A stretch of 64,000 nucleotides of DNA from assembly GCF_037392515.1 (NCBI RefSeq), contig NC_090287.1, forward strand, positions 9,221,501 through 9,285,500, given 5' to 3'. The stretch comes from Haliotis asinina. Taxonomy: Eukaryota; Mollusca; Gastropoda; Lepetellida; Haliotidae. The translations under genes and the position numbers were made by a program. This document shows positions 1-64,000 of the stretch, in pieces. The notes beneath the pieces were generated by a model that had not been told where the DNA came from, did no database searches, and saw nothing but the letters and a program-made list of their open reading frames with translations. The stretch's first letter is position 1, and each line of letters opens with the position of its first letter.

Positions 1-2232
1 TCACTAAGGTAAAAGAACTGAGGCCCCAATCAGGTGATAACATGCCCTTAACGTCCAACCCATCGTTGGTAAGTAACGGATTACAAAACTATCAATGACT
101 CGTGAACTGTAATAATCACTGCTTCTTACGGAATACACTGACCCAGGAAGCAATGACTAGGTTCAGCCAGGTATATATATGAGGATGAGTATATAACGAA
201 AGATTTGATAGCATCATGTGTGCTATCAAATGCAAAATCAAATGAATTATACCGTTTCATATGTTTAGCATAATGCGGAATTATTCAATAACTGAAGGAA
301 CAAAGATGGTAACCGTAGAATCTCAAGAAGCTGCTTCACTAAAAAATACACCTTTCTAAGAATTTCTGATCTGCGTAAATTCATTCAATTCACTCTCATC
401 GTACAACGCGATGTGTTAATTCCCAGTTTCAAGATAGAAATGCCTTCCCTATGGCACATACCGTGTCAGTTATGAGAGATTTCCAACACAGAAATCTCGA
501 CAGAGATGTTATAACGTAATCACAGCCTGAAAAAGAAATTGTGTAAGGGCGCATGCGCAGGTATCTGATAGGACAAGGGAGACAAAGAAAGTTGAAAAAC
601 AGTGGACATTTTCTCCAACGTAGTTCCTTTCTTGGATCGATCTGTTTGCGTGTTTCTTGATACAGAAACCTCCCTTTGTGGGTATATTGCCTTGTGGGAT
701 CGGCGTGGAACGTGCCGGATCGACTCTCTCCATCACCAACGTCGGTTCATTATGCATTAGTGTTACGTGAACCTGTCTTTAATAATTGCAAATAAACATG
801 CTAAAACAAGTACACAAAGTAAATATTTATTCTTTTGACATACGTTGTTTTACATGACAGGCTGGTCCTTTGGTTTTTATCATCACAACAACCTGATACC
901 ATTTCAAACATATAGCGTTCCCCGTGAACGTATATGCTCAGACACATGACCTACCTCACACGTACTTCATGTAATTAGTTGACGACTGTAAACGTTATTA
1001 TTGTATTAAATGCAGACAGGGTTCTTTCAAGACTTAACTAAAGCTTTGGAAATACGTTGTGGTTGTTGAATATATGCCAGCACAGTCAGTCAGCTCGAAC
1101 AATACACACAAACAACATTCATTGGGTGTTGGATTTTACAGAATTCTCCTCAAGATTAGTGTACAGAAAGCATAAAAAACATCAACATCATGATGTTATA
1201 TCATATCAAAAGTGATTAGAGAGAAACAATATTTCTAAAGTCAAACATTGTCATCGTTATAGCTACGTATCGTACAAGTACGTAAAAAACATTTTTAAAA
1301 TAAACAATAGTTTCGTTATATACTCATTCTCATATCCTTTGGCAACGTACAAGACATAATAACCTTCATACCTCGACATTTAACAAACTGAGAAACTGAT
1401 ATTGTCAAGACAACAGACACAAACAGAATGTCAAAACCTGATCTTATGATTCTGTCGAAATATGAAAGCAAAAAGACGAAAGAAACTCAGAAGGAACTTA
1501 GTAAAAGTATATAGCCAAATGCGCGTGTTCTTTGGCCCTAAGATTCCTTGTAACCGCAGAATAGTCTTGGATGAAATCGGTGTACCGGAACTACTGGGGA
1601 TCTTTCCAGAAACCTACATTCTTCAAACGTATAGACTTAAGGAATTTACCCGAAATAGTAGGATACTTCTGTGGTATGACATTCTTGCTCACAAATAAAG
1701 ATGATGCAGTATGTTGTGTCATGAACGATGACCGTGGACATGAACCCTTAAATGGTCAATTTACCTTAGTTTTGGTTACTTTAGTTTGGAAATAGCTGTT
1801 CATTATCAACACAGTTCAAGATGAATTAGACTACTTCAGGCAGGCTGGGAACTGTTCTGTTTGATGTTCCAAGCTCAAATCTATCTCGAAGTCAGCGAAA
1901 TATGCTCAATCAATATGTCACCTCCACGAACTGATGCAGTTTGGGATAGCACTATAACGGTTACGTCATAAAACTTACGACTAAAATACCTGTATTAAAT
2001 GAAAGAGACAAGTAACTCCCATTTTATGACAGGTGTTGCGTTGCTTACGATAAAAGGGAATTCGTGTAACCCAGCAACGTTCTAAAACTTCACATCACGG
2101 TATTGTTATATCTTTCTATGACGTCATAGCACTTTATTACTCCCTGTAAACAATAGAAAGAAATACATAAATTCGATGTGCTTTTAAAGACATTCAGCAG
2201 AAATAACACACTAACGTATATACAGTTCCTCT
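1..2232. other. non-coding stretch, nothing recognised
   Basis: AT-rich DNA with only short overlapping open frames (under 85 codons), no recognisable domain, no convincing splice-site pattern and no transposon signature that I could identify. Confidence 0.5.
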
Positions 2233-2535
2233 GTTTGTTGGAAAAGTGAGTGAGTGAGTGAGTGAGTTGAGTTTTACGCCGCAATCAGCAATATTCCAGC
2301 TATATGGCGGCGGTCTGTAAATAATAGAGTCTGGACCAGACAATCCAGTGATCAACAACATGACCATCGATCTGCGCAATTGGGAACCGACGACATGTGT
2401 CGACCAAGTCAGCGAGCCTGACCACTCGATCCCGTTAGTCGCCTCTTACGACAAGCTGAGTCGCCTTTTATGGCAAGCATTGGTTGCTGAAGGACTATTC
2501 TACCCCGGACCTTCACGGGTCGTTTGTTGGAAAAG
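2233..2535. repeat. target-site duplication around the SINE
   Basis: GTTTGTTGGAAAAG occurs at 2233-2246 and 2522-2535, immediately bounding the SINE on both sides. Confidence 0.85.
2247..2521 (-). mobile_element. SINE family B, full-length copy with target-site duplication
   Basis: A 275-bp element starting (GTGA)n then GAGTTTTACGCCGCAATCAG and ending CCTTCACGGGTC. It is flanked by a perfect 14-bp direct repeat, GTTTGTTGGAAAAG, at 2233-2246 and 2522-2535, which I read as a target-site duplication. Strand is given so that the (ACTC)n tail is 3'. The same sequence recurs more than a dozen times in the window. No protein is encoded; the open frames crossing it are incidental. Confidence 0.9.
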
Positions 2536-3553
2536 AACGTTTACTTCAATTTTTGTGAAAATATATTTCAAAATGTGAGAATAGTATTGTGCTGAACTGT
2601 TACAGTTGTGGGCGCTTTGTTTAGAGAACTCACTACTTCAGGAGGTTCCATGATCCAATGAGGCACTCGTCTAGACGTCATAATAGGCATGTAAAACTGA
2701 GCTGTTGTCTCTGACTAGCTGGTGTGTGTCTTTTCGCTACTTGTTAGTTCAACAGAAATATTAAAATTTGAGTAAGCAGATGTTTGAAGTGGTATTTAAT
2801 ACATGGCATTTGATCGATTTAATCAAATTAAGACCGCCGAGACATGTGTCATCAGAATACGAACCCAGTTCTTATCTATTATTTGATTACAAATTGCTTA
2901 CTCGGATTACACACCAGCGTTAATCCACAATCTATAGTTTAGATACACAACTGGAACAGTTCTCTCTGTACTAAGATATACTTCAAACAAACATATATTG
3001 TGAATTTATCGAAAACAGCTCGATCCTTTCAATTACCAAAGTCAGTTGTATTACGATTTTTGTCAGTAATCGGTGGGTCATGACACAACTAAAATTCTGT
3101 TCTACACAGCATAAGACTCAATAGACTCACTGTCTGTCCATCTGCTGAATGAGATAAAACTAGAAAATTACTATGCGCTTTCGAATCTTCATGAAAAATT
3201 ACTCTTATCGTGCACAATAAATATGACATGTACACGAGAATATTCCAGGTCACAAATATGTACCACAGTGATTACATGTGCAGAGACACGTTACCTGTGA
3301 ACACGCAAATCCCTGAATCCGGATGGCGAGCGGTCAGATTATTTGGATTACGACTCATCCGTCTGGCAAGTGTAATTGTAGCGCTTCTGAAACAAGTTTG
3401 TCATGTTTTAGCAAATTAGTTCCCTAATAGAAACATCCGGTTTCTCAAGACAAATTTCCTGAATAATGGGATACATTATTGAGCAAATAATTCGCATCGA
3501 TGTAGGTTTGCCACCCACAGTATCAGGAGCGGGTCGTAAGGTGCGGAAACCGC
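2536..3553. other. non-coding stretch, nothing recognised
   Basis: No gene, RNA or transposon signature seen. The 69-codon open frame at 3210-3419 has no recognisable domain. Confidence 0.5.
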
Positions 3554-3559
3554 GTTGCT

Positions 3560-4572
3560 ACTGCAGGTAGATATAGGTGTGACGCTGCAGGTACATACAG
3601 GCTTGACGCTGCAGGTACATACAGGTTTGACGCTGCAGGTACATACAGGTTTGACGCTGCAGGTACATACAGGTGAAGCCGCAAGTTCATACAGATGTGA
3701 CCCCGCAAGTGCGTACAGATGTGACCCCGCAAGTGCGTACAGGTGTGACGCCGCAAGTACATATAGGTGTGACGCTGTAAGTACATATAGGTGTGACGTC
3801 GCATGTACATACAGGTGTGACGCCGAAGGTACATACAGGTGTGACGCCGCAAGGACATACAAGTGTGACGACGCAAGTACATACAGGTGTGACGTCGCAT
3901 GTACATACAGGTGTGACGCTGCAAGTAGATACAGGTGTGACGCCACATGTACATACAGGTGTGACGCTGCAGGTACATTCAGGTGTGGCGCTGTAAGTAC
4001 ATATAGGTGTGACGCTGTAAGTACATACAGACGAAGCCACAGGTACATACATGCGTGACGCTGCAGGTACATACGGGTCTGACGCCGCAGGTACATATAG
4101 GTGTGACGTCGCATGTACACACAGGTGAAGCCGCAAGTACATACAGGTGAAGCCGCAGGTACATTCAGGTGTGGCACTGCAAGTACATACAAGTGTGACG
4201 TCGCATGCACATACAGGTGTGGCGCTGTACGTACATATAGGTGTGACGCTGTAAGTAGATACAGGTGTGACGCTGTAGGTACATACAGGTGTGAGGCTGC
4301 AAAAACATACAAGTGTGACGCTGTAGGTACATACAGGTGTGACACTGTAGGTACATACAGGTGTGACACTGTAGGTACATACAGGCTTGACGCTGCAGGT
4401 ACATACAGGTGAAGCCGCAGGTACATACAGGTGTGACGCCGCAGGTACATACAGGTGTGACGTTGTAGGTACATACAGGTGTGACGCTGCAGGTACACAC
4501 AGGTGTGACGTCGCAAGTACATACAGGTGAAGCCGCATGTACATACAGGTGTGACGCCGCAGGTACATACAA
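3560..4572. repeat. 24-bp minisatellite, about 42 copies
   Basis: Tandem array of a 24-bp unit of the form GTGTGACGCTGCAGGTACAT plus ACAG, with scattered substitutions (CTG/CCG, GCAAG/GCAGG, TACATA/TAGATA). Because 24 is a multiple of 3, several frames stay open on both strands and give spurious proteins of up to ~350 aa with an 8-residue period (for example MYLQRHTC). Those are repeat translations, not genes. The array ends shortly before the retrotransposon. Confidence 0.92.
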
Positions 4573-4752
4573 ATTGTTTTCCCCTGGGTCGCGCTGTAGG
4601 TTAATACAGATACCAGTCTGAGGATACAAAATTCAGTAAAATACAGGCAAGATTCTCGGTTGCCCAATGATGATGTAGTTTAGATTCCCTTTGTTCACGC
4701 TGTAGGCAAATACGTCTGAAAATCCACATAGATTACCTAGTGCCCAATACAG

Positions 4753-6558
4753 ATGGCTGCCAATGAAAGGTTCTGGAAACAGCTGTGGTCTGTCCCCGGC
4801 GACTGTAACCTGGAGGCACCATGGGTCAGTGATTATGACCATGCAATGCATGAGAAATTGACCAGGTCGTTTGTCTGTTACATCTCACCAGATTGCCTGA
4901 AGACTTTTATAAAGAAGTCCAAATCTAATACAGCTCCAGGGCCTGATGGCATTCGAAACCAGTATTGGAAACTGTCTCCCTGTGTCCAAGCACCACTCCT
5001 TCACTGTTTCAATTCTCTTGTGGATACAGGTGATGTTCCTCCATGGTACTGCAAAGGTCGCACAATACTTCTCTCAAAAAAAGGAGACTTGACTGATCCC
5101 AAAAACTTCCGCCCTATCACATGTCTAAATACTCAATACAAATTATTCACAGGGTGTTTGACGAACCTCGTGTCATCATATTGCTCGTCCAATGAGATAA
5201 TTTACAGAGAGCAGAAGGGGCCGAGGAAGGGATGTTGGGGGTGCAAGGATCAACTTCTTGTACAGAAAATGATTTTGGAAGAGGCTAAAACGTATCATCG
5301 CAACCTCTCCATGTGCTGGATAGACTACAAAAAAGCATATGACTCTGTCCCTCACGAATGGATTCTGAAGTCTCTTCAGTGTATTGACCTCCCTGTGCGA
5401 CTACTTGATTTACTCAAGTCTTTAATGAGTTGCTGGTCGAGGAGAGGTGCAGACTTCAGAATCTATTCCAATCAGAAGGGGAATTGTCCAGGGGGACTCC
5501 TTTAGTCCTTTGCATTTTTGTCTGTCTCTAAATCCCTTGAGTTTTCTGCTCAATAGGGAGGAGGGGTACCATCCCGGGCCTCCTCAGCACAGATCCCCAA
5601 CGCCTCTTACTCATCTCCTCTACATGGATGACATCGAGCTCCTTGCCAAAGGAGAGACCAATTTGAAAGAACAGGTCCTCCTTGTCGAGTCCTCTAATGA
5701 TATTGGCATGACATTTGGACTCGACAAATGTAATACTCTTCATTTGAAACGTGGCAAGGTAACCAATAATGGTTCGGTCAGGTTACAAGCTGGAGGAGTT
5801 ATTGAGCATCTTGTGGAAGATCAGGCCTACACCCATCTTGGAATGCAAGTTCGAGACAAGCTCCAGAATGCCCAGATTCAAGATAAACTTCGGGCCGAGT
5901 ATAAATCTCGTTTAAAGAAAATCTGGAGCTCCCAGCTAAATGCTCGAAACAAGGTCAAAGCCACCAATACTTTTGCTGTGCCAGTCCTCTCCTATTCCTT
6001 TGGAGTAGTTGATTGGACAAAACAAGACATCCAGGGTCTTGACCGCCTGACCAGAAGGATCATGTCAGATAACAGAACACACCACCCTCGTTCCTCTCTT
6101 AATCGTTTATATATGCCTATCAATTCGGGAGGACGCGGTTTGATTAATGTGGAAGCTCTTCATGACAGAATTTTATTGTGTACTTTTGTACATATTTATT
6201 TGTCAGATGATCCTCTGGTGATGCACGTCAAGACTCACGATGAAAGCAAGGAATTCCACAGCTATTTTAAACGTGCCAAGGGTGTTGGACACAATTTGAA
6301 ATTTGAAGTTGATTTTGTTGATGGCGATGTACTGCTGGACGGTACAGTGATGAGAGCAAACCAGGTGAAGTCCTTCACCAAGTCTGCCCAGAGTCGGTCC
6401 TTTGTGGAGAAGCTGTCTGAGAAGCCACTGCACCGAGTGTACATGCAGTGTGTGGAACAGAACAGCAATCCAACCGACTCCTTTGCATGGATGAAGTCGG
6501 CTGGTCTCAAATGTGAAACAGAGGGCTTCCTTTTTGCTGCTCAAGACAGTCACTTCCC
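4753..6558 (+). pseudogene. LINE reverse transcriptase, frameshifted
   Basis: Non-LTR reverse transcriptase. Visible motifs in order: APGPDGIRNQYWK, KNFRPITCLN, the catalytic-Asp block DYKKAYDSVPHEW, then GIVQGDSFSPL and the active site LLYMDDIELLAK (5620-5660). The frame opens at 4753 and runs to a stop near 5505. The catalytic part continues in the next frame from about 5480; the switch falls in the run GGGG near 5476-5479, consistent with a 1-nt indel. A second switch occurs near 6556 (after AAQDSHFP), before the finger. The polymerase residues are all present, but no single frame encodes the enzyme, so it cannot be made as it stands. An assembly error at the G run is possible for the first break only. 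Confidence 0.85.
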
Positions 6559-7145
6559 ACTCGCAATCGCCAGAATGTTATTCTTAAAGAAAATATCAAT
6601 ATGAAATGTCGTCTTTGCAATGAATTCACAGAGACTGTCCAACACCTTGTCAGTGGATGCCCTTCCTTGGCACAAACAGCATATCTTAAAAGACATGATG
6701 GCATGTCTCGCTGCTTTTACTATCGTCTCCGCCATGCCTGTGGCTTTGACTCCGAGGTCCATCCATGGTATGACCCTGAACATGTCCAGGGTGTCCTGGA
6801 AAATGATAATTTCAGACTTCTCTGAAAACTAATGAAATTATTTATATCATTGAATTTTCTGTCCCTTTTGACAGCAATGTGATTGTCAAGATACAGAAAA
6901 ATCATGATAAATATGCGGATCTCGCCTTTGAAATGTCTCTCCTGTATCCCAAGTTCACTATCGTCAGGTTCCCCATTCTTCTCGGTGCCCTTGGTTTGGT
7001 ACCTCCTGGTCTCTTGGCGCAGATCAGGAGAGTGCCTGGGTTCTCCACCAGGAGCACAGCCCTTCTGACAATTTGGGTAATGCAGAAGGCTGCAGTGTTG
7101 GGGAGCCTCCATATTCTCCGAAAAGTTCTTGGTGGGTTCGACTAG
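6559..7145 (+). pseudogene. LINE CCHC finger and truncated restriction-like endonuclease
   Basis: In the frame of 6601-6825 the finger reads CRLCNEFTETVQHLVSGCP (C-x2-C-x7-H-x4-C), followed by YLKRHDGM and PWYDPEHVQGVLENDNFRLL, the usual lead-in to the R2-type endonuclease. The frame then stops at 6823-6825. The endonuclease resumes in another frame at about 6825 (IIEFSVPFDSN, then KYADLAFEMSLLYP, GALGLVPPGLL and QKAAVLGSLHILRKVLGGFD) and ends at 7145. The part between LL and IIEF, which in the family carries the conserved Arg-Pro-Asp catalytic motif, is absent; I infer an in-element deletion of roughly 30 codons. The element therefore lacks a working nuclease. Confidence 0.75.
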
Positions 7146-7579
7146 GCAGTGTTTTCTGGGAGAAGTCCCTTTCGCTGTCTGGGCTGCGTGTAGAGGGGAC
7201 GAGGGCCCTGAGCTGATGATGAGCCTTACCAGCCTGACTGTGCCAGGATCACCCAAACCCTCTCTGCTGCATTTCATTTCTAATCTGTAAAACATAATAA
7301 TGAAGGAGAGTGCCCGGGTTCTCCACCGGGAGCACAGCCCTTCTGACAGTCTGGGTAATACAGAAGGCTGCAGTGTTGTGGAGCCTCCATATTCTCCGGA
7401 AAGTTCTTGGTGGGTTCGACTAGGCAGTGATTTCTGGGAGAAGTCCCATTCGCTGTCTGGGCTGCGTGTAGAGGGGTGAGGGCCCTGAGCTGATGATTAG
7501 CCTTACCAGCCTGACTGTGCCAGGATCACCCAAACCCTCTCTGCTGCATATCAATCTTAATCTGTAAAACATATAATGT
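7026..7579 (+). repeat. tandem duplication of the LINE 3' end (2 x ~278 bp)
   Basis: 7026-7303 and 7304-7579 are close copies (both begin AGGAGAGTGCC and end near AATCTGTAAAACAT). Each contains the last ~40 codons of the endonuclease plus the 3' untranslated sequence, so the C-terminus is encoded twice. The second copy has several substitutions. Confidence 0.88.
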
Positions 7580-7599
7580 GAGATAAATAATGACTTGTA

Positions 7600-7985
7600 C
7601 TCAGTGTCTCAGCTAAAGCGAAATAAGGAAAGGTACCTAGTGTGCCAACTGCAAATAAATAAGGAGAGGTACCCGATGTGTCAGCTGAAGCAAAATAAGG
7701 AGAGATACCCAATGTGCCAATTGCAAATGCATAAGGAGAGGTACCCAGTGTGCCAGCTATAAAAAAGGACAGGTACCAAGTATGCCTACTGCCAATGCAC
7801 GAGGAGAGGTACCCAGTGTGCCATCTGCAAATAAATAAGGAGGGGTACTCAGTGTGACTACTGCAAATATAAAAGGAGAGGTACCTGGTGTGTCAGCAGA
7901 GGCGAAAGAAGGAGAGGTATCCAGTGTGCCTACAGTAAATAAGAAGGGGTATCCTGGGTACCAGCTGCAAATAACGTAATAATGT
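7600..7985. repeat. degenerate ~36-bp tandem array downstream of the LINE
   Basis: About ten imperfect units built around AAGGAGAGGTACCCAGTGTG followed by a CAGCTGCAAATA-like segment. It may be the 3' tail of the retrotransposon or an independent minisatellite. Confidence 0.75.
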
Positions 7986-8013
7986 GTAAGCAGAAGTAAC
8001 CAATTTGTCAGCT

Positions 8014-8676
8014 GCGCATCAATCGAATTTATGGACGCACTAGTGGTTACCTGCGCTTAAAAATCCGTTGTGTATATATATATTCCATTGTTTCTTGTGT
8101 TCGTCGAAGCACCCAGTGTCAAGGCTCCAAGACAATAACACAAACTTCTGTCCCAGTCTCACAGGTCGTACTTGTGGTTACGTTTGCGTAAAACAGGTCC
8201 AAATGTGTTGTTTTGTTTTTCAACTTACAGTGGCAGTCATATAGGCATGCATCCATTACCTACACGCCAGTCATTTTGTCAAGCAGTTCCTAACACTACG
8301 CCGTGCTGTCAGTAATTTTTTTATGCATCTACTCTCTCGTTTATTTGGAAGACAATTGGGCTACATCATCTATTGTTGTCGTCCCTTGTTATACATTCCC
8401 ACTGAATCACTGCATTTTTGATATGTATGGAGGTATCTTCATTCGTCGTCCATGTTTGAAGGTAGCGACTTTTTCTGTACGGCTGTGCCAGGGTTGGACA
8501 TTTCGAGATGCTGTTCAATTAGTGCAATGGTTTTTCTCTGTCTAATTTACCTTGGAGAGAAAACATTTGTCAGAGAGTACGCATCCCGAGGAAAATGTTT
8601 ACGCTCAACAGGCTCAGCGCGTCAATCGAATTTATGGACGCTCTAGCGGTTACCTGCACTTAAAAACACGTTGTGT
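8014..8676. repeat. 60-bp direct repeat pair
   Basis: 8014-8073 and 8617-8676 match over 60 bp (AATCGAATTTATGGACGC in both, then CTAG(T/C)GGTTACCTGC and TTGTGT). The 540 bp between them has no recognisable gene. This could be the ends of an unrecognised element or a dispersed-repeat fragment. Confidence 0.7.
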
Positions 8677-9075
8677 GAGCTTCGCTGTTGAGCTTGTATA
8701 CTAGCGGGGGAAAGTAACTGTGCTTCACACACAGCTAAACAAGAATAATGCTATTCTGAATTAAATAATGGACGTTTTAATTTATAGTCATGGAAACATC
8801 ACTTGGACAAATTCGCATTTTACAAGAATGCCTTTAAATGAATGCTTCGATTTGAATATTTGTTTGGAGTATGATAACTATTCAAGATTTGTGCATGTGA
8901 ACAGTCCGGAAGTACTGACTACCTGTTGGGTTTCCATAAAAGCTGGAGTTAAATGACACCTAACGTTGACACAATATCATAATAACAATCAACATGGGCA
9001 TGCGTAATTCCAATCCTACACACATTTTAATGTTCGTCTCAACCTAATGTTGTGTGTTTGGAAGATACTCTACAT
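8677..9075. other. non-coding stretch, nothing recognised
   Basis: No supported feature; short frames only. Confidence 0.4.
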
Positions 9076-9077
9076 TC

Positions 9078-9870
9078 ATACATGTATACGTATGTGTCTT
9101 GTTGATTCATCAGGTCCATGGAAACGTATGTGTCTTGTTGATACATCAGGTCCCTGGGTACACAAGTGTCTTGTTGATTCAGCGCGTGTCTTGTTGAGAC
9201 ACCAGGTACATGGATATGTATGTGTCTTATTGATTGGTCAGGTACATGGAAACGTCCGTGTCTTGTTGATTCATGAGGTACATGGATACACATGTGTCTT
9301 GTTGATTCAGCGCGTGTGTCTTGTTGAGACACCAGGTACATGGATATGTATGTGTCTTATTGATTGGTCAGGTACATGGAAACGTCCGTGTCTTGTTGAT
9401 TCATGAGGTACATGGATACACATGTGTCTTGTTGACATACCAGGTACATGGATATGTATGTGTCTTATTGATTGGTCAGGTACATGGAAACGTCCGTGTC
9501 TTGTTGATTCACGAGGCACATGGATACACACGTGTCTTGTTGACATACCAGGTACATGGATACGTATGTGTCTTATTGAGACACCGGATACATGAGTGGA
9601 TATGTGCCTTGTTGATTCATCAGGTTCATGGATACACATGTGTCTTGTTGACATACCAGGTACATGGATGCGTATGTCTTATTGATTCATCAAGTGCATG
9701 GAGACGCATGTGTTCTGTTGATTCATTAGGTACATCAATAGGTATGTGTCTTGTTAATTCAAAAGGTATATGCATACATATGTGTTGTGTTGATTCATAT
9801 GGTACATGTGTACGTATGGGACTGGTGACATAAGGTACATGGATACGTATGTGTGTTCTTTATTCATCAG
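9078..9870. repeat. 36-bp minisatellite, about 22 copies
   Basis: Tandem units of the form GTGTCTTGTTGATTCATCAG plus GTACATGGATACGTAT. A higher-order duplication is visible: the 9181-9310 segment is nearly repeated at 9305-9430. The 36-bp length keeps frames open on both strands (100-170 codons, 12-residue period), which is a repeat effect. Confidence 0.9.
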
Positions 9871-9879
9871 GTACATATT

Positions 9880-12800
9880 TTGTTGTTGTGATGATACCAA
9901 GCGGACACTGTACCCGCTCCAGAAATTCTTTTGCGAAGTGATAACTTGACAAATCTTCCAAAATGCATTTCTTTATATGTGAAGTCTCTCCAACCAGTCG
10001 ATCCCTGTATATATCACCGAAAACAATTTTACTGAAACAAAAGGTATGTCTAGGGAATATACACACTGACTGAAACCCATGCACCTTTAAGCAAACCTGG
10101 CCAGAAATGTCACAATAGCTCTCAAATATCTTTTACTTCCACTGAAGCCGTTCTCTTGGTCAGATGTACTGAGATTTGAAACGTTAGAACATTGTTGGTT
10201 AACGTTTACATTTACACTATGTGCAAGTTCAATTGAACAAACAAGTCCACGTACTGTTTACGGTGTGCCTACGGTGTGTCCTAATGTTAGGCAGGCCTAT
10301 CAAAGCTGGAGACATGGGCACTGTACCGAAGCGAAGCCCAGCGGGGGCACCGAACTCATGACAGGTTAAGGTTGTAAACAGTGGAGGATTTAATAACCAT
10401 TTTCTGCTATCGTCAAACATTGGCGACGGTTAACGGAGAGAGATTGATGTAAATGGGTAATTGGCATCCCTCAGGATTTGAAAGATCTCAACGCCAAGCG
10501 GCAGGAAATTAGATTTACCTGTGCACCCAACTTTTTCCCTAAGCTTGTGTCATGGGGACTTTTCAGATCTGCCGTTGCCGTCAGTTGGTATAGATCTATA
10601 CTCTCGATCACCATGAAAGATGGCGAGTGGGGACCGACCCAACAGTCACTGGAAGAGTTTTTGCAACCAGGGATCTCTTATCGCTTTGTGTTATTTCCGG
10701 GTGCCAAAATGAAAGATCTTCAAATGTGCGCCTATCTGAAAAATGTTTCGCTGTTTTTATATGAAAATATATTTAAAAATATATTTCCAATAAGCTCATA
10801 CTGTCCGAGTTGCAGCCAAAACCACAGATTCTTCCACATGGCCTCAATAGGGACAAATATCAATTTTGAAAATGTGATGGAATTTGCCATCGGTTGAGTT
10901 AAAGGGCGCTATCCCTGAGCACTACCAATTTGTTAAACGCTTTTTAAATGTCCATCACACGTTTTTATATGACACTTTTAATTATGTTCGTTACAAATAT
11001 AATTCAGTGAATTTACAATGATATAATTCGTTCTTAACAGAAAGATTTAGTATTGATGTTCAGTTCCAAACGTGATCAAGAAATGTAGGCTGTGGTTGAG
11101 TTCATTAGGTTTACCTTGGCCTGCATCATTACAATCTAACGTTCATTAGCAACAGGAAACTGCAGAGAGTTTTGCAGATGAAAGAAAAAAAGTATTTCCT
11201 CTGTCGAGTTATCTGACATAATGCTCGGATCGAGATGTCACGAACTTTGCAAATGGATAATACCCTTTTTAAAGACAATGTTTCACCACTATTTCTTCAG
11301 GTGCAATTGCGAGCTCCTCTTAAAGCAAAAGTGAATCTCGAGTTAATCATATCAAAATATCCGCACAAAGCCTATGGTTCAGCAAAGCGTGTCCGTTAAT
11401 GGTTTCTCTTGCAAGGTGTGAATGATAATAAACACAACAGGCTCGCACGCTCATACGAAATATCATCTACAATATCTTGAGCTACTTGACACAACGATGG
11501 TCAATTCTACCTCTGCCTTGTGGCGCTGGTTTCATGGTCTTTGATTTCAAGACTAAGCAGCGAATATCTTCAGGGAAATTCTGGTAGGAATCGTCTAACC
11601 GAGGATTAGCCAATCGGATGTCTCCTAGGACCGTCTGACATTTCATATTAACCCTTTGAAGAACCATATATTCTTAGGTGGCATTCTCTGCCCTCGATTA
11701 TTTCTTTTTCAATTCCTTTGATAGAATTCCTGTGAATTTCTTGTCTAGAACTCCAACTGATCCACCGACTTGGTTTCTTTGAATAAAACGACAGTACATG
11801 ATGCCATATAACAAGAATTGACATACGTCAGTCAAATGATATTGCTTTCTGACACAATACATCTCAGGGGATCACATGGGTGGGCTAAAAGAACCGAGTG
11901 CCTAATTCAACAGGTTTAGTTTTCATCTTCAAATTTTCACGGTGTTTTATCCCTAGAATCATTCAGCGCCTTTCCCCTGGTCAGAAAAAAAGACATGTCA
12001 AATATTGCACTGTTCAAGTACGGCACTGAAAGAAGAGGAAGAAGCACGTGCAGACGTGTGTGTTATTGATTACCAGCAGTTGGAGTAATCATTAGTAATG
12101 CCTTCTTCCTCTATTCGCTACTGATCGAGAGGGCTAACCAAGCGTTATTGGCTTAAGGTAAATTATCGTCTTGCGTACTCTAATTTACATGACCGGTTGG
12201 TTCGGGATTTAATAAAGAATTTGGCTGAAGTAAGTGAAGTAACAGCACATGGCGCAGATGCCACCAGTCTAACGGTACCGAACCTGTGGTACAACACTCC
12301 TGATTCTCCTCCTACAGGCAGACTTTTCATGTTAATACTTGCGCGAAATCGTTGGTAATGACTATATTTGCTATCATATAATACACAATGTTTTCTTAAG
12401 CTGACTTTCTATTTCAATATAAATGACCCTTGTTGACAAATTGCACATAGTCATTCAATCAAATTGGCATGCAATGTAGCTCAGTCCAAACACATGGGGT
12501 ATGGTCTATTCAGCAGTTGTATATCAACACTTTGGTTTAAAAAGAAGGTTTAGAAGGTAAGTATGATTCGGATTTATCTAATGATTCACAAACCATGGGC
12601 ATCTTATATACAGCACACGTCAGCTTGGTAAACCCATGCTTGAAAGCATCTGTATTTGTTTTCCGTCCTGAAAACAGAAAGTAAATTAACTGTCAGAGGA
12701 ACTGTAAACGTACGAGCAGAAATTGTATACATTTGGGTGACCGATCTTGTATCGTGTAGTCTTACTTCAGTAGGATACCGCATATCAGAGAGAGGACTAT

Positions 12801-12975
12801 CAAGGATTATTTCCCTCTGTTTGAAATACAATATTCTATCATATCGAATACACCACTTCAACCTCAAAGAATAACCATTCTTGATAATCCGGCAATATCA
12901 CGGGATGTGAAAAAAGTAACAGAGGATATAAGATTACTTTCCTTTACTCAAGTTACCATCTGCCTTATTACAACG
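9880..12975. other. gene-poor stretch
   Basis: Apart from the hypothetical frame at 10478-10897, no gene, RNA gene or transposon was recognised. Confidence 0.4.
10478..10897 (+). CDS. unrecognised ORF, possible exon or chance
   Basis: A 139-codon open frame, the longest in the 10-39 kb interval outside repeats, beginning with a non-ATG codon. It contains no domain I recognise, has no signal peptide or clear membrane segment, and shows no obvious acceptor/donor pair at its edges. It includes CPSCSQNH near the C-terminus, too little to call a zinc site. Treat as hypothetical. Confidence 0.15.
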   Translation: MKDLNAKRQEIRFTCAPNFFPKLVSWGLFRSAVAVSWYRSILSITMKDGEWGPTQQSLEEFLQPGISYRFVLFPGAKMKDLQMCAYLKNVSLFLYENIFKNIFPISSYCPSCSQNHRFFHMASIGTNINFENVMEFAIG

Positions 12976-12977
12976 CT

Positions 12978-13062
12978 GTAGTAGTGACACTTCTGTAGTA
13001 GTGACACTTCCGTAGTAGTGACACTTCTGTAGTAGTGACACTTCTGTAGTGGTGACACCTTT
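12978..13062. repeat. 17-bp tandem repeat, five copies
   Basis: Units of GTAGTAGTGACACTTCT with one or two substitutions per unit, in non-coding DNA. Confidence 0.9.
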
Positions 13063-13619
13063 ATCTACCACTGGAGTACCACACACTAGTTACTTTTACC
13101 TTAATACTACATTTGGATTTACGAAAAGAATAGAAAACACTTACTGTTTAAACTCTCAAGAAGTGACACAAACAATGTGAAATTTTATAATGCTATATTG
13201 AAGTTGGTATCTATTAAGTTATATCTTTCACTAACCGTTCTTGTTAACAGTAGAGTTGGGTCACTACCGTCAACTAAAGGAATACCAAACACTGTTGTCT
13301 TAATAGTTCAGTGCGGTAACAACCATCTGCTATAAGACAATCATCAAGAATCATCATCCAATAGCAGAGTGGGGTAACCACCATAGAGCAGAGTAATATA
13401 AAACACTGTCTCAATAGCAGTTTTTGTCCAGAGGATTTTCAAACATCGTTTGTCTGAACAGTAGTGTAAACTGCTCTTAACACGTGAAGATTAAAATCTA
13501 ACTGTTGTTTGAATGCATGACTTGGCTACGCTAAATAGATAAATAACAAACATTTTGATGAGTGAAACGAATACATGTATTTAATGATGGACTCTCTTCA
13601 TGTCGCTTTTAGACAATGT

Positions 13620-13839
13620 TGAGAGTTTAGTTTTATGCCATACTCAGCAATGTTTCAGCAAATGTCAGCGGTCAGTAATTAATCGAGTCTGAACCAAACA
13701 ATCCAGTGATCAACAGCTTGAACATGGATCAACGCAACTGGGATATGATGAAAAGTGTCAACCAAGTCTGTGAGTCTGACCTTTGGATCCCGTTGGTTGT
13801 CAAGAATGGGCTATTGAAGATCAATTCAAACCCAGATCG
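13620..13839 (-). mobile_element. SINE family B, diverged copy
   Basis: Recognisable blocks in order: GTTTAGTTTTATGCC, CAATCCAGTGATCAACA, CAACTGGGATATGATGA and GTCAACCAAGTCTGTGAGTC. It is more diverged than the 2247 and 48208 copies; no target duplication was found. Confidence 0.75.
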
Positions 13840-14346
13840 TAACGGGCCTAACAATGTTTAGCAGCGAAGATACAACAACAAACGGTGTTCCACATTCATG
13901 ATAAATAAAAGCGACAAAACATTTTTGTCATATTCACATGAAACCTAAAACCAAAAGCATCAACGGCATGGTGTCAAATATAGATGCTAAGGAATCTCTG
14001 CTAAAAGCTGTTGTTTATGAAGAGTGCCTACTGGATAAGAATTAACGTTGAACTCATGCAGTCGCCTAGTTGAAAGTGACTCATTTTATCATGTATTCTT
14101 ATGCAGCCTATCATGTCACTATGCACGCATTGATCTCAACGTATAGCAGAGATATTGTGCCTGGTCTCACATATTACCAGCCCTAGCGGGTAGATCAGTA
14201 GAGGAGAATGGGTCATTTGACTGTGTATGAACGACAATATACCGAAAGTTTAATTACGTGTTAAAACGTATTTCAGGCAATACATTTTTAGTTTGAAACA
14301 ATGTTTAATCATAGTTTCTGAAATCAACGGATAATGAACAAATCAA

Positions 14347-14780
14347 CATATGTCATATTTGGGATTTCACTTTCTTAGTAAAGTACAAATTCTAGTACTT
14401 TTTGGGTTGAGTCCCATCCGGGATTACTAAGAAAGTGAAATTCCAAATATGACATAACTTGCATTTGACCACTTTCTAAATGGCATCGTGTAATCATAGC
14501 TTTCGGCCGTGGTAGCCGTGCCAATTTACACTCATCAGAGGGGTACACAAAGTACGCAGTCTAGCCTACTTTCATTCTGTGGAAGTCGCGGTGGCTCAGC
14601 GGGCTAGGCGGCTGACTTTGTGTGCTGGCGATTAGGTGCCAGACTCTGAGGGTGCGGGTTCGAATCCCGGATGGGACTCAACCGAAAAAAGTACTAGAAT
14701 TTGTACTTTACTAAGAAAGTGAAACCCAAAATATGACATATGTTGCATTTGACCACTTTCTAAATGGCATCGTGTAATCA
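14347..14780. mobile_element. SINE family C (class II tRNA-like head) with inverted and direct partial copies
   Basis: 14586-14679 is tRNA-like: A-box-like TGGCTCAGCGGG, a long variable-arm-like segment, and B box GGTTCGAATCC, as in Leu/Ser-type tRNAs. It continues into a tail (AAGTACTAGAATTTGTACTT, then AAGAAAGTGAAA). The stretch 14347-14422 is the reverse complement of 14666-14742 (~76 bp), and 14424-14498 is a direct copy of 14708-14780. One copy has therefore been inserted or rearranged head to tail with inversion. I do not call a functional tRNA because the acceptor stem pairs poorly. Confidence 0.7.
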
Positions 14781-14789
14781 ATGAACAAA

Positions 14790-17700
14790 TCACAAAAAAA
14801 CGATGTATGGTTGATATCTGAAAAAAAAACATTTACAGAAGTTTCCATGACAAATGGCTTTCTTGTGTAGTGCGGCATGACATCCCGATATTAATTCATC
14901 GTTAGTCAAATAGTTATGTTCAATATACCAGTAACAAATGTTATTTGAAACTTATCAGCTCATCAATGGTGTATGAGGTTCGGTTAAAAAGGTTCCAAAA
15001 TTATGACATGACGATTTCATGATAATGGTTTCAGAACAGGGAAACCTGAAAACGGAAACTCTCTTAAGGTGGTTTTTTTATCCCTGACAAAACTGAAATT
15101 CCGAGACATGTCATTTTTTCACTAACACTTCAAAAATAAACTGATTACTCTATTGACTAGTATTCACCCCGCAATAAAGTCTAGATTTGATGACGGGGTC
15201 CAATTTTGATTTTTCGTCCTGGCCTATTCAGGGCAAGTTTTGAAATTCACACTAGGAATCCCAGCGGACAGGGAAGGCAAACGGCGCTCGTTTATCTAGG
15301 CATGGTACACGCTTATGGCAAAAGCAATCACCAAGTGCTCAACGTGGAAACTGGAACATTTTATCACTTGCAACAGATGCCGTCCAGTTTTCGTCAGTGT
15401 GCTCTTTGATGGGAGCGGTGTTGTGAAACCCTAGGGCAGATTTTGAAGAGTCTGAGACTTGGAAAATCAATGACATCCTCTACGGTTATAGATTTACTTG
15501 TAAAATTTGGAGGACTTATTCGTCGCCCGCTGGAGGGATCTCTGTTCTTCTTTTGCCTGCTGGCGTGCAAACGAAATCGACCACCGTTTTTGTCGTTCCA
15601 GTAATTTTGTTTCAAAATGGCGCGAGAGATTAAATATCGACATGCATTCTCTTGGTATTCTTCTGAGGGTGTTCAACACAGCCTGCGAAGACGCTGGACC
15701 AAGGATAGCGGTGCTTCAATCATGAGTAGAAATTATCTTGCGCCACCGCGCAGTGACGGTAGTCTGTTTCAATAGGTTATACACAAAGCCATCAAATGAC
15801 CAGAAGGTCACAGGACGACAGTCACTGGTCCAGCACCAGTGGTTTATATGTATTTAACATTGAGCGGTGCTGTTGTCAGACTTTGGTCTAATGGCACCGT
15901 CCATTGTTTGGACAATGTGCCAGACGTATAGTCTTGAATGGGATCAATCGAACATAAACGATGGTTCTGCGAGGTTAAGTGTTGCCCAGTCTGTGGTGCC
16001 ATTTCTGGCACATTTAACGACTAATGTTTACCATTTCTAGGTAAGTCATAGAATTAATGTAAAACTCTTCAACGTTTCATATATGACATCGCCTTTCATC
16101 AAACAAACAAGGAATATGACTATATTTCTGGTAAAATGAAATTTTAAATACTGATACTACTATTAACTACAACAAATCACAGGATCGCTGTAACTAAAGC
16201 CTGACAACGGAAGACAAATGTTTCAGGTCATGAAGACAAATGTTATTAGTGAGTGGTGTTCTTATATAGGTACACTTGCAGTGTTCTACACCTGTGTGCA
16301 CGGGGAGATATTTCAGCGAGCACTTACTTTGATTTGGTTCACAACACATGGCAAGGATTCCCCGTCCTTCTGCTACCCTGACCTCATCTCCAGAACTGCA
16401 TGATGGATTTTTAAAGAAAAATGTGAATGTGAAACGACACCAGGTCTCAAACTTGCTGAAGGCACAAAAATGTGATCAATGTCGTTGTTTTCCTTTCTGA
16501 AAATACAAAATGCATATTACAGGTCTTCTCCTCTGAAACCCAACGACAGCTCTTGTGAATGATAGTCAGTGAGGGAGTGACTATTGTGAGCTACAGAAAG
16601 CATTTTTGGGATCAGTTTGTACAATAGTCGTTACCCCATATCTGATCTCTAATATTTCACTTTCCTATGAATGATCCCACAATGTGCCTTCTTGAATTCC
16701 ATCTAACTTATTAACTGGCCTTCATGGCAACTGTGTTGAAACTGGTGTTAGCCGTTTGTTTCAGTTTGAAAAGACACTATGAAGGCTGAAGGCTGTTTCA
16801 GTGGTGTTTAAATATCTCCGCCTACTCTATCACTGTTATATTTTCTTTACAGTTGTTTGGAATGATTTTATTCACGTCGAACGCTGTTTACATAATGACT
16901 GTGATGTAATATTTACATGAATAACTATTCAAGGTAAGTAAAACAAAGATCCAAGGAGTGATGCACCTTTTCATGATTCAAGTAGATTCACTTTCATTGC
17001 ATATTATACGCTCTCTACCCAAATTGCAGATCCACATTCATTTCAAAATCATATTCTCTAAAAAAATAAAGAAAGAAGGGATAAAGAGGTACAAATATTG
17101 CTTGATACATGTCCCTACGTTTTGAATTGCTGACAATTATGCAGATGGTTTTGTTTATTCTTAGAATAGGTTATTTCTGTTTGAACAATCACGACTTTAT
17201 TAAGGTTTAAAGTCACATAGCAAAACATGTCGTAAATGCGCTTAGTATTATGTTCTCACCTATATGGCATCCTAAGCAAGGCATCTAGACTGTGATGTGA
17301 TGAGTCCCGCTAATCGTATTAATGATTATGATTATGAATTATGATTATGAATAAAATATATCAATTTTCAGAAAATTGGGGTTCCGAAAAGAAAACACTA
17401 CATTTGAATGACACAGTGTTTCAAGTTCAAACATACGATTTGATTTCTAAATTGACATTTGAAGTGTTATTTTCTAATTTGGGCTCCAAATAAGAGGGGT
17501 ACAGCAGTAGAAGGATAAAATGGTGGCCCTGAGGTCACGGTGTTCGCTTCTCTGATCGATGTATTATCTATTATCCACATCTGAACTAAACAGATGTAGT
17601 TTTGTAGATCAAAAGTATCTCACAGGAGATATCTTGATAAATCAAACGTTTTCATATTCTGTCCTTTATGTTAATGTTTAATTTAGAGGTTTAATGTGAG

Positions 17701-20700
17701 GTTTGTGTCAGATACGAGTGTCAGTACGAGTTTGTGAAGAATGTCCCCATTCTGTTCGGTTCATTTCAAGCAACAACAGTACAGCCAGAATACCATGGTT
17801 TGATTTTAAGGCCAAAACAGCCAATAACCGTCACACGTTATGTCGTGATGTTACCTAGCAGCCGCAGAAGTCAAAAGTCAATGTCGTCACTGGCGACGTG
17901 ACGCGGATCATATTTAGGACAAAACTAGTTTTGAATAAAATAGAGACTTAAACTTCGGTGTTAGTTTCTCATAGGTATAGAGCTATTTTATGTACGCCGC
18001 AATAGTGACCGTCCAATAAATAATGCACAGTTTTACATTTTCGCCAGGTGATTTTCTTGCGGATTTCGCTCACATTCGTTTTTGTTCCCTGTATAGTGTG
18101 CGAGGATAGCACTAAACATGGTGTTAAACTGGAGCTTTTATCCTGCAAGTTACACGTACACGAATATCTAGTAAAACTCCATACCCTGACAGGATTTTTT
18201 CCTGGGAGGCGACCACTAAAAGTTTAAGACTCGCTTAGTGGACACAAGTGATGAGTCTGTGGCTGACATGTATTGTAATGTACAGCAGACTGTCATGGAC
18301 CTTTCGTGAATACAAGGGACGAGGTACAAAGACGTGTATCTCCTCCGTCAATCCGGCAGTGGTAATTATGTATGTTGTCCAGTGAGGTTTCAGTTAAATC
18401 GACATGAACTCATTTTAAAGTAAAAAAATATTAGAACGATCCGTCTATAAATAGCATTAAAATGAAAATGGAGATAAAACAAATGACAAGCGTATTTAGA
18501 CGCTTGGCATATATAAAACATATTAGTTTTAAAATGACTCTAGTGTGTATCTCGTTTAAATCCCAGGATGTATTTAAGTGAAAATGATGGGTCATGAACT
18601 AAGACTTCATAGTGACACTGTATATTCATTGCGATTTATACAAACCATCATAATACTTGTAATTATTCAAAGACACGTGATCAGTAGACAAAAATGACTC
18701 GAACATCCAATAAATTAGAAAAAAGCTTAAACCATGATCTAGCAATTACATGGATTCTTCTTAAGCTCAACTCAATCTTTGACAGAAAAAATAGCACGCC
18801 AAGCTCCTTCATGCGGGAAATAGCAGGGACGAGCGTTGCGCAGCGTGGTTGGACAAACCAGATGAAATTGTCACCAATTGAACGTCGCATCGTGGTGATC
18901 ATTCATCGAGTTTTCGCGGTTTCTACTCCTGTTTCTTTCTTGATTTTTGAGATCGATTATTATTCCATTTGACAGAGGCAACAAATGTGAGCTTTATTGG
19001 GTTCTTTATCAATTTCCCTGTCATTGGCCATTGAATTCCTTCTGAAAAGCTTCAGAAATTCATTCAATTGACAACAGCGCGTTGGATCTTTTGTACACCC
19101 AGGAATGGATTGAAAACAGAACTGACGATAAACCTTGATATGTTGACGCATTAAGAGCGTGGCAAACCAATTCTATATTCCGTCGAATTACATCATTATC
19201 TACACGGGTAGAATATACCCCAAGCTGTTTTATAAAGTGTTCGGCGATTTACACACGCATTCTGATTCTATCGGGTACCCATTCACTGCGCTTTGTGAAC
19301 AGGGGTAAATTGTGTACAAAGTCAATGGCCTGAGGAGACACCACATGCAACATATATTCATTCGAATCATATATAACGAATTCGAAAATCCGGCACAGAA
19401 ATCTTATCCCCAATCTTCACATGCCGCTCACAAGATCCCATTGACATGTGTAATCATAGACTAATCATGATACGCCTGGAGCTCTTACATCACCCGTTCA
19501 CCGGAACAGTTCCAGGCTTAGAGGTAAACACAAAATCAAGATTGATCAGGATATTGGAAACCAGTGTGTTATATGGCCGTCATTGTATGAAGATGCAGAG
19601 CTTTCTGCAGTCTCTCTGCCCATGTAGAATAGCAAGAATGTTAAAGACTCGCCGTCAATGTTGTAGGGCGTGGGTGGGTATTCTATTTCGGACTGTGTGG
19701 CTCGAATTGGCATGGCGTACAGTTTACCTCGGTAATAGAAGCGTCGTGAATAAGAAACCCTTGTTAGGTTGTTGTGCTATAAAACGGTAAATTACTGTGT
19801 GTGGAACTATACTACATTTTAACCATTAAATAAAAGTCAGTAAAGAGCTTAAATTGTTAAAACTGTACACCTACGTGAGTCGTTATTACTGTGAAGGAAA
19901 TTATGCCTTTTTGTATGTGATATAAATTACCTTACAGAATGACAAGAATTTACGGATGATCATTTTGTTTTATTGAATAAGGGACGTATTTATATAGATA
20001 CTTATACCTTTTTCATGCTTAAAGAATATCATAATACAAAATGGATTTTGATCATCCATATTATCATTCACATTACTTCCACCTTCTAGAATACCTCTCA
20101 AACAGTTAAGTAACTCAGGTTTTTGTGAAAGACTGTCAGTGTGGCTTTAACTGCTGTTATGTGACAGACAGTTTGTCGTGGGCCGTGATATTTGTAATCT
20201 AAGCACTGTTTAATTAATCGGTTCGACTCTCGCCGAAGGTACGACTGGTATCTACCGACGACGGACACGCTATTAGATTGGGTAGCGCAAAACAAACCCA
20301 CACTCAAATGAAATAAGCATGGGAGCACTGCCTTGATACGTGATCGTTTTAAAAGTGTTTGACAATAATATGTGTGAGAACAGAAAAAGCAAATTATGAA
20401 TCAATATAACATTTCTAGTACATCATATACTGTGTCTGTGTCTGTGTCTGTGTGTGTCTGTGTCTCTGTGTGTGTCTCTGTGTGTGTTTATCCCGTTTAT
20501 CTCGTATCACCATTACATGGAACTTAGGGAAAGGGTTTAGAAACACAAAACAAACGCCTGGTGAGCTGGAGAATGAGTTATGCAGAGCTGTGTCAATTTA
20601 TGGAGCTAGTATCGTATGTTCTAAGATGCTTCGGCGAAAGATCAAAGGCGCCGACAATACTTTATCAGACGATAATGTGCACTTTTTGCATTACGTCACA

Positions 20701-21340
20701 ATGTGTTGACGTCAATGCGCCATTCCAGTCTGCCCCCTCGTAATCGAACTTTTTTTTACGTCACAATGTAACCAACGTCACGATGGATGTCAGTTGCCAT
20801 CGCCTCGTACAGCCTCCCACAGTAGACTGCTTCGTCGCGTCCCGTTTCTTGGTTTGCAGTTGCACCACACAGCCAACATCACTGTGGAAACATTACGTTT
20901 GTGTTTTCCGACGGATAAAATGTCTCATAGTTCGACTCAAAATCTTACAGAGACACGGTAATGTTGGCAATGTTTACATTCCCATAATACAATCGTGGAA
21001 TGTCGCTTGACTTGTCAGCTGCCTCTGAATGTACTGATCTAAACTTTCGTTGGTAGTAGAAATGAGGCGGTCATATTGCCTTGTGTGGTTTAAGAGAATC
21101 ACGGATGTAATTAAAATGATCTAGAGAAGATACTTAACCCGAACATAAACCATCATCAAACTGTTCATAATTTGTTTTTCTAGTAAACTTTGTCTTAACG
21201 TAGGGGGCTGACACGTCAAAAGAACAGCGCGTCAGTTAGCCCTGTGCGAGGATTCTTAATTTAGGTCACAGACACCGTCGTTTGTTTTCCATAGATTAAT
21301 CGAAATTAGGCTTAGAAGTTATTAAATACGGCATCTTAGA
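14790..21340. other. gene-poor stretch
   Basis: No coding domain recognised. Open frames are all under 115 codons and lack homology cues. A TG-rich simple repeat lies at 20431-20490. Confidence 0.4.
20431..20490. repeat. (TGTGTC/TG)n microsatellite
   Basis: Simple repeat of TGTGTCTGTG type. Confidence 0.85.
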
Positions 21341-21343
21341 AAA

Positions 21344-21515
21344 GAAATGCAGTTAATTCTACCACCATGTATAGTGTAATAAAGCACACTTTCGCCCTGA
21401 ACTATTATAACGTTAAAGCACTCGGACTCGAGCGTCCTCGTGCTTTAACTATAATAGTTCAGGGCGAAAGTGTGCTTTATTACACTATACATGGTGGTAG
21501 AACGAACTGTATTTC
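21344..21515. repeat. long near-perfect inverted repeat (foldback/MITE-like)
   Basis: Arms 21344-21421 and 21440-21515 are reverse complements with about one 2-nt indel and a few mismatches at the outer ends; the central ~60 bp per arm (for example CACCATGTATAGTGTAATAA) is essentially perfect. The spacer is ~18 nt. A transcript would fold into a ~75-bp hairpin. It encodes no protein; a foldback or miniature DNA transposon is the likeliest origin. Confidence 0.85.
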
Positions 21516-21519
21516 TTAA

Positions 21520-24500
21520 ATCCTTGACTACAATTTCTTTATTAAATGTTGGTGCATTGTGCTTTTGAGGTGCAAGCAATATTCCACCTACTCAACTGGT
21601 GGGGAGTAGTTTCTAACAAAATCTACGTGACGAGTGAAGGTTTTAGCAACACGTCTACCATACATCGTTGATGAATGAAAACGATAACAAGGTGATGGGT
21701 TTTTTCGTCCTAAACATCTGCGGTAGATACATTGTCTAATTAAAAGAACGCGCTCTGTCAAAATCTATTCTGACTGATGCTTCTTAATCCGTTTACAGAA
21801 TGGAACTTCAAAACTATGAAAAAAGCCATTAAGATAGTGTTGCAATTATCAAAACTTCCTCTCTTCAGATCAAGTTTATTCTCTGCAAAATGCGTAATAC
21901 TATACAATGCTTGTATATGTATCCTAAATGAGTCACAGTTTCGTTTTACCTTCGTCATGGATTATATTATAGGCATAGTACTGGCGGATTATATGCCAAT
22001 GCTCCGAAAAGGCAGCGCAATGATAATAACATAATTGTTTGAACTTCAGAAAAAGTGGAATCGTTGGTCATATTACGCGTCTCCGAACACTGCTCCTTGG
22101 ATTCTGGCACTGATGGAGAGTTCGTTCGACTGTTCAATACAATTTGCTGATAATTATACTGTATTATCAGCAGATTCCAGTACATCAAGTGAATGGTTTA
22201 CCGCATAATTTTAGCTATCCATCGCAAATATATTACAATAGCATTATCGGCACCAGCTCGACATTTTAGGCAAACAATGAGTGAATTTTTTGCCCGTGGA
22301 ATGACTTAACTCTCTGTTTGACAGATGGAACAACTAATTACGAACATCAGGGAAAAAACAAATGTTTGTTTGAAAAAAGGTAGCGAGACATTGATGCAAC
22401 ATCTGACAAAGTCTCACTCGCATGGTCACCAGGCCGCTACGCTGAAACATCCAAAAAACCTTCATCTCTCAATATCTGTTCTTTAAACCAGTGACTCATT
22501 TGCATTACCAGGTTCATGTCACGCGGTCTATCTTCAAGGATACTGCAGTTCTTTAGTAACATATAAACACAAAAAGCCAAATCCATGATTGTATTATACA
22601 AACAGCACATGCCGCATGTGTTGAGAATATATATATAATGCTAGCATATATCCAAAGTGTTGGTTTTTTTTCTAGTATCTGTTCATCTTAAAGTCGTCTA
22701 AGGTTAACCTTAGAGGTGTATTACAGGTCAAACAATAGCATTCTTGTGAGCCTTAATAGGGTTTCGACAGTATATAGAGCATAATGCGTTTGTCCATGAG
22801 AGCTGAGACATCAATATTAACATCCATGGACTGATATTTGCTCGCACACAGGAGTCTGTTTGCCTTTGTACTTCCGTCCCTGATTACACACAGCGGGGGA
22901 TATGGTAATTTATCATCTTCCTACGGAGACAAAGTGGAAGCCTGTTAAATTACCCAGCATTCATTGTTTTCTTAAGAACATGGAAACCCATTGCTTGTAA
23001 AACCTGGAACACTGTGGTTTGTATGATACTCTATTTCAATTGATCTTTTTTGCAGATGAAGATCCTTGGATCTTTTTTATCATGGCTACACGTTAGATTA
23101 ATTAATATGAACCACACTAGGAGCATATCTATTAAGAAAGAATAACAATTAGCTGTTGTAGTTGTGAGTGAGAGACTTCATACCCATGTTACGACGGGAC
23201 AGTTAGGATGTGCTTACAAAGGAATCTTTATGCGGAATCATTGTATGATCTTCTTCTCACAAGCCTCTTGGGTGGATGGAATAACTTGAATAGTCACGCT
23301 TCAGTCACAGTTAAAGTATATGATAATCTACCAAATGGGGAATATAGATGTGCTGGTTTTCTCAAAATATGTATTCCCACAACAGAATTTCAACAAAACA
23401 CCAACTCAGGACAACAAGAAACACCACCCTGGCACCGTACTGGACCCCGCCGGCCACAAAGGGCATAAAACACACGACTGGATCAACACCAGGCCCTCAT
23501 GTTGAGATCGAGCATGAGAAACGCCATGGACAGCCCCAAAGCACCATCCCAGAGGATGGCGTTATTGGGAAAAGCTATGAAACCTGCTTCCCAAGATGCG
23601 GTCTTTGATGTCATGTTCGAGATAAACCTACACGAATCTCTCGCAAAAAGTCAAAGGAAGCTGATCATACGTAAACCATTTACATGGATCTCGTCAGTGT
23701 AACGAATATACATACAGCACTGCGGGTCAGTAATAAGTTTAACATTTCCCTCCACCGCTGAGACATACGCCGAACCTTGCTGAATCCACGAGACAACATC
23801 AAGCTGTAAAGCTCCAATTCTCTCGTATAGGAGACGTGCTGCTACAAGATCTGTACTCACCAGTTCCTTGATCTCGTAAATTAGATTACTGTCGTAAGGA
23901 CTGAAGTTCTTACGAAGCATGAATCAGAGGAAATTTAGCTGTTAAACCAAGACAACCGAAAAGCAAGATTTTGCCAGGTCTGAGTCTAAACATTCTGATA
24001 TGATCACCAGAGGGTCAGGCTTTGTGATATTATCATTGTTATTCCAAATATGTGTGTGTCCAGTCGTAGATGGGCCGTGTTGATGGGCAAAATTGCTCTT
24101 ATCTGAATGGAACCGGGATATCATTAAGGAAAATGGATTCTTTCGAGTATTGTAGGTTAACGAGCGGTTCAGTGGTGAGCGCTACTCTGTGCAATCCTTT
24201 TATCCGTACAGAACCGATACAGTGACTTGGAAGGCGCTGGCAATAACACTAAATCCTTCACGATGAAGTAAGTATATGGAGTTGTAGATTTCATATTAAA
24301 GACAAAAAGCTGCGACTTCAACAGCAGTGTCTGCAGATACCAAAACCCCCGTAGACATCAACACATTACATAACCAAGACGCCTTCTGTATGTTTGCATC
24401 ATGAATTTGCTTGTATTTAACTGAAAAAGAGGTAGATTCGAGGTGAAAATATACTGTACCAAAAGTCCGAGTTCGAGTCTCTTCATATGTATACTGTATT

Positions 24501-24760
24501 ATGTAAAGCCGTTCTTTATATCTGAGACATATCTATGGAGATCCGAGTTAGAACTGCTCTTAGCAAACCATGATTGTAAGTAGAAGCGACTTTCAAACAG
24601 TGATGATAATAAGGCAACTGGTCTGCCCAATTAGCTCACACGGTACAGGAGGCTGTGGAAGACACAATTTCGTCCCTTTAGAAATCGCCCCCATGCGTCT
24701 ACCATTAACAGTTTGAAATTGATGCCGAGGTCATGTCACGGCAAATGACAAATGAACATG
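21520..24760. other. gene-poor stretch
   Basis: No recognised gene. On the minus strand, 24124-23651 holds two same-frame open segments separated by stops near 23930 that look somewhat protein-like (YEIKELVSTDLVAARLLYER); I could not assign a family, so it is only a possible pseudogene fragment. Confidence 0.3.
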
Positions 24761-24765
24761 CTGGT

Positions 24766-24950
24766 TAGAATTGGTCTTCAGTAACCCATGTTTGCGCTAA
24801 GAGGCGACCACGTTCAGAGGTCAGACTCCCTGACTTGATTTACAAATGTCACCGTATCCCAGTTGCTTACACAGAGTGTTCATGTTGTTAAGCACTGGAT
24901 CGTCCAGATTCGACTAGTTCCTGACTGCCGGCATATAGCTGGAATACTAC
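24766..24950 (+). mobile_element. SINE family B, diverged copy
   Basis: Blocks TTGGTCTTCAGTAACCCATG, GTTGTTAAGCACTGGATCGT, CCAGATTCGACTAG and ATATAGCTGGAATACT occur in family order. Confidence 0.7.
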
Positions 24951-25844
24951 AAACAAACAATAGGACCAACGATCCTAACAGAATGGGGATACGACGTCCG
25001 ACAAGGGGTACAAATCTCTGTGCTACAGACCTATTTGTGCTAGAACACCCTTAAATTACAATTCAGATGAGAACTGGGTTTTGGTAAAATGGCGGGCCAA
25101 GTAAGTTAGACTCAAATCATACAAAACTTTTATTTCCAATTCCACACAGACAATGCCTCCATTCACGCATGCTACTAATACAACATGTAGACACCTAAAT
25201 GGGAACCTGTCTTCCCGATATCGGACCACAGACCTGGGCCAATACGTCACATATATCAGCTGGGATAGTGCGTTTCTCGCTGATTGCTCGTTTAGAGAAA
25301 AATAAGCCACTGTAGGTTTGAAAACCAAACGGGAACACTGCAAGCGCTGACATGAACGGATAAGACTTGTTAATTTCGACATTGTCGTGATTTGGAGAGA
25401 CTATGTTGAGAAGTAGGTTTTAGAAAGAACCGTTGTTAGAAATAACATATTTACCTTTTTCGCAAACACTTGGTGTCATCACTAATTTTCAGTGACTGAT
25501 TTGATATTATTTTTAACCCATTTTCAGTCTTATACACCTTGGGGAATAAGGTAATCGACACTGGTTATTCTCTATCATTTATGTGTAATACTTGCTTATG
25601 AAAAAAAACGGTGGTCATACATTGGAACCTTCAGAGAAAACGGCGCTTGAGTATTGTTTAACACTTGTGTTGGCTGGCACCATGGTATGAAACCCATCAA
25701 AGCTAGGCAAAACAATGTTTAAATGTGTGATCTCCACAGTGTTACTGTTAGATAATATAATAATCAACAATACTTGTTTAATGTTAATGTTAATATGAAT
25801 ATTACCTTCTACTAATTAATCATCGACTCTCACTACAGTAGACT

Positions 25845-26074
25845 CGAGAAGATCCCAGTTAGAATAGTTCTTCCGTAACCCATGCTTGTCGTAACAGGTG
25901 ACAAACCGGATCGGGTGGTCAGGCTTGCTGACTTGGTTGACACATGTCATCGGTTCCCAATTGCGTTGATCGAGGCTCACGATGTTGATTGTCTGACCGA
26001 GACTCGAATATTTACAGATCGCCGCCGTGTAGCAGGAATATTGCTGAGTTTTAAAAGTGAACCCACTCACTCAC
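25845..26074 (+). mobile_element. SINE family B copy
   Basis: Contains AACCCATGCTTGTCGTAACA, GACTTGGTTGACACATGTCA, TCGGTTCCCAATTGCG and AATATTGCTGAG and ends in ACCCACTCACTCAC. Confidence 0.88.
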
Positions 26075-26110
26075 CATAGCAGAGGTCATAAAATGACATA
26101 GAACAGCTTC

Positions 26111-26300
26111 AGTTAGTATCTGAATGACTGTCGGATCTCCAAAGGCTGATCTGTATGACCAACCGTCAGGTACAAGCAACAAGTTAGTATCTGAATAACT
26201 GTCGGATCTTCAAAGGATGATCTGTATGACCAACCGTCAGATTCAAGCAACAAGTTAGTATCTGAATGACTGTCGGATCTTCAAACGATGATCTGCAAGG
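26111..26300. repeat. 71-bp tandem repeat, ~2.7 copies
   Basis: Units start at 26111, 26182 and 26253 with AGTTAGTATCTGAATGACTG (A/G variation), immediately downstream of a SINE. Confidence 0.85.
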
Positions 26301-26319
26301 ATCATTCGTGACAGCTGGT

Positions 26320-28078
26320 GTCATTCCTTGTAGATCATGAAAAATGGTGGGTAGTTGCGAATGGTATTTGATTTTCATGACATCAGTTTTATAAAAAGAT
26401 GGATTGGCGCGAGTAGTAATGGTTTTGATAACGAGTTCTGCACAAATATGAGGCTTTATTAAATAAAATACCGTATTATTGACTTATTATCCAATATTTA
26501 TTGTTCCTCATCTTGTCTCGTTATTTTGTTAAATGTTTTCAGTTACAGAAACTGGTAAACGTTTAAAAATATGGTCTTCAGTTAACTTTAACACTGATCT
26601 GTTCAAGATACCACGAGTATATGGAAATGTAAACCAACATACCCATTAATTCCCACTTCGCTCCAGAAAAATGGGTACAGTGTGTCTTTAAGTCAGCTAC
26701 AAATCAGACTCATTATTTCTAAATTACACTACATAACTCTTTCAGATAAATTTTGAAAAAAAATCAGATTTATTGCCTGGGGTGGAGAAGGTTCTTTATA
26801 GGATTAAAACTGACTTGAAATGTTCCAATATTACATGGAAGATCCTACAACTCATCATCATCCTGTAGACGAGTGAAGCAATGAGGACAAAACGGATCGA
26901 ACTACATCCCCGACAACAGGCCCGTCCCAGCAGGATGCCTTCACGGCCACGACGGTATAACAGTCTTATCTCCCTCTCTCTCTATGATTTGGTACTTCCT
27001 TTGCCGGAGTTTATCAAATATATGCTTGATTTGTTTAAAGCGCGACCATTTGAAGTCCTAACATGTGTATGGAAGCGCCATTTCTTTGTCGTCGTGCCAA
27101 CAGCAGCTTTTAAACCCAAGTCGACAGTCTTGTCAACCTGTTAGCAGATTTCGATTGACCTTATACAGCAATAAAGCTGTAATCGACGTTTGACTCAAGT
27201 TTCGTTTTCGCGGGTCCAATGCAGCATTTCGCTTCGCCGAACTTGCGTGATGCCCGTTTTATAAACGCGAACGTGGCGACAGGATATTGAGCACTACAAA
27301 TACATCGAATTATCGATCAAGAAGAACTATGACGATGTTTAATTTTCCAAAATCTACTCTCGCATTTCCGAAATCCACCCCAAATTATTAGGAACACTTC
27401 CTACGAAGAAATAATTACAGGCGAAACCTAATGAAGATTGTATGTTTACCCTACAAGAGTTGACACACACGGATGTTATGCAGGCAAACTGGGGGCCGTT
27501 TATTGAGCGCTGCACACAATGAGTTAATGGCATGACAGATTTGTAGGTTTACTATTAATTACTCGAGGTATTTGAATGATTCTCTTGTACTGTATCTTAC
27601 ACATGGGTTGGCGACAGGAGCCAGGAATAACCATTGGTTGATAATTGTGTGGCATGAAATCAATTAATTTGCTTTAGAAAAAAAAGTGATTATTTTCTCA
27701 GCTAATTGTATTTCGATGTGTCGTTTAATTACGTGTGATACGGAACTGATATTTATCAGTCTGGGTATTAAGTAGCTAAAGATTGTATTTAAATATTAAT
27801 GTTTATCATCAATTATGTGATATTGATAAGATAAATTGGATTATATCTTATCTTTAGTTAAGATACGACAATGCCGGATTGAAGAAGGCAGACGTAGCGG
27901 CGCGGATTGTGGAAACAGACAGACCGATTTCGAGTTCAACAAAACCTAATCCAACGAGGATACAATAACCAAATACAACATCGAGTCTACTGACATCGGA
28001 TCCGAGAGCCTGAGATGTAAACAATGCATGAAATAACTGAAATAACTCATTCTTTCCAACACGCTTATCTCGGTTTGA
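26320..28078. other. gene-poor stretch
   Basis: Nothing supportable beyond short open frames. Confidence 0.4.
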
Positions 28079-28079
28079 T

Positions 28080-28325
28080 ACAGTCATTCCAACATGTTGT
28101 TGAATAGATATCTCGGCTTGATTTTGTCATTCCAACATGTTGCTGGATATCTCGGTTTGATACAGTCATTCCAACATGTTGTTGAATAGATATCTCGGCT
28201 TGATTTTGTCATTCCAACATGTTGTTGGATATCTCGATTCGATTCAGTCAGTCCAACATGTTGTTGGATATCTCGGCTTGATTCTGCCATTCCAACATGT
28301 TGGATATCTCGGTTTGATTGTTGAT
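28080..28325. repeat. ~40-bp tandem repeat around the palindrome CAACATGTTG
   Basis: Six copies of CCAACATGTTG at about 40-bp spacing, separated by (T)TGGATATCTCGGCTTGAT-type sequence, with alternating 39/43-bp units. Confidence 0.85.
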
Positions 28326-29037
28326 GTTTCACTGTAGCAGTATCTCCGGTAAGCAAAGCCTCTGTGAAAGCAGGGATGATTACCTCAACAGAAGAACGAC
28401 CAAGTCGGCTGTAAAGAAGATGGATATGAGAAAGTCGGCTACAACGAGGTTGGCTGTGGCGATATCGTGTGAGCTAAAATAGTGTACATCTGTATTGGAT
28501 ATAACAGTTTTTTCAGTCTGTACAATAGTTTGTTCTTGTTAATTCATTTTGGAGGTAATCATCGCCATAAAAACATTTGTCACTTTTATGGTCGATGTCG
28601 TCTCAAACTGAATTTATAAAGCCACAGTCGGCACAAAGATAATGTCATTTGATACAAACACTACACAGAAGCTATTACCTCTCTCATCACAGTAACGAGG
28701 CTGAAGCATAATCGCATGATGTTAATTTCAAATCTCGCGAGGTTTTACATAGTCAGCGATAAACCAGTAACTACGAAAAACATCATTATCAACCTCAAAG
28801 ATTACTGTGTTCTGGAAAAATAAATGTAATCAACAAAGATATATATTTTTGCTTTGACTAACTAAGTATTATTTAAGTAAAAGTCGAAATTGGTGAACTA
28901 ATTCAGAATATTAAACTGATATGTACTTTACATATTAATCCTTTCAAAACTGAAATTTTGAAAATAGTTGATATGTGACACTGATGTTTTTAACACCTGG
29001 TTTGAAAATACGTCTGTCAGTTAATGTGGTCAAAATA

Positions 29038-29225
29038 TAGTGAGTTAGTGAGTGAGCTGGGTTTTACCTCCCCTAAACGTACTATAATTCTTATATGTGT
29101 TTGTTCTTGAACTCAGTCGATAGTTTCCTGCATGTAAATATGAAGTCTGGACTAGTTCAGTGATTTAATTTTTCCACTCAGCTGTGACACGATGCCACTC
29201 TATAACGAAAATGATCAGACGACCA
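29038..29225 (-). mobile_element. SINE family B, degraded copy
   Basis: Starts GTGAGTGAGCTGGGTTTTAC and retains AAGTCTGGACTAGTTCAGTG; the rest is diverged. Confidence 0.5.
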
Positions 29226-29267
29226 AAGCAGACTTGACCTAGGCAACCTCTATACTGCGATCTGGTA

Positions 29268-29350
29268 AAAAATTGTTTTACCCATTTCACATGAACCGGG
29301 ATCTTTGGTGTCACGATCAAACGCATTAACCACATGCCCTCCTACCCCCA
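29268..29350 (-). mobile_element. SINE family A (tRNA-like head) fragment
   Basis: On the minus strand it reads GTGGTTAATGCGTTTGATCG then CCCGGTTCATGTGAAATGGG, matching the tRNA-like head of the copies at 30726 and 62982. Confidence 0.65.
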
Positions 29351-30725
29351 CCCCCATACCACCACCACCCTCCATCCTCCAAAGCGAAGGCATGTTTGAC
29401 TGACATATAAATTTCAGAGAAAACATGCAAAACACCAGTTTGATTGTAGATTCGAAGTTCACTTTATGATTGACATAAAACCTCTGGTTCTTTTCCGACA
29501 CATGTACAATGCTTTGGAGTATATTGCACCATATACTCTGCTGCACTATATACATATATAACACTTGTTGTGTATGGCCTACAGATATTTTCCAAACCCT
29601 GAACCTATCAGATGACATTTGCAGAACGTGCAAACAGAATACGCCTGAGGATACCCTCATTGAAATGAGGAATGGATAAACTGACAAACAATCGTTCTTG
29701 TCAAAGACCTACAAATTATATAAAGATTTCTGGTGGATATTTGATGGCAGCCAAAGGGCCGGAAACGTAACTTTTTCACTGTATATACTCTTTGAAAAAA
29801 GAAACTTAACATGTTGTTTTGGAGTTTACTTACCGAGTGCATATACGTAATTCAAACATGACATCACTGCTCATTTACAGTAAAACCGCCGTTTTACAAA
29901 GTTCCAACACACGATTATCGAGTAAGTGTTTGGTAAAACCACAGAGGGGCTATTAAAGCCACGTGTTCAGAGTAAAATGTCAGTGTCTGGTGTGACCACC
30001 ATCAACATCGATAACAGCTTAGCATCGGTAACCCACAGAAGGAAGGAGATGCCGAATGCCGTCACATGAGGAATGTTTTGATACCTCTGTGTGTGCTGGG
30101 TGAAGTTGTCGTAGTGTCTGAGGTGGCGGATTGCGCTGGCGCAAGCGTCGAAGAAGAGCGTCGTGTGATTTGTCCCTCATTAAGGTCAAATAATGAGGAT
30201 TCGCATTTAATTTCAGTTTTTGATGTACGTTTTTGTTTAAAGTGAAATTCATCGGTACGTCTTCACTGCAAACAGACCATAAATACTCGACTGGGTATTA
30301 GACATTCGTGACGCGTTCGCATCCCACACTACCAACTGTCACAGTTGTGGGAGTATGACGTCATGGTAAATACATTAAGTTTTGTTTCGAATTTATAACT
30401 TTAAATGCAATAAACAGTTTGTGATTCTTTTTTTTAAAAAAAAAATGTACATGTTAACAGAATGCTTAGATTACAAAATATCAGTATTTTCTAGTCGTTG
30501 TGAACGTGATAGTCAAACTGTAAACATCCATTCCCGTAAATATACTTGAGAAGGATATCGAATTTGATTCCCTTTACAAGCACACACGAAACTCGTCCAA
30601 GGACAAACAAGAAGAAATTTCGATTCCATTTGGCACAAAATATGAAATGGATTTGCGGAAATCATCCATGACAGCGAGTTCATGAGGAGAAGAAACATGC
30701 CCACCACACAACTCCATACAAAATA

Positions 30726-30892
30726 GGGGCGGTGGGGTAGCCTAGTGGTTAAAACGTTCACTCGCACAGAAGATCCGGCTTCGATTCTCCTCATGGGTAC
30801 AATGTGTGAAGCTAATTTCTGGTGTGCCCCCGTCGTTATATTGCTGGAATATTGCTAAAGCGGTGTAAAACCGAACTCACTAGTACTCACTC
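30726..30892 (+). mobile_element. SINE family A, complete copy with target-site duplication
   Basis: 167 bp with a tRNA-like head: A-box-like TAGCCTAGTGGTTAAAACG and B-box-like GGCTTCGATTCTCCTC. The body follows, then the tail ATATTGCTGGAATATTGCTA and CGGTGTAAAACCGAACTCAC. A perfect 12-bp target duplication, CCATACAAAATA, lies at 30714-30725 and 30893-30904. The last ~40 bp match the 3' end of family B. Confidence 0.92.
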
Positions 30893-31975
30893 CCATACAA
30901 AATACGTGGATGCTTATAGGCCCTGTACTACAGCAATCCTGCCATACGACACTAGTAAACAAACCAGACAATCAGTTGATGGACCATAAAAATTACTAGT
31001 TAAGAACTAAAAATGACTCAAAATTTAATGTTAGTGGTAAAAATGCCAAATTTTGCTCGGGAAGAAAAAACGCCTAATAAATATGACTGTTTTGCAAAAG
31101 ACTGAAGGGAGCAGTTCTGTTGTCTCGGCCAAAACAATTGTTATGGAGTTGATATACTAATAATGCTACCGAGCTCACAATAAAACCTGTGGACTTCAGC
31201 CGATCACCAATAACACCGACCTAGTTCATGTAAACAGAAAAGGACACCCCAGAGAACGTCTCTGGGAGAGAACGTAAGGAAACAGATTCTACCACCAAAA
31301 TATATCGGTGAAAATCAGGAATGAGACCAGGTGTTAGTGAAAAGCTCAATGCACATGCTACTCACAACAATCACGACAGCTGATGGAGACAATGTATTGA
31401 CAGAAAGTCTGGACCAGACAATACCGTAACACGATAGCATGTTTACTGACTTGGTTCAACCATATGTCCACTTTGAATATTTTGTCTGGCGCGTACAGTC
31501 TTAGATATAGAACAGGAATTGTTCCCAACGTCAAGCACCTGAGCCTCGGCAGATGACTGTTTGGCATACAGGTGAGCTATATGTATGGTGCCTTCCTAAC
31601 ATGGGCACCTGTTACTACCAGCCACATACTTACACAGTATGATTGCCTGAACAAAGCATCGAATACAATGTCAGTCCAAATGCCATTCACGGGAACGGTC
31701 TTCTTCGATTAATCGATCTGCAGAATATTTTGTTTGTGTGACAATTGCAACTGCTAGCGCCAGCAAGTGGCTAGCCTCAGAAATAGCTTCACTGGATTAT
31801 TGTCCTCAAAGTATTGTTTTTTCGGCTCATGTAAATTACATGATGCACAACTATGCGGTATTTGTTATTTTGTCCCTTTCTCGTGGATTAAGAAGAGTTT
31901 AGTTTATCCCATACCTAAATGTACGAATGTGTGATATATAAATGTATTGTGACATGTGAATACATAACATTGTCT

Positions 31976-32107
31976 ATGGCATTATTTTACGCCGCTATTA
32001 GCAATATTCCAGTAATATCACAGCGGGGGTATCAGAAATTGTAAAAATTGTACCCATGTGAGAAATCGAACCCGGGTCTTGCTGTGTAGTGTAAGTTGTA
32101 CCATGCC
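31976..32107 (-). mobile_element. SINE family A, partial copy
   Basis: On the minus strand: ACCCGGGTTCGATTTCTCAC, ATGGGTACAAT, then AATATTGCTAATAGCGGCGT and AAAATA. Confidence 0.85.
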
Positions 32108-32317
32108 AAATATGTTCCATAATCCTTTGTCTCGTTCAAAAAAGGTAGAGCTTTGTATGAAAATTTCAAAAAGCGAAAATTCCTTTTGACAACCAAAATG
32201 AATTACTGTCAGAGGCACGTCAATGAGACGTTAAAGAAGAAAACGAATAAATGAATACATGCCAAATGTGAACTAAAAGTGCTTTATGGTTCAACTTCTT
32301 TATTATACAAGGTCACA

Positions 32318-32360
32318 ACGTTTCGAGACAGATCCTAGTCTCGAATCTGTCTCGAAACGT
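32318..32360. repeat. short perfect hairpin
   Basis: ACGTTTCGAGACAGAT (32318-32333) and its exact reverse complement (32345-32360), with an 11-nt loop. Confidence 0.9.
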
Positions 32361-32364
32361 TTAG

Positions 32365-33230
32365 TTTGATTCCACCAACTTCTAAATGCCTTTGAAACAA
32401 CTAATGCCAAATGTGGCCACACAATTCCGAGCGTTCCGAAACGAAAGGACATTACCTGTGCAATAATTGTTGTAAGCATTCGTAAAATGTTCCCCGACAG
32501 TCATGTAATTTGTCGTAACAGGTCTATTATTGAAATGGAGATGTTTCATCAAACAAAACAATCCGTGCCAGTGCCTCATCGAAATAAGACTGTACTCACA
32601 GCGTACATGGTTATGCTCTGCCTTCAAAGACATACACATGCACATATCGGAATAGTGGTAGCCTCATCTTCGACGAGTCAATCAACTCCACTGACCTAAT
32701 GACCGTTAGATAAAGATGGCTTCAGTGTTTCCTTGCTGAAATGATATCAAATATACAACTGAGTGCCTTTGTCGTGTTCTGAGGAGATCGGTGATTCAAA
32801 TGGATTGCAATAAAATGATTCTGAAACATTTCCAAACTTGGACTCAGGATTACCTGTGCTTTCTGTGTGATATTTGTATTCATGATATTGAATATCTGGC
32901 TGATGTGAAGACTTGATGAAAAGCATAACTCACTGCACATAGCAATATCAATGAAACTATTCAATTTGTTGGTTGTTTTTTTTTGTTGTCATGGGACGGA
33001 CTTAGCGTGAGAGAAAAGTGGACAATGTCCTCATGCAATGGCCCTCAATGGCCCTCAGGGTGAATAACCCTAGGGATATTATTTCTGGTTTTATGTTTCC
33101 CTATTAGGTTTGTTGTAGTTGTTGTTGTTGTTGGTGGTGTTCATGCAGATGTTTGTATGTTGTTTTCATATGAAACGTCAGTGCGAAGGCATTTTAACTA
33201 TATCTAGAAACAAATTCGTGATGGTGTAGG
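32365..33230. other. non-coding stretch
   Basis: No supported feature. Confidence 0.4.
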
Positions 33231-33231
33231 C

Positions 33232-33400
33232 AGGAAACTCGAGTCTGGTCCAGATAATCAACTGATTGACATCATGAGCATCCGTCTACTTTACCATTTG
33301 AGATACGATGATATCCTTCACCCACATCTTGGAGTCTGGCCACCCTGTCACACTCGTCGCCTGTTACTACCAAAATAGAATGGTCACATGGACTCGCCAT
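33232..33400 (-). mobile_element. SINE family B, degraded copy
   Basis: Retains CTCGAGTCTGGTCCAGATAA, ATGAGCATCCGTCT and CGTCGCCTGTTACTACCAAA. Confidence 0.55.
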
Positions 33401-34875
33401 GGGGCTACTGGTTCAGTTGTGGAGTGGAGGTTAATGCATGTTATCGCCCACGAATGATTCACAAGTGCTATTGTCACAATGACCTCTGAAGTCCGGTGCG
33501 TACTTTTTTCCAGAAATGTTTAAAATGTGAATAATGTCGTTATTTGTGTAACATCGGGCTGTCAAAGCTTCAAACGTTTATGTAAATAATAATTTACATT
33601 TTATATCAGATCTCAGATCTTTGTTGTAAGGAGAATGTCAATTGCCCTATGAGTGTTTTATCGAAGTGCTTCGAAAGTTGTATCAAAGAAAGGTCACGTG
33701 AACATTAAATTCATATTATTGTCATTTATATGCCTGTCTGTTAAAAGTATTGAAAAGAACTTATCTGAATCATACAGCTTATGACAACACCTTGGTCCAG
33801 GATGACTGTATTTTCATGGAAATTCCACAACTGTCACAAACAATCCTTTATGGAATACTGTCAAGGACGTTTTTATAAGGTGGATGTTGCACATGTGGCA
33901 GATATCTGTGACGGTTGTTTCTTGCGTGTTTACAACCACAGCGCATAGAATGACACACCAAACCAAGTATTTGCATTAACTTTTGACACAGACATTTGAC
34001 GTTATATACGATGTGTTATATTGAATTGGAAAGCAAGAAAAGTAACATACTTCTATAATGTTTTATATCTTTGTGTCCTATAACACAATCTGCTCCTTCA
34101 CGGAGTGCCTTCACGGAGTGCCTTCACTGGATTTTGTTGAGCGGCACATACGTTACACACTCGTTTTATCGCTTTTTGTAAGGTTTGTGATGAGCCATTG
34201 TCATGAAGACATATGTGTATAGAATGGTTGTTTTTGTTGTTTGCGGTCACTTGTACAAGTGTACCCCTATGTGCTGCCCTTTAAACCTTCAATGGTCTAA
34301 ATGCAGAAAATTCATGAGCAGGCAGAGCTTATGTGTCATGTCACATACAAGTCCCTGTATCTTCAGCAGAACTAGGGACCGTTCCAATTGTACATGCTCC
34401 TCCATAAAAGCAAAACAAAAACATAATCACTCCCACCCCTACCCTACGTACGCACGTACACGGACGCGTACACATAATGTGCGTGGGAGTAAAGAAGAAA
34501 ATGCTGTGTTTTTTTTGTAATGTTTTTGTTTATGGATATTCATTAATATTCTGCACTTGAGGTCATTGTAGATTTAACACATGTACACGTACACTTGGTC
34601 ACGGTCTTGTCTAGGGGTATTATTGTATATAATGAAAAAGCATTTCCTTCTTGCAAGTAAAACGGTCAATGCTGAAAACGACTGTTGTAATATGATAGCA
34701 CATGACAATATCATCATTCTCCCTCATGGACTGGCATTGATTCAATGTTTGCCCTAACTATATTACAAAGGTGTACGTGGTTGTTGTATGTATTATCATG
34801 ATTTCCAGACATGACACGTGTATGTAGTTTGATCTTGGTGATAGATTTAAATCCAACTACATGTCTTCGTGATCC
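33400..34875. other. non-coding stretch
   Basis: No supported feature; the 105-codon open frame at 34203-34520 has no recognisable domain. Confidence 0.4.
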
Positions 34876-34877
34876 TA

Positions 34878-35105
34878 TGTACCCGTGAAGACCAGGGTTA
34901 GAAATGGCCATGCTTGTCGTAAGAGTCGACTATCAGGATTGGGTGGTCAGGTTCGCTGTCTTGGTTGACACATGTCATCATAGCCCAGTTGCGCAGATCG
35001 GTGCCAATGTTGTTGATCACTGGATTGTCTGGTCCAGACTCGATTATTTACAGACCATATAGGTGGAGTACTGCTGAGTGCGGCGTAAAAATCAACTCAC
35101 ACACC
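34878..35105 (+). mobile_element. SINE family B copy
   Basis: Contains ACCCGTGAAGACCAGGGTTA, GATTGGGTGGTCAGGTTCGC, GATCACTGGATTGTCTGGTC and GCGGCGTAAAAATCAACTCA. Confidence 0.88.
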
Positions 35106-36484
35106 CATGATCCTGTGTTCAAATTAATCCATTCAGTGAAATGTTTGCTATTAGGATAAGGGCGAACGCCAAAACACTAAGCATTTTCATAATATTCAAA
35201 ACAACAAAACCCTTTCCTGGCTACTATCCACTGCTACAGCAAGGTACAGACAGATTACTGATCCAAATCGGGATGATAATTTCATTATATATTTTCGACA
35301 AAAAAACACTATTCCCTGATAAACTTAAAGAAACTATGTATGCCTCCAAACGTGTCAAAAACGCAATTGTCAGCCACAAAAAGGAAACAAAAGGTTTTGT
35401 TAAAATACGATTATGCCATGGGTTCTGATTAAAAAATTTCAGACTGTTCTAGATTTTCAGTGGTAACTTTAAAAAAATATGTTGGTTTTAGAGAAATATT
35501 CAACTTTCTCAGCGTACAAGTGCCGGGATTTTATTGATTAAAAATTAAGAGAGCCACTGAGGTGACATATCTCATCATATGATCAGCATTTCTCTATGAA
35601 GAGATGTGCATGTTTTGGAACACCGGGCACGGGCACTAGTTTCAGTTTTCCTGCCCATTTTCCAACCATTTTCTGTAGTTGATTCAACATAAGCGAAAAC
35701 TGTTTTGATATTCTTGTCAACGGCATTTACACCATTTGCTATCGTCGATATTCCCGGCAAGTGTTTTTGAAATTTGAGGCCGCAGAATTTCATTTTTTGT
35801 ATCTTATCTCGCTCAATGTATTCGTCACCTTTTCCCATTTTTTTAAATAATGAAAACAGCTCGGAAACACCACAGAGAAAAGCAATCGTAACCTCAAAAT
35901 GAATACAATGGGTCAATATATTTCAGATGTTTCATACATACAATAAACAGCTTATCCTTTTAGGTATAGTGGATGTAGTTCCAGATGGTTTGAGTTTGTT
36001 TGGGGAGTTTGTTTCTTTTTGAATACACAAAATATACACCGAATCCCCCAAAGCGATGTTGTGATCACTATTCACCTTTGCCTTTACCCTGAAACAGATT
36101 TTTTAATAGGAATAAACAAGTTGAAAGGGAAAACTATTTTTAAGTATCTTTGTATTTCAGACCGCAGAGAAGCAATGGCTAATGTTTGAAGCCTTGGATT
36201 TTATGCAGAAGACCATGGTCGATTTTCTACATGATTACAATGAATGAAGCCTTCTTTCAATCTCCACCACCTTGATTACGGCATAGTAAATGATCAAGCG
36301 GTATAAAACACTATTCACGTGCTAATGTATTTATGTAGTTTGGATTCATTTCGGTTCTGATGTGAAACAAAGACTTCGTCAGTGTGACACTAACGAGATA
36401 TCTTTTTTCCCGTGTACTTCTTTAAAAATGCGTGTTTGATTTTGTTTGATTTAATGCCATCTTCCTCAATACTATTTCGCCGCT

Positions 36485-36668
36485 ACAACAAGCAACGTTG
36501 CTTCAACACACCAAACAACACAGATTAAGAGAAAAATCAAACACACTTTCATCGCGACAAACAACATCGCTTCAACACACCAAACAACACAGATTAAGAG
36601 AAAAATCAAACACACTTTCATCGCGACAAACAACATCGCTTCAACACACCAAACAACACAGATTAAGC
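36485..36668. repeat. 72-bp tandem repeat, ~2.5 copies
   Basis: Units contain CGCTTCAACACACCAAACAA then CACAGATTAAGAGAAAAATC. The minus strand stays open and gives a 24-residue periodic hydrophobic peptide, which is a repeat effect. Confidence 0.88.
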
Positions 36669-36699
36669 TGAAAATCAGCACTTGTCAGAAATACATATA

Positions 36700-37670
36700 C
36701 ACTGCTTCCATAGGAAGGCCAGACATTTGAGAACGCACAACGATTGGTTCGTTGTGTTTTATAAAAAGCGCAGTTGTAGAAATAAAACTTGAAACCTATC
36801 TATTTTGAAATAAGTGGGTGACTGAAAAACATTCCCGAAGACACAAAGAAGGTACGATAGCTGGTCCCAAGACCAAGAGAACCTGGACACACTGCCTTGA
36901 ACTAATTGTTTTAATGTCTGGAGAACTCTTCAGTTTAAGAGTCAAAATAAAAAAAAACTAAACGTTTTGTGAATCGATATGTTAGCAAGTCAGTTGTAGT
37001 TTTCGCATTCAAAGGTCATGGGAAGCCTATCCGTTGTCACAACACAGTCTTCGAGTCTGAGCTATGCATCACCCACGTCGTTCGCGCAAAAATACAGCAA
37101 AGCAAAATCCCTTCAAAAAGCACCAAATCTTTCGTCATTGTACGTTTCCGACTATGAGCACGTGTTTATGCAACAGCTAATATGGCATCTATCCTTTGGC
37201 AAATACAAGGTATGCAGATGAACAAGGGCACATTGATACAATCACCCAGATCGCTCATCAGTTACCTCCTGTAACAAGCAATGAGTGCTTGGCACTTGGT
37301 ACTGTGACTGCTGATGAGTTCACATGTCTTTTTCCTCGAATGCGCTGTTTAACCCACAGGTTCTTACAGACTATGACCTTTAACATGTAAAGACGTGTTT
37401 GTTCATCGTAGACGTGTGAACAGAAAAACGCCTTAAATTTGAGTGGAGCTTTACTTATTGTTAATATGTTGTCAGATAAAAAACATTTAGCAATTGGGTG
37501 CCAAGCTTTGGATTGTGATCTTTGCGCATGCATACAAATTTGGCTTTGCATTGACATTATAATATCTACAGTGCACAGGTGCAAATATACACACGTGATG
37601 ATTACATCACACGTATGCACAGGTGCATGTAATTAAACATTCATGTAACTAAACACACTTACGAGGCAAA
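36700..37670. other. non-coding stretch
   Basis: Nothing supported. Confidence 0.35.
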
Positions 37671-37675
37671 CAGAC

Positions 37676-37775
37676 CAAAATTTCAACTTATGGACTTGAA
37701 ATTTCAACTTATTTTCTTGAAATTTCAAGATCTACATGTTGGAATTTCAACTTAGAATCTTGAAATTTCAAAATC
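37676..37775. repeat. short repeats of the palindrome TTGAAATTTCAA
   Basis: Four copies of (T)TGAAATTTCAA or GGAATTTCAA separated by 12-20 nt. Confidence 0.8.
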
Positions 37776-38982
37776 CTGCTAGAAGAAAATAGAAAACCAG
37801 ATGGCCCTATTATGCCACCGTACAAAAGTATAAGTATACTCACAGTAGTGGATGCAGGTAGAAGGTAGATGACCAAAGCTGTACATAACACCAACTGAAA
37901 ACCCTGGCCTCGATGAACGGTGATGTACCACTACATTTCCTTAGATAATCGCACTACCCACTTTACCTCTTCCACAATTGTGCTACACTAGGGGACTGCG
38001 TGGGATTTGTAAAGCAGGATAAGTACTTGAAACAGATATGACAAGTCACAGAATTTATATATAAACCGGGATGTCCGAAATATATTGAACTTCAGTCTCT
38101 CACCACAAATAGAAATGCACCACTCTTTATAAGCACAGTCATGAATACCTCAGCCCCATTTAGCTCCTCGCTGCGAATAGCTGCAAAATTGCTGATGCGG
38201 CTTTAGACAATATTCACTCATTCCATTTCGCTTCACCGACAGTAAGTATCGTCAGCTCGACCTAAGGTACTAAGTTTCTGTGGTTGAGTGTGTCAGTAGC
38301 ATACGACGTTATATAACATCACCGTAATGCAATCACAATGAACATCATTCGGTATCGAAAGCACGGGGTACAATTGTTATTACTTTACTCAAGTAAATCT
38401 AGTTTGCATAACTTCACATATAGCAATACATCGGTCTGACATCTGCAATCATATTACTCACGTAAATTCAAATTGAGTTACCAATAACTATGTAAACATT
38501 AACTGCATATTTGCATATCTTCAACCACCACGGGAGAGACCGACTGAATTGATAATTAAATTCTATACTGTCTTGTAGTTATCTTATGAGTCAGCGGCAT
38601 TGCCCCACGTTCCCCGTGGGCGATTGTGGGCAAGAAACTGTCAACCGATCGCGTCCTTTGGTGGAATTAGTCAGGAGTATCATAGGGTTAACATCGAAGC
38701 GAATTAGGCTCATTCTAGGGACTCAAATAGATTAAGAGATTAAGTCTCCCACGTACCCCAGAAGCGCATCATGAATATTCAGATATTATTGCGGATTGCC
38801 GATCATATTTTGGGCAGGAGTGGGGGAGAATCCTACAATGGTCTCTGTTTTAAGAGATTTCTTATGACAGAAGAAATATTTGAATCATTACACGAACTTC
38901 ATTAGAAAGGGTTTGTTTTTTTTTAAAAAAAGACCGTTTGCATTCAGGCAAAAGATGTAAGCTTGTATATTATGATTCACAT

Positions 38983-39074
38983 GACGTTTCCCAGTATATT
39001 CTTACCCCTTCATCAGGTGAACGAATCATTGATGTATCACCAGATGACGGAGTAAGAATATACCCCGAAACGTC
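38983..39074. repeat. imperfect hairpin, 38-bp arms
   Basis: 38983-39020 (GACGTTTCCC...CATCAGGTGA) pairs with 39037-39074 (TCACCAGATG...CGAAACGTC) with about six mismatches and a 16-nt loop. Confidence 0.8.
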
Positions 39075-39763
39075 GCTCAAAGGCACTATTGGATAGAATG
39101 CGCAAAATGAACAAGCACCTTCTCACCCAAAGTCAGACTGCCATACATGGAATGGGCACGTTAATGTCTAATGTTGACACCGGACAGGTTTGGGCGACAT
39201 GGACACTGAGTATGGAGCTGCAGCTGTTTCCTGAAACTCATCAAGCGGAGGAAGACCAGTGTGGAATTGTATGTTTTGCATCCGGTCTTTAAATGGCATT
39301 TGGAAGTGATACGCGTATGGAAGGGATTTTTATAGATGTAAACGTCTGTGCTCTGTCTGTACTCGACATATGTACTTACTCCTTTATTCACCTGCTAAAG
39401 GAGCAGATATGTACTCAGAAACATTGTGTTCCTCATAAAGACGTTGACATCCATACGCCTCCCTTCCTTAAACTATTTCATATTTTTATTTGTGGCTCAC
39501 TGGAACGATGTTTATGTTTTGTGAAAGATATGGTTATCCACCAATATACAATATACGAACACTACTCACTACACATGGATTACATTTGATATGTTATGTA
39601 AGAAGGTAAATGAAACTAAAGTTCGCAGTCAATTGATGACTCCCTCCTAGGTAATAGTGTCACATGTCATGCGTTGTCTCTTCTTTTTCATTCTTTGATC
39701 TGCCTGATACATCATCAGCTCGGCATCGTGTATATGTAATTTAGTGGAATTGCAACATTAGCG

Positions 39764-39773
39764 ATCAATCATG
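39764..39773 (+). promoter_or_regulatory. upstream promoter motif shared by Kunitz genes A and B
   Basis: ATCAATCATG starts 31 bp before the TATA box. The same 10-mer occurs at exactly the same distance before the gene B TATA (47245 and 47276). Candidate binding site by position; factor unknown. Confidence 0.5.
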
Positions 39774-39794
39774 CGTTGTTTAATTACGAAGAGC

Positions 39795-39848
39795 TATATA
39801 AGGTGACTTCATATGCAGATAATTCACAGAGCACTTGAGAAATAAACT
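39795..39848 (+). promoter_or_regulatory. TATA box and non-coding first exon of Kunitz gene A
   Basis: TATATAAGG at 39795-39803. A good donor, ACT|GTAAGTATT, begins at 39849, 54 nt after the start of the TATA. The transcription start should lie ~30 bp after the TATA (about 39825), which leaves a 5' untranslated exon of ~24 nt. Genes B, C and D have the same TATA-to-donor spacing (54, 53 and 53 nt). Confidence 0.7.
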
Positions 39849-39908
39849 GTAAGTATTTCTAAATTTTACCGTGATTTCCAATGTGCTGTTATCTGAAATG
39901 TTATCTTA

Positions 39909-39946
39909 AATGTATGTATGTATGTATGTATGTATGTATGTGTGTA

Positions 39947-40017
<71 letters not shown>

Positions 40018-40053
40018 ATGTGTGTATGTGTGTGCGTGTGCGTGCGTGCGCGA
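39909..40053. repeat. (TATG)n/(TGTG)n microsatellite in intron 1 of gene A
   Basis: Alternating TATG and TG runs; the open frames across it are spurious. Confidence 0.95.
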
Positions 40054-41179
40054 GCAAGCCTGTTTTTGTGTGGCGCCTACATATATATATTTCTCTGTAT
40101 ATTGCTTGTGTTATATATACAGGGGAAAAATTTACAGTAGACTACCTTTAAAACAAATACGCTTATAACGCACAAACTGATATAAAGCATGGTGGCAGTG
40201 TAACTACTGTGTCAGTCAGAATGTGTATAACGAACTACGGATATGAAAACTAGCGTTCCATTTGAGTTACTCTATTTTAAAGCTTATATTACTGACGGCG
40301 CTGCTACAAGCTACTGTAAATACTGAACAACAAATCTGTTCTGACTCTGTCTCTGACTCTGCATCCCACAAAAGGCACAAACCCATAATCGTGGGTTCAA
40401 ATGACGTTTCGAGGATTTTCAGCACCATACCTGTGTTCAAGGCTTTCAAATGCCATATGTCTCAGTTCTGCATGATTGCTAGCTTCCCTCCACCCACGCT
40501 CACCTGCCCCCCTACCTACTGGAATACCGTTCAAACCTAGCTATTCACTCACTCACTCACTCAGCGATACATGTCAGCAAATGACCCTCCGCGTTACAAG
40601 TCTGGTGATCCTCTTTCTGGGACTTGGTCTGCTTCTTACCGACTCGGATGCACGCTTCCTGAAGACTCAGGGCCGTGTTATGATTATATGACTCGCTTCT
40701 ACTTCGACAACAAGAAAGGTGTCTACAGGAGGTTCGGATATGGAGGTTGTCAAGGGAATTCCAACAACTTCAACATCCTGCATGAATACCAAGCTATATG
40801 TGGGGGTACGTATTACTACAGCCATTATACCCACTAACGTATTAGAACAGGGTTTTAAGAGACGACTTATTTTTAAGAGACCTTACGCTCGGCACATTGA
40901 ATACCCATGTAAAGCACGCTCTACCATCAATACCTCGAAAGCTGTGTGTCGAACACTTATATGCTGCGTAGGCACCAGGCACATTAAGGTATGAATTTCA
41001 TAATTACAGTATTTACACTACACAAATGAACCTTTCTTGAAGTGTCATGACACAGACTTTCAGGCCAATCATGTCCTGTTGGACGTCGGTGCTTGAACTT
41101 GAACATTATATTTTATGTGCAAGGTTACTAGTCGAATTCATCGAAGTCGAGTCAGAATTCATCTTGTTCAATCTCAAGG

Positions 41180-41730
41180 CCAATGGCTGCACGTGCAATA
41201 GGGAACGGCAGTCCGTCTCTCCTCGATACCATCAAAAGAAGGCTGTGTGCTGCTGGACAGTGGGACCTCGTCCGATCACGTGTCCTTTTCTCACAGATAG
41301 CCGCGGACAGGAATGTATTGCGTGGTTCATGCTCCAGGAATACTGCAAGTTGATGAAAGACGCAATCTACGACATGTCTTCGATGCCCATTGTCGTCTAT
41401 TATGACGAGTTATATCGCCAGGGGATTATCCAAGTACATGTAGTTGAAACCTTTGGTGTTGGCTTAGTGATGGTGTGGGGTTGCGTTTCCTGTAACACCG
41501 GTGATCAGCATTGTGCCACATTTTGATAACCATCCCTTTGCCAGTCGCTGGATACTCAACTGTATACCTCGCTGCTCTCGATCCGTCAATGCTCATTTGC
41601 AGAACAACGCAATCTAAAGAGTATCATTGCCACCAAGGCGCCCCATAAAATATCTGTGGGCATCTTCAACGCCACATCCGAGCTAGATATCCTGCTGTTC
41701 AGTATCTGCACAGATCGATGCAGGCATTTC
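41180..41730 (+). mobile_element. decayed Tc1/mariner transposase relic in intron 2 of gene A
   Basis: Short stretches resemble Tc1-type transposase in order but in different frames: TIKRRLCAAGQWDLVRSRVL, VVETFGVGLVMVWGCVS (the conserved VMVWG block) and a RPIKYLWAS block where the family has SPDLNPIEHLWD. The catalytic acidic residues are not preserved in one frame. Too decayed to define ends. Confidence 0.5.
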
Positions 41731-42169
41731 GTGATTAATCATCCCAGTCTAACTGCTGATATATTTCGTATTTCGAATGTCAGTAACGCAGTCAGATATT
41801 CTAGAATTATTATCCTCCCACACCGGCAGTTTAACTTTAACAAAGAGAATAACCAGTCTCGATCATTCAGTGAAATCATTACTACAATTACAAAGATAGT
41901 GGCAGTAGGTATGGCATGAAACTTGGAGCATAGTAAGGAAATACTCCATTCATATTTACTGGTTTTTCACCTAAGTCGTTTCTCGTATATATGACGAGCA
42001 TTGAAAGTGTGAAAGGCACGGTGGGACATAGAAAGAAGCAACGGCACCCGTGCATTTGTAGTGTAATGCCATATCACTATTAATCTTAGATAAGCGCGAC
42101 AATGATTGAGGAAGAATCAATTATCAGTTAATCTACGGGAGACTTTTTGAGCGGAAAAAGGGTATGTAG

Positions 42170-42392
42170 TTTTACGTCGAACTTAACTCTGTTTTTCAAC
42201 TCTACACTGAACGGAACTCTATTTTTCAACTCTACACTGAACGAAACTCTATTTTTCAAATCTACACTGAACGAAACTCTATTTTTCAAATCTACACTGA
42301 GCTGAACTCTATGTTTCAACTCTACACTGAACGGAACTCTATTTTTTTAACTCTACACTGAACGGAACTCTATTTTTCAACTCTACACTGCA
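42170..42392. repeat. 30-bp tandem repeat, ~7-8 copies, in intron 2 of gene A
   Basis: Units of GAACTCTATTTTTCAACTCT plus ACACTGAACG with few changes. Confidence 0.92.
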
Positions 42393-42732
42393 GTGAACTC
42401 AGGCCGCAGACAGCGGCGGCATATGAGGTCAGATACACCGGCATGTGAGGTCATATATGTGTTACAATTAAATATATCCGTATGGTTACGTAGAATGTAT
42501 GTGTAGTTGGGTATTGTGTATATATTGATGAATAAATAATGCATGATATATATATAACGCATATCGTCAAGATCAAGCAAATCTTAATATTTAGGCATGG
42601 GCGTGTGCTGTGGTAATTTGATGTTTTTTTTATTTACATTAGCGGATCATAGAATTCTGTTTAATCTTTTTGTTTGAAATTTAGCGATATGTTGTATCGG
42701 GTGTATAGTAATATTCTGTTAATGTCCTCCAG

Positions 42733-42932
42733 GTGTTGACCAATGCAAACAACGTCCAGATCCAGGACATTGCTTTGCCAGCATCCTACGTTTCTTCTAT
42801 GACCAGTTCAGAGGAACATGCAGACCATTTATCTATGGAGGATGTGGAGGCAACTACAATAACTTCCTCACTAAACAACAGTGTCAGTTCCAGTGCAACT
42901 GCTTACCGCTCATTCCCAACAGTCTGGGTTAG
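42733..42932 (+). CDS. Kunitz gene A exon encoding domain 2
   Basis: Acceptor TTAATGTCCTCCAG at 42732, phase 1, stop TAG at 42930-42932. The frame used here differs from the longest open frame at this locus. It encodes a complete Kunitz domain with all six cysteines: QCKQRPDPGHC, Phe at P1 (CFASIL), FFYD, GTCRPFIYGGC, GNYNNF, QQCQFQC, then a short tail NCLPLIPNSLG with one extra Cys. A P1 Phe suggests a chymotrypsin-like target by family rule. AATAAA lies at 42995-43000. The exon belongs to gene A because it is on the same strand, has a matching phase-1 boundary, and the next Kunitz promoter is downstream. Confidence 0.85.
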
Positions 42933-42994
42933 GTGGGAAGCCAATGCATTGTGGTCAAAAAGAAGGCGTTTTATTTCACTGAACAATCTGCAGG

Positions 42995-43000
42995 AATAAA
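42995..43000 (+). terminator. polyadenylation signal of Kunitz gene A
   Basis: AATAAA, 62 nt after the stop codon. Confidence 0.7.
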
Positions 43001-43319
43001 TGTTCTGTGGAACTTTAACGTTTGTTATATAAAATCAGGCATAACTTGCGGCTCTTATGTTTAATTAGCTGACCTCATACGAATCGAGGGATGATTTCAA
43101 CTTTTCACTTTCGAAAGGAATGAGTTTGGATAGAAACCACATTCAATTATTGTATTTTCACAAGTAGCAGTTTGTTGGGGAGAAAATGAACGTGGACATT
43201 TGACGTTTTCAGACATGTAGGCTGACAGGAAAAGCATCATAATATTGGAAGGTTCGTAACTGGGACAATCGTATCCCAGGAATCCAAGGGTATTAACAAG
43301 TAACTGGTAAACTGGTATC

Positions 43320-44380
43320 CAAAAGAAACGCCACCAAATATTTTTTCTGGTCTAAAACAAAACGTACGCAAAATATGGTAACATTACGTGTTTTATTGTA
43401 AGAAGCAGTCATTCAGCATTTTAAAAGACTGAGTATTTAATGGATAACAAAAAGAAAAACGATGCAGCTTGTGATCTAATATCACATGAATGACACTGGT
43501 GCAATATTCAGTATTCGATAACCAGTGCAGAATCGAATAGGAGCTTTTACAAATTTCTGGGCAGCACATATTGTTCAATACCGGATGTGGCCACCCCTAT
43601 CAGTGATGCAGACCCTAACACGACGTCGAACAGAGTAGGTAAGTCTTTCTGCTTCTTGATTAGGGATACGACACCATTCCTTTTGCAGGGAGCTGCCAAA
43701 ACGTTTCTTTGGCTCATTTTGACGTTTCCGAATATGACGTCCCAGCTGATGCTCAATTTGGGGACAGATCTTGAAGAGTTTGAACTTGTGTTCGTCAATA
43801 ACTTTCACTCTTCGCCAGTTTCGCTGCTGCCAGTGTCGCAAAGTCCTGGTTCATTTCGATCTGGCACGTCATGCCCTTGAAAGGTTGATTGGCACGGAGA
43901 CCTCAATTCCTCAGTTGAAACAGCCGTATATACCCGTCCTCTTTTTGGGTAGTGACCTTCAGTATACCTCTCTTTTGGCCTGTCTGCAGTACTGCCAGTC
44001 TGACATAGACAGTGGATTTGCAGCATCCCATGGTCGTAGCCACATGCTCTTGTGTCTGTTCCATCTGTAACATAGCGGTTGCTCTATCCCTCTACTCTGG
44101 TGTTAAACGAGGCATGTTCCAGGTTGTCAATCGATTAAAATGATGTGAGAGAATATACCTGGTTAGTTTTTATACCCTAATTTGGTACGGTACCTTTGTG
44201 CACAGTTTCTGCTTTATTCTTAAAAATTCGGACTTTTTCACAAAATACAAAATGCAAGTGCAAGTGTTCTCTGGGAATAGATGTGTTGTGTTCGAGAGAT
44301 GTGTTTTTCGCTATTTTCAAATAGACTGACAATTATTTTGACAATTTACAGTCGTTTTTATTTTGGTGGCGTTCCGTATG
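43320..44380 (-). mobile_element. defective Tc1/mariner-like transposon with terminal inverted repeats
   Basis: Inverted ends: AAACGCCACCAAAT near 43326 and ATTTTGGTGGCGTT near 44359. Minus-strand start ATG at 44115 (MPRLTPE...) opens a helix-turn-helix DNA-binding region (HVATTMGCCKSTV), then frames shift. The C-terminal end survives at 43760-43575 (LQKEWCRIPNQE, then SVRRRVRVCITDRGGHIRY), a typical Tc1-family C-terminus. The element is ~1.06 kb and most of the catalytic core is missing, so this is an internally deleted, frameshifted copy. Confidence 0.8.
43575..44115 (-). pseudogene. Tc1-like transposase remnant
   Basis: N-terminal helix-turn-helix and C-terminal tail are recognisable, but several stops and frame changes separate them and the DDE core is deleted. 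Not expected to be active. Confidence 0.75.
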
Positions 44381-44764
44381 ACCCCTAGTTCATATTCGGA
44401 CATTGTTGCTCACCACCATTATGTAAACTGACCATTCTACAAATCGTGTCGACCGCCTCCGCTGTTTACTCTGATGTCGTGCATCATCGACAACGTTAAA
44501 CCAACAGACCTGCTGGTTGCAACCTTACCGGTGATCGGTATTGGGAGATGATACAAGGTCTCCCTGCGATGTGCCCGCATCGAGTATCCATGCTGAAATT
44601 CAACACGAAGAAAACGAATTTCTTCCTCTGGTCAAAAGATGTGAGTTGCTAGGAGAATAAACGGTGCGCCCCTGGCTCGAGGTGTATCTGAAGCGGACAT
44701 AAAATGTTTACCTTGAAAGAAATGTCTATTGTTAAGATCTGTGTGTGTCTGTCTTGTTCAAATT

Positions 44765-44951
44765 CGCGGTGGTCCGTAAACAATCGAGTCTGGACCAGTG
44801 ATCACAAGCACGATTATCGATCTGTTCAAATGGGATACAACAGCACGTGTCGACCAAGTTAGTGAGTTTGATCACTCGATCCCGTTAGTCGCTTCATACG
44901 ACAAGTATGGGTAGCTGAAGATCATTTCTAACCCGGATCTTCACGGGTTAG
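44765..44951 (-). mobile_element. SINE family B, partial copy
   Basis: GTAAACAATCGAGTCTGGAC, GTGTCGACCAAGTTAGTGAG, GATCCCGTTAGTCGCTTCAT and GATCTTCACGGGTT in order. Confidence 0.85.
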
Positions 44952-45029
44952 GAAATAAAAAGAGGTACGTACGTTGTCTCCTGTGAGTTGGAGATAATAC
45001 TTCTTTGTGAAAGGGAATATCGTGAACAA

Positions 45030-45135
45030 AGCCGATCTCAGTGATTGTCATTATTGCTTCAAATAAAATCGATCTCAGTGTCTGTCATTGATATTTGAAA
45101 CAAAGGCGATCTAAGTGAATGTCAATATTTAAATG
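45030..45135. repeat. ~41-bp imperfect tandem repeat, three copies
   Basis: Three copies of (C)GATCTCAGTG.(T/A)TGTCAT followed by an AT-rich segment. Confidence 0.6.
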
Positions 45136-45699
45136 CAGCCTGCCGGCCAAATCACGGTCGTTCACTTCACTTACACAAATAAAATCCTTAAATTAGAAAC
45201 CCATTACTTGTTCTTCACCACAATCTCTCCATGTGGACGGACATCTTTAAGATTTACAGTTGTGGGATAACCGTTCTCTTGTTATGAAGTTCTCTCCATC
45301 CTTGTTTTCTTTAAGTTGCAGTTCAAATAGACTACCAATAGATATATGCACTTAAGGAGCTATTTGACATTCACTTTGAGGACGGATTCCAGTGCATTAG
45401 TTTGTGACATGTGGGTAAGAAGGAGCCAAACCAAGTAGATCTCGCCAGGTATTTTACCTGAAGCTTCAGATAGATAGATCATGTAATGTAAGTCAATAAT
45501 GATCCAAGTCCTTTCTCACAAGCAATATATACAAAAGAAGCCCGTGAAAGCATCCGATTAGTTTGAATCATGTAAACAGATGAATACTGACAAATTACGC
45601 TTCGCAAGCCTGAGTGATCAGTTGATGACGTCAACTTTCAAACAGTCAGTCTTCCCTTTATGTCAATCTACGACAGCTTGGCTGATGCATGCCGTTGTA

Positions 45700-45812
45700 G
45701 CTCAGTAGTGCTGACGTTGATGCCTTTCATTGGATCATCTGGTCCAGACTAGATTACTAGTATTTACAGACCTTCGTCCCTGGTAGGAATATTGCTGAGT
45801 GCGGTGTTCAAC
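45700..45812 (+). mobile_element. SINE family B, 3' part
   Basis: CATCTGGTCCAGACTAGATT, then AGGAATATTGCTGAGTGCGG. Confidence 0.75.
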
Positions 45813-45819
45813 AAGGAAC

Positions 45820-47240
45820 AAATTCTACAAAGATATTAAAAGCATCAAACGACTCTCTTGTTCTAAAGCTTTTCGTTCAGCGTTGTCTGAGAGTAGTTAT
45901 TGAAGGAATGCTCGTGTTAGTAGGAATGGAGATGTGACAGGAGATTTAATATCACGAAAATGATTATATTTCTAGATTTCATTTTCGATGTATTATAGGA
46001 ACTGATATATTATTATCCTAATTTCTAAAACAAATTTGTCGCTTCTAGCATAAGCCGTGGCTTTACTAAGTGTCTAAGGGTGACTTCATGTTGAAGACTC
46101 AGATCATATCAGATGTATGGAATTCAAAAATAGTTTCAACCATTCAGCGTCATTCTTCAGTGTTATAGTTTAATTGTGTCAGATCAAATGCATTTGTATA
46201 TGTAGAGCCAGGAAAGCAATACCAAAGGCGAGTCTGTCCAGCTACTGATCATTGAAACTGTTTTCGCAATCGCCTAGTGCCGTCCTTTTTTTAATTATCA
46301 TTTGTGTAATTTCAATCCTTTTTGCCTTTGTCAAGTGAAAATTGTTTCAACGTATTACCAGACTGGTAACGCTTCTTACTGACATATCCTGATGATAATA
46401 AATAACAACATCTGTCACAATCGTGTCTGCCTTAACCGTCAAGCCTTTCTAATGAACCTGGGTACATCCTAGACTTTATGCTTGCTTTCTCAGCAGCACT
46501 GAAATGTATCTTCACCGGCGATATTGTCAACGCATGGTATGTGTTCGACGTGGAAATAAATAAGACGAATAATGCGTTGACAAAGACGAAGGATAGATTG
46601 AGTTCAAAAGATTTGTTGACTATATATACATTGCATGATAAACAGCATGCTAGTGCTGCTCGCCGTCGTCCCTGCGCAGACAGTCAGAATACCAGTCTGC
46701 ATGACAATACAGATGTGAGCATGTATACAGGTTTTGACAACAATGGACAGGCAAAGACTCAACAATGACAGACAGAGACACAATAGCACATGACGCAGTT
46801 GATGTGACGGCAGACCCTGCCGAGGGGGATGATTAATTAGTGAAAGTGGCTGACAAGAAAATGTACACTGCAGTATTGATGAGGATTACGTATGCAGATT
46901 AACGTCATGGAAATGATTACAATTAAATCTCACGTGGCTTGGGTGGATGTTTTGTGGTTTTTTTTAGTTTTTTAGAAATACTTGAAGGAAGACTGTTCTG
47001 AATTTGACGTTTTGACAATAACACCGACCCCAAGTTAAGGAACACCCAATTTGAGTAGGGACGGGGAGCAAAGGGTTTAGTCTACACAAAAAGCTGATAG
47101 AGAACATCTGATTGTGGTGTAATAAATAGTGATTCTGGTGACAGGTGATTCCGTCACGGTCTCCTCCTGTCCCATCCATCATCAACTGAAAAGAGAGTAG
47201 ACGTTAAGTGGGGACACGGTGTTCAATCACAATCTTCTAC
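45820..47240. other. intergenic stretch between Kunitz genes A and B
   Basis: No Kunitz exon or other domain seen in any frame. The 96-codon frame at 46478-46768 is unrecognised. Confidence 0.4.
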
Positions 47241-47244
47241 GTCA

Positions 47245-47254
47245 ATCAATCATG
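47245..47254 (+). promoter_or_regulatory. upstream promoter motif of Kunitz gene B
   Basis: ATCAATCATG, 31 bp before TATA (47276), the same sequence and offset as in gene A. Confidence 0.5.
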
Positions 47255-47275
47255 TTATGTCCCATCAAGGTCGAC

Positions 47276-47329
47276 TATATATACTCTCTTCATAAAGGAC
47301 AGTTTCAAAAGAGACCTGAGAAAAAATCA
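47276..47329 (+). promoter_or_regulatory. TATA box and non-coding first exon of Kunitz gene B
   Basis: TATATATAC at 47276. Donor ATCA|GTAAGTTGG begins at 47330, 54 nt later. The expected start is near 47306, giving a ~24-nt 5' untranslated exon. Intron 1 (47330-47659) ends at TCTCTCCACAG. Confidence 0.7.
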
Positions 47330-47663
47330 GTAAGTTGGTGTTTGCTCTTGATACTTGTGAATTGTAAAAATCATTATTTCCGTTTATAAGAAGTAATTGT
47401 TACGGTCAGTGCATAATCTCACTTCGAAACATGAACTCTTTCACAACCTTTAATCATTAAACTCAACGCCTGGTACAAATTAACAAATAAGCATTGAACA
47501 GTCAATTCCATCATCACGATAAATGATGATGTTTAATTACAAAATATCCTTAACCTTTGGTGACCGCAAGGCAAAGTTAATACTTTCGTATTATATACTC
47601 AATTATGATATGTATAAGATATGAATGTATATAATATATATATATCTGTCTCTCCACAGCGAG

Positions 47664-47907
47664 ATGTCTCTCCACGGTGCAACTCTGATTGCTGTCCTAG
47701 CTGGGCTTGTTCTTCTCACCTCAGCCCAGTACCACATTAACCCCTACCGGTGCCAGCTTCCTAAGGCCACAGGTCATTGTTTAGGATCGATTCCGCGGTA
47801 CTACTTTAACTACCGACTTGGTATATGCGAGAAGTTCATCTACGGAGGCTGTGCCGGAAACTCGAACAACTTCCACACTTTGAATGAATGCCGCGCCGTC
47901 TGTGGAG
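47664..47907 (+). CDS. Kunitz gene B exon: signal peptide and domain 1
   Basis: Signal core LIAVLAGLVLLTSA, linker QYHINPYR, then a standard domain: CQLPKATGHC, Leu at P1 (CLGSIP), RYYFNYRLGIC, EKFIYGGC, AGNSNNFHTLNEC, RAVC. All six cysteines are at canonical spacing. P1 Leu is compatible with elastase- or chymotrypsin-like targets by family rule. Confidence 0.93.
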
Positions 47908-49124
47908 GTACGTGATGATGCAGTAAATGACTGTCCTTATGGATCATGTCATGGAGTGTAGGAAAATATCTATTTGTGCTTGTTTCGTTATGAATCGTGC
48001 CATGCAGTGTAGGAAGATATTCACACTGTCAAATCCGTATGTGGGAATACATACCTGGGATTTTGTCTTCAGAGTCTCTTCACATGCACAGGACAGTTCT
48101 ACTCAAAAATTAAAATCCACTTTTCTTGTTTTTATATAAGTCGGTATCTCCTGTCTGTTGATTATTTTGAAGACTTGTCTGCATGTGTGAGGTATCAGGC
48201 AACAAATGGTGAGTGAGTGAGTGAGTGAGTGAGTTTAGTTTTACGTCGCACTTAGCAATATTCCAGCTATATGGCGACGGTCTGTAAATAATCGAGTCTG
48301 AACCAGACAATCCAGTGATCAACAACATGAGCATCGATCTGCGCAATTGGGAACCGATGACATGTGTCAACCAAGTCAGCTAGTCTGACCACCCGATCCC
48401 GTTAGTCGCCTCTTACGACAAGCATAGTCACCTTTTATGGCAAGCATGGGTTGCTGAAGGCCTATTCTACCCCGGGGCCTTCACGGGTCTCAGGCAACAA
48501 ATAATGCCTTTTGTGAGTGGCTATACCGCTCCGGCACGCCATGGTTACTATGCCTGTAACGATGCATCCAACTATCGATGAATTGTAAATGATGAGTCTC
48601 CGATAGCAATTAATCGAAGAAACGAAAATCTATCGATGATTCGACTGCCTGCGTGATAATCGATAGTTTCGTAACTGACTGTAATTTAATTAAATCTGTC
48701 TTTGATTTACTTTTGTTATTTGGGTGCAGTTTATGTTTTATCTGTTTACTTGATCTGGGTTACAAATATTCCTGTCAGTTATTAAGAGAGACGGAAACTA
48801 TTTCATGCACCGAACCCGGCATATTGTGTCACCAGCGAACGTCTCCATCTCACAACCACCTTTCCATCACCAGTGTCACATCTCACATACTATTTGTAAT
48901 TTTATTTTATCTTTGCAGTTCCGAGATGATTAATTATAATATATCTTATTTCAGGAGAAGACCTTTGTTTGCAACCTGTTCTTCAAGGTGTTGGCCGGGG
49001 ATACTACCCTCGGTACTTCTATGACTATTATTCTGGCACCTGCCGAAGATTTGTGTACTCAGGGAGAGGGGGCAACTGCAACAACTTCCACACTCTTCAG
49101 GACTGTCAGTTCCAGTGCTGTTAA
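47664..49124 (+). CDS. Kunitz gene B: secreted protein with two Kunitz domains (137 aa)
   Basis: Coding exons are 47664-47907 and 48955-49124, joined by a phase-1 intron (TGTGGAG|GTACGT ... TTATTTCAG). The ATG at 47664 is chosen over an in-frame one at 47625 because an acceptor (CTCTCCACAG) lies between them and because the signal peptide (residues 1-21, ending LLTSA) starts there. Domain 1 follows directly in the same exon, unlike C and D. The mature protein should be secreted, ~116 aa. Kunitz domains bind serine proteases through the residue after Cys14, or act as channel blockers or matrix proteins; which applies here is unknown. Domain 2 is atypical (see its exon). Same-strand neighbours are A upstream and C downstream. 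Confidence 0.92.
48208..48489 (-). mobile_element. SINE family B, full-length copy in gene B intron 2
   Basis: 282 bp, GTGAGTGAG... to CCTTCACGGGTC, with a perfect 13-bp target duplication TCAGGCAACAAAT at 48195-48207 and 48490-48502. Among the best-preserved copies in the window, so a recent insertion. Confidence 0.94.
48955..49124 (+). CDS. Kunitz gene B exon: domain 2 lacking the Cys14-Cys38 pair
   Basis: Reads EDLCLQPVLQGVGRGYYPRY, then FYDYYSGTC, RRFVYSGRGGNC, NNFHTLQDC, QFQCC and stop. By BPTI numbering Cys5, 30, 51 and 55 are kept, Cys14 is Gly and Cys38 is Arg, so both partners of one disulfide are gone. Two extra cysteines appear at positions 42 and 56. The fold signature (YFYD, F33, Y35, NNF, C51-x3-C55) is retained. 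Loss of exactly this pair is known in conkunitzin-S1 of cone snails. Confidence 0.9.
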
Positions 49125-49265
49125 ACTCAGGGAAGCACCGAATGGGTTGCGGAAGTTCCTGGTGCTTCCGGCGAATCAACTTTAACGTGGAGTCGCCAAT
49201 GCATATTCAGCTTTATATATTCTTACTGTGACACTTGGTAGTGACACTACACAAATATTTTCCAT

Positions 49266-49271
49266 AATAAA
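49266..49271 (+). terminator. polyadenylation signal of Kunitz gene B
   Basis: AATAAA, about 140 nt after the stop. Confidence 0.65.
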
Positions 49272-49279
49272 TGTAACAA

Positions 49280-50930
49280 GTTATATTCGGACTTGTCATG
49301 TATGTACAGCGGCGTCTTGGTCGAATGGCTTGAGAATCTGAAATTTGTTCAGTCTATGAGTTTCATGTTACAGTACGATGTGTACGAACATTTACTCCCT
49401 ACATAATGTAATGCGACCATCAGTTCAAACGGCACAAATGTCTTTCGTCTGTACAAAATGGCGTGTCTTGAAGTAGTCTCAGTTACAAGGAGAGGTTATG
49501 CTGGTATATTAACAACATTCATGTCAACAACACACATTCGAACACACACGTACACAATCTAGAGTAAGATACTTTTTATTATTTAGACGGATGCCTCAGT
49601 TTGAAATCGCCAGATATGGACCAAATCGAGGCTAAATGTGGAAGCAACACATTCGGAAAGTTATACACGTTACGTCATTCTATAGCAAGATGTTGGTTAC
49701 GGACAGATGTGTCATGTTCTGGGCCTGCACCAAACCGAGGCTAAATGCTCAAGCACGTTATCAGTGCCCAACCTGACTACGGTTGCAGTTCCGAGATGAT
49801 TACAAATGAGACTGCCACGAAGTAGTACATATTGAATCACGCACACATTGTGGTCATTGTGAAGGGATGATGACGGATTGTCATTTCTGATGCCCTTGTA
49901 CTAGAAACCATGTCTTGTTATTATCTGATGACGTAGATTGTGCGCTTAAGGCGGTTCAGAGACGCAACAGGTAATCAATGTGACACTCTTGTCAAGCACT
50001 GGCTCAGAAGCTGTAATGTATGCACATGAAGATTAACCAAGCACCACCCACTTTCTTATATCAGAAAACACTACATGTTGTATGTGCTTTGAAATACAAA
50101 CACCGCGTGTTAAAATGGTACGATTACATGGTAATAAAAACAATTGCCGTTCAGTAAAACGAGTTTGATCCCGACAAAGCTAAAAGGAAAGATTTTTAAT
50201 CTTGCATTCGAACCTATGAGAACAAGGACAACATGTATATTGAACGGTGATAAAGTGTTTAAGGACTTGCTTTCAACGGTAATGTATTCCACTGTATACC
50301 ATTGTTACCATGACACACACCATCAATGCTATAATACATGAAATCTTGACAGTCTCACAGTAAATGAAAAGAACTTCTGAGAATACTAGAAAATTGCAAT
50401 GTGTGGCTGGGTGAAAGATAAAGTCATCAGAAATATGGACCCCAATTTCTAATGCAAAAGTATTAACATCTACATTTTAATCGTGAAAACAATTCGGCCA
50501 TTATGCAAAAATATTGTTTTTTCGTTAGTAATGTTCATTTAAACATACTTAAACGTTGAGTAGGCCTGTCACTGCTAACATGCTGGAGGCAAGCAGTGTC
50601 CTGTCATTACTTTACATGTGACATTCTTGATGTTTTGACTGTCAAACTGTGGTGTTTGGTTTCATGTTTGTCAGGACCAATTCATGGCGACGTGGTGTGT
50701 CACTGACACCTGTGACAAGGAATGTCATCCTTGTCCCTGTTGTCCATGACATCACAGTTTAACCCCGCACGTGGAATGTCGTTAGTGGTGGTTGCTGCGG
50801 AAGATAAAAGGCGTCAATGATGGTAACCGATGGAGTCGAGTCAAATGTGTTTAGTATGGACATGATTTGGATGGTGCATCTTTAGATTCAGCCTGATGGT
50901 CTTAATCAGGATTCGTTTTGTAGTTGGGTT
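49280..50930. other. intergenic stretch between Kunitz genes B and C
   Basis: No supported gene. Short frames only. Confidence 0.4.
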
Positions 50931-50934
50931 TTGT

Positions 50935-51040
50935 TTGTTGTTTATAGCCACATGTGCATTCAGCAGCATTCCACCAATACGGCTGTGGTCAGTAAATAAT
51001 CGAGTATGGGCTATATAATCCAGTGATCATCACCAAGAGT
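50935..51040 (-). mobile_element. SINE family B, diverged fragment
   Basis: CAGCAGCATTCCACCAATAC, GTCAGTAAATAATCGAGTAT and AATCCAGTGATCATCACC. Confidence 0.65.
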
Positions 51041-51714
51041 CCATTATTCACAGATAGTTTAATTTGCTTCTTGTTACCCTCCTTTTGAGCATCATACTAA
51101 GGTCAGGACAGGGGTCACAATACCGCAAGTGGGTGCTTGCCTGAATAAACCCTACAGTACACTGGAGGAGGATTTTGTTGTAACTCCCGACATAGGCTAC
51201 AATGTTGTTTTAGAACACACATTCAAACGGAAATTCACTATGAGTGAGTTACGTTTTAAGGTGCACAGATCACCAATAAATAGGCGAGATGTGTTTGTAG
51301 GACGAGAAATGGACTTTACACACCAGGTATGCGTACCTGTGGCGAATACTATAGACAGTCAAGGGTTTAATCACAAGGCTAACCTACCTTTCCTTTTGTT
51401 GTGAGCTTGCGTAAGTACGTGCAATATACACGTATTACTATTTGCAAATAATATGGGTTCTTCCTTACGATGACAAGGGTGGTGACGAGGAAGTGTGGGT
51501 AAATTTCTCAGCATCCAGCCTCGAATAGCATCACCATCGAATAGCATGACAAACATGTATGTTTTTTTATTTTGTTGTCAAGTCCAATTGTTGATATTCA
51601 TTAAGTTCATTCTTGGTGTAAATGTCGCGACATAAATGTTTCCACTGTCATGGGAAATAAAATATTATTTCATTTTAATTGTGGCATGTGACATGCAATG
51701 GAAGACCACCACCC

Positions 51715-51767
51715 TATATAACTGTCCTCACTATCTCCACGTGCATCCTGTTGCTCGACGTTTGCCG
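51715..51767 (+). promoter_or_regulatory. TATA box and non-coding first exon of Kunitz gene C
   Basis: TATATAA at 51715; donor GCCG|GTAGGTGTGG begins at 51768, 53 nt later. Upstream lies the palindrome CATGTGACATG (51685-51695), also present before gene D. The A/B motif ATCAATCATG is absent. Confidence 0.7.
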
Positions 51768-51901
51768 GTAGGTGTGGAGCAATTATTTCTGTTTCTCTCG
51801 TGCAAATGGCCATCGGCCGCATAAGTGCTTTCAAGATCTTCTTCGTTTCGCTACAATATTCAGCACTTGGACTAAGTACTTTTGAAGCTTTCAAATGATC
51901 A

Positions 51902-51941
51902 TGTGTGTGCGTGTGCGTGTGCGTGTGCGTGTGCGTGTGAT
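51902..51941. repeat. (GTGTGC)n microsatellite
   Basis: Six-base repeat in intron 1 of gene C; the equivalent in gene D (60834-60899) is longer. Confidence 0.95.
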
Positions 51942-52654
51942 CATGAACATTTTCGAAGATGACGTGTTAAAAGCCGACATGGCGTATGATACAATTATGT
52001 ATGCATAGCTTGTATCCTGATGTATCTTGGCTTGCTAATGATGAGGTCACCGTGTGGATATGATATTTCAGTTTCTGTTATCCAAATGTCCATCGAACTC
52101 CTACTGCTTTCAAATAATCATGCAGAATATTTTCAAATGTGACGAGTCAAAAACTGATGTATAATATGATATAATTCAGTATATCTAATTTGTACCGTGA
52201 CTTACCTCAACTTGTTAATAATGTGGTAACCGGTTTGACAGACACACCTCTTCAAAATCACAGTTCGGCACTGATTCACAAACGCGTTCTATGACATGGT
52301 CCAAATCCTTGTGAATTTTCACATGGGTTGCCAATTACTGGGATCCACACGCTTATCTATTTGCGTACATACAGTGTCATGCTATTATTGCATATGTCAG
52401 GTTAAAGGTACAGCATTCAAGGCCTCAGTAAAGCTTTAAAGACGTTTTACGGTAGAGTGTTCCAAACCTGATGCACCAGTGACTAAAATGATGTCCGATG
52501 AAATTTTGACTGCATATTTTATAAAATACGTTCTCGAAGTATTTCAGGTTAACATTTAACTGTCTGTGGGTCACGATATACTCACCTTTTCGTGAGCCCC
52601 TGATATCAATATTATTTCATAGTAACTCATAAACACATTCTCTGCCATCGTATT

Positions 52655-52740
52655 GCATGGTGACAATAACTGGATTGTCTGGTCCAGACTCGATATGCTT
52701 ACAAAAAACATACAGCTGTTTAACACTGCTGAAGGAAAAT
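52655..52740 (+). mobile_element. SINE family B fragment in intron 1 of gene C
   Basis: AACTGGATTGTCTGGTCCAG, ACTCGATATGCTTACA, AACACTGCTGA. Confidence 0.7.
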
Positions 52741-53249
52741 ATCTGCTGATGACATAATCACCACTGAACAATCGACTCCACTTTTAGCAGAGGCTTCTTG
52801 TGAATGTGGATTTTGCCGCTTCAGTTTATATTAAGTTGTTCAACGGGTTGATTGTAGAAAACCCAATATGTTACGGCTTTCTTCTCACGTTAATCTAACC
52901 AGGCATGACGCAGTAAATTTGTGAGTCGGGTTTGAAGCCGATTAACAGGATTAGACTCATCCCGTCGTGTCTGATCGATAGGGGAGGAAAACGCGAAATC
53001 AAGTCTCTGATGTTAGCCAGCGAGCGCGTATAACGCTGACAAACCTAGAAACAATCGGGGCGAACAGGGATTCAAACCCACATACACGCGTCTCTGGCTT
53101 TTCCAAGGGACGCAACTCTTTACAGCGGTGTACATCGACGCAAACGATACTGCCAACCATGTGATCCACCACCGTCATGAGGCTAAAGTGAACGAAAACT
53201 TTGAAGCCAGTTCACTCAGTGAAATGTCTGTTTAGATCACGACTGAATT

Positions 53250-53322
53250 ATGGCGTTGTCCTTCTGCCAGCTGGGTTTGGTGTTGGTATTCTTTGGTCTG
53301 ACCTCAGCCAAATATCATGATG
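53250..53322 (+). CDS. Kunitz gene C exon: signal peptide
   Basis: 24 codons plus one base, ATG GCG TTG ... AAA TAT CAT GAT G|GTAAGTAC. Nearly identical to the gene D exon at 61374; the differences fall in the hydrophobic core (VLVFF against LLLFV). Confidence 0.93.
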
Positions 53323-56300
53323 GTAAGTACGCCTTTGTAAAGTTCACTTAGCTAGTGAAAACAGCTGAGCCAATATACTACTTCCTGACCCGTGAACTCA
53401 ATAACTGACAATAGTTTAAAAATGGAGGACGCTGTTGTTTGACAAATTCAAAAAAGTGAAAGTGGAAAAAGTGAAACAAAAGTTGGTCAAGAGAAGTATT
53501 ACATTGATGTCTGTTTGTAAACCTTAACTGTCAAAGACGATGACGATCACAAAACAGTACTTAAAAAAGTTATCACGTCAAATAAAGGGCTAAAGTAGAT
53601 GTGCCACACATCTGGAATTCATGACGATCCAGGTCAAAATTGGTCTTCAGTAACCATTGCTTGTCGTAACGATATCGGGTGGTCTGACTAAGCTGACACG
53701 TGTCATCGGATCCCAGTAAGTAATAATTTTATTCATGTACATGTCACTATACAGTTACAGAGCATGATAACGACAGGAGCGTAAATGTGTAAGTAGTGTT
53801 CCTGTTGTGACTCAGTCTAAGTAAACTTAGTCTCAGTATTATTCGTTACACTCCAGGCCTATATTGAGTCTAACAAACCCCAGTAGGAGGTAGGCAAAAC
53901 TGTAGCGCAAATCGGGATGCGCAGCATAGAGAAAATGACAAGTCTTCGTTTTAGCGAGTTGAGCGAGCAAAAGTTGGCTCCCTCGTTTTCGGATCGAAAA
54001 ATATTTTTCATGTAAAAGATATCGCCACCATCAAAGGTACACTCAAATTTCCTCACTTAGTTGTGTTCTCAGATTTTCAGTGTTTAATAATTACTCACAT
54101 GAAATAAGTTTTGTTCAACATTTTAAGTGTCACTCGTTGTATTCAGATCGTTCTTTCAAATATATATATATCAGTGTCGAGCGCCTATGGCACAGTTTGG
54201 GTTCAAAATTTCTTTTTGCACGATCAGTGGTAATGGGATGGTTCGTTTCTATTGAATTCAACAACTAGACTCCACGTTCAGATGTTGACAGTTACTAGGG
54301 TCACAAATCGATTGCCTATATTCATGTGTATCATATGATGAACAGTTTACTTCCATTTTCATCTGTTTGTATCGGTGCGTCAGGATACGCACATCGCAGA
54401 TACGCACACCGCAAGCACGTGCGTATTTATTACGTGCTTACGTGTGCAAGCATAATTATTTGATATCAATTAACAAACACGCTTACAACATAACCTGGAT
54501 CTGGTAGATATTTGTTTATTTTTGTTCAATGATTTACCTGTCCCTGTCTATAGGTACAACTTGATTAGTGTTTCATCACTGCTTGAACTTCATATTATAC
54601 AAGCCCGTCGCCATATAGCTGGAATATTGCTGAGCGCGACGTAAAACTACATCTCTCACTCATTCATATTATACTCGTGATTTCAGTGTGCCAGCTGCCC
54701 AAAGACTCTGGACCATGTTATGGTTATTTCCCACAGTACTACTTCAACAGTAGGACCTGTCTCTGTGAGAAGTTCGTGTACGGAGGGTGTCAGGGGAATG
54801 CCAACAATTTCGACACTCTGGAGGACTGCAGGCGTAGATGTGGAGGTAGAGTAATGTGTAGTGATACGACACTGTGGAGGACTGCAGGCGTAGATGTGGA
54901 GGTAGAGTAATGTGTAGTGATACGACACTGTGAAGGACTGCAGGCGTAGATGTGGAGGTAGAGTAATGTGTAGTGATACGACACTGTGGAGGACTGCAGG
55001 CGTAGATGTGGAGGTAGAGTAATGTGTAGTGATACGACACTGTGGAGGACTGCAGGCGTAGATGTGGAGGTAGAGTAATGTGTAGTGATACGACACTGTG
55101 GAGGACTGCAGGCGTAGATGTGGAGGTAGAGTAATGTGTAGTGATACGACACTGTGGAGGACTGCAGGCGTAGATGTGGAGGTAGAGTAATGTGTAGTGA
55201 TACGACACTGTGGAGGACTGCAGGCGTAGATGTGGAGGTAGAGTAATGTGTAGTGATACGACACTGTGGAGGACTGCAGGCGTAGATGTGGAGGTAGAGT
55301 AATGTGTAGTGATACGACACTGTGGAGGACTGCAGGCGTAGATGTGGAGGTAGAGTAATGTGTAGTGATACGACACTGTGGAGGACTGCAGGCGTAGATG
55401 TGGAGGTAGAGTAATGTGTAGTGATACGACACTGTGGAGGACTGCAGGCGTAGATGTGGAGGTAGAGTAATGTGTAGTGATACGACACTGTGGAGGACTG
55501 CAGGCGTAGATGTGGAGGTAGAGTAATGTGTAGTGATACGACACTGTGGAGGACTGCAGGCGTAGATGTGGAGGTAGAGTAATGTGTAGTGATACGACAC
55601 TGTGGAGGACTGCAGGCGTAGATGTGGAGGTAGAGTAATGTGTAGTGATACGACACTGTGGAGGACTGCAGGCGTAGATGTGGAGGTAGAGTAATGTGTA
55701 GTGATACGACACTGTGGAGGACTGCAGGCGTAGATGTGGAGGTAGAGTAATGTGTAGTGATACGACACTGTGGAGGACTGCAGGCGTAGATGTGGAGGTA
55801 GAGTAATGTGTAGTGATACGACACTGTGGAGGACTGCAGGCGTAGATGTGGAGGTAGAGTAATGTGTAGTGATACGACACTGTGGAGGACTGCAGGCGTA
55901 GATGTGGAGGTAGAGTAATGTGTAGTGATACGACACTGTGGAGGACTGCAGGCGTAGATGTGGAGGTAGAGTAATGTGTAGTGATACGACACTGTGGAGG
56001 ACTGCAGGCGTAGATGTGGAGGTAGAGTAATGTGTAGTGATACGACACTGTGGAGGACTGCAGGCGTAGATGTGGAGGTAGAGTAATGTGTAGTGATACG
56101 ACACTGTGGAGGACTGCAGGCGTAGATGTGGAGGTAGAGTAATGTGTAGTGATACGACACTGTGGAGGACTGCAGGCGTAGATGTGGAGGTAGAGTAATG
56201 TGTAGTGATACGACACTGTGGAGGACTGCAGGCGTAGATGTGGAGGTAGAGTAATGTGTAGTGATACGACACTGTGGAGGACTGCAGGCGTAGATGTGGA

Positions 56301-59110
56301 GGTAGAGTAATGTGTAGTGATACGACACTCTGGAGGACTGCAGGCGTAGATGTGGAGGTAGAGTAATGTGTAGTGATACGACACTGTGGAGGACTGCAGG
56401 CGTAGATGTGGAGGTAGAGTAATGTGTAGTGATACGACACTGTGGAGGACTGCAGGCGTAGATGTGGAGGTAGAGTAATGTGTAGTGATACGACACTGTG
56501 GAGGACTGCAGGCGTAGATGTGGAGGTAGAGTAATGTGTAGTGATACGACACTGTGGAGGACTGCAGGCGTAGATGTGGAGGTAGAGTAATGTGTAGTGA
56601 TACGACACATTGTATTGTGTGAAATAGGTTGAGGTTGCTACTTACATATATCAATTGGGTGACCACATCATAAAAGCGTTCTATCGTCACGCCGAAATCC
56701 CGGGTTGGATTCCCCCATGTTTAGCCTGTATCAGGTGCCTCGTGTACATATTCCTGGAATACAGTGTACTCTGTATAATTCCGTCTCTTTCTATCTCGGA
56801 TTTCTCTGAAAATCGGTCTGAGATTACGGTCCCGAATTCAATACTACATATTATCATAAAATCATCTCTCTATAATCCGGACTTTCTCTATGTCGGATCT
56901 CGGACAGAAGTCTCGGCCCGACAGACTAACTTACTTTTTTGAGTGGCATTTTAGAAGTTGAGGTGTACAAATAGGACAAATTGTTATGGATAACAGACTA
57001 ACTTACTATGAAAACAAACCCTATAATCCCAACTGAGTACCATAGACAGCCAGTCGGACAATTAACGGTTAACTCGGCCCGACAGACTAACTTACTTTGA
57101 AAACAAACACTATAATCCCGACTGAGTAGCGGTACATAGCGGCACTTATTTTGATTATTGGCAACTCACATTAACCTCGGTTATTACTGAGATAACACTG
57201 TTAACTCAGTGTCACTCTCGACACCTGTTAAAAGACTTCAAGCGCCTGACATGAACATTACATGCTAAAATGGCGGACCGACCAATAAAACGTCGTCGAT
57301 TTGAGCTGCCGCTTGGCACAAAGATAAAGTTGATCGAAGATTCCGAAACTCTTCCCGAACCCCTTCAGAAAGACTTAAGCACACTCACTCAGTCAGTATA
57401 TTAAAAACGGCAAATAGTATTTTAAAAGCATGTTCGTTATGACGGACATTTTTAATACTTCAACATGTTATTGTATTACGTAACAGCAGATGACCCGTGG
57501 AGGTCCGGGGTAGAATAGGCCTTCAGCAACCCATACTTGCCATAACAGGCGACTATGCTTGTCGAGTGGTCAGGTTCGCTGACTTGGTTGACAGATGTCA
57601 TCGGTTCCCATTTGCGCAGATCGATGCTTATGCTGTTGATCACTGGATTGTCTGGTCCAGACTCCATTATTTACAGACCACCGCTATATAGCTTGACTAT
57701 TGCTGAGTGCGGCGTAAAACTAAACTCACTAAAACACTGTAACAGCAGATGAAATTTATTTTTCCAGAAAAGATAACTCTATTCATGCTGGATACATACA
57801 CATCTCCCTTTATTATTTAGGTGTAATGAGAATGATAAGATTCATTAGTATCTTTTATTTTAGGATAACCGAAAGAACATTAAACCATGAAAATAGAAAA
57901 ATGGTGTAATATATCAATGATTCAAATGATTATGATATTTACAGATTCTGAAAAATATATGCAATTTAAGACAACTTACACGTGTTACGGTTAAGAATTT
58001 ACCGTGACAAAAGACGTAAGAAATCCCCTTGTGAACCAGCAAAACAGAACAAAGACAAGTCATAAACGTTCACATTATGTATTATTATGCAACGAGAGCA
58101 AGGTATACAAAGTCACAAGTCAGTTCCACAATACTGATTTCTAGTCCAATTCAAGAGAGACAAAATCTAAGTCAATGGGACACAAGATATAATATAGCAA
58201 ACTCACTAAAGTCTCAGTACGAGAGATAATCACTATGGAGAATGTAAACACAGCGATCGATCTGACAGCAGATAATGTAGATTCAAGCGGATTTTGATGA
58301 TCAAGCGTTGCAGTGATGTATCTTCCAGTTAATATGAATGAGTGTCATTTTCAACACGGCAACCAGCCTTTCTATATATTTACTCAGTCATTTCCCGAAA
58401 GTTCGGGCACATAAGGCAATCGTCAACGCTGTAAAATGCCCTCGAATAAGTCTCCCGAAAGTAAACACATAGAAAACTAGGAGCAGATAAATTCCGGAAA
58501 ACCAGAATTCTAAAAGTGTTGACCATCTATTAAAACGAAATGTGACCCATTATATTAAATATTCAAGTCACTAAACATTGTGACCCAATGATAATTGTTA
58601 CTGAATTAATAACAAAATATACAGAAAATACACATTCGTAACACACGTTCCGTCTTTGTTACCCTGAACATCTCTTCATTATATTAAATCTAATGGTTTA
58701 CAGTGTATTAATCTATACATAGTATTCTCTCTTTAGATGTACGACATAACAATGGCACATTATCATTATTTATAATGTATGTTTCTCTGCCGCTTTCTTG
58801 TCTTTTATGTAACAGTTGCATTTGCGTGTGTGCATGTGTGGTTGTAGTCATAGCGTTGGTGGTGGTATTAATCTTTGTAAGTTTTCAACAGATCTAATGC
58901 GTGTTTCTCTCCACTTTGTGTCCAGGCGGTGACCTCTGCACTCTCCCCAGAGATCCTGGTCCTTGTGACGACGATATCCCCAGATGGTGGTACAACAAAC
59001 GCACAAACAGATGTCAGAGATTCAGCTATGGGGGCTGTGAAGGGAACGCCAACAACTTTAAAACGCTGTACGAATGTCGTTTCCAGTGTCGAAGAGGATG
59101 GACATATTAA
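53250..59110 (+). CDS. Kunitz gene C: secreted protein with two Kunitz domains (138 aa)
   Basis: Coding exons 53250-53322, 54687-54845 and 58926-59110, all joined in phase 1 with GT-AG introns; total 417 nt. The first coding exon follows the acceptor GTCTGTTTAG (53235). Signal peptide [20 protein letters not shown], linker KYHDG, domain 1, domain 2, short tail RRGWTY. Predicted extracellular. Domain 1 has Tyr and domain 2 Asp at the P1 position. The intron after domain 1 (4.08 kb) holds a 32-copy minisatellite that starts inside the exon, a pogo-like relic and SINEs; the same intron in paralogue D is 634 bp. Skipping the first donor of that intron yields a one-domain protein ending [20 protein letters not shown] plus E. 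Regulation is likely through the TATA promoter at 51715. Confidence 0.93.
53622..53718 (+). mobile_element. SINE family B fragment in gene C intron
   Basis: TTGGTCTTCAGTAACCATTG, CTTGTCGTAACGATATCGGG, GCTGACACGTGTCATCGGAT. Confidence 0.75.
54601..54662 (+). mobile_element. 62-bp 5'-truncated SINE next to the domain 1 splice acceptor of gene C
   Basis: Contains only the 3' end of family B (CGCCATATAGCTGGAATATT, GCTGAGCGCGACGTAAAACT, ending CTCTCACTCA). Perfect 12-bp target duplication TTCATATTATAC at 54589-54600 and 54663-54674. Gene D lacks the insertion at the matching place. Only 12 nt (TCGTGATTTCAG) separate the duplication from exon 2, so the branch-point zone is now SINE-derived. Confidence 0.92.
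54687..54845 (+). CDS. Kunitz gene C exon: domain 1
   Basis: [11 protein letters not shown], Tyr at P1 (CYGYFPQ), [36 protein letters not shown]. All six canonical cysteines are present plus an extra Cys at position 28 (RTCLCEKF). The exon ends TGT GGA G|GTAGAG; its last 35 nt and the donor are the founder of the minisatellite. Confidence 0.94.
54811..56608. repeat. 56-bp minisatellite, exactly 32 units, carrying a Kunitz exon end and splice donor
   Basis: The unit starts CGACACTGTGGAGGACTGCA, then GGCGTAGATGTGGAG|GTAGAG and TAATGTGTAGTGATA. Boundaries give (56603-54811)/56 = 32.0 with no indel; only a few substitutions are visible (54932 G to A; CTC for CTG at the first unit and near 56330). 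The first unit is coding exon sequence; the others are intronic. All three minus-strand frames stay open for >600 codons because the unit has no antisense stop; that is not a gene. Confidence 0.97.
56650..56760 (+). mobile_element. SINE family A fragment after the minisatellite
   Basis: AAAGCGTTCTATCGTCACGC, CCCGGGTTGGATTCCCCCAT, then ATTCCTGGAATA. Confidence 0.6.
56762..57404 (+). mobile_element. pogo/Tigger-like DNA transposon, 5' end only
   Basis: Begins TA|CAGTGTACTCTGTATAATTC, followed by CTATCTCGGATTTCTCTGAA and CTCTATAATCCGGACTTTCT, the type of terminal sequence I associate with pogo/Tigger elements (TA target). An ~90-bp internal direct repeat (CGGCCCGACAGACTAACTTA at 56913 and 57076) follows. 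The ORF at 57270 starts the transposase. The rest of the element is missing; a SINE lies 90 bp further on. Confidence 0.55.
57270..57404 (+). pseudogene. CENP-B/Tigger-type helix-turn-helix N-terminus, truncated
   Basis: A 44-codon frame: [36 protein letters not shown]. The basic start followed by a K-x-K-LIEDSE helix resembles the first DNA-binding helix of CENP-B/Tigger transposases. It stops before the recognition helix, so it is a remnant. Confidence 0.5.
57494..57738 (+). mobile_element. SINE family B copy with target-site duplication, gene C intron
   Basis: Starts CCCGTGGAGGTCCGGGGTAG, ends GGCGTAAAACTAAACTCACT plus AAAACACT. Perfect 14-bp duplication GTAACAGCAGATGA at 57480-57493 and 57739-57752. 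Confidence 0.93.
57755..58925. other. intronic stretch of gene C before the domain 2 exon
   Basis: AT-rich, no element recognised; ends in the acceptor TTTGTGTCCAG. Confidence 0.5.
58926..59110 (+). CDS. Kunitz gene C exon: domain 2 with acidic reactive site
   Basis: [14 protein letters not shown], then [47 protein letters not shown], stop 59108-59110. Six canonical cysteines. P1 to P3' is Asp-Asp-Asp-Ile, an unusual acidic loop that does not fit trypsin- or chymotrypsin-like inhibition. AATAAA at 59183. Confidence 0.93.
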
Positions 59111-59182
59111 AGCTTACACAGCCTTAAACAATGTACAGCTGTACTTCCAGCATCTGTCCAGGATAACTTGGACGTTGTAACC

Positions 59183-59188
59183 AATAAA
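59183..59188 (+). terminator. polyadenylation signal of Kunitz gene C
   Basis: AATAAA, 73 nt after the stop; the matching signal in gene D is at 63446. Confidence 0.75.
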
Positions 59189-59437
59189 ACCTGATAGATG
59201 TAATTCCTACTGTGTTTGGTGACATGTTTGGAGCCCGAAATCAACCGGTTGTTTAATGAGTCTATGTCTGTGTGTTGGTGCTTCACTGTATAATTTGACC
59301 TTTGCCACCGATTCGATGATACATGACATAAATATGCTCAGGTTGAAGGTTCCTCCAAAGATACACAATGATACTAAAAATAATAACTGCTTCTAGGACA
59401 CAAATATCACAGGTAATACTGTGTAGTTAAGTCGCCA

Positions 59438-59600
59438 TGTATAAAGCGCATAGGGCGACTAACGGTGGTTGGAGCATGTCATCGTATGTCTTTTGGGATG
59501 ATGGATCTTCATGACGTCAGTAACTATAGTGTCTAGTTCAGACTCGATTACAGACCGACGTCATATTGCCGGAACACTGCTGGCTGAGGCGTCCAAACAA
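59438..59600 (+). mobile_element. SINE family B, diverged copy downstream of gene C
   Basis: GTGTCTAGTTCAGACTCGAT, TACAGACCGACGTCATATTG, CACTGCTGGCTGAGGCG. A copy in the same place after gene D (63683-63835) shows it predates the duplication. Confidence 0.75.
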
Positions 59601-59609
59601 ACAGTATAA

Positions 59610-60600
59610 AGATTTCCTATTACCGGAGTCTTGTTTTCGTAGTCCTTTCTTCCAATACAAAGACTTCCACAAACAACTGAGCTGGAACTTCAATTGATTA
59701 TACACTCTCATGCACGGTCGTCCAAGCATATACGGTATGTCATAACGGCATGTAGATAGCAATGTATTCATGAATCTTGCTTACAAAGGCGCTTACTCTA
59801 AAGATCTAATGACCATTTTGTAGCACATGTGTAAGTTTTACATTAAAATGCATGCATATTTTACTAACGATCGATTCGTGCGATAGCCAGTTGTTGATAA
59901 ACTAATTTCAATGCACATTTTCCAATTTTTGGACAGTTACAAGATGTACTGTGATATTATATTTTTATTGTAGTTGCACCTTGAAAGATGTTTTGGAGAC
60001 GGGTGACCCACGAGCGGTTGTTCTAAGAAATTCTCACTGAGTGTGGAAACAAAAGCAATAAGCAAGATTCTTGAGGGGTACTTACAAGTTGGTGACTATA
60101 TAGGACGAGTATACAGATGGCGACTCCTTTACAGTATAACATGACGTTCAGGGCTAATTCTTGGTGCAGAAAACAATAGATTTACAAGAAGCCAAGTACA
60201 TACATGTATATACAATCATCACAGAGGAACGATCAAAAACCAGTTATAAGAAATGAGTATGCTTCATTGGAGTCGATTACGACAAATCTCTCTGTTATGT
60301 TTGTTATAGAAATGCAAGCCAGTTATGTCAAAGATGTTCCCTCTACTGTGGGAGGGACCCCACAATCACATGTAGAAAAGGATTTACACTGCTAATAAGT
60401 TTGTTTGTTTGTTTGTTTTCTGTTTGTATTTTACAGTTTCATTTGGGGCGCCCTCTTTCTTTGTTATGGGTGGGGTGGGGAGGGAGAGGTGGGAGGTTGG
60501 GGTGTGGGTGGGGTTGTCACAATCCAAATACTGACATTAATAAAGTGCACTCCTACCTGCCGCGCCGGCGTGTTGAGGTGAAACATGGAACTGTCACACT
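59610..60600. other. intergenic stretch between genes C and D
   Basis: No gene recognised; a G-rich tract lies near 60465-60510. Confidence 0.4.
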
Positions 60601-60650
60601 GTGAAATAAAATAATAATTCATTTTTAACTTGACATGTGACATGCCACCC

Positions 60651-60703
60651 TATATAAATGTCCTCAGTATATCAAAGTGCATCCTGTTGCTCGACGTTTG
60701 CCG
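60651..60703 (+). promoter_or_regulatory. TATA box and non-coding first exon of Kunitz gene D
   Basis: TATATAAA at 60651; donor GCCG|GTAGGTGTGG begins at 60704, 53 nt later, as in gene C. CATGTGACATG at 60634-60644. Intron 1 is 656 bp against 1468 bp in C. Confidence 0.7.
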
Positions 60704-60833
60704 GTAGGTGTGGAACAATTATTTTTGTTTCTCTCATGCAAATGGCCATCGGCCGCATAGCGCTTTCAAGATCTTCGTTACGCTACAATATTCAGCACTT
60801 GGACTAAGTACTTTTCAAGCTTTCAAATGATCA

Positions 60834-60903
60834 TGTGTGTGCGTGTGCGTGTGCGTGTGCGTGTGCGTGTGCGTGTGCGTGTGCTTGTACGTGTGCGTGT
60901 GAT
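60834..60903. repeat. (GTGTGC)n microsatellite
   Basis: About 11 units, in gene D intron 1; the gene C counterpart is shorter. Confidence 0.95.
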
Positions 60904-61373
60904 CATGAACATTGTCGAGGATAACGTGTTAAAAGCCGACATGGCGTATGATACAATTATGTATACATTACTTGTATCCTGTATCTTGCCTTGCTAATGA
61001 TGAGGTCGCCATGGGACCGGGTGCACTTTTTCAACCCCTGAGTATTCAACGGTTATTTGAAAACACATTATCATGATATAGTTCTCTATTCTAATGGACT
61101 TTCTTGTGATCATGAAAGGGTTTTGACGAGTCTAGAGTTTTACCACTGTCTAGAACAGATACGCTCTTCTTTAGAAATACACATCCGTATCCCACAGTCA
61201 GATGGTTCTGGCTTTTCCAATGGACGCAACTCTTTACAGCAGTGTGCATCGACGCAAACGACACTGTCGCCCATGCAACCCGCGACCGTCATGAGGCTAA
61301 AGTGAAGTTTTGTCTGTTAAAGCATTGAAGCCAGCTCACTCAGTGAAATGTCTGTTTAGATCACGACTGAATT

Positions 61374-61446
61374 ATGGCGTTGTCCTTCTGCCAGCTGGGT
61401 TTGTTGTTGTTATTCGTCGGTCTGACCTCAGCCAAATATCATGATG
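61374..61446 (+). CDS. Kunitz gene D exon: signal peptide
   Basis: Acceptor GTCTGTTTAG ends at 61359; 14-nt leader ATCACGACTGAATT, ATG at 61374, donor GATG|GTAAGTAC at 61447. Confidence 0.93.
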
Positions 61447-63373
61447 GTAAGTACAAGTACACCTTTCACAGTTAACCATCCATTCATGCATATATTTATT
61501 TAGCGCCTGTAATCCTCATAGGTACTTTGTATATTCCCTTGATCACTGGATGTATATCTCAACGGCACATGGTATTTTCAACCTCCCCTCCCTGGGGATC
61601 ATACAACTCGTTCAGCCATGTTGACTCGCCATGTTATTGTGGCTTTCCCACATAGTCACAATACTTTGTCCAAGTTTACTGTATGTTGCTGTACCCGCAT
61701 TTAGGTGTTTGCATGTTTTCATGTGGCGCAATGTGGTGTCTAACCAAACGCTTCTATTAAGTGTTTACAGGGTTGTGTTACTGTACACTAGGGGTTGTGA
61801 CAACACTGAGATAGTCAGCACACAAAGTTGACTCCAAGGTGTTAACACCCGGTCACAGGTGGGCTCGATCACGGCACCTTAAGCTTCCTGGGTCACTAGC
61901 CTAGCGTCTTAGACAACTCGCAAACCACGCATCTGTGAGGCCTTTGAACATATACTGAAGACAGCTGAACCAGTACCCTCCTTCCTGACCCATGAGCTCA
62001 ATGCAGGGCAATAGGTCAAAAAGGGTGTCGATATTACTTGACTAATTCAAAAGGAGAAAGAAACAAATCTTAGCCAAGAGAAGTCATGCTTTAATGTCTT
62101 TTTGCAAATTCCGGTAAACGAAAAAAAACCCAATCAATTAGAATCCCTAAACGTACACAATAGATATGTAACAGTCTAGTTACTATCACAGCAGCTAAAT
62201 GGTAAAGTAGATGTGTCACTCAGCTGGAAGCAGTGTAGATCTGGGTTAGAAGTGGCCATTAGCAACCAATGCTATTCGCAAAATGTGAGTAACGGGATCG
62301 GGTTTCTTTAGAAATGATTTACCCTCCGTCTATAATTACATGTTGATTAGTGTTTCATGCACTGCTGGAACTTAATATACACACTTTGATTTCAGTGTGC
62401 CAGCTGCCCAGAGACCCTGGCCCATGCAGAGCGTACATCCCACTGTACTACTTCAACAGTAGGACCTGTCTCTGTGAGAAGTTCGTGTACGGAGGGTGTC
62501 AGGGGAATGCCAATAGATTCGACACTGTGGAGGACTGCAGGCGTAGATGTGGAGGTAGAGTAATGTGTAGTGATACGACACTGTGGAGGACTGCAGGCGT
62601 AGATGTGGAGGTAGAGTAATGTGTAGTGATAATACGTCGATTCCTTACGTGGTATTCCTGGATGTGTGTGTGTGTGCGTGCGTGTGTGTGTGCGTGTGTG
62701 TGCTTTTGTGCTTGCGCCTGTGTGCGTGCGTGTGTGTGTGTGTGCAGGGGGGGTGGAGGGGTGTTGGGTTAGTTCGATATATTGAATCTTCACATAGGAA
62801 CGACGTGTTGGGTCACGTGTCCCCGCCTTGATATTCCTGGATGTGTGCGTGTGTGCGTTAGTGCGTGCTTGTATCGAAACGTTGGGTTAGTTGGATGGTG
62901 GCGGTCGTCGTCGTCATGGTGGTAGTGAGGTTGTTGATGCTGTTGATGTTGTTCGTGGTGGTGTTAATCTTGGCATGGGGCCGCGGGGTACCCTGGTGGT
63001 TAAAGCGTTGGATCGTCACACCGAAGACCCGGGTTCGAATCCTCACATGGGTGCAATATGTGAGGCCCATTTCTGTTCCCCACTCTGATGTTGCTGTGAC
63101 ATTGCTAAAAGCGGCGTAAAACTAACTCAGCAATCATGGTAGTTCTTCAAAGGGTTTAATACAACATGTTTCTCCCTTTCATGTCCAGGCGGAGACCTCT
63201 GCAGTCTCCCCAGAGATTCGGGTCCTTGTGAGGCCGCTATACCCAGATGGTGGTACAACAAACGCACAAACAGATGTCAGAGATTCACCTATGGAGGCTG
63301 TGAAGGGAACGCCAACAACTTTAAAACATTGGACGAGTGTCGTTTCCAGTGTCGGAGAAGATCGACATATTAA
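61374..63373 (+). CDS. Kunitz gene D: secreted protein with two Kunitz domains (138 aa)
   Basis: Coding exons 61374-61446, 62396-62554 and 63189-63373, phase-1 joins, 417 nt, the same structure and length as gene C about 8 kb upstream. Signal peptide [20 protein letters not shown], linker KYHDG, domain 1 (P1 Arg), domain 2 (P1 Glu), tail RRRSTY. Predicted extracellular. Arg at P1 makes domain 1 the best candidate for a trypsin-like inhibitor in the cluster. Introns are compact (949 and 634 bp). A tRNA-type SINE sits in the last intron, ending about 60 bp before the acceptor. Duplicated flanks on both sides show C and D arose by a segmental duplication. Confidence 0.94.
61450..62390. other. 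intron of gene D between signal and domain 1 exons
   Basis: No element recognised; lacks the truncated SINE found in gene C. Confidence 0.5.
62396..62554 (+). CDS. Kunitz gene D exon: domain 1, trypsin-type P1 Arg
   Basis: [54 protein letters not shown]. Six canonical cysteines plus extra Cys28. From the FNSRT block to GNAN the DNA is identical to gene C, while P1, P1' and P3' all differ. Confidence 0.94.
62521..62630. repeat. two-unit version of the 56-bp repeat in gene D
   Basis: The exon end and donor unit starting at 62519 are repeated once more from 62575, then diverge at GATAATACGTCG. Same unit as the 32-copy array of gene C. Confidence 0.95.
62662..62746. repeat. (GT/GCGT)n microsatellite
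   Basis: TG-rich simple repeat followed by a G run, intron of gene D. Confidence 0.92.
62982..63130 (+). mobile_element. SINE family A copy in the last intron of gene D
   Basis: tRNA-like head GGTGGTTAAAGCGTTGGATC with B box GGGTTCGAATCC, then ACATGGGTGCAATATGTGAG and tail GCTAAAAGCGGCGTAAAACT plus AACTCA. Absent from the same intron of gene C. Confidence 0.9.
63189..63373 (+). CDS. Kunitz gene D exon: domain 2 with acidic reactive site
   Basis: [61 protein letters not shown], stop 63371-63373. Six canonical cysteines, Glu at P1. Acceptor TTTCATGTCCAG ends at 63188. Confidence 0.94.
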
Positions 63374-63445
63374 ACCTTACATATCAATAAACAATGTACA
63401 GTTACAACGAGGGCGTCTTTCCATGACGATTTGGACGCTGTAACC

Positions 63446-63451
63446 AATAAA
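63446..63451 (+). terminator. polyadenylation signal of Kunitz gene D
   Basis: AATAAA, 73 nt after the stop, same spacing as gene C. Confidence 0.75.
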
Positions 63452-63682
63452 ACATAATGTGATTTCCAGCGTGTTTTGTGACATACTGAGACCCCCAAAT
63501 CAACAGGTTGTTTATTGGGTCGAACGGTTCTTGGTGTTGGTACTTCACTGCAGACTTTGACCTTTGCCACCGATACGATGTCCATGCACATAAATATGCT
63601 CTGGTTGAATGTTCCTCCTATGATGCACACTGATAGTAGAAATATTAACTGTGCAATCTACTCGTCATGTAGTAAAGCTTAC

Positions 63683-63835
63683 ATGGCGACTCACAGGATC
63701 GGGAGGTCAGGTGACTTGATGAATCGTGCCACCGTATCCTAATTTCAGTAATCGACGTCGATCATTATAATGTCTGGCCCAGACTCCAGTACAGACCGAT
63801 GTCATGTTGGTGGTACATTGCTAACTGTGGCGTAA
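63683..63835 (+). mobile_element. SINE family B, diverged copy downstream of gene D
   Basis: TAATGTCTGGCCCAGACTCC, AGTACAGACCGATGTCATGT, CATTGCTAACTGTGGCGTAA; the duplicate of the copy after gene C. Confidence 0.75.
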
Positions 63836-64000
63836 ACAAACAAACAGTATTATGAATTCCACCGGGTAGTCGGACAATTCGGAATGCAAACTGCATTTCG
63901 CAGTTGAGGTCCGCATATTTGCCTTATTTTTCCTGAATTCTGTTGATCGTAATGTGTCAAAGAGGACAGATAGTTCCACGATATTACTGATTTCACTTGT

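Follow-up and report, generated by a model that had tools for sequence, protein, structure and literature searches.

What happens when one intron offers the splicing machinery the same donor many times over? Intron 2 of gene C, a Kunitz gene in the 64-kb window analysed here (the whole stretch of DNA, 64,000 nucleotides), carries 32 identical donor cores, and a two-donor sister gene lies 7.7 kb off for comparison, which makes the locus a natural experiment in splice-site choice. The gene C array could reveal whether, among many equal donors, the first one is preferred, and, if it is neutral, provides a clean case for judging the amount of repeated splice signal that a gene tolerates. The account that we favour, and hold to be probable, is that of a recently homogenised, probably neutral minisatellite which is removed by splicing from donor 1.

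The host gene and its array

Spliced across three coding exons (Table 1), gene C encodes a predicted product of 138 aa with two PF00014 stretches (E 5.9e-40), as expected of a two-domain protein of the Kunitz/BPTI family. The nearest named proteins are those of Haliotis rubra, 91% identical along 84% of the query, and H. rufescens, 79% identical along 98% of it, and among the matches listed both have their two domains joined as donor 1 would join them. These joins give weak support to the use of donor 1, since the entries look like predictions and that of H. rufescens is named 'isoform X2'.

Table 1. Positions in the window of the features of genes C and D and of the array.
Feature	Position	Strand	Remarks
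Gene C exon 1	53250-53322	+	signal peptide by look; 138-aa two-domain Kunitz protein in the spliced reading
Gene C exon 2	54687-54845	+	Kunitz domain 1; last 35 nt belong to array unit 1
Gene C exon 3	58926-59110	+	Kunitz domain 2, last coding exon
Minisatellite array, 32 full 56-bp units	54811-56602	+	head-to-tail; 31 spare donors in gene C intron 2
Donor 1, GGAG/GTAGAG	54846-54851	+	best U1 pairing bulges one nucleotide at +3 or +4
TAA stop	54908-54910	+	terminates any reading running past donor 2; 98-aa product
Unit 28	56323-56378	+	C at position 8, as in unit 1
CGACAC	56603-56608	+	first six bases of a would-be 33rd unit; likely the seeding microhomology
Gene D exon 1	61374-61446	+	paralog of gene C
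Gene D exon 2	62396-62554	+	paralog of gene C
Two 56-bp array units in gene D	62520-62631	+	same place relative to the gene as in gene C
Gene D exon 3	63189-63373	+	paralog of gene C

Gene C belongs to a cluster of four Kunitz genes, in which gene A (at about 40.5-42.9 kb) and gene B (47664-49124) lie upstream of it in the same orientation (40541-49124). Kunitz domains normally have six cysteines; domain 1 of genes C and D (54687-54845 and 62396-62554) carries a seventh (TCLCEKF) besides these, and domain 1 of gene A, set against the usual cysteine pattern, has Tyr at two of the positions. Among the proteins reported from the shell matrix of H. asinina is one that carries two Kunitz domains in succession (PMC2989941). 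Elsewhere in the window, a repeat about 270 bp long is dispersed over both strands, at 2245-2521, 48212-48489, 57484-57738 and other places, the three named copies being 82-93% identical and one of them lying within gene C intron 2. Two overlapping open frames at 4741-6604, which we take to be of the LINE-type reverse transcriptase kind, have as their neighbour an array at 3561-4571 with 42.6 copies of a 24-bp unit.

Tandem Repeats analysis by TRF placed the array of gene C at 54811-56608 with period 56, 32.1 copies, 99% match and 0% indel. When the units were compared one by one, 29 of the 32 proved identical and the remainder differed by three substitutions (G8C in units 1 and 28, G11A in unit 3) with no indel, giving a mean pairwise difference of 0.33% per site. 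The sequence-only reading had taken unit 1 for the real exon end, followed without indel by 31 near-identical exon-end/donor pairs, and this is borne out, with exon 2 ending at 54845. Its division of the unit into about 35 nt of exon, the donor and about 15 nt of intron was likewise correct and can be made exact: 35 nt are the end of exon 2 and 21 nt the start of the intron, with the donor GGAG/GTAGAG (the slash marks the border), so that the 5' splice site native to exon 2 forms part of the unit. This decamer is intact in all 32 units, of which unit 1 spans the exon 2 border. The motif CGACAC also opens each unit on the exon side and stands as a six-base direct repeat on either flank of the array. 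A search for a 39-base core with at most three mismatches gave 34 matches in the window, 32 in the array and two at 62527-62621, and none in 100 shuffles. Among the 12 array rows (period at least 15, copies at least 5, some rows overlapping each other) within 164 kb around the locus, the gene C array is the most homogeneous and the top-scoring one.

An array of 1.8 kb with 99% homogeneity is hard for short or noisy reads, and the true alleles might have fewer or more units than 32. We consider such an assembly artefact quite improbable, as the assembly is of long range (159 contigs make up its 1.143 Gb, and the array lies on one of 66.9 Mb), the 164 kb examined contain 0 N and the variant units 1, 3 and 28 form landmarks inside the array. 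Furthermore, gene D in this assembly has the unit twice over, away from the long array, which supports at least a two-copy state.

Several further candidates for the nature of the array were rejected. An array of RNA hairpins was dismissed for unit 2 and for units 2-3, the stretches that were folded, since neither folds better than its shuffles (z +0.95 and +0.85). The minus strand holds three overlapping open frames of 615, 652 and 658 aa at 54683-56720, which between them use all three frames and each cross the array from end to end, since the unit read on that strand is free of stop codons in every frame; the same is true of 14% of its single-base shuffles, and we take the frames to be due to chance and not to an antisense gene. 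Recursive splicing or micro-exons are unlikely: GGAG/GT and CTGCAG/GCG occur in every unit with 7-8 pyrimidines in the preceding 20 bases, where the five acceptors inferred for genes B, C and D have 12-16. A mobile or phage link was set aside too, as a 36-base core had no exact match in IMG/VR and an 81-base piece of the array, compared with its own genome, matched in two places only, the arrays of genes C and D (at least 33 matches).

Donor choice in gene C

The unit length is not a multiple of three, and use of the second donor consequently shifts the frame. Donor 1 leads to the predicted product of 138 aa, donor 2 to a frame-shifted one of 180 aa, and donors 3-32 each to the same 98 aa, all of them running into the TAA listed in Table 1; the earlier argument that only the first donor gives the two-domain protein thus holds. 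Against the consensus, the array donor agrees at 5 of 9 positions without a bulge and at 8 of 9 with one base bulged, and the energy of its U1 duplex comes to -8.6 kcal/mol for a bulge at +3, to -8.5 for one at +4 and to -6.6 without any bulge. For comparison, the values are -10.5 for the exon-1 donor of gene C and -7.3 for the donor of gene B, and only 0.96% of 8,436 GT sites (a set that excludes the plus-strand GTs of the array but keeps 137 minus-strand ones) are at least as stable with U1.

The sequence-only reading had named competing donors and U1 binding sites as possibilities next to neutrality. With 32 intact donors and fairly good U1 pairing, a role in splicing is possible. The spare donors might act as a rheostat, competing with donor 1 so that the copy number sets the ratio of two-domain to one-domain inhibitor; any RNA spliced from donors 3-32 would then either encode the common 98-aa product, a single Kunitz domain followed by a tail of 20 residues, or be destroyed. 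The intactness of 32 of 32 donors and the single reading that donors 3-32 share agree with this, as does the donor being of the bulged-register type (8/9 against 5/9 of the consensus; -8.6 or -8.5 against -6.6 kcal/mol), since bulge registers are reported alongside more alternative donor choice (PMC9311317). Retention of one unit does occur in a comparable array of human ABCA7, but it is described as rare, in 2 +/- 1% of transcripts, and as independent of array length (PMC5954066). Moreover, the read-through tail had only a single chance match of four residues (E 6.3) among 127 listed homologs, a comparison of listed matches that left 36 of the 156 matches of one search outside. Donors 4-32 should also trigger decay if nonsense-mediated decay in molluscs works like that of vertebrates. 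Finally, the probability that three random substitutions all avoid the 10-nt donor core is 0.55, so that 32 intact donors are expected from recent copying and selection is not needed. We therefore regard the rheostat as unlikely.

Another possible role is that the array binds many U1 particles and either guards the long intron against premature polyadenylation, as in the telescripting model, or titrates U1 locally; surplus U1 was reportedly the subject of a study by Hodson in 2012. Every unit offers a site with a U1 duplex energy of -8.6 kcal/mol, and intron 2 of gene C contains one AATAAA (57284) and five ATTAAA, all 3' of the array, with none in intron 2 of gene D. However, such hexamers, given here as raw counts without a chance expectation, are also found where there is no array, in intron 1 of gene C (one AATAAA) and in the intron of gene B (two ATTAAA), and we consider this role highly improbable.

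Whether an array at such a place is unusual was viewed against the other Kunitz loci. A genome search for the Kunitz domain scored at least 61 matches, and 30 loci were examined, each with about 1.5 kb on either side. An array with a period of at least 15 overlaps the matched exon in two of the 30, namely genes C and D, and five of the 28 others (L024, L030, L031, L032 and L044) have a minisatellite of at least 10 copies, again with a period of at least 15, no further than 1.5 kb from the exon. Long minisatellites near the exon but not touching it were seen at L030 2072-3135, L031 2486-3153, L032 2508-3156 and L044 18-1255. Genes A and B have a donor, GTACGT, at the same place as gene C and no duplication there; the intron is thus ancestral.

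In the favoured account, donor 1 would be the one most likely used by the spliceosome, because the exon is then 159 nt long and a two-domain inhibitor results from no other donor; the other 31 donors would leave with the 4,080-nt intron, and leakage to donor 2 would, judging from the ABCA7 precedent, amount to a few per cent at most. That donor 1 is used in gene C is what we infer from these considerations. As to whether the array is neutral or functional, the indirect evidence leans to neutral: minisatellites occur near 5 of 28 other Kunitz loci, the intactness of the donors needs no selection, and the tail is without a match beyond the chance one in 127 homologs.

Exchange between genes C and D

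The second, two-copy array in the paralog gene D had been overlooked by the sequence-only reading. Gene D is the closest paralog of gene C (85% identity in domain 1, followed by gene B with 64%), and its protein also has two PF00014 stretches (E 1.4e-42). Its units begin 7.7 kb downstream of the gene C array and equal the first two units of gene C in 111 of 112 bases. Outside the unit, exon, UTR and promoter blocks of the two genes are 76% to 94.5% identical and the compared intron stretches 38-64%, intron 2 just past the array being hardly alignable (38% identity over 215 columns); the divergence amounts to a dS of 0.18 for the whole CDS and 0.26 for exon 3, and the 3'UTR is 76% identical. 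Despite this, the 77 unit sites that follow donor 1 are without a single difference, the chance of which is about 1.5e-6 at a neutral 0.16 per site, about 1e-9 at the 3'UTR rate and about 1.6e-4 at a low 0.107. The longest identical run covers 104 of 935 compared sites and was equalled in none of 20,000 runs in which the difference positions were permuted, a test that ignores uneven constraint; 77 of the 104 run sites are intronic in both genes. The absence of differences and the long identical run in genes with a dS of 0.18 strongly support that sequence passed between genes C and D after their split. The recent expansion or active homogenisation proposed earlier is thereby supported and extended to array exchange with a neighbouring paralog, and the C/D array would present a minisatellite that moves coding sequence between genes.

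The direction of this traffic is indicated by unit position 8. Unit 1 of gene C has C there, coding for Leu69, and the coding exon of gene D carries the G of the array (Val). The G is probably derived, since the Leu-coding C agrees with H. rubra, H. rufescens and gene B, all of which likewise have Leu.

The array may have started as a tandem duplication across the exon-intron border that included the donor: as CGACAC stands in the exon and recurs in the intron at a distance of 56 bp, slippage or unequal exchange between the two could double the segment. Unequal exchange would then have let the gene C array grow to 32 copies and kept the copies alike, and exchange between the genes would have left two array-type units in gene D, one of them inside its coding exon. 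CGACAC was not found after the last unit of gene D, whereas in gene C it both opens the unit and follows the final copy, so that the indication for the seeding step comes solely from gene C. The simplest story is accordingly one of seeding in gene C, expansion, and passage of two units into gene D with change of a coding residue, as we infer it; passage in the reverse direction, from D to C, is also possible. A bolder reading would see a self-copying donor array that spreads between paralogs, rewrites a residue of gene D (Leu69 to Val) and by its copy number tunes two-domain against one-domain inhibitor; we give it a low probability.

Other parts of the two genes also differ unevenly. In the matching stretches 54719-54802 and 62428-62511, genes C and D differ at five of the six codons 36-41 of the Kunitz reactive loop, with four amino-acid changes, and their codons 42-63 are identical, a pattern that suggests patchwork conversion together with fast change of the inhibitory loop. 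Codon 36, presumably the reactive-site residue by its position in BPTI, encodes Tyr in gene C and Arg in gene D, and this difference suggests different protease targets. Upstream of the genes, homologous blocks have a (GTGTGC)n microsatellite in common, with 5.8 copies in C (51905-51939) and 10.8 in D (60837-60901).

Comparison with known systems

In the listed titles and abstract openings on minisatellites and splicing, no abalone array is described, and the matches listed for Haliotis, Kunitz, tandem and intron concern other subjects. The closest precedent, and the same kind of object as far as its published description goes, is the intron-18 VNTR of human ABCA7, in which the first two bases of a 25-bp unit are the exon-18 donor and about 12-427 units are reported (PMC5954066). 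As in gene C, the unit holds the native donor of the preceding exon and every unit is a potential spare donor, the unit length is not a multiple of three so that the second donor shifts the frame, and the copies run to tens. The ABCA7 unit starts at the GT and varies slightly, whereas the 56-bp unit of gene C includes 35 nt of coding exon and is near-identical throughout, and the gene C array, unlike that of ABCA7, is also present in an adjacent paralog. Longer ABCA7 alleles are reported to strongly raise skipping of exon 19 (PMC5954066), and a donor-bearing array thus need not be silent; in-frame skipping of this type is without an equivalent in gene C, where the next exon is the last coding one.

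Variable internal tandem repeats at exon-intron boundaries were described by De Grassi and Ciccarelli in 2009 for human segmentally duplicated genes, in a set that includes 27 intron modifications, recent expansions and up to 39 copies of one type of repeat in morpheus exon 8 (PMC2812944). Genes C and D resemble these in having a minisatellite at an exon-intron border with a copy-number difference between paralogs (32 in C, two in D). The repeats of that set average 30 bp and four copies, whereas here the unit is of 56 bp, in 32 against two copies, with a full donor in each; furthermore, their hosts are segmental duplications with at least 90% identity over 1 kb, a level that genes C and D do not reach (76% to 94.5%; introns 38-64%). 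Tandem duplication of a segment bearing AG/GT is also the basis of the Rogers model of intron gain (PMC4974935), but no intron was gained in gene C, as the donor of genes A and B at the same position indicates that the intron predates the duplication. Intronic minisatellites tied to splicing are further known in TERT, where VNTR6-1 is proposed to work via G-quadruplexes at a distance of about 3.5 kb from the exon concerned (PMC11830802), and in C. elegans, where CeRep25B is associated with alternatively spliced regions (PMC4039745); a native donor in the unit, as in gene C, is not part of what is described for either. The array of gene C thus adds a case to the donor-containing VNTRs described so far, distinguished by its 35 nt of coding exon, its near-identical copies and the traffic between paralogs.
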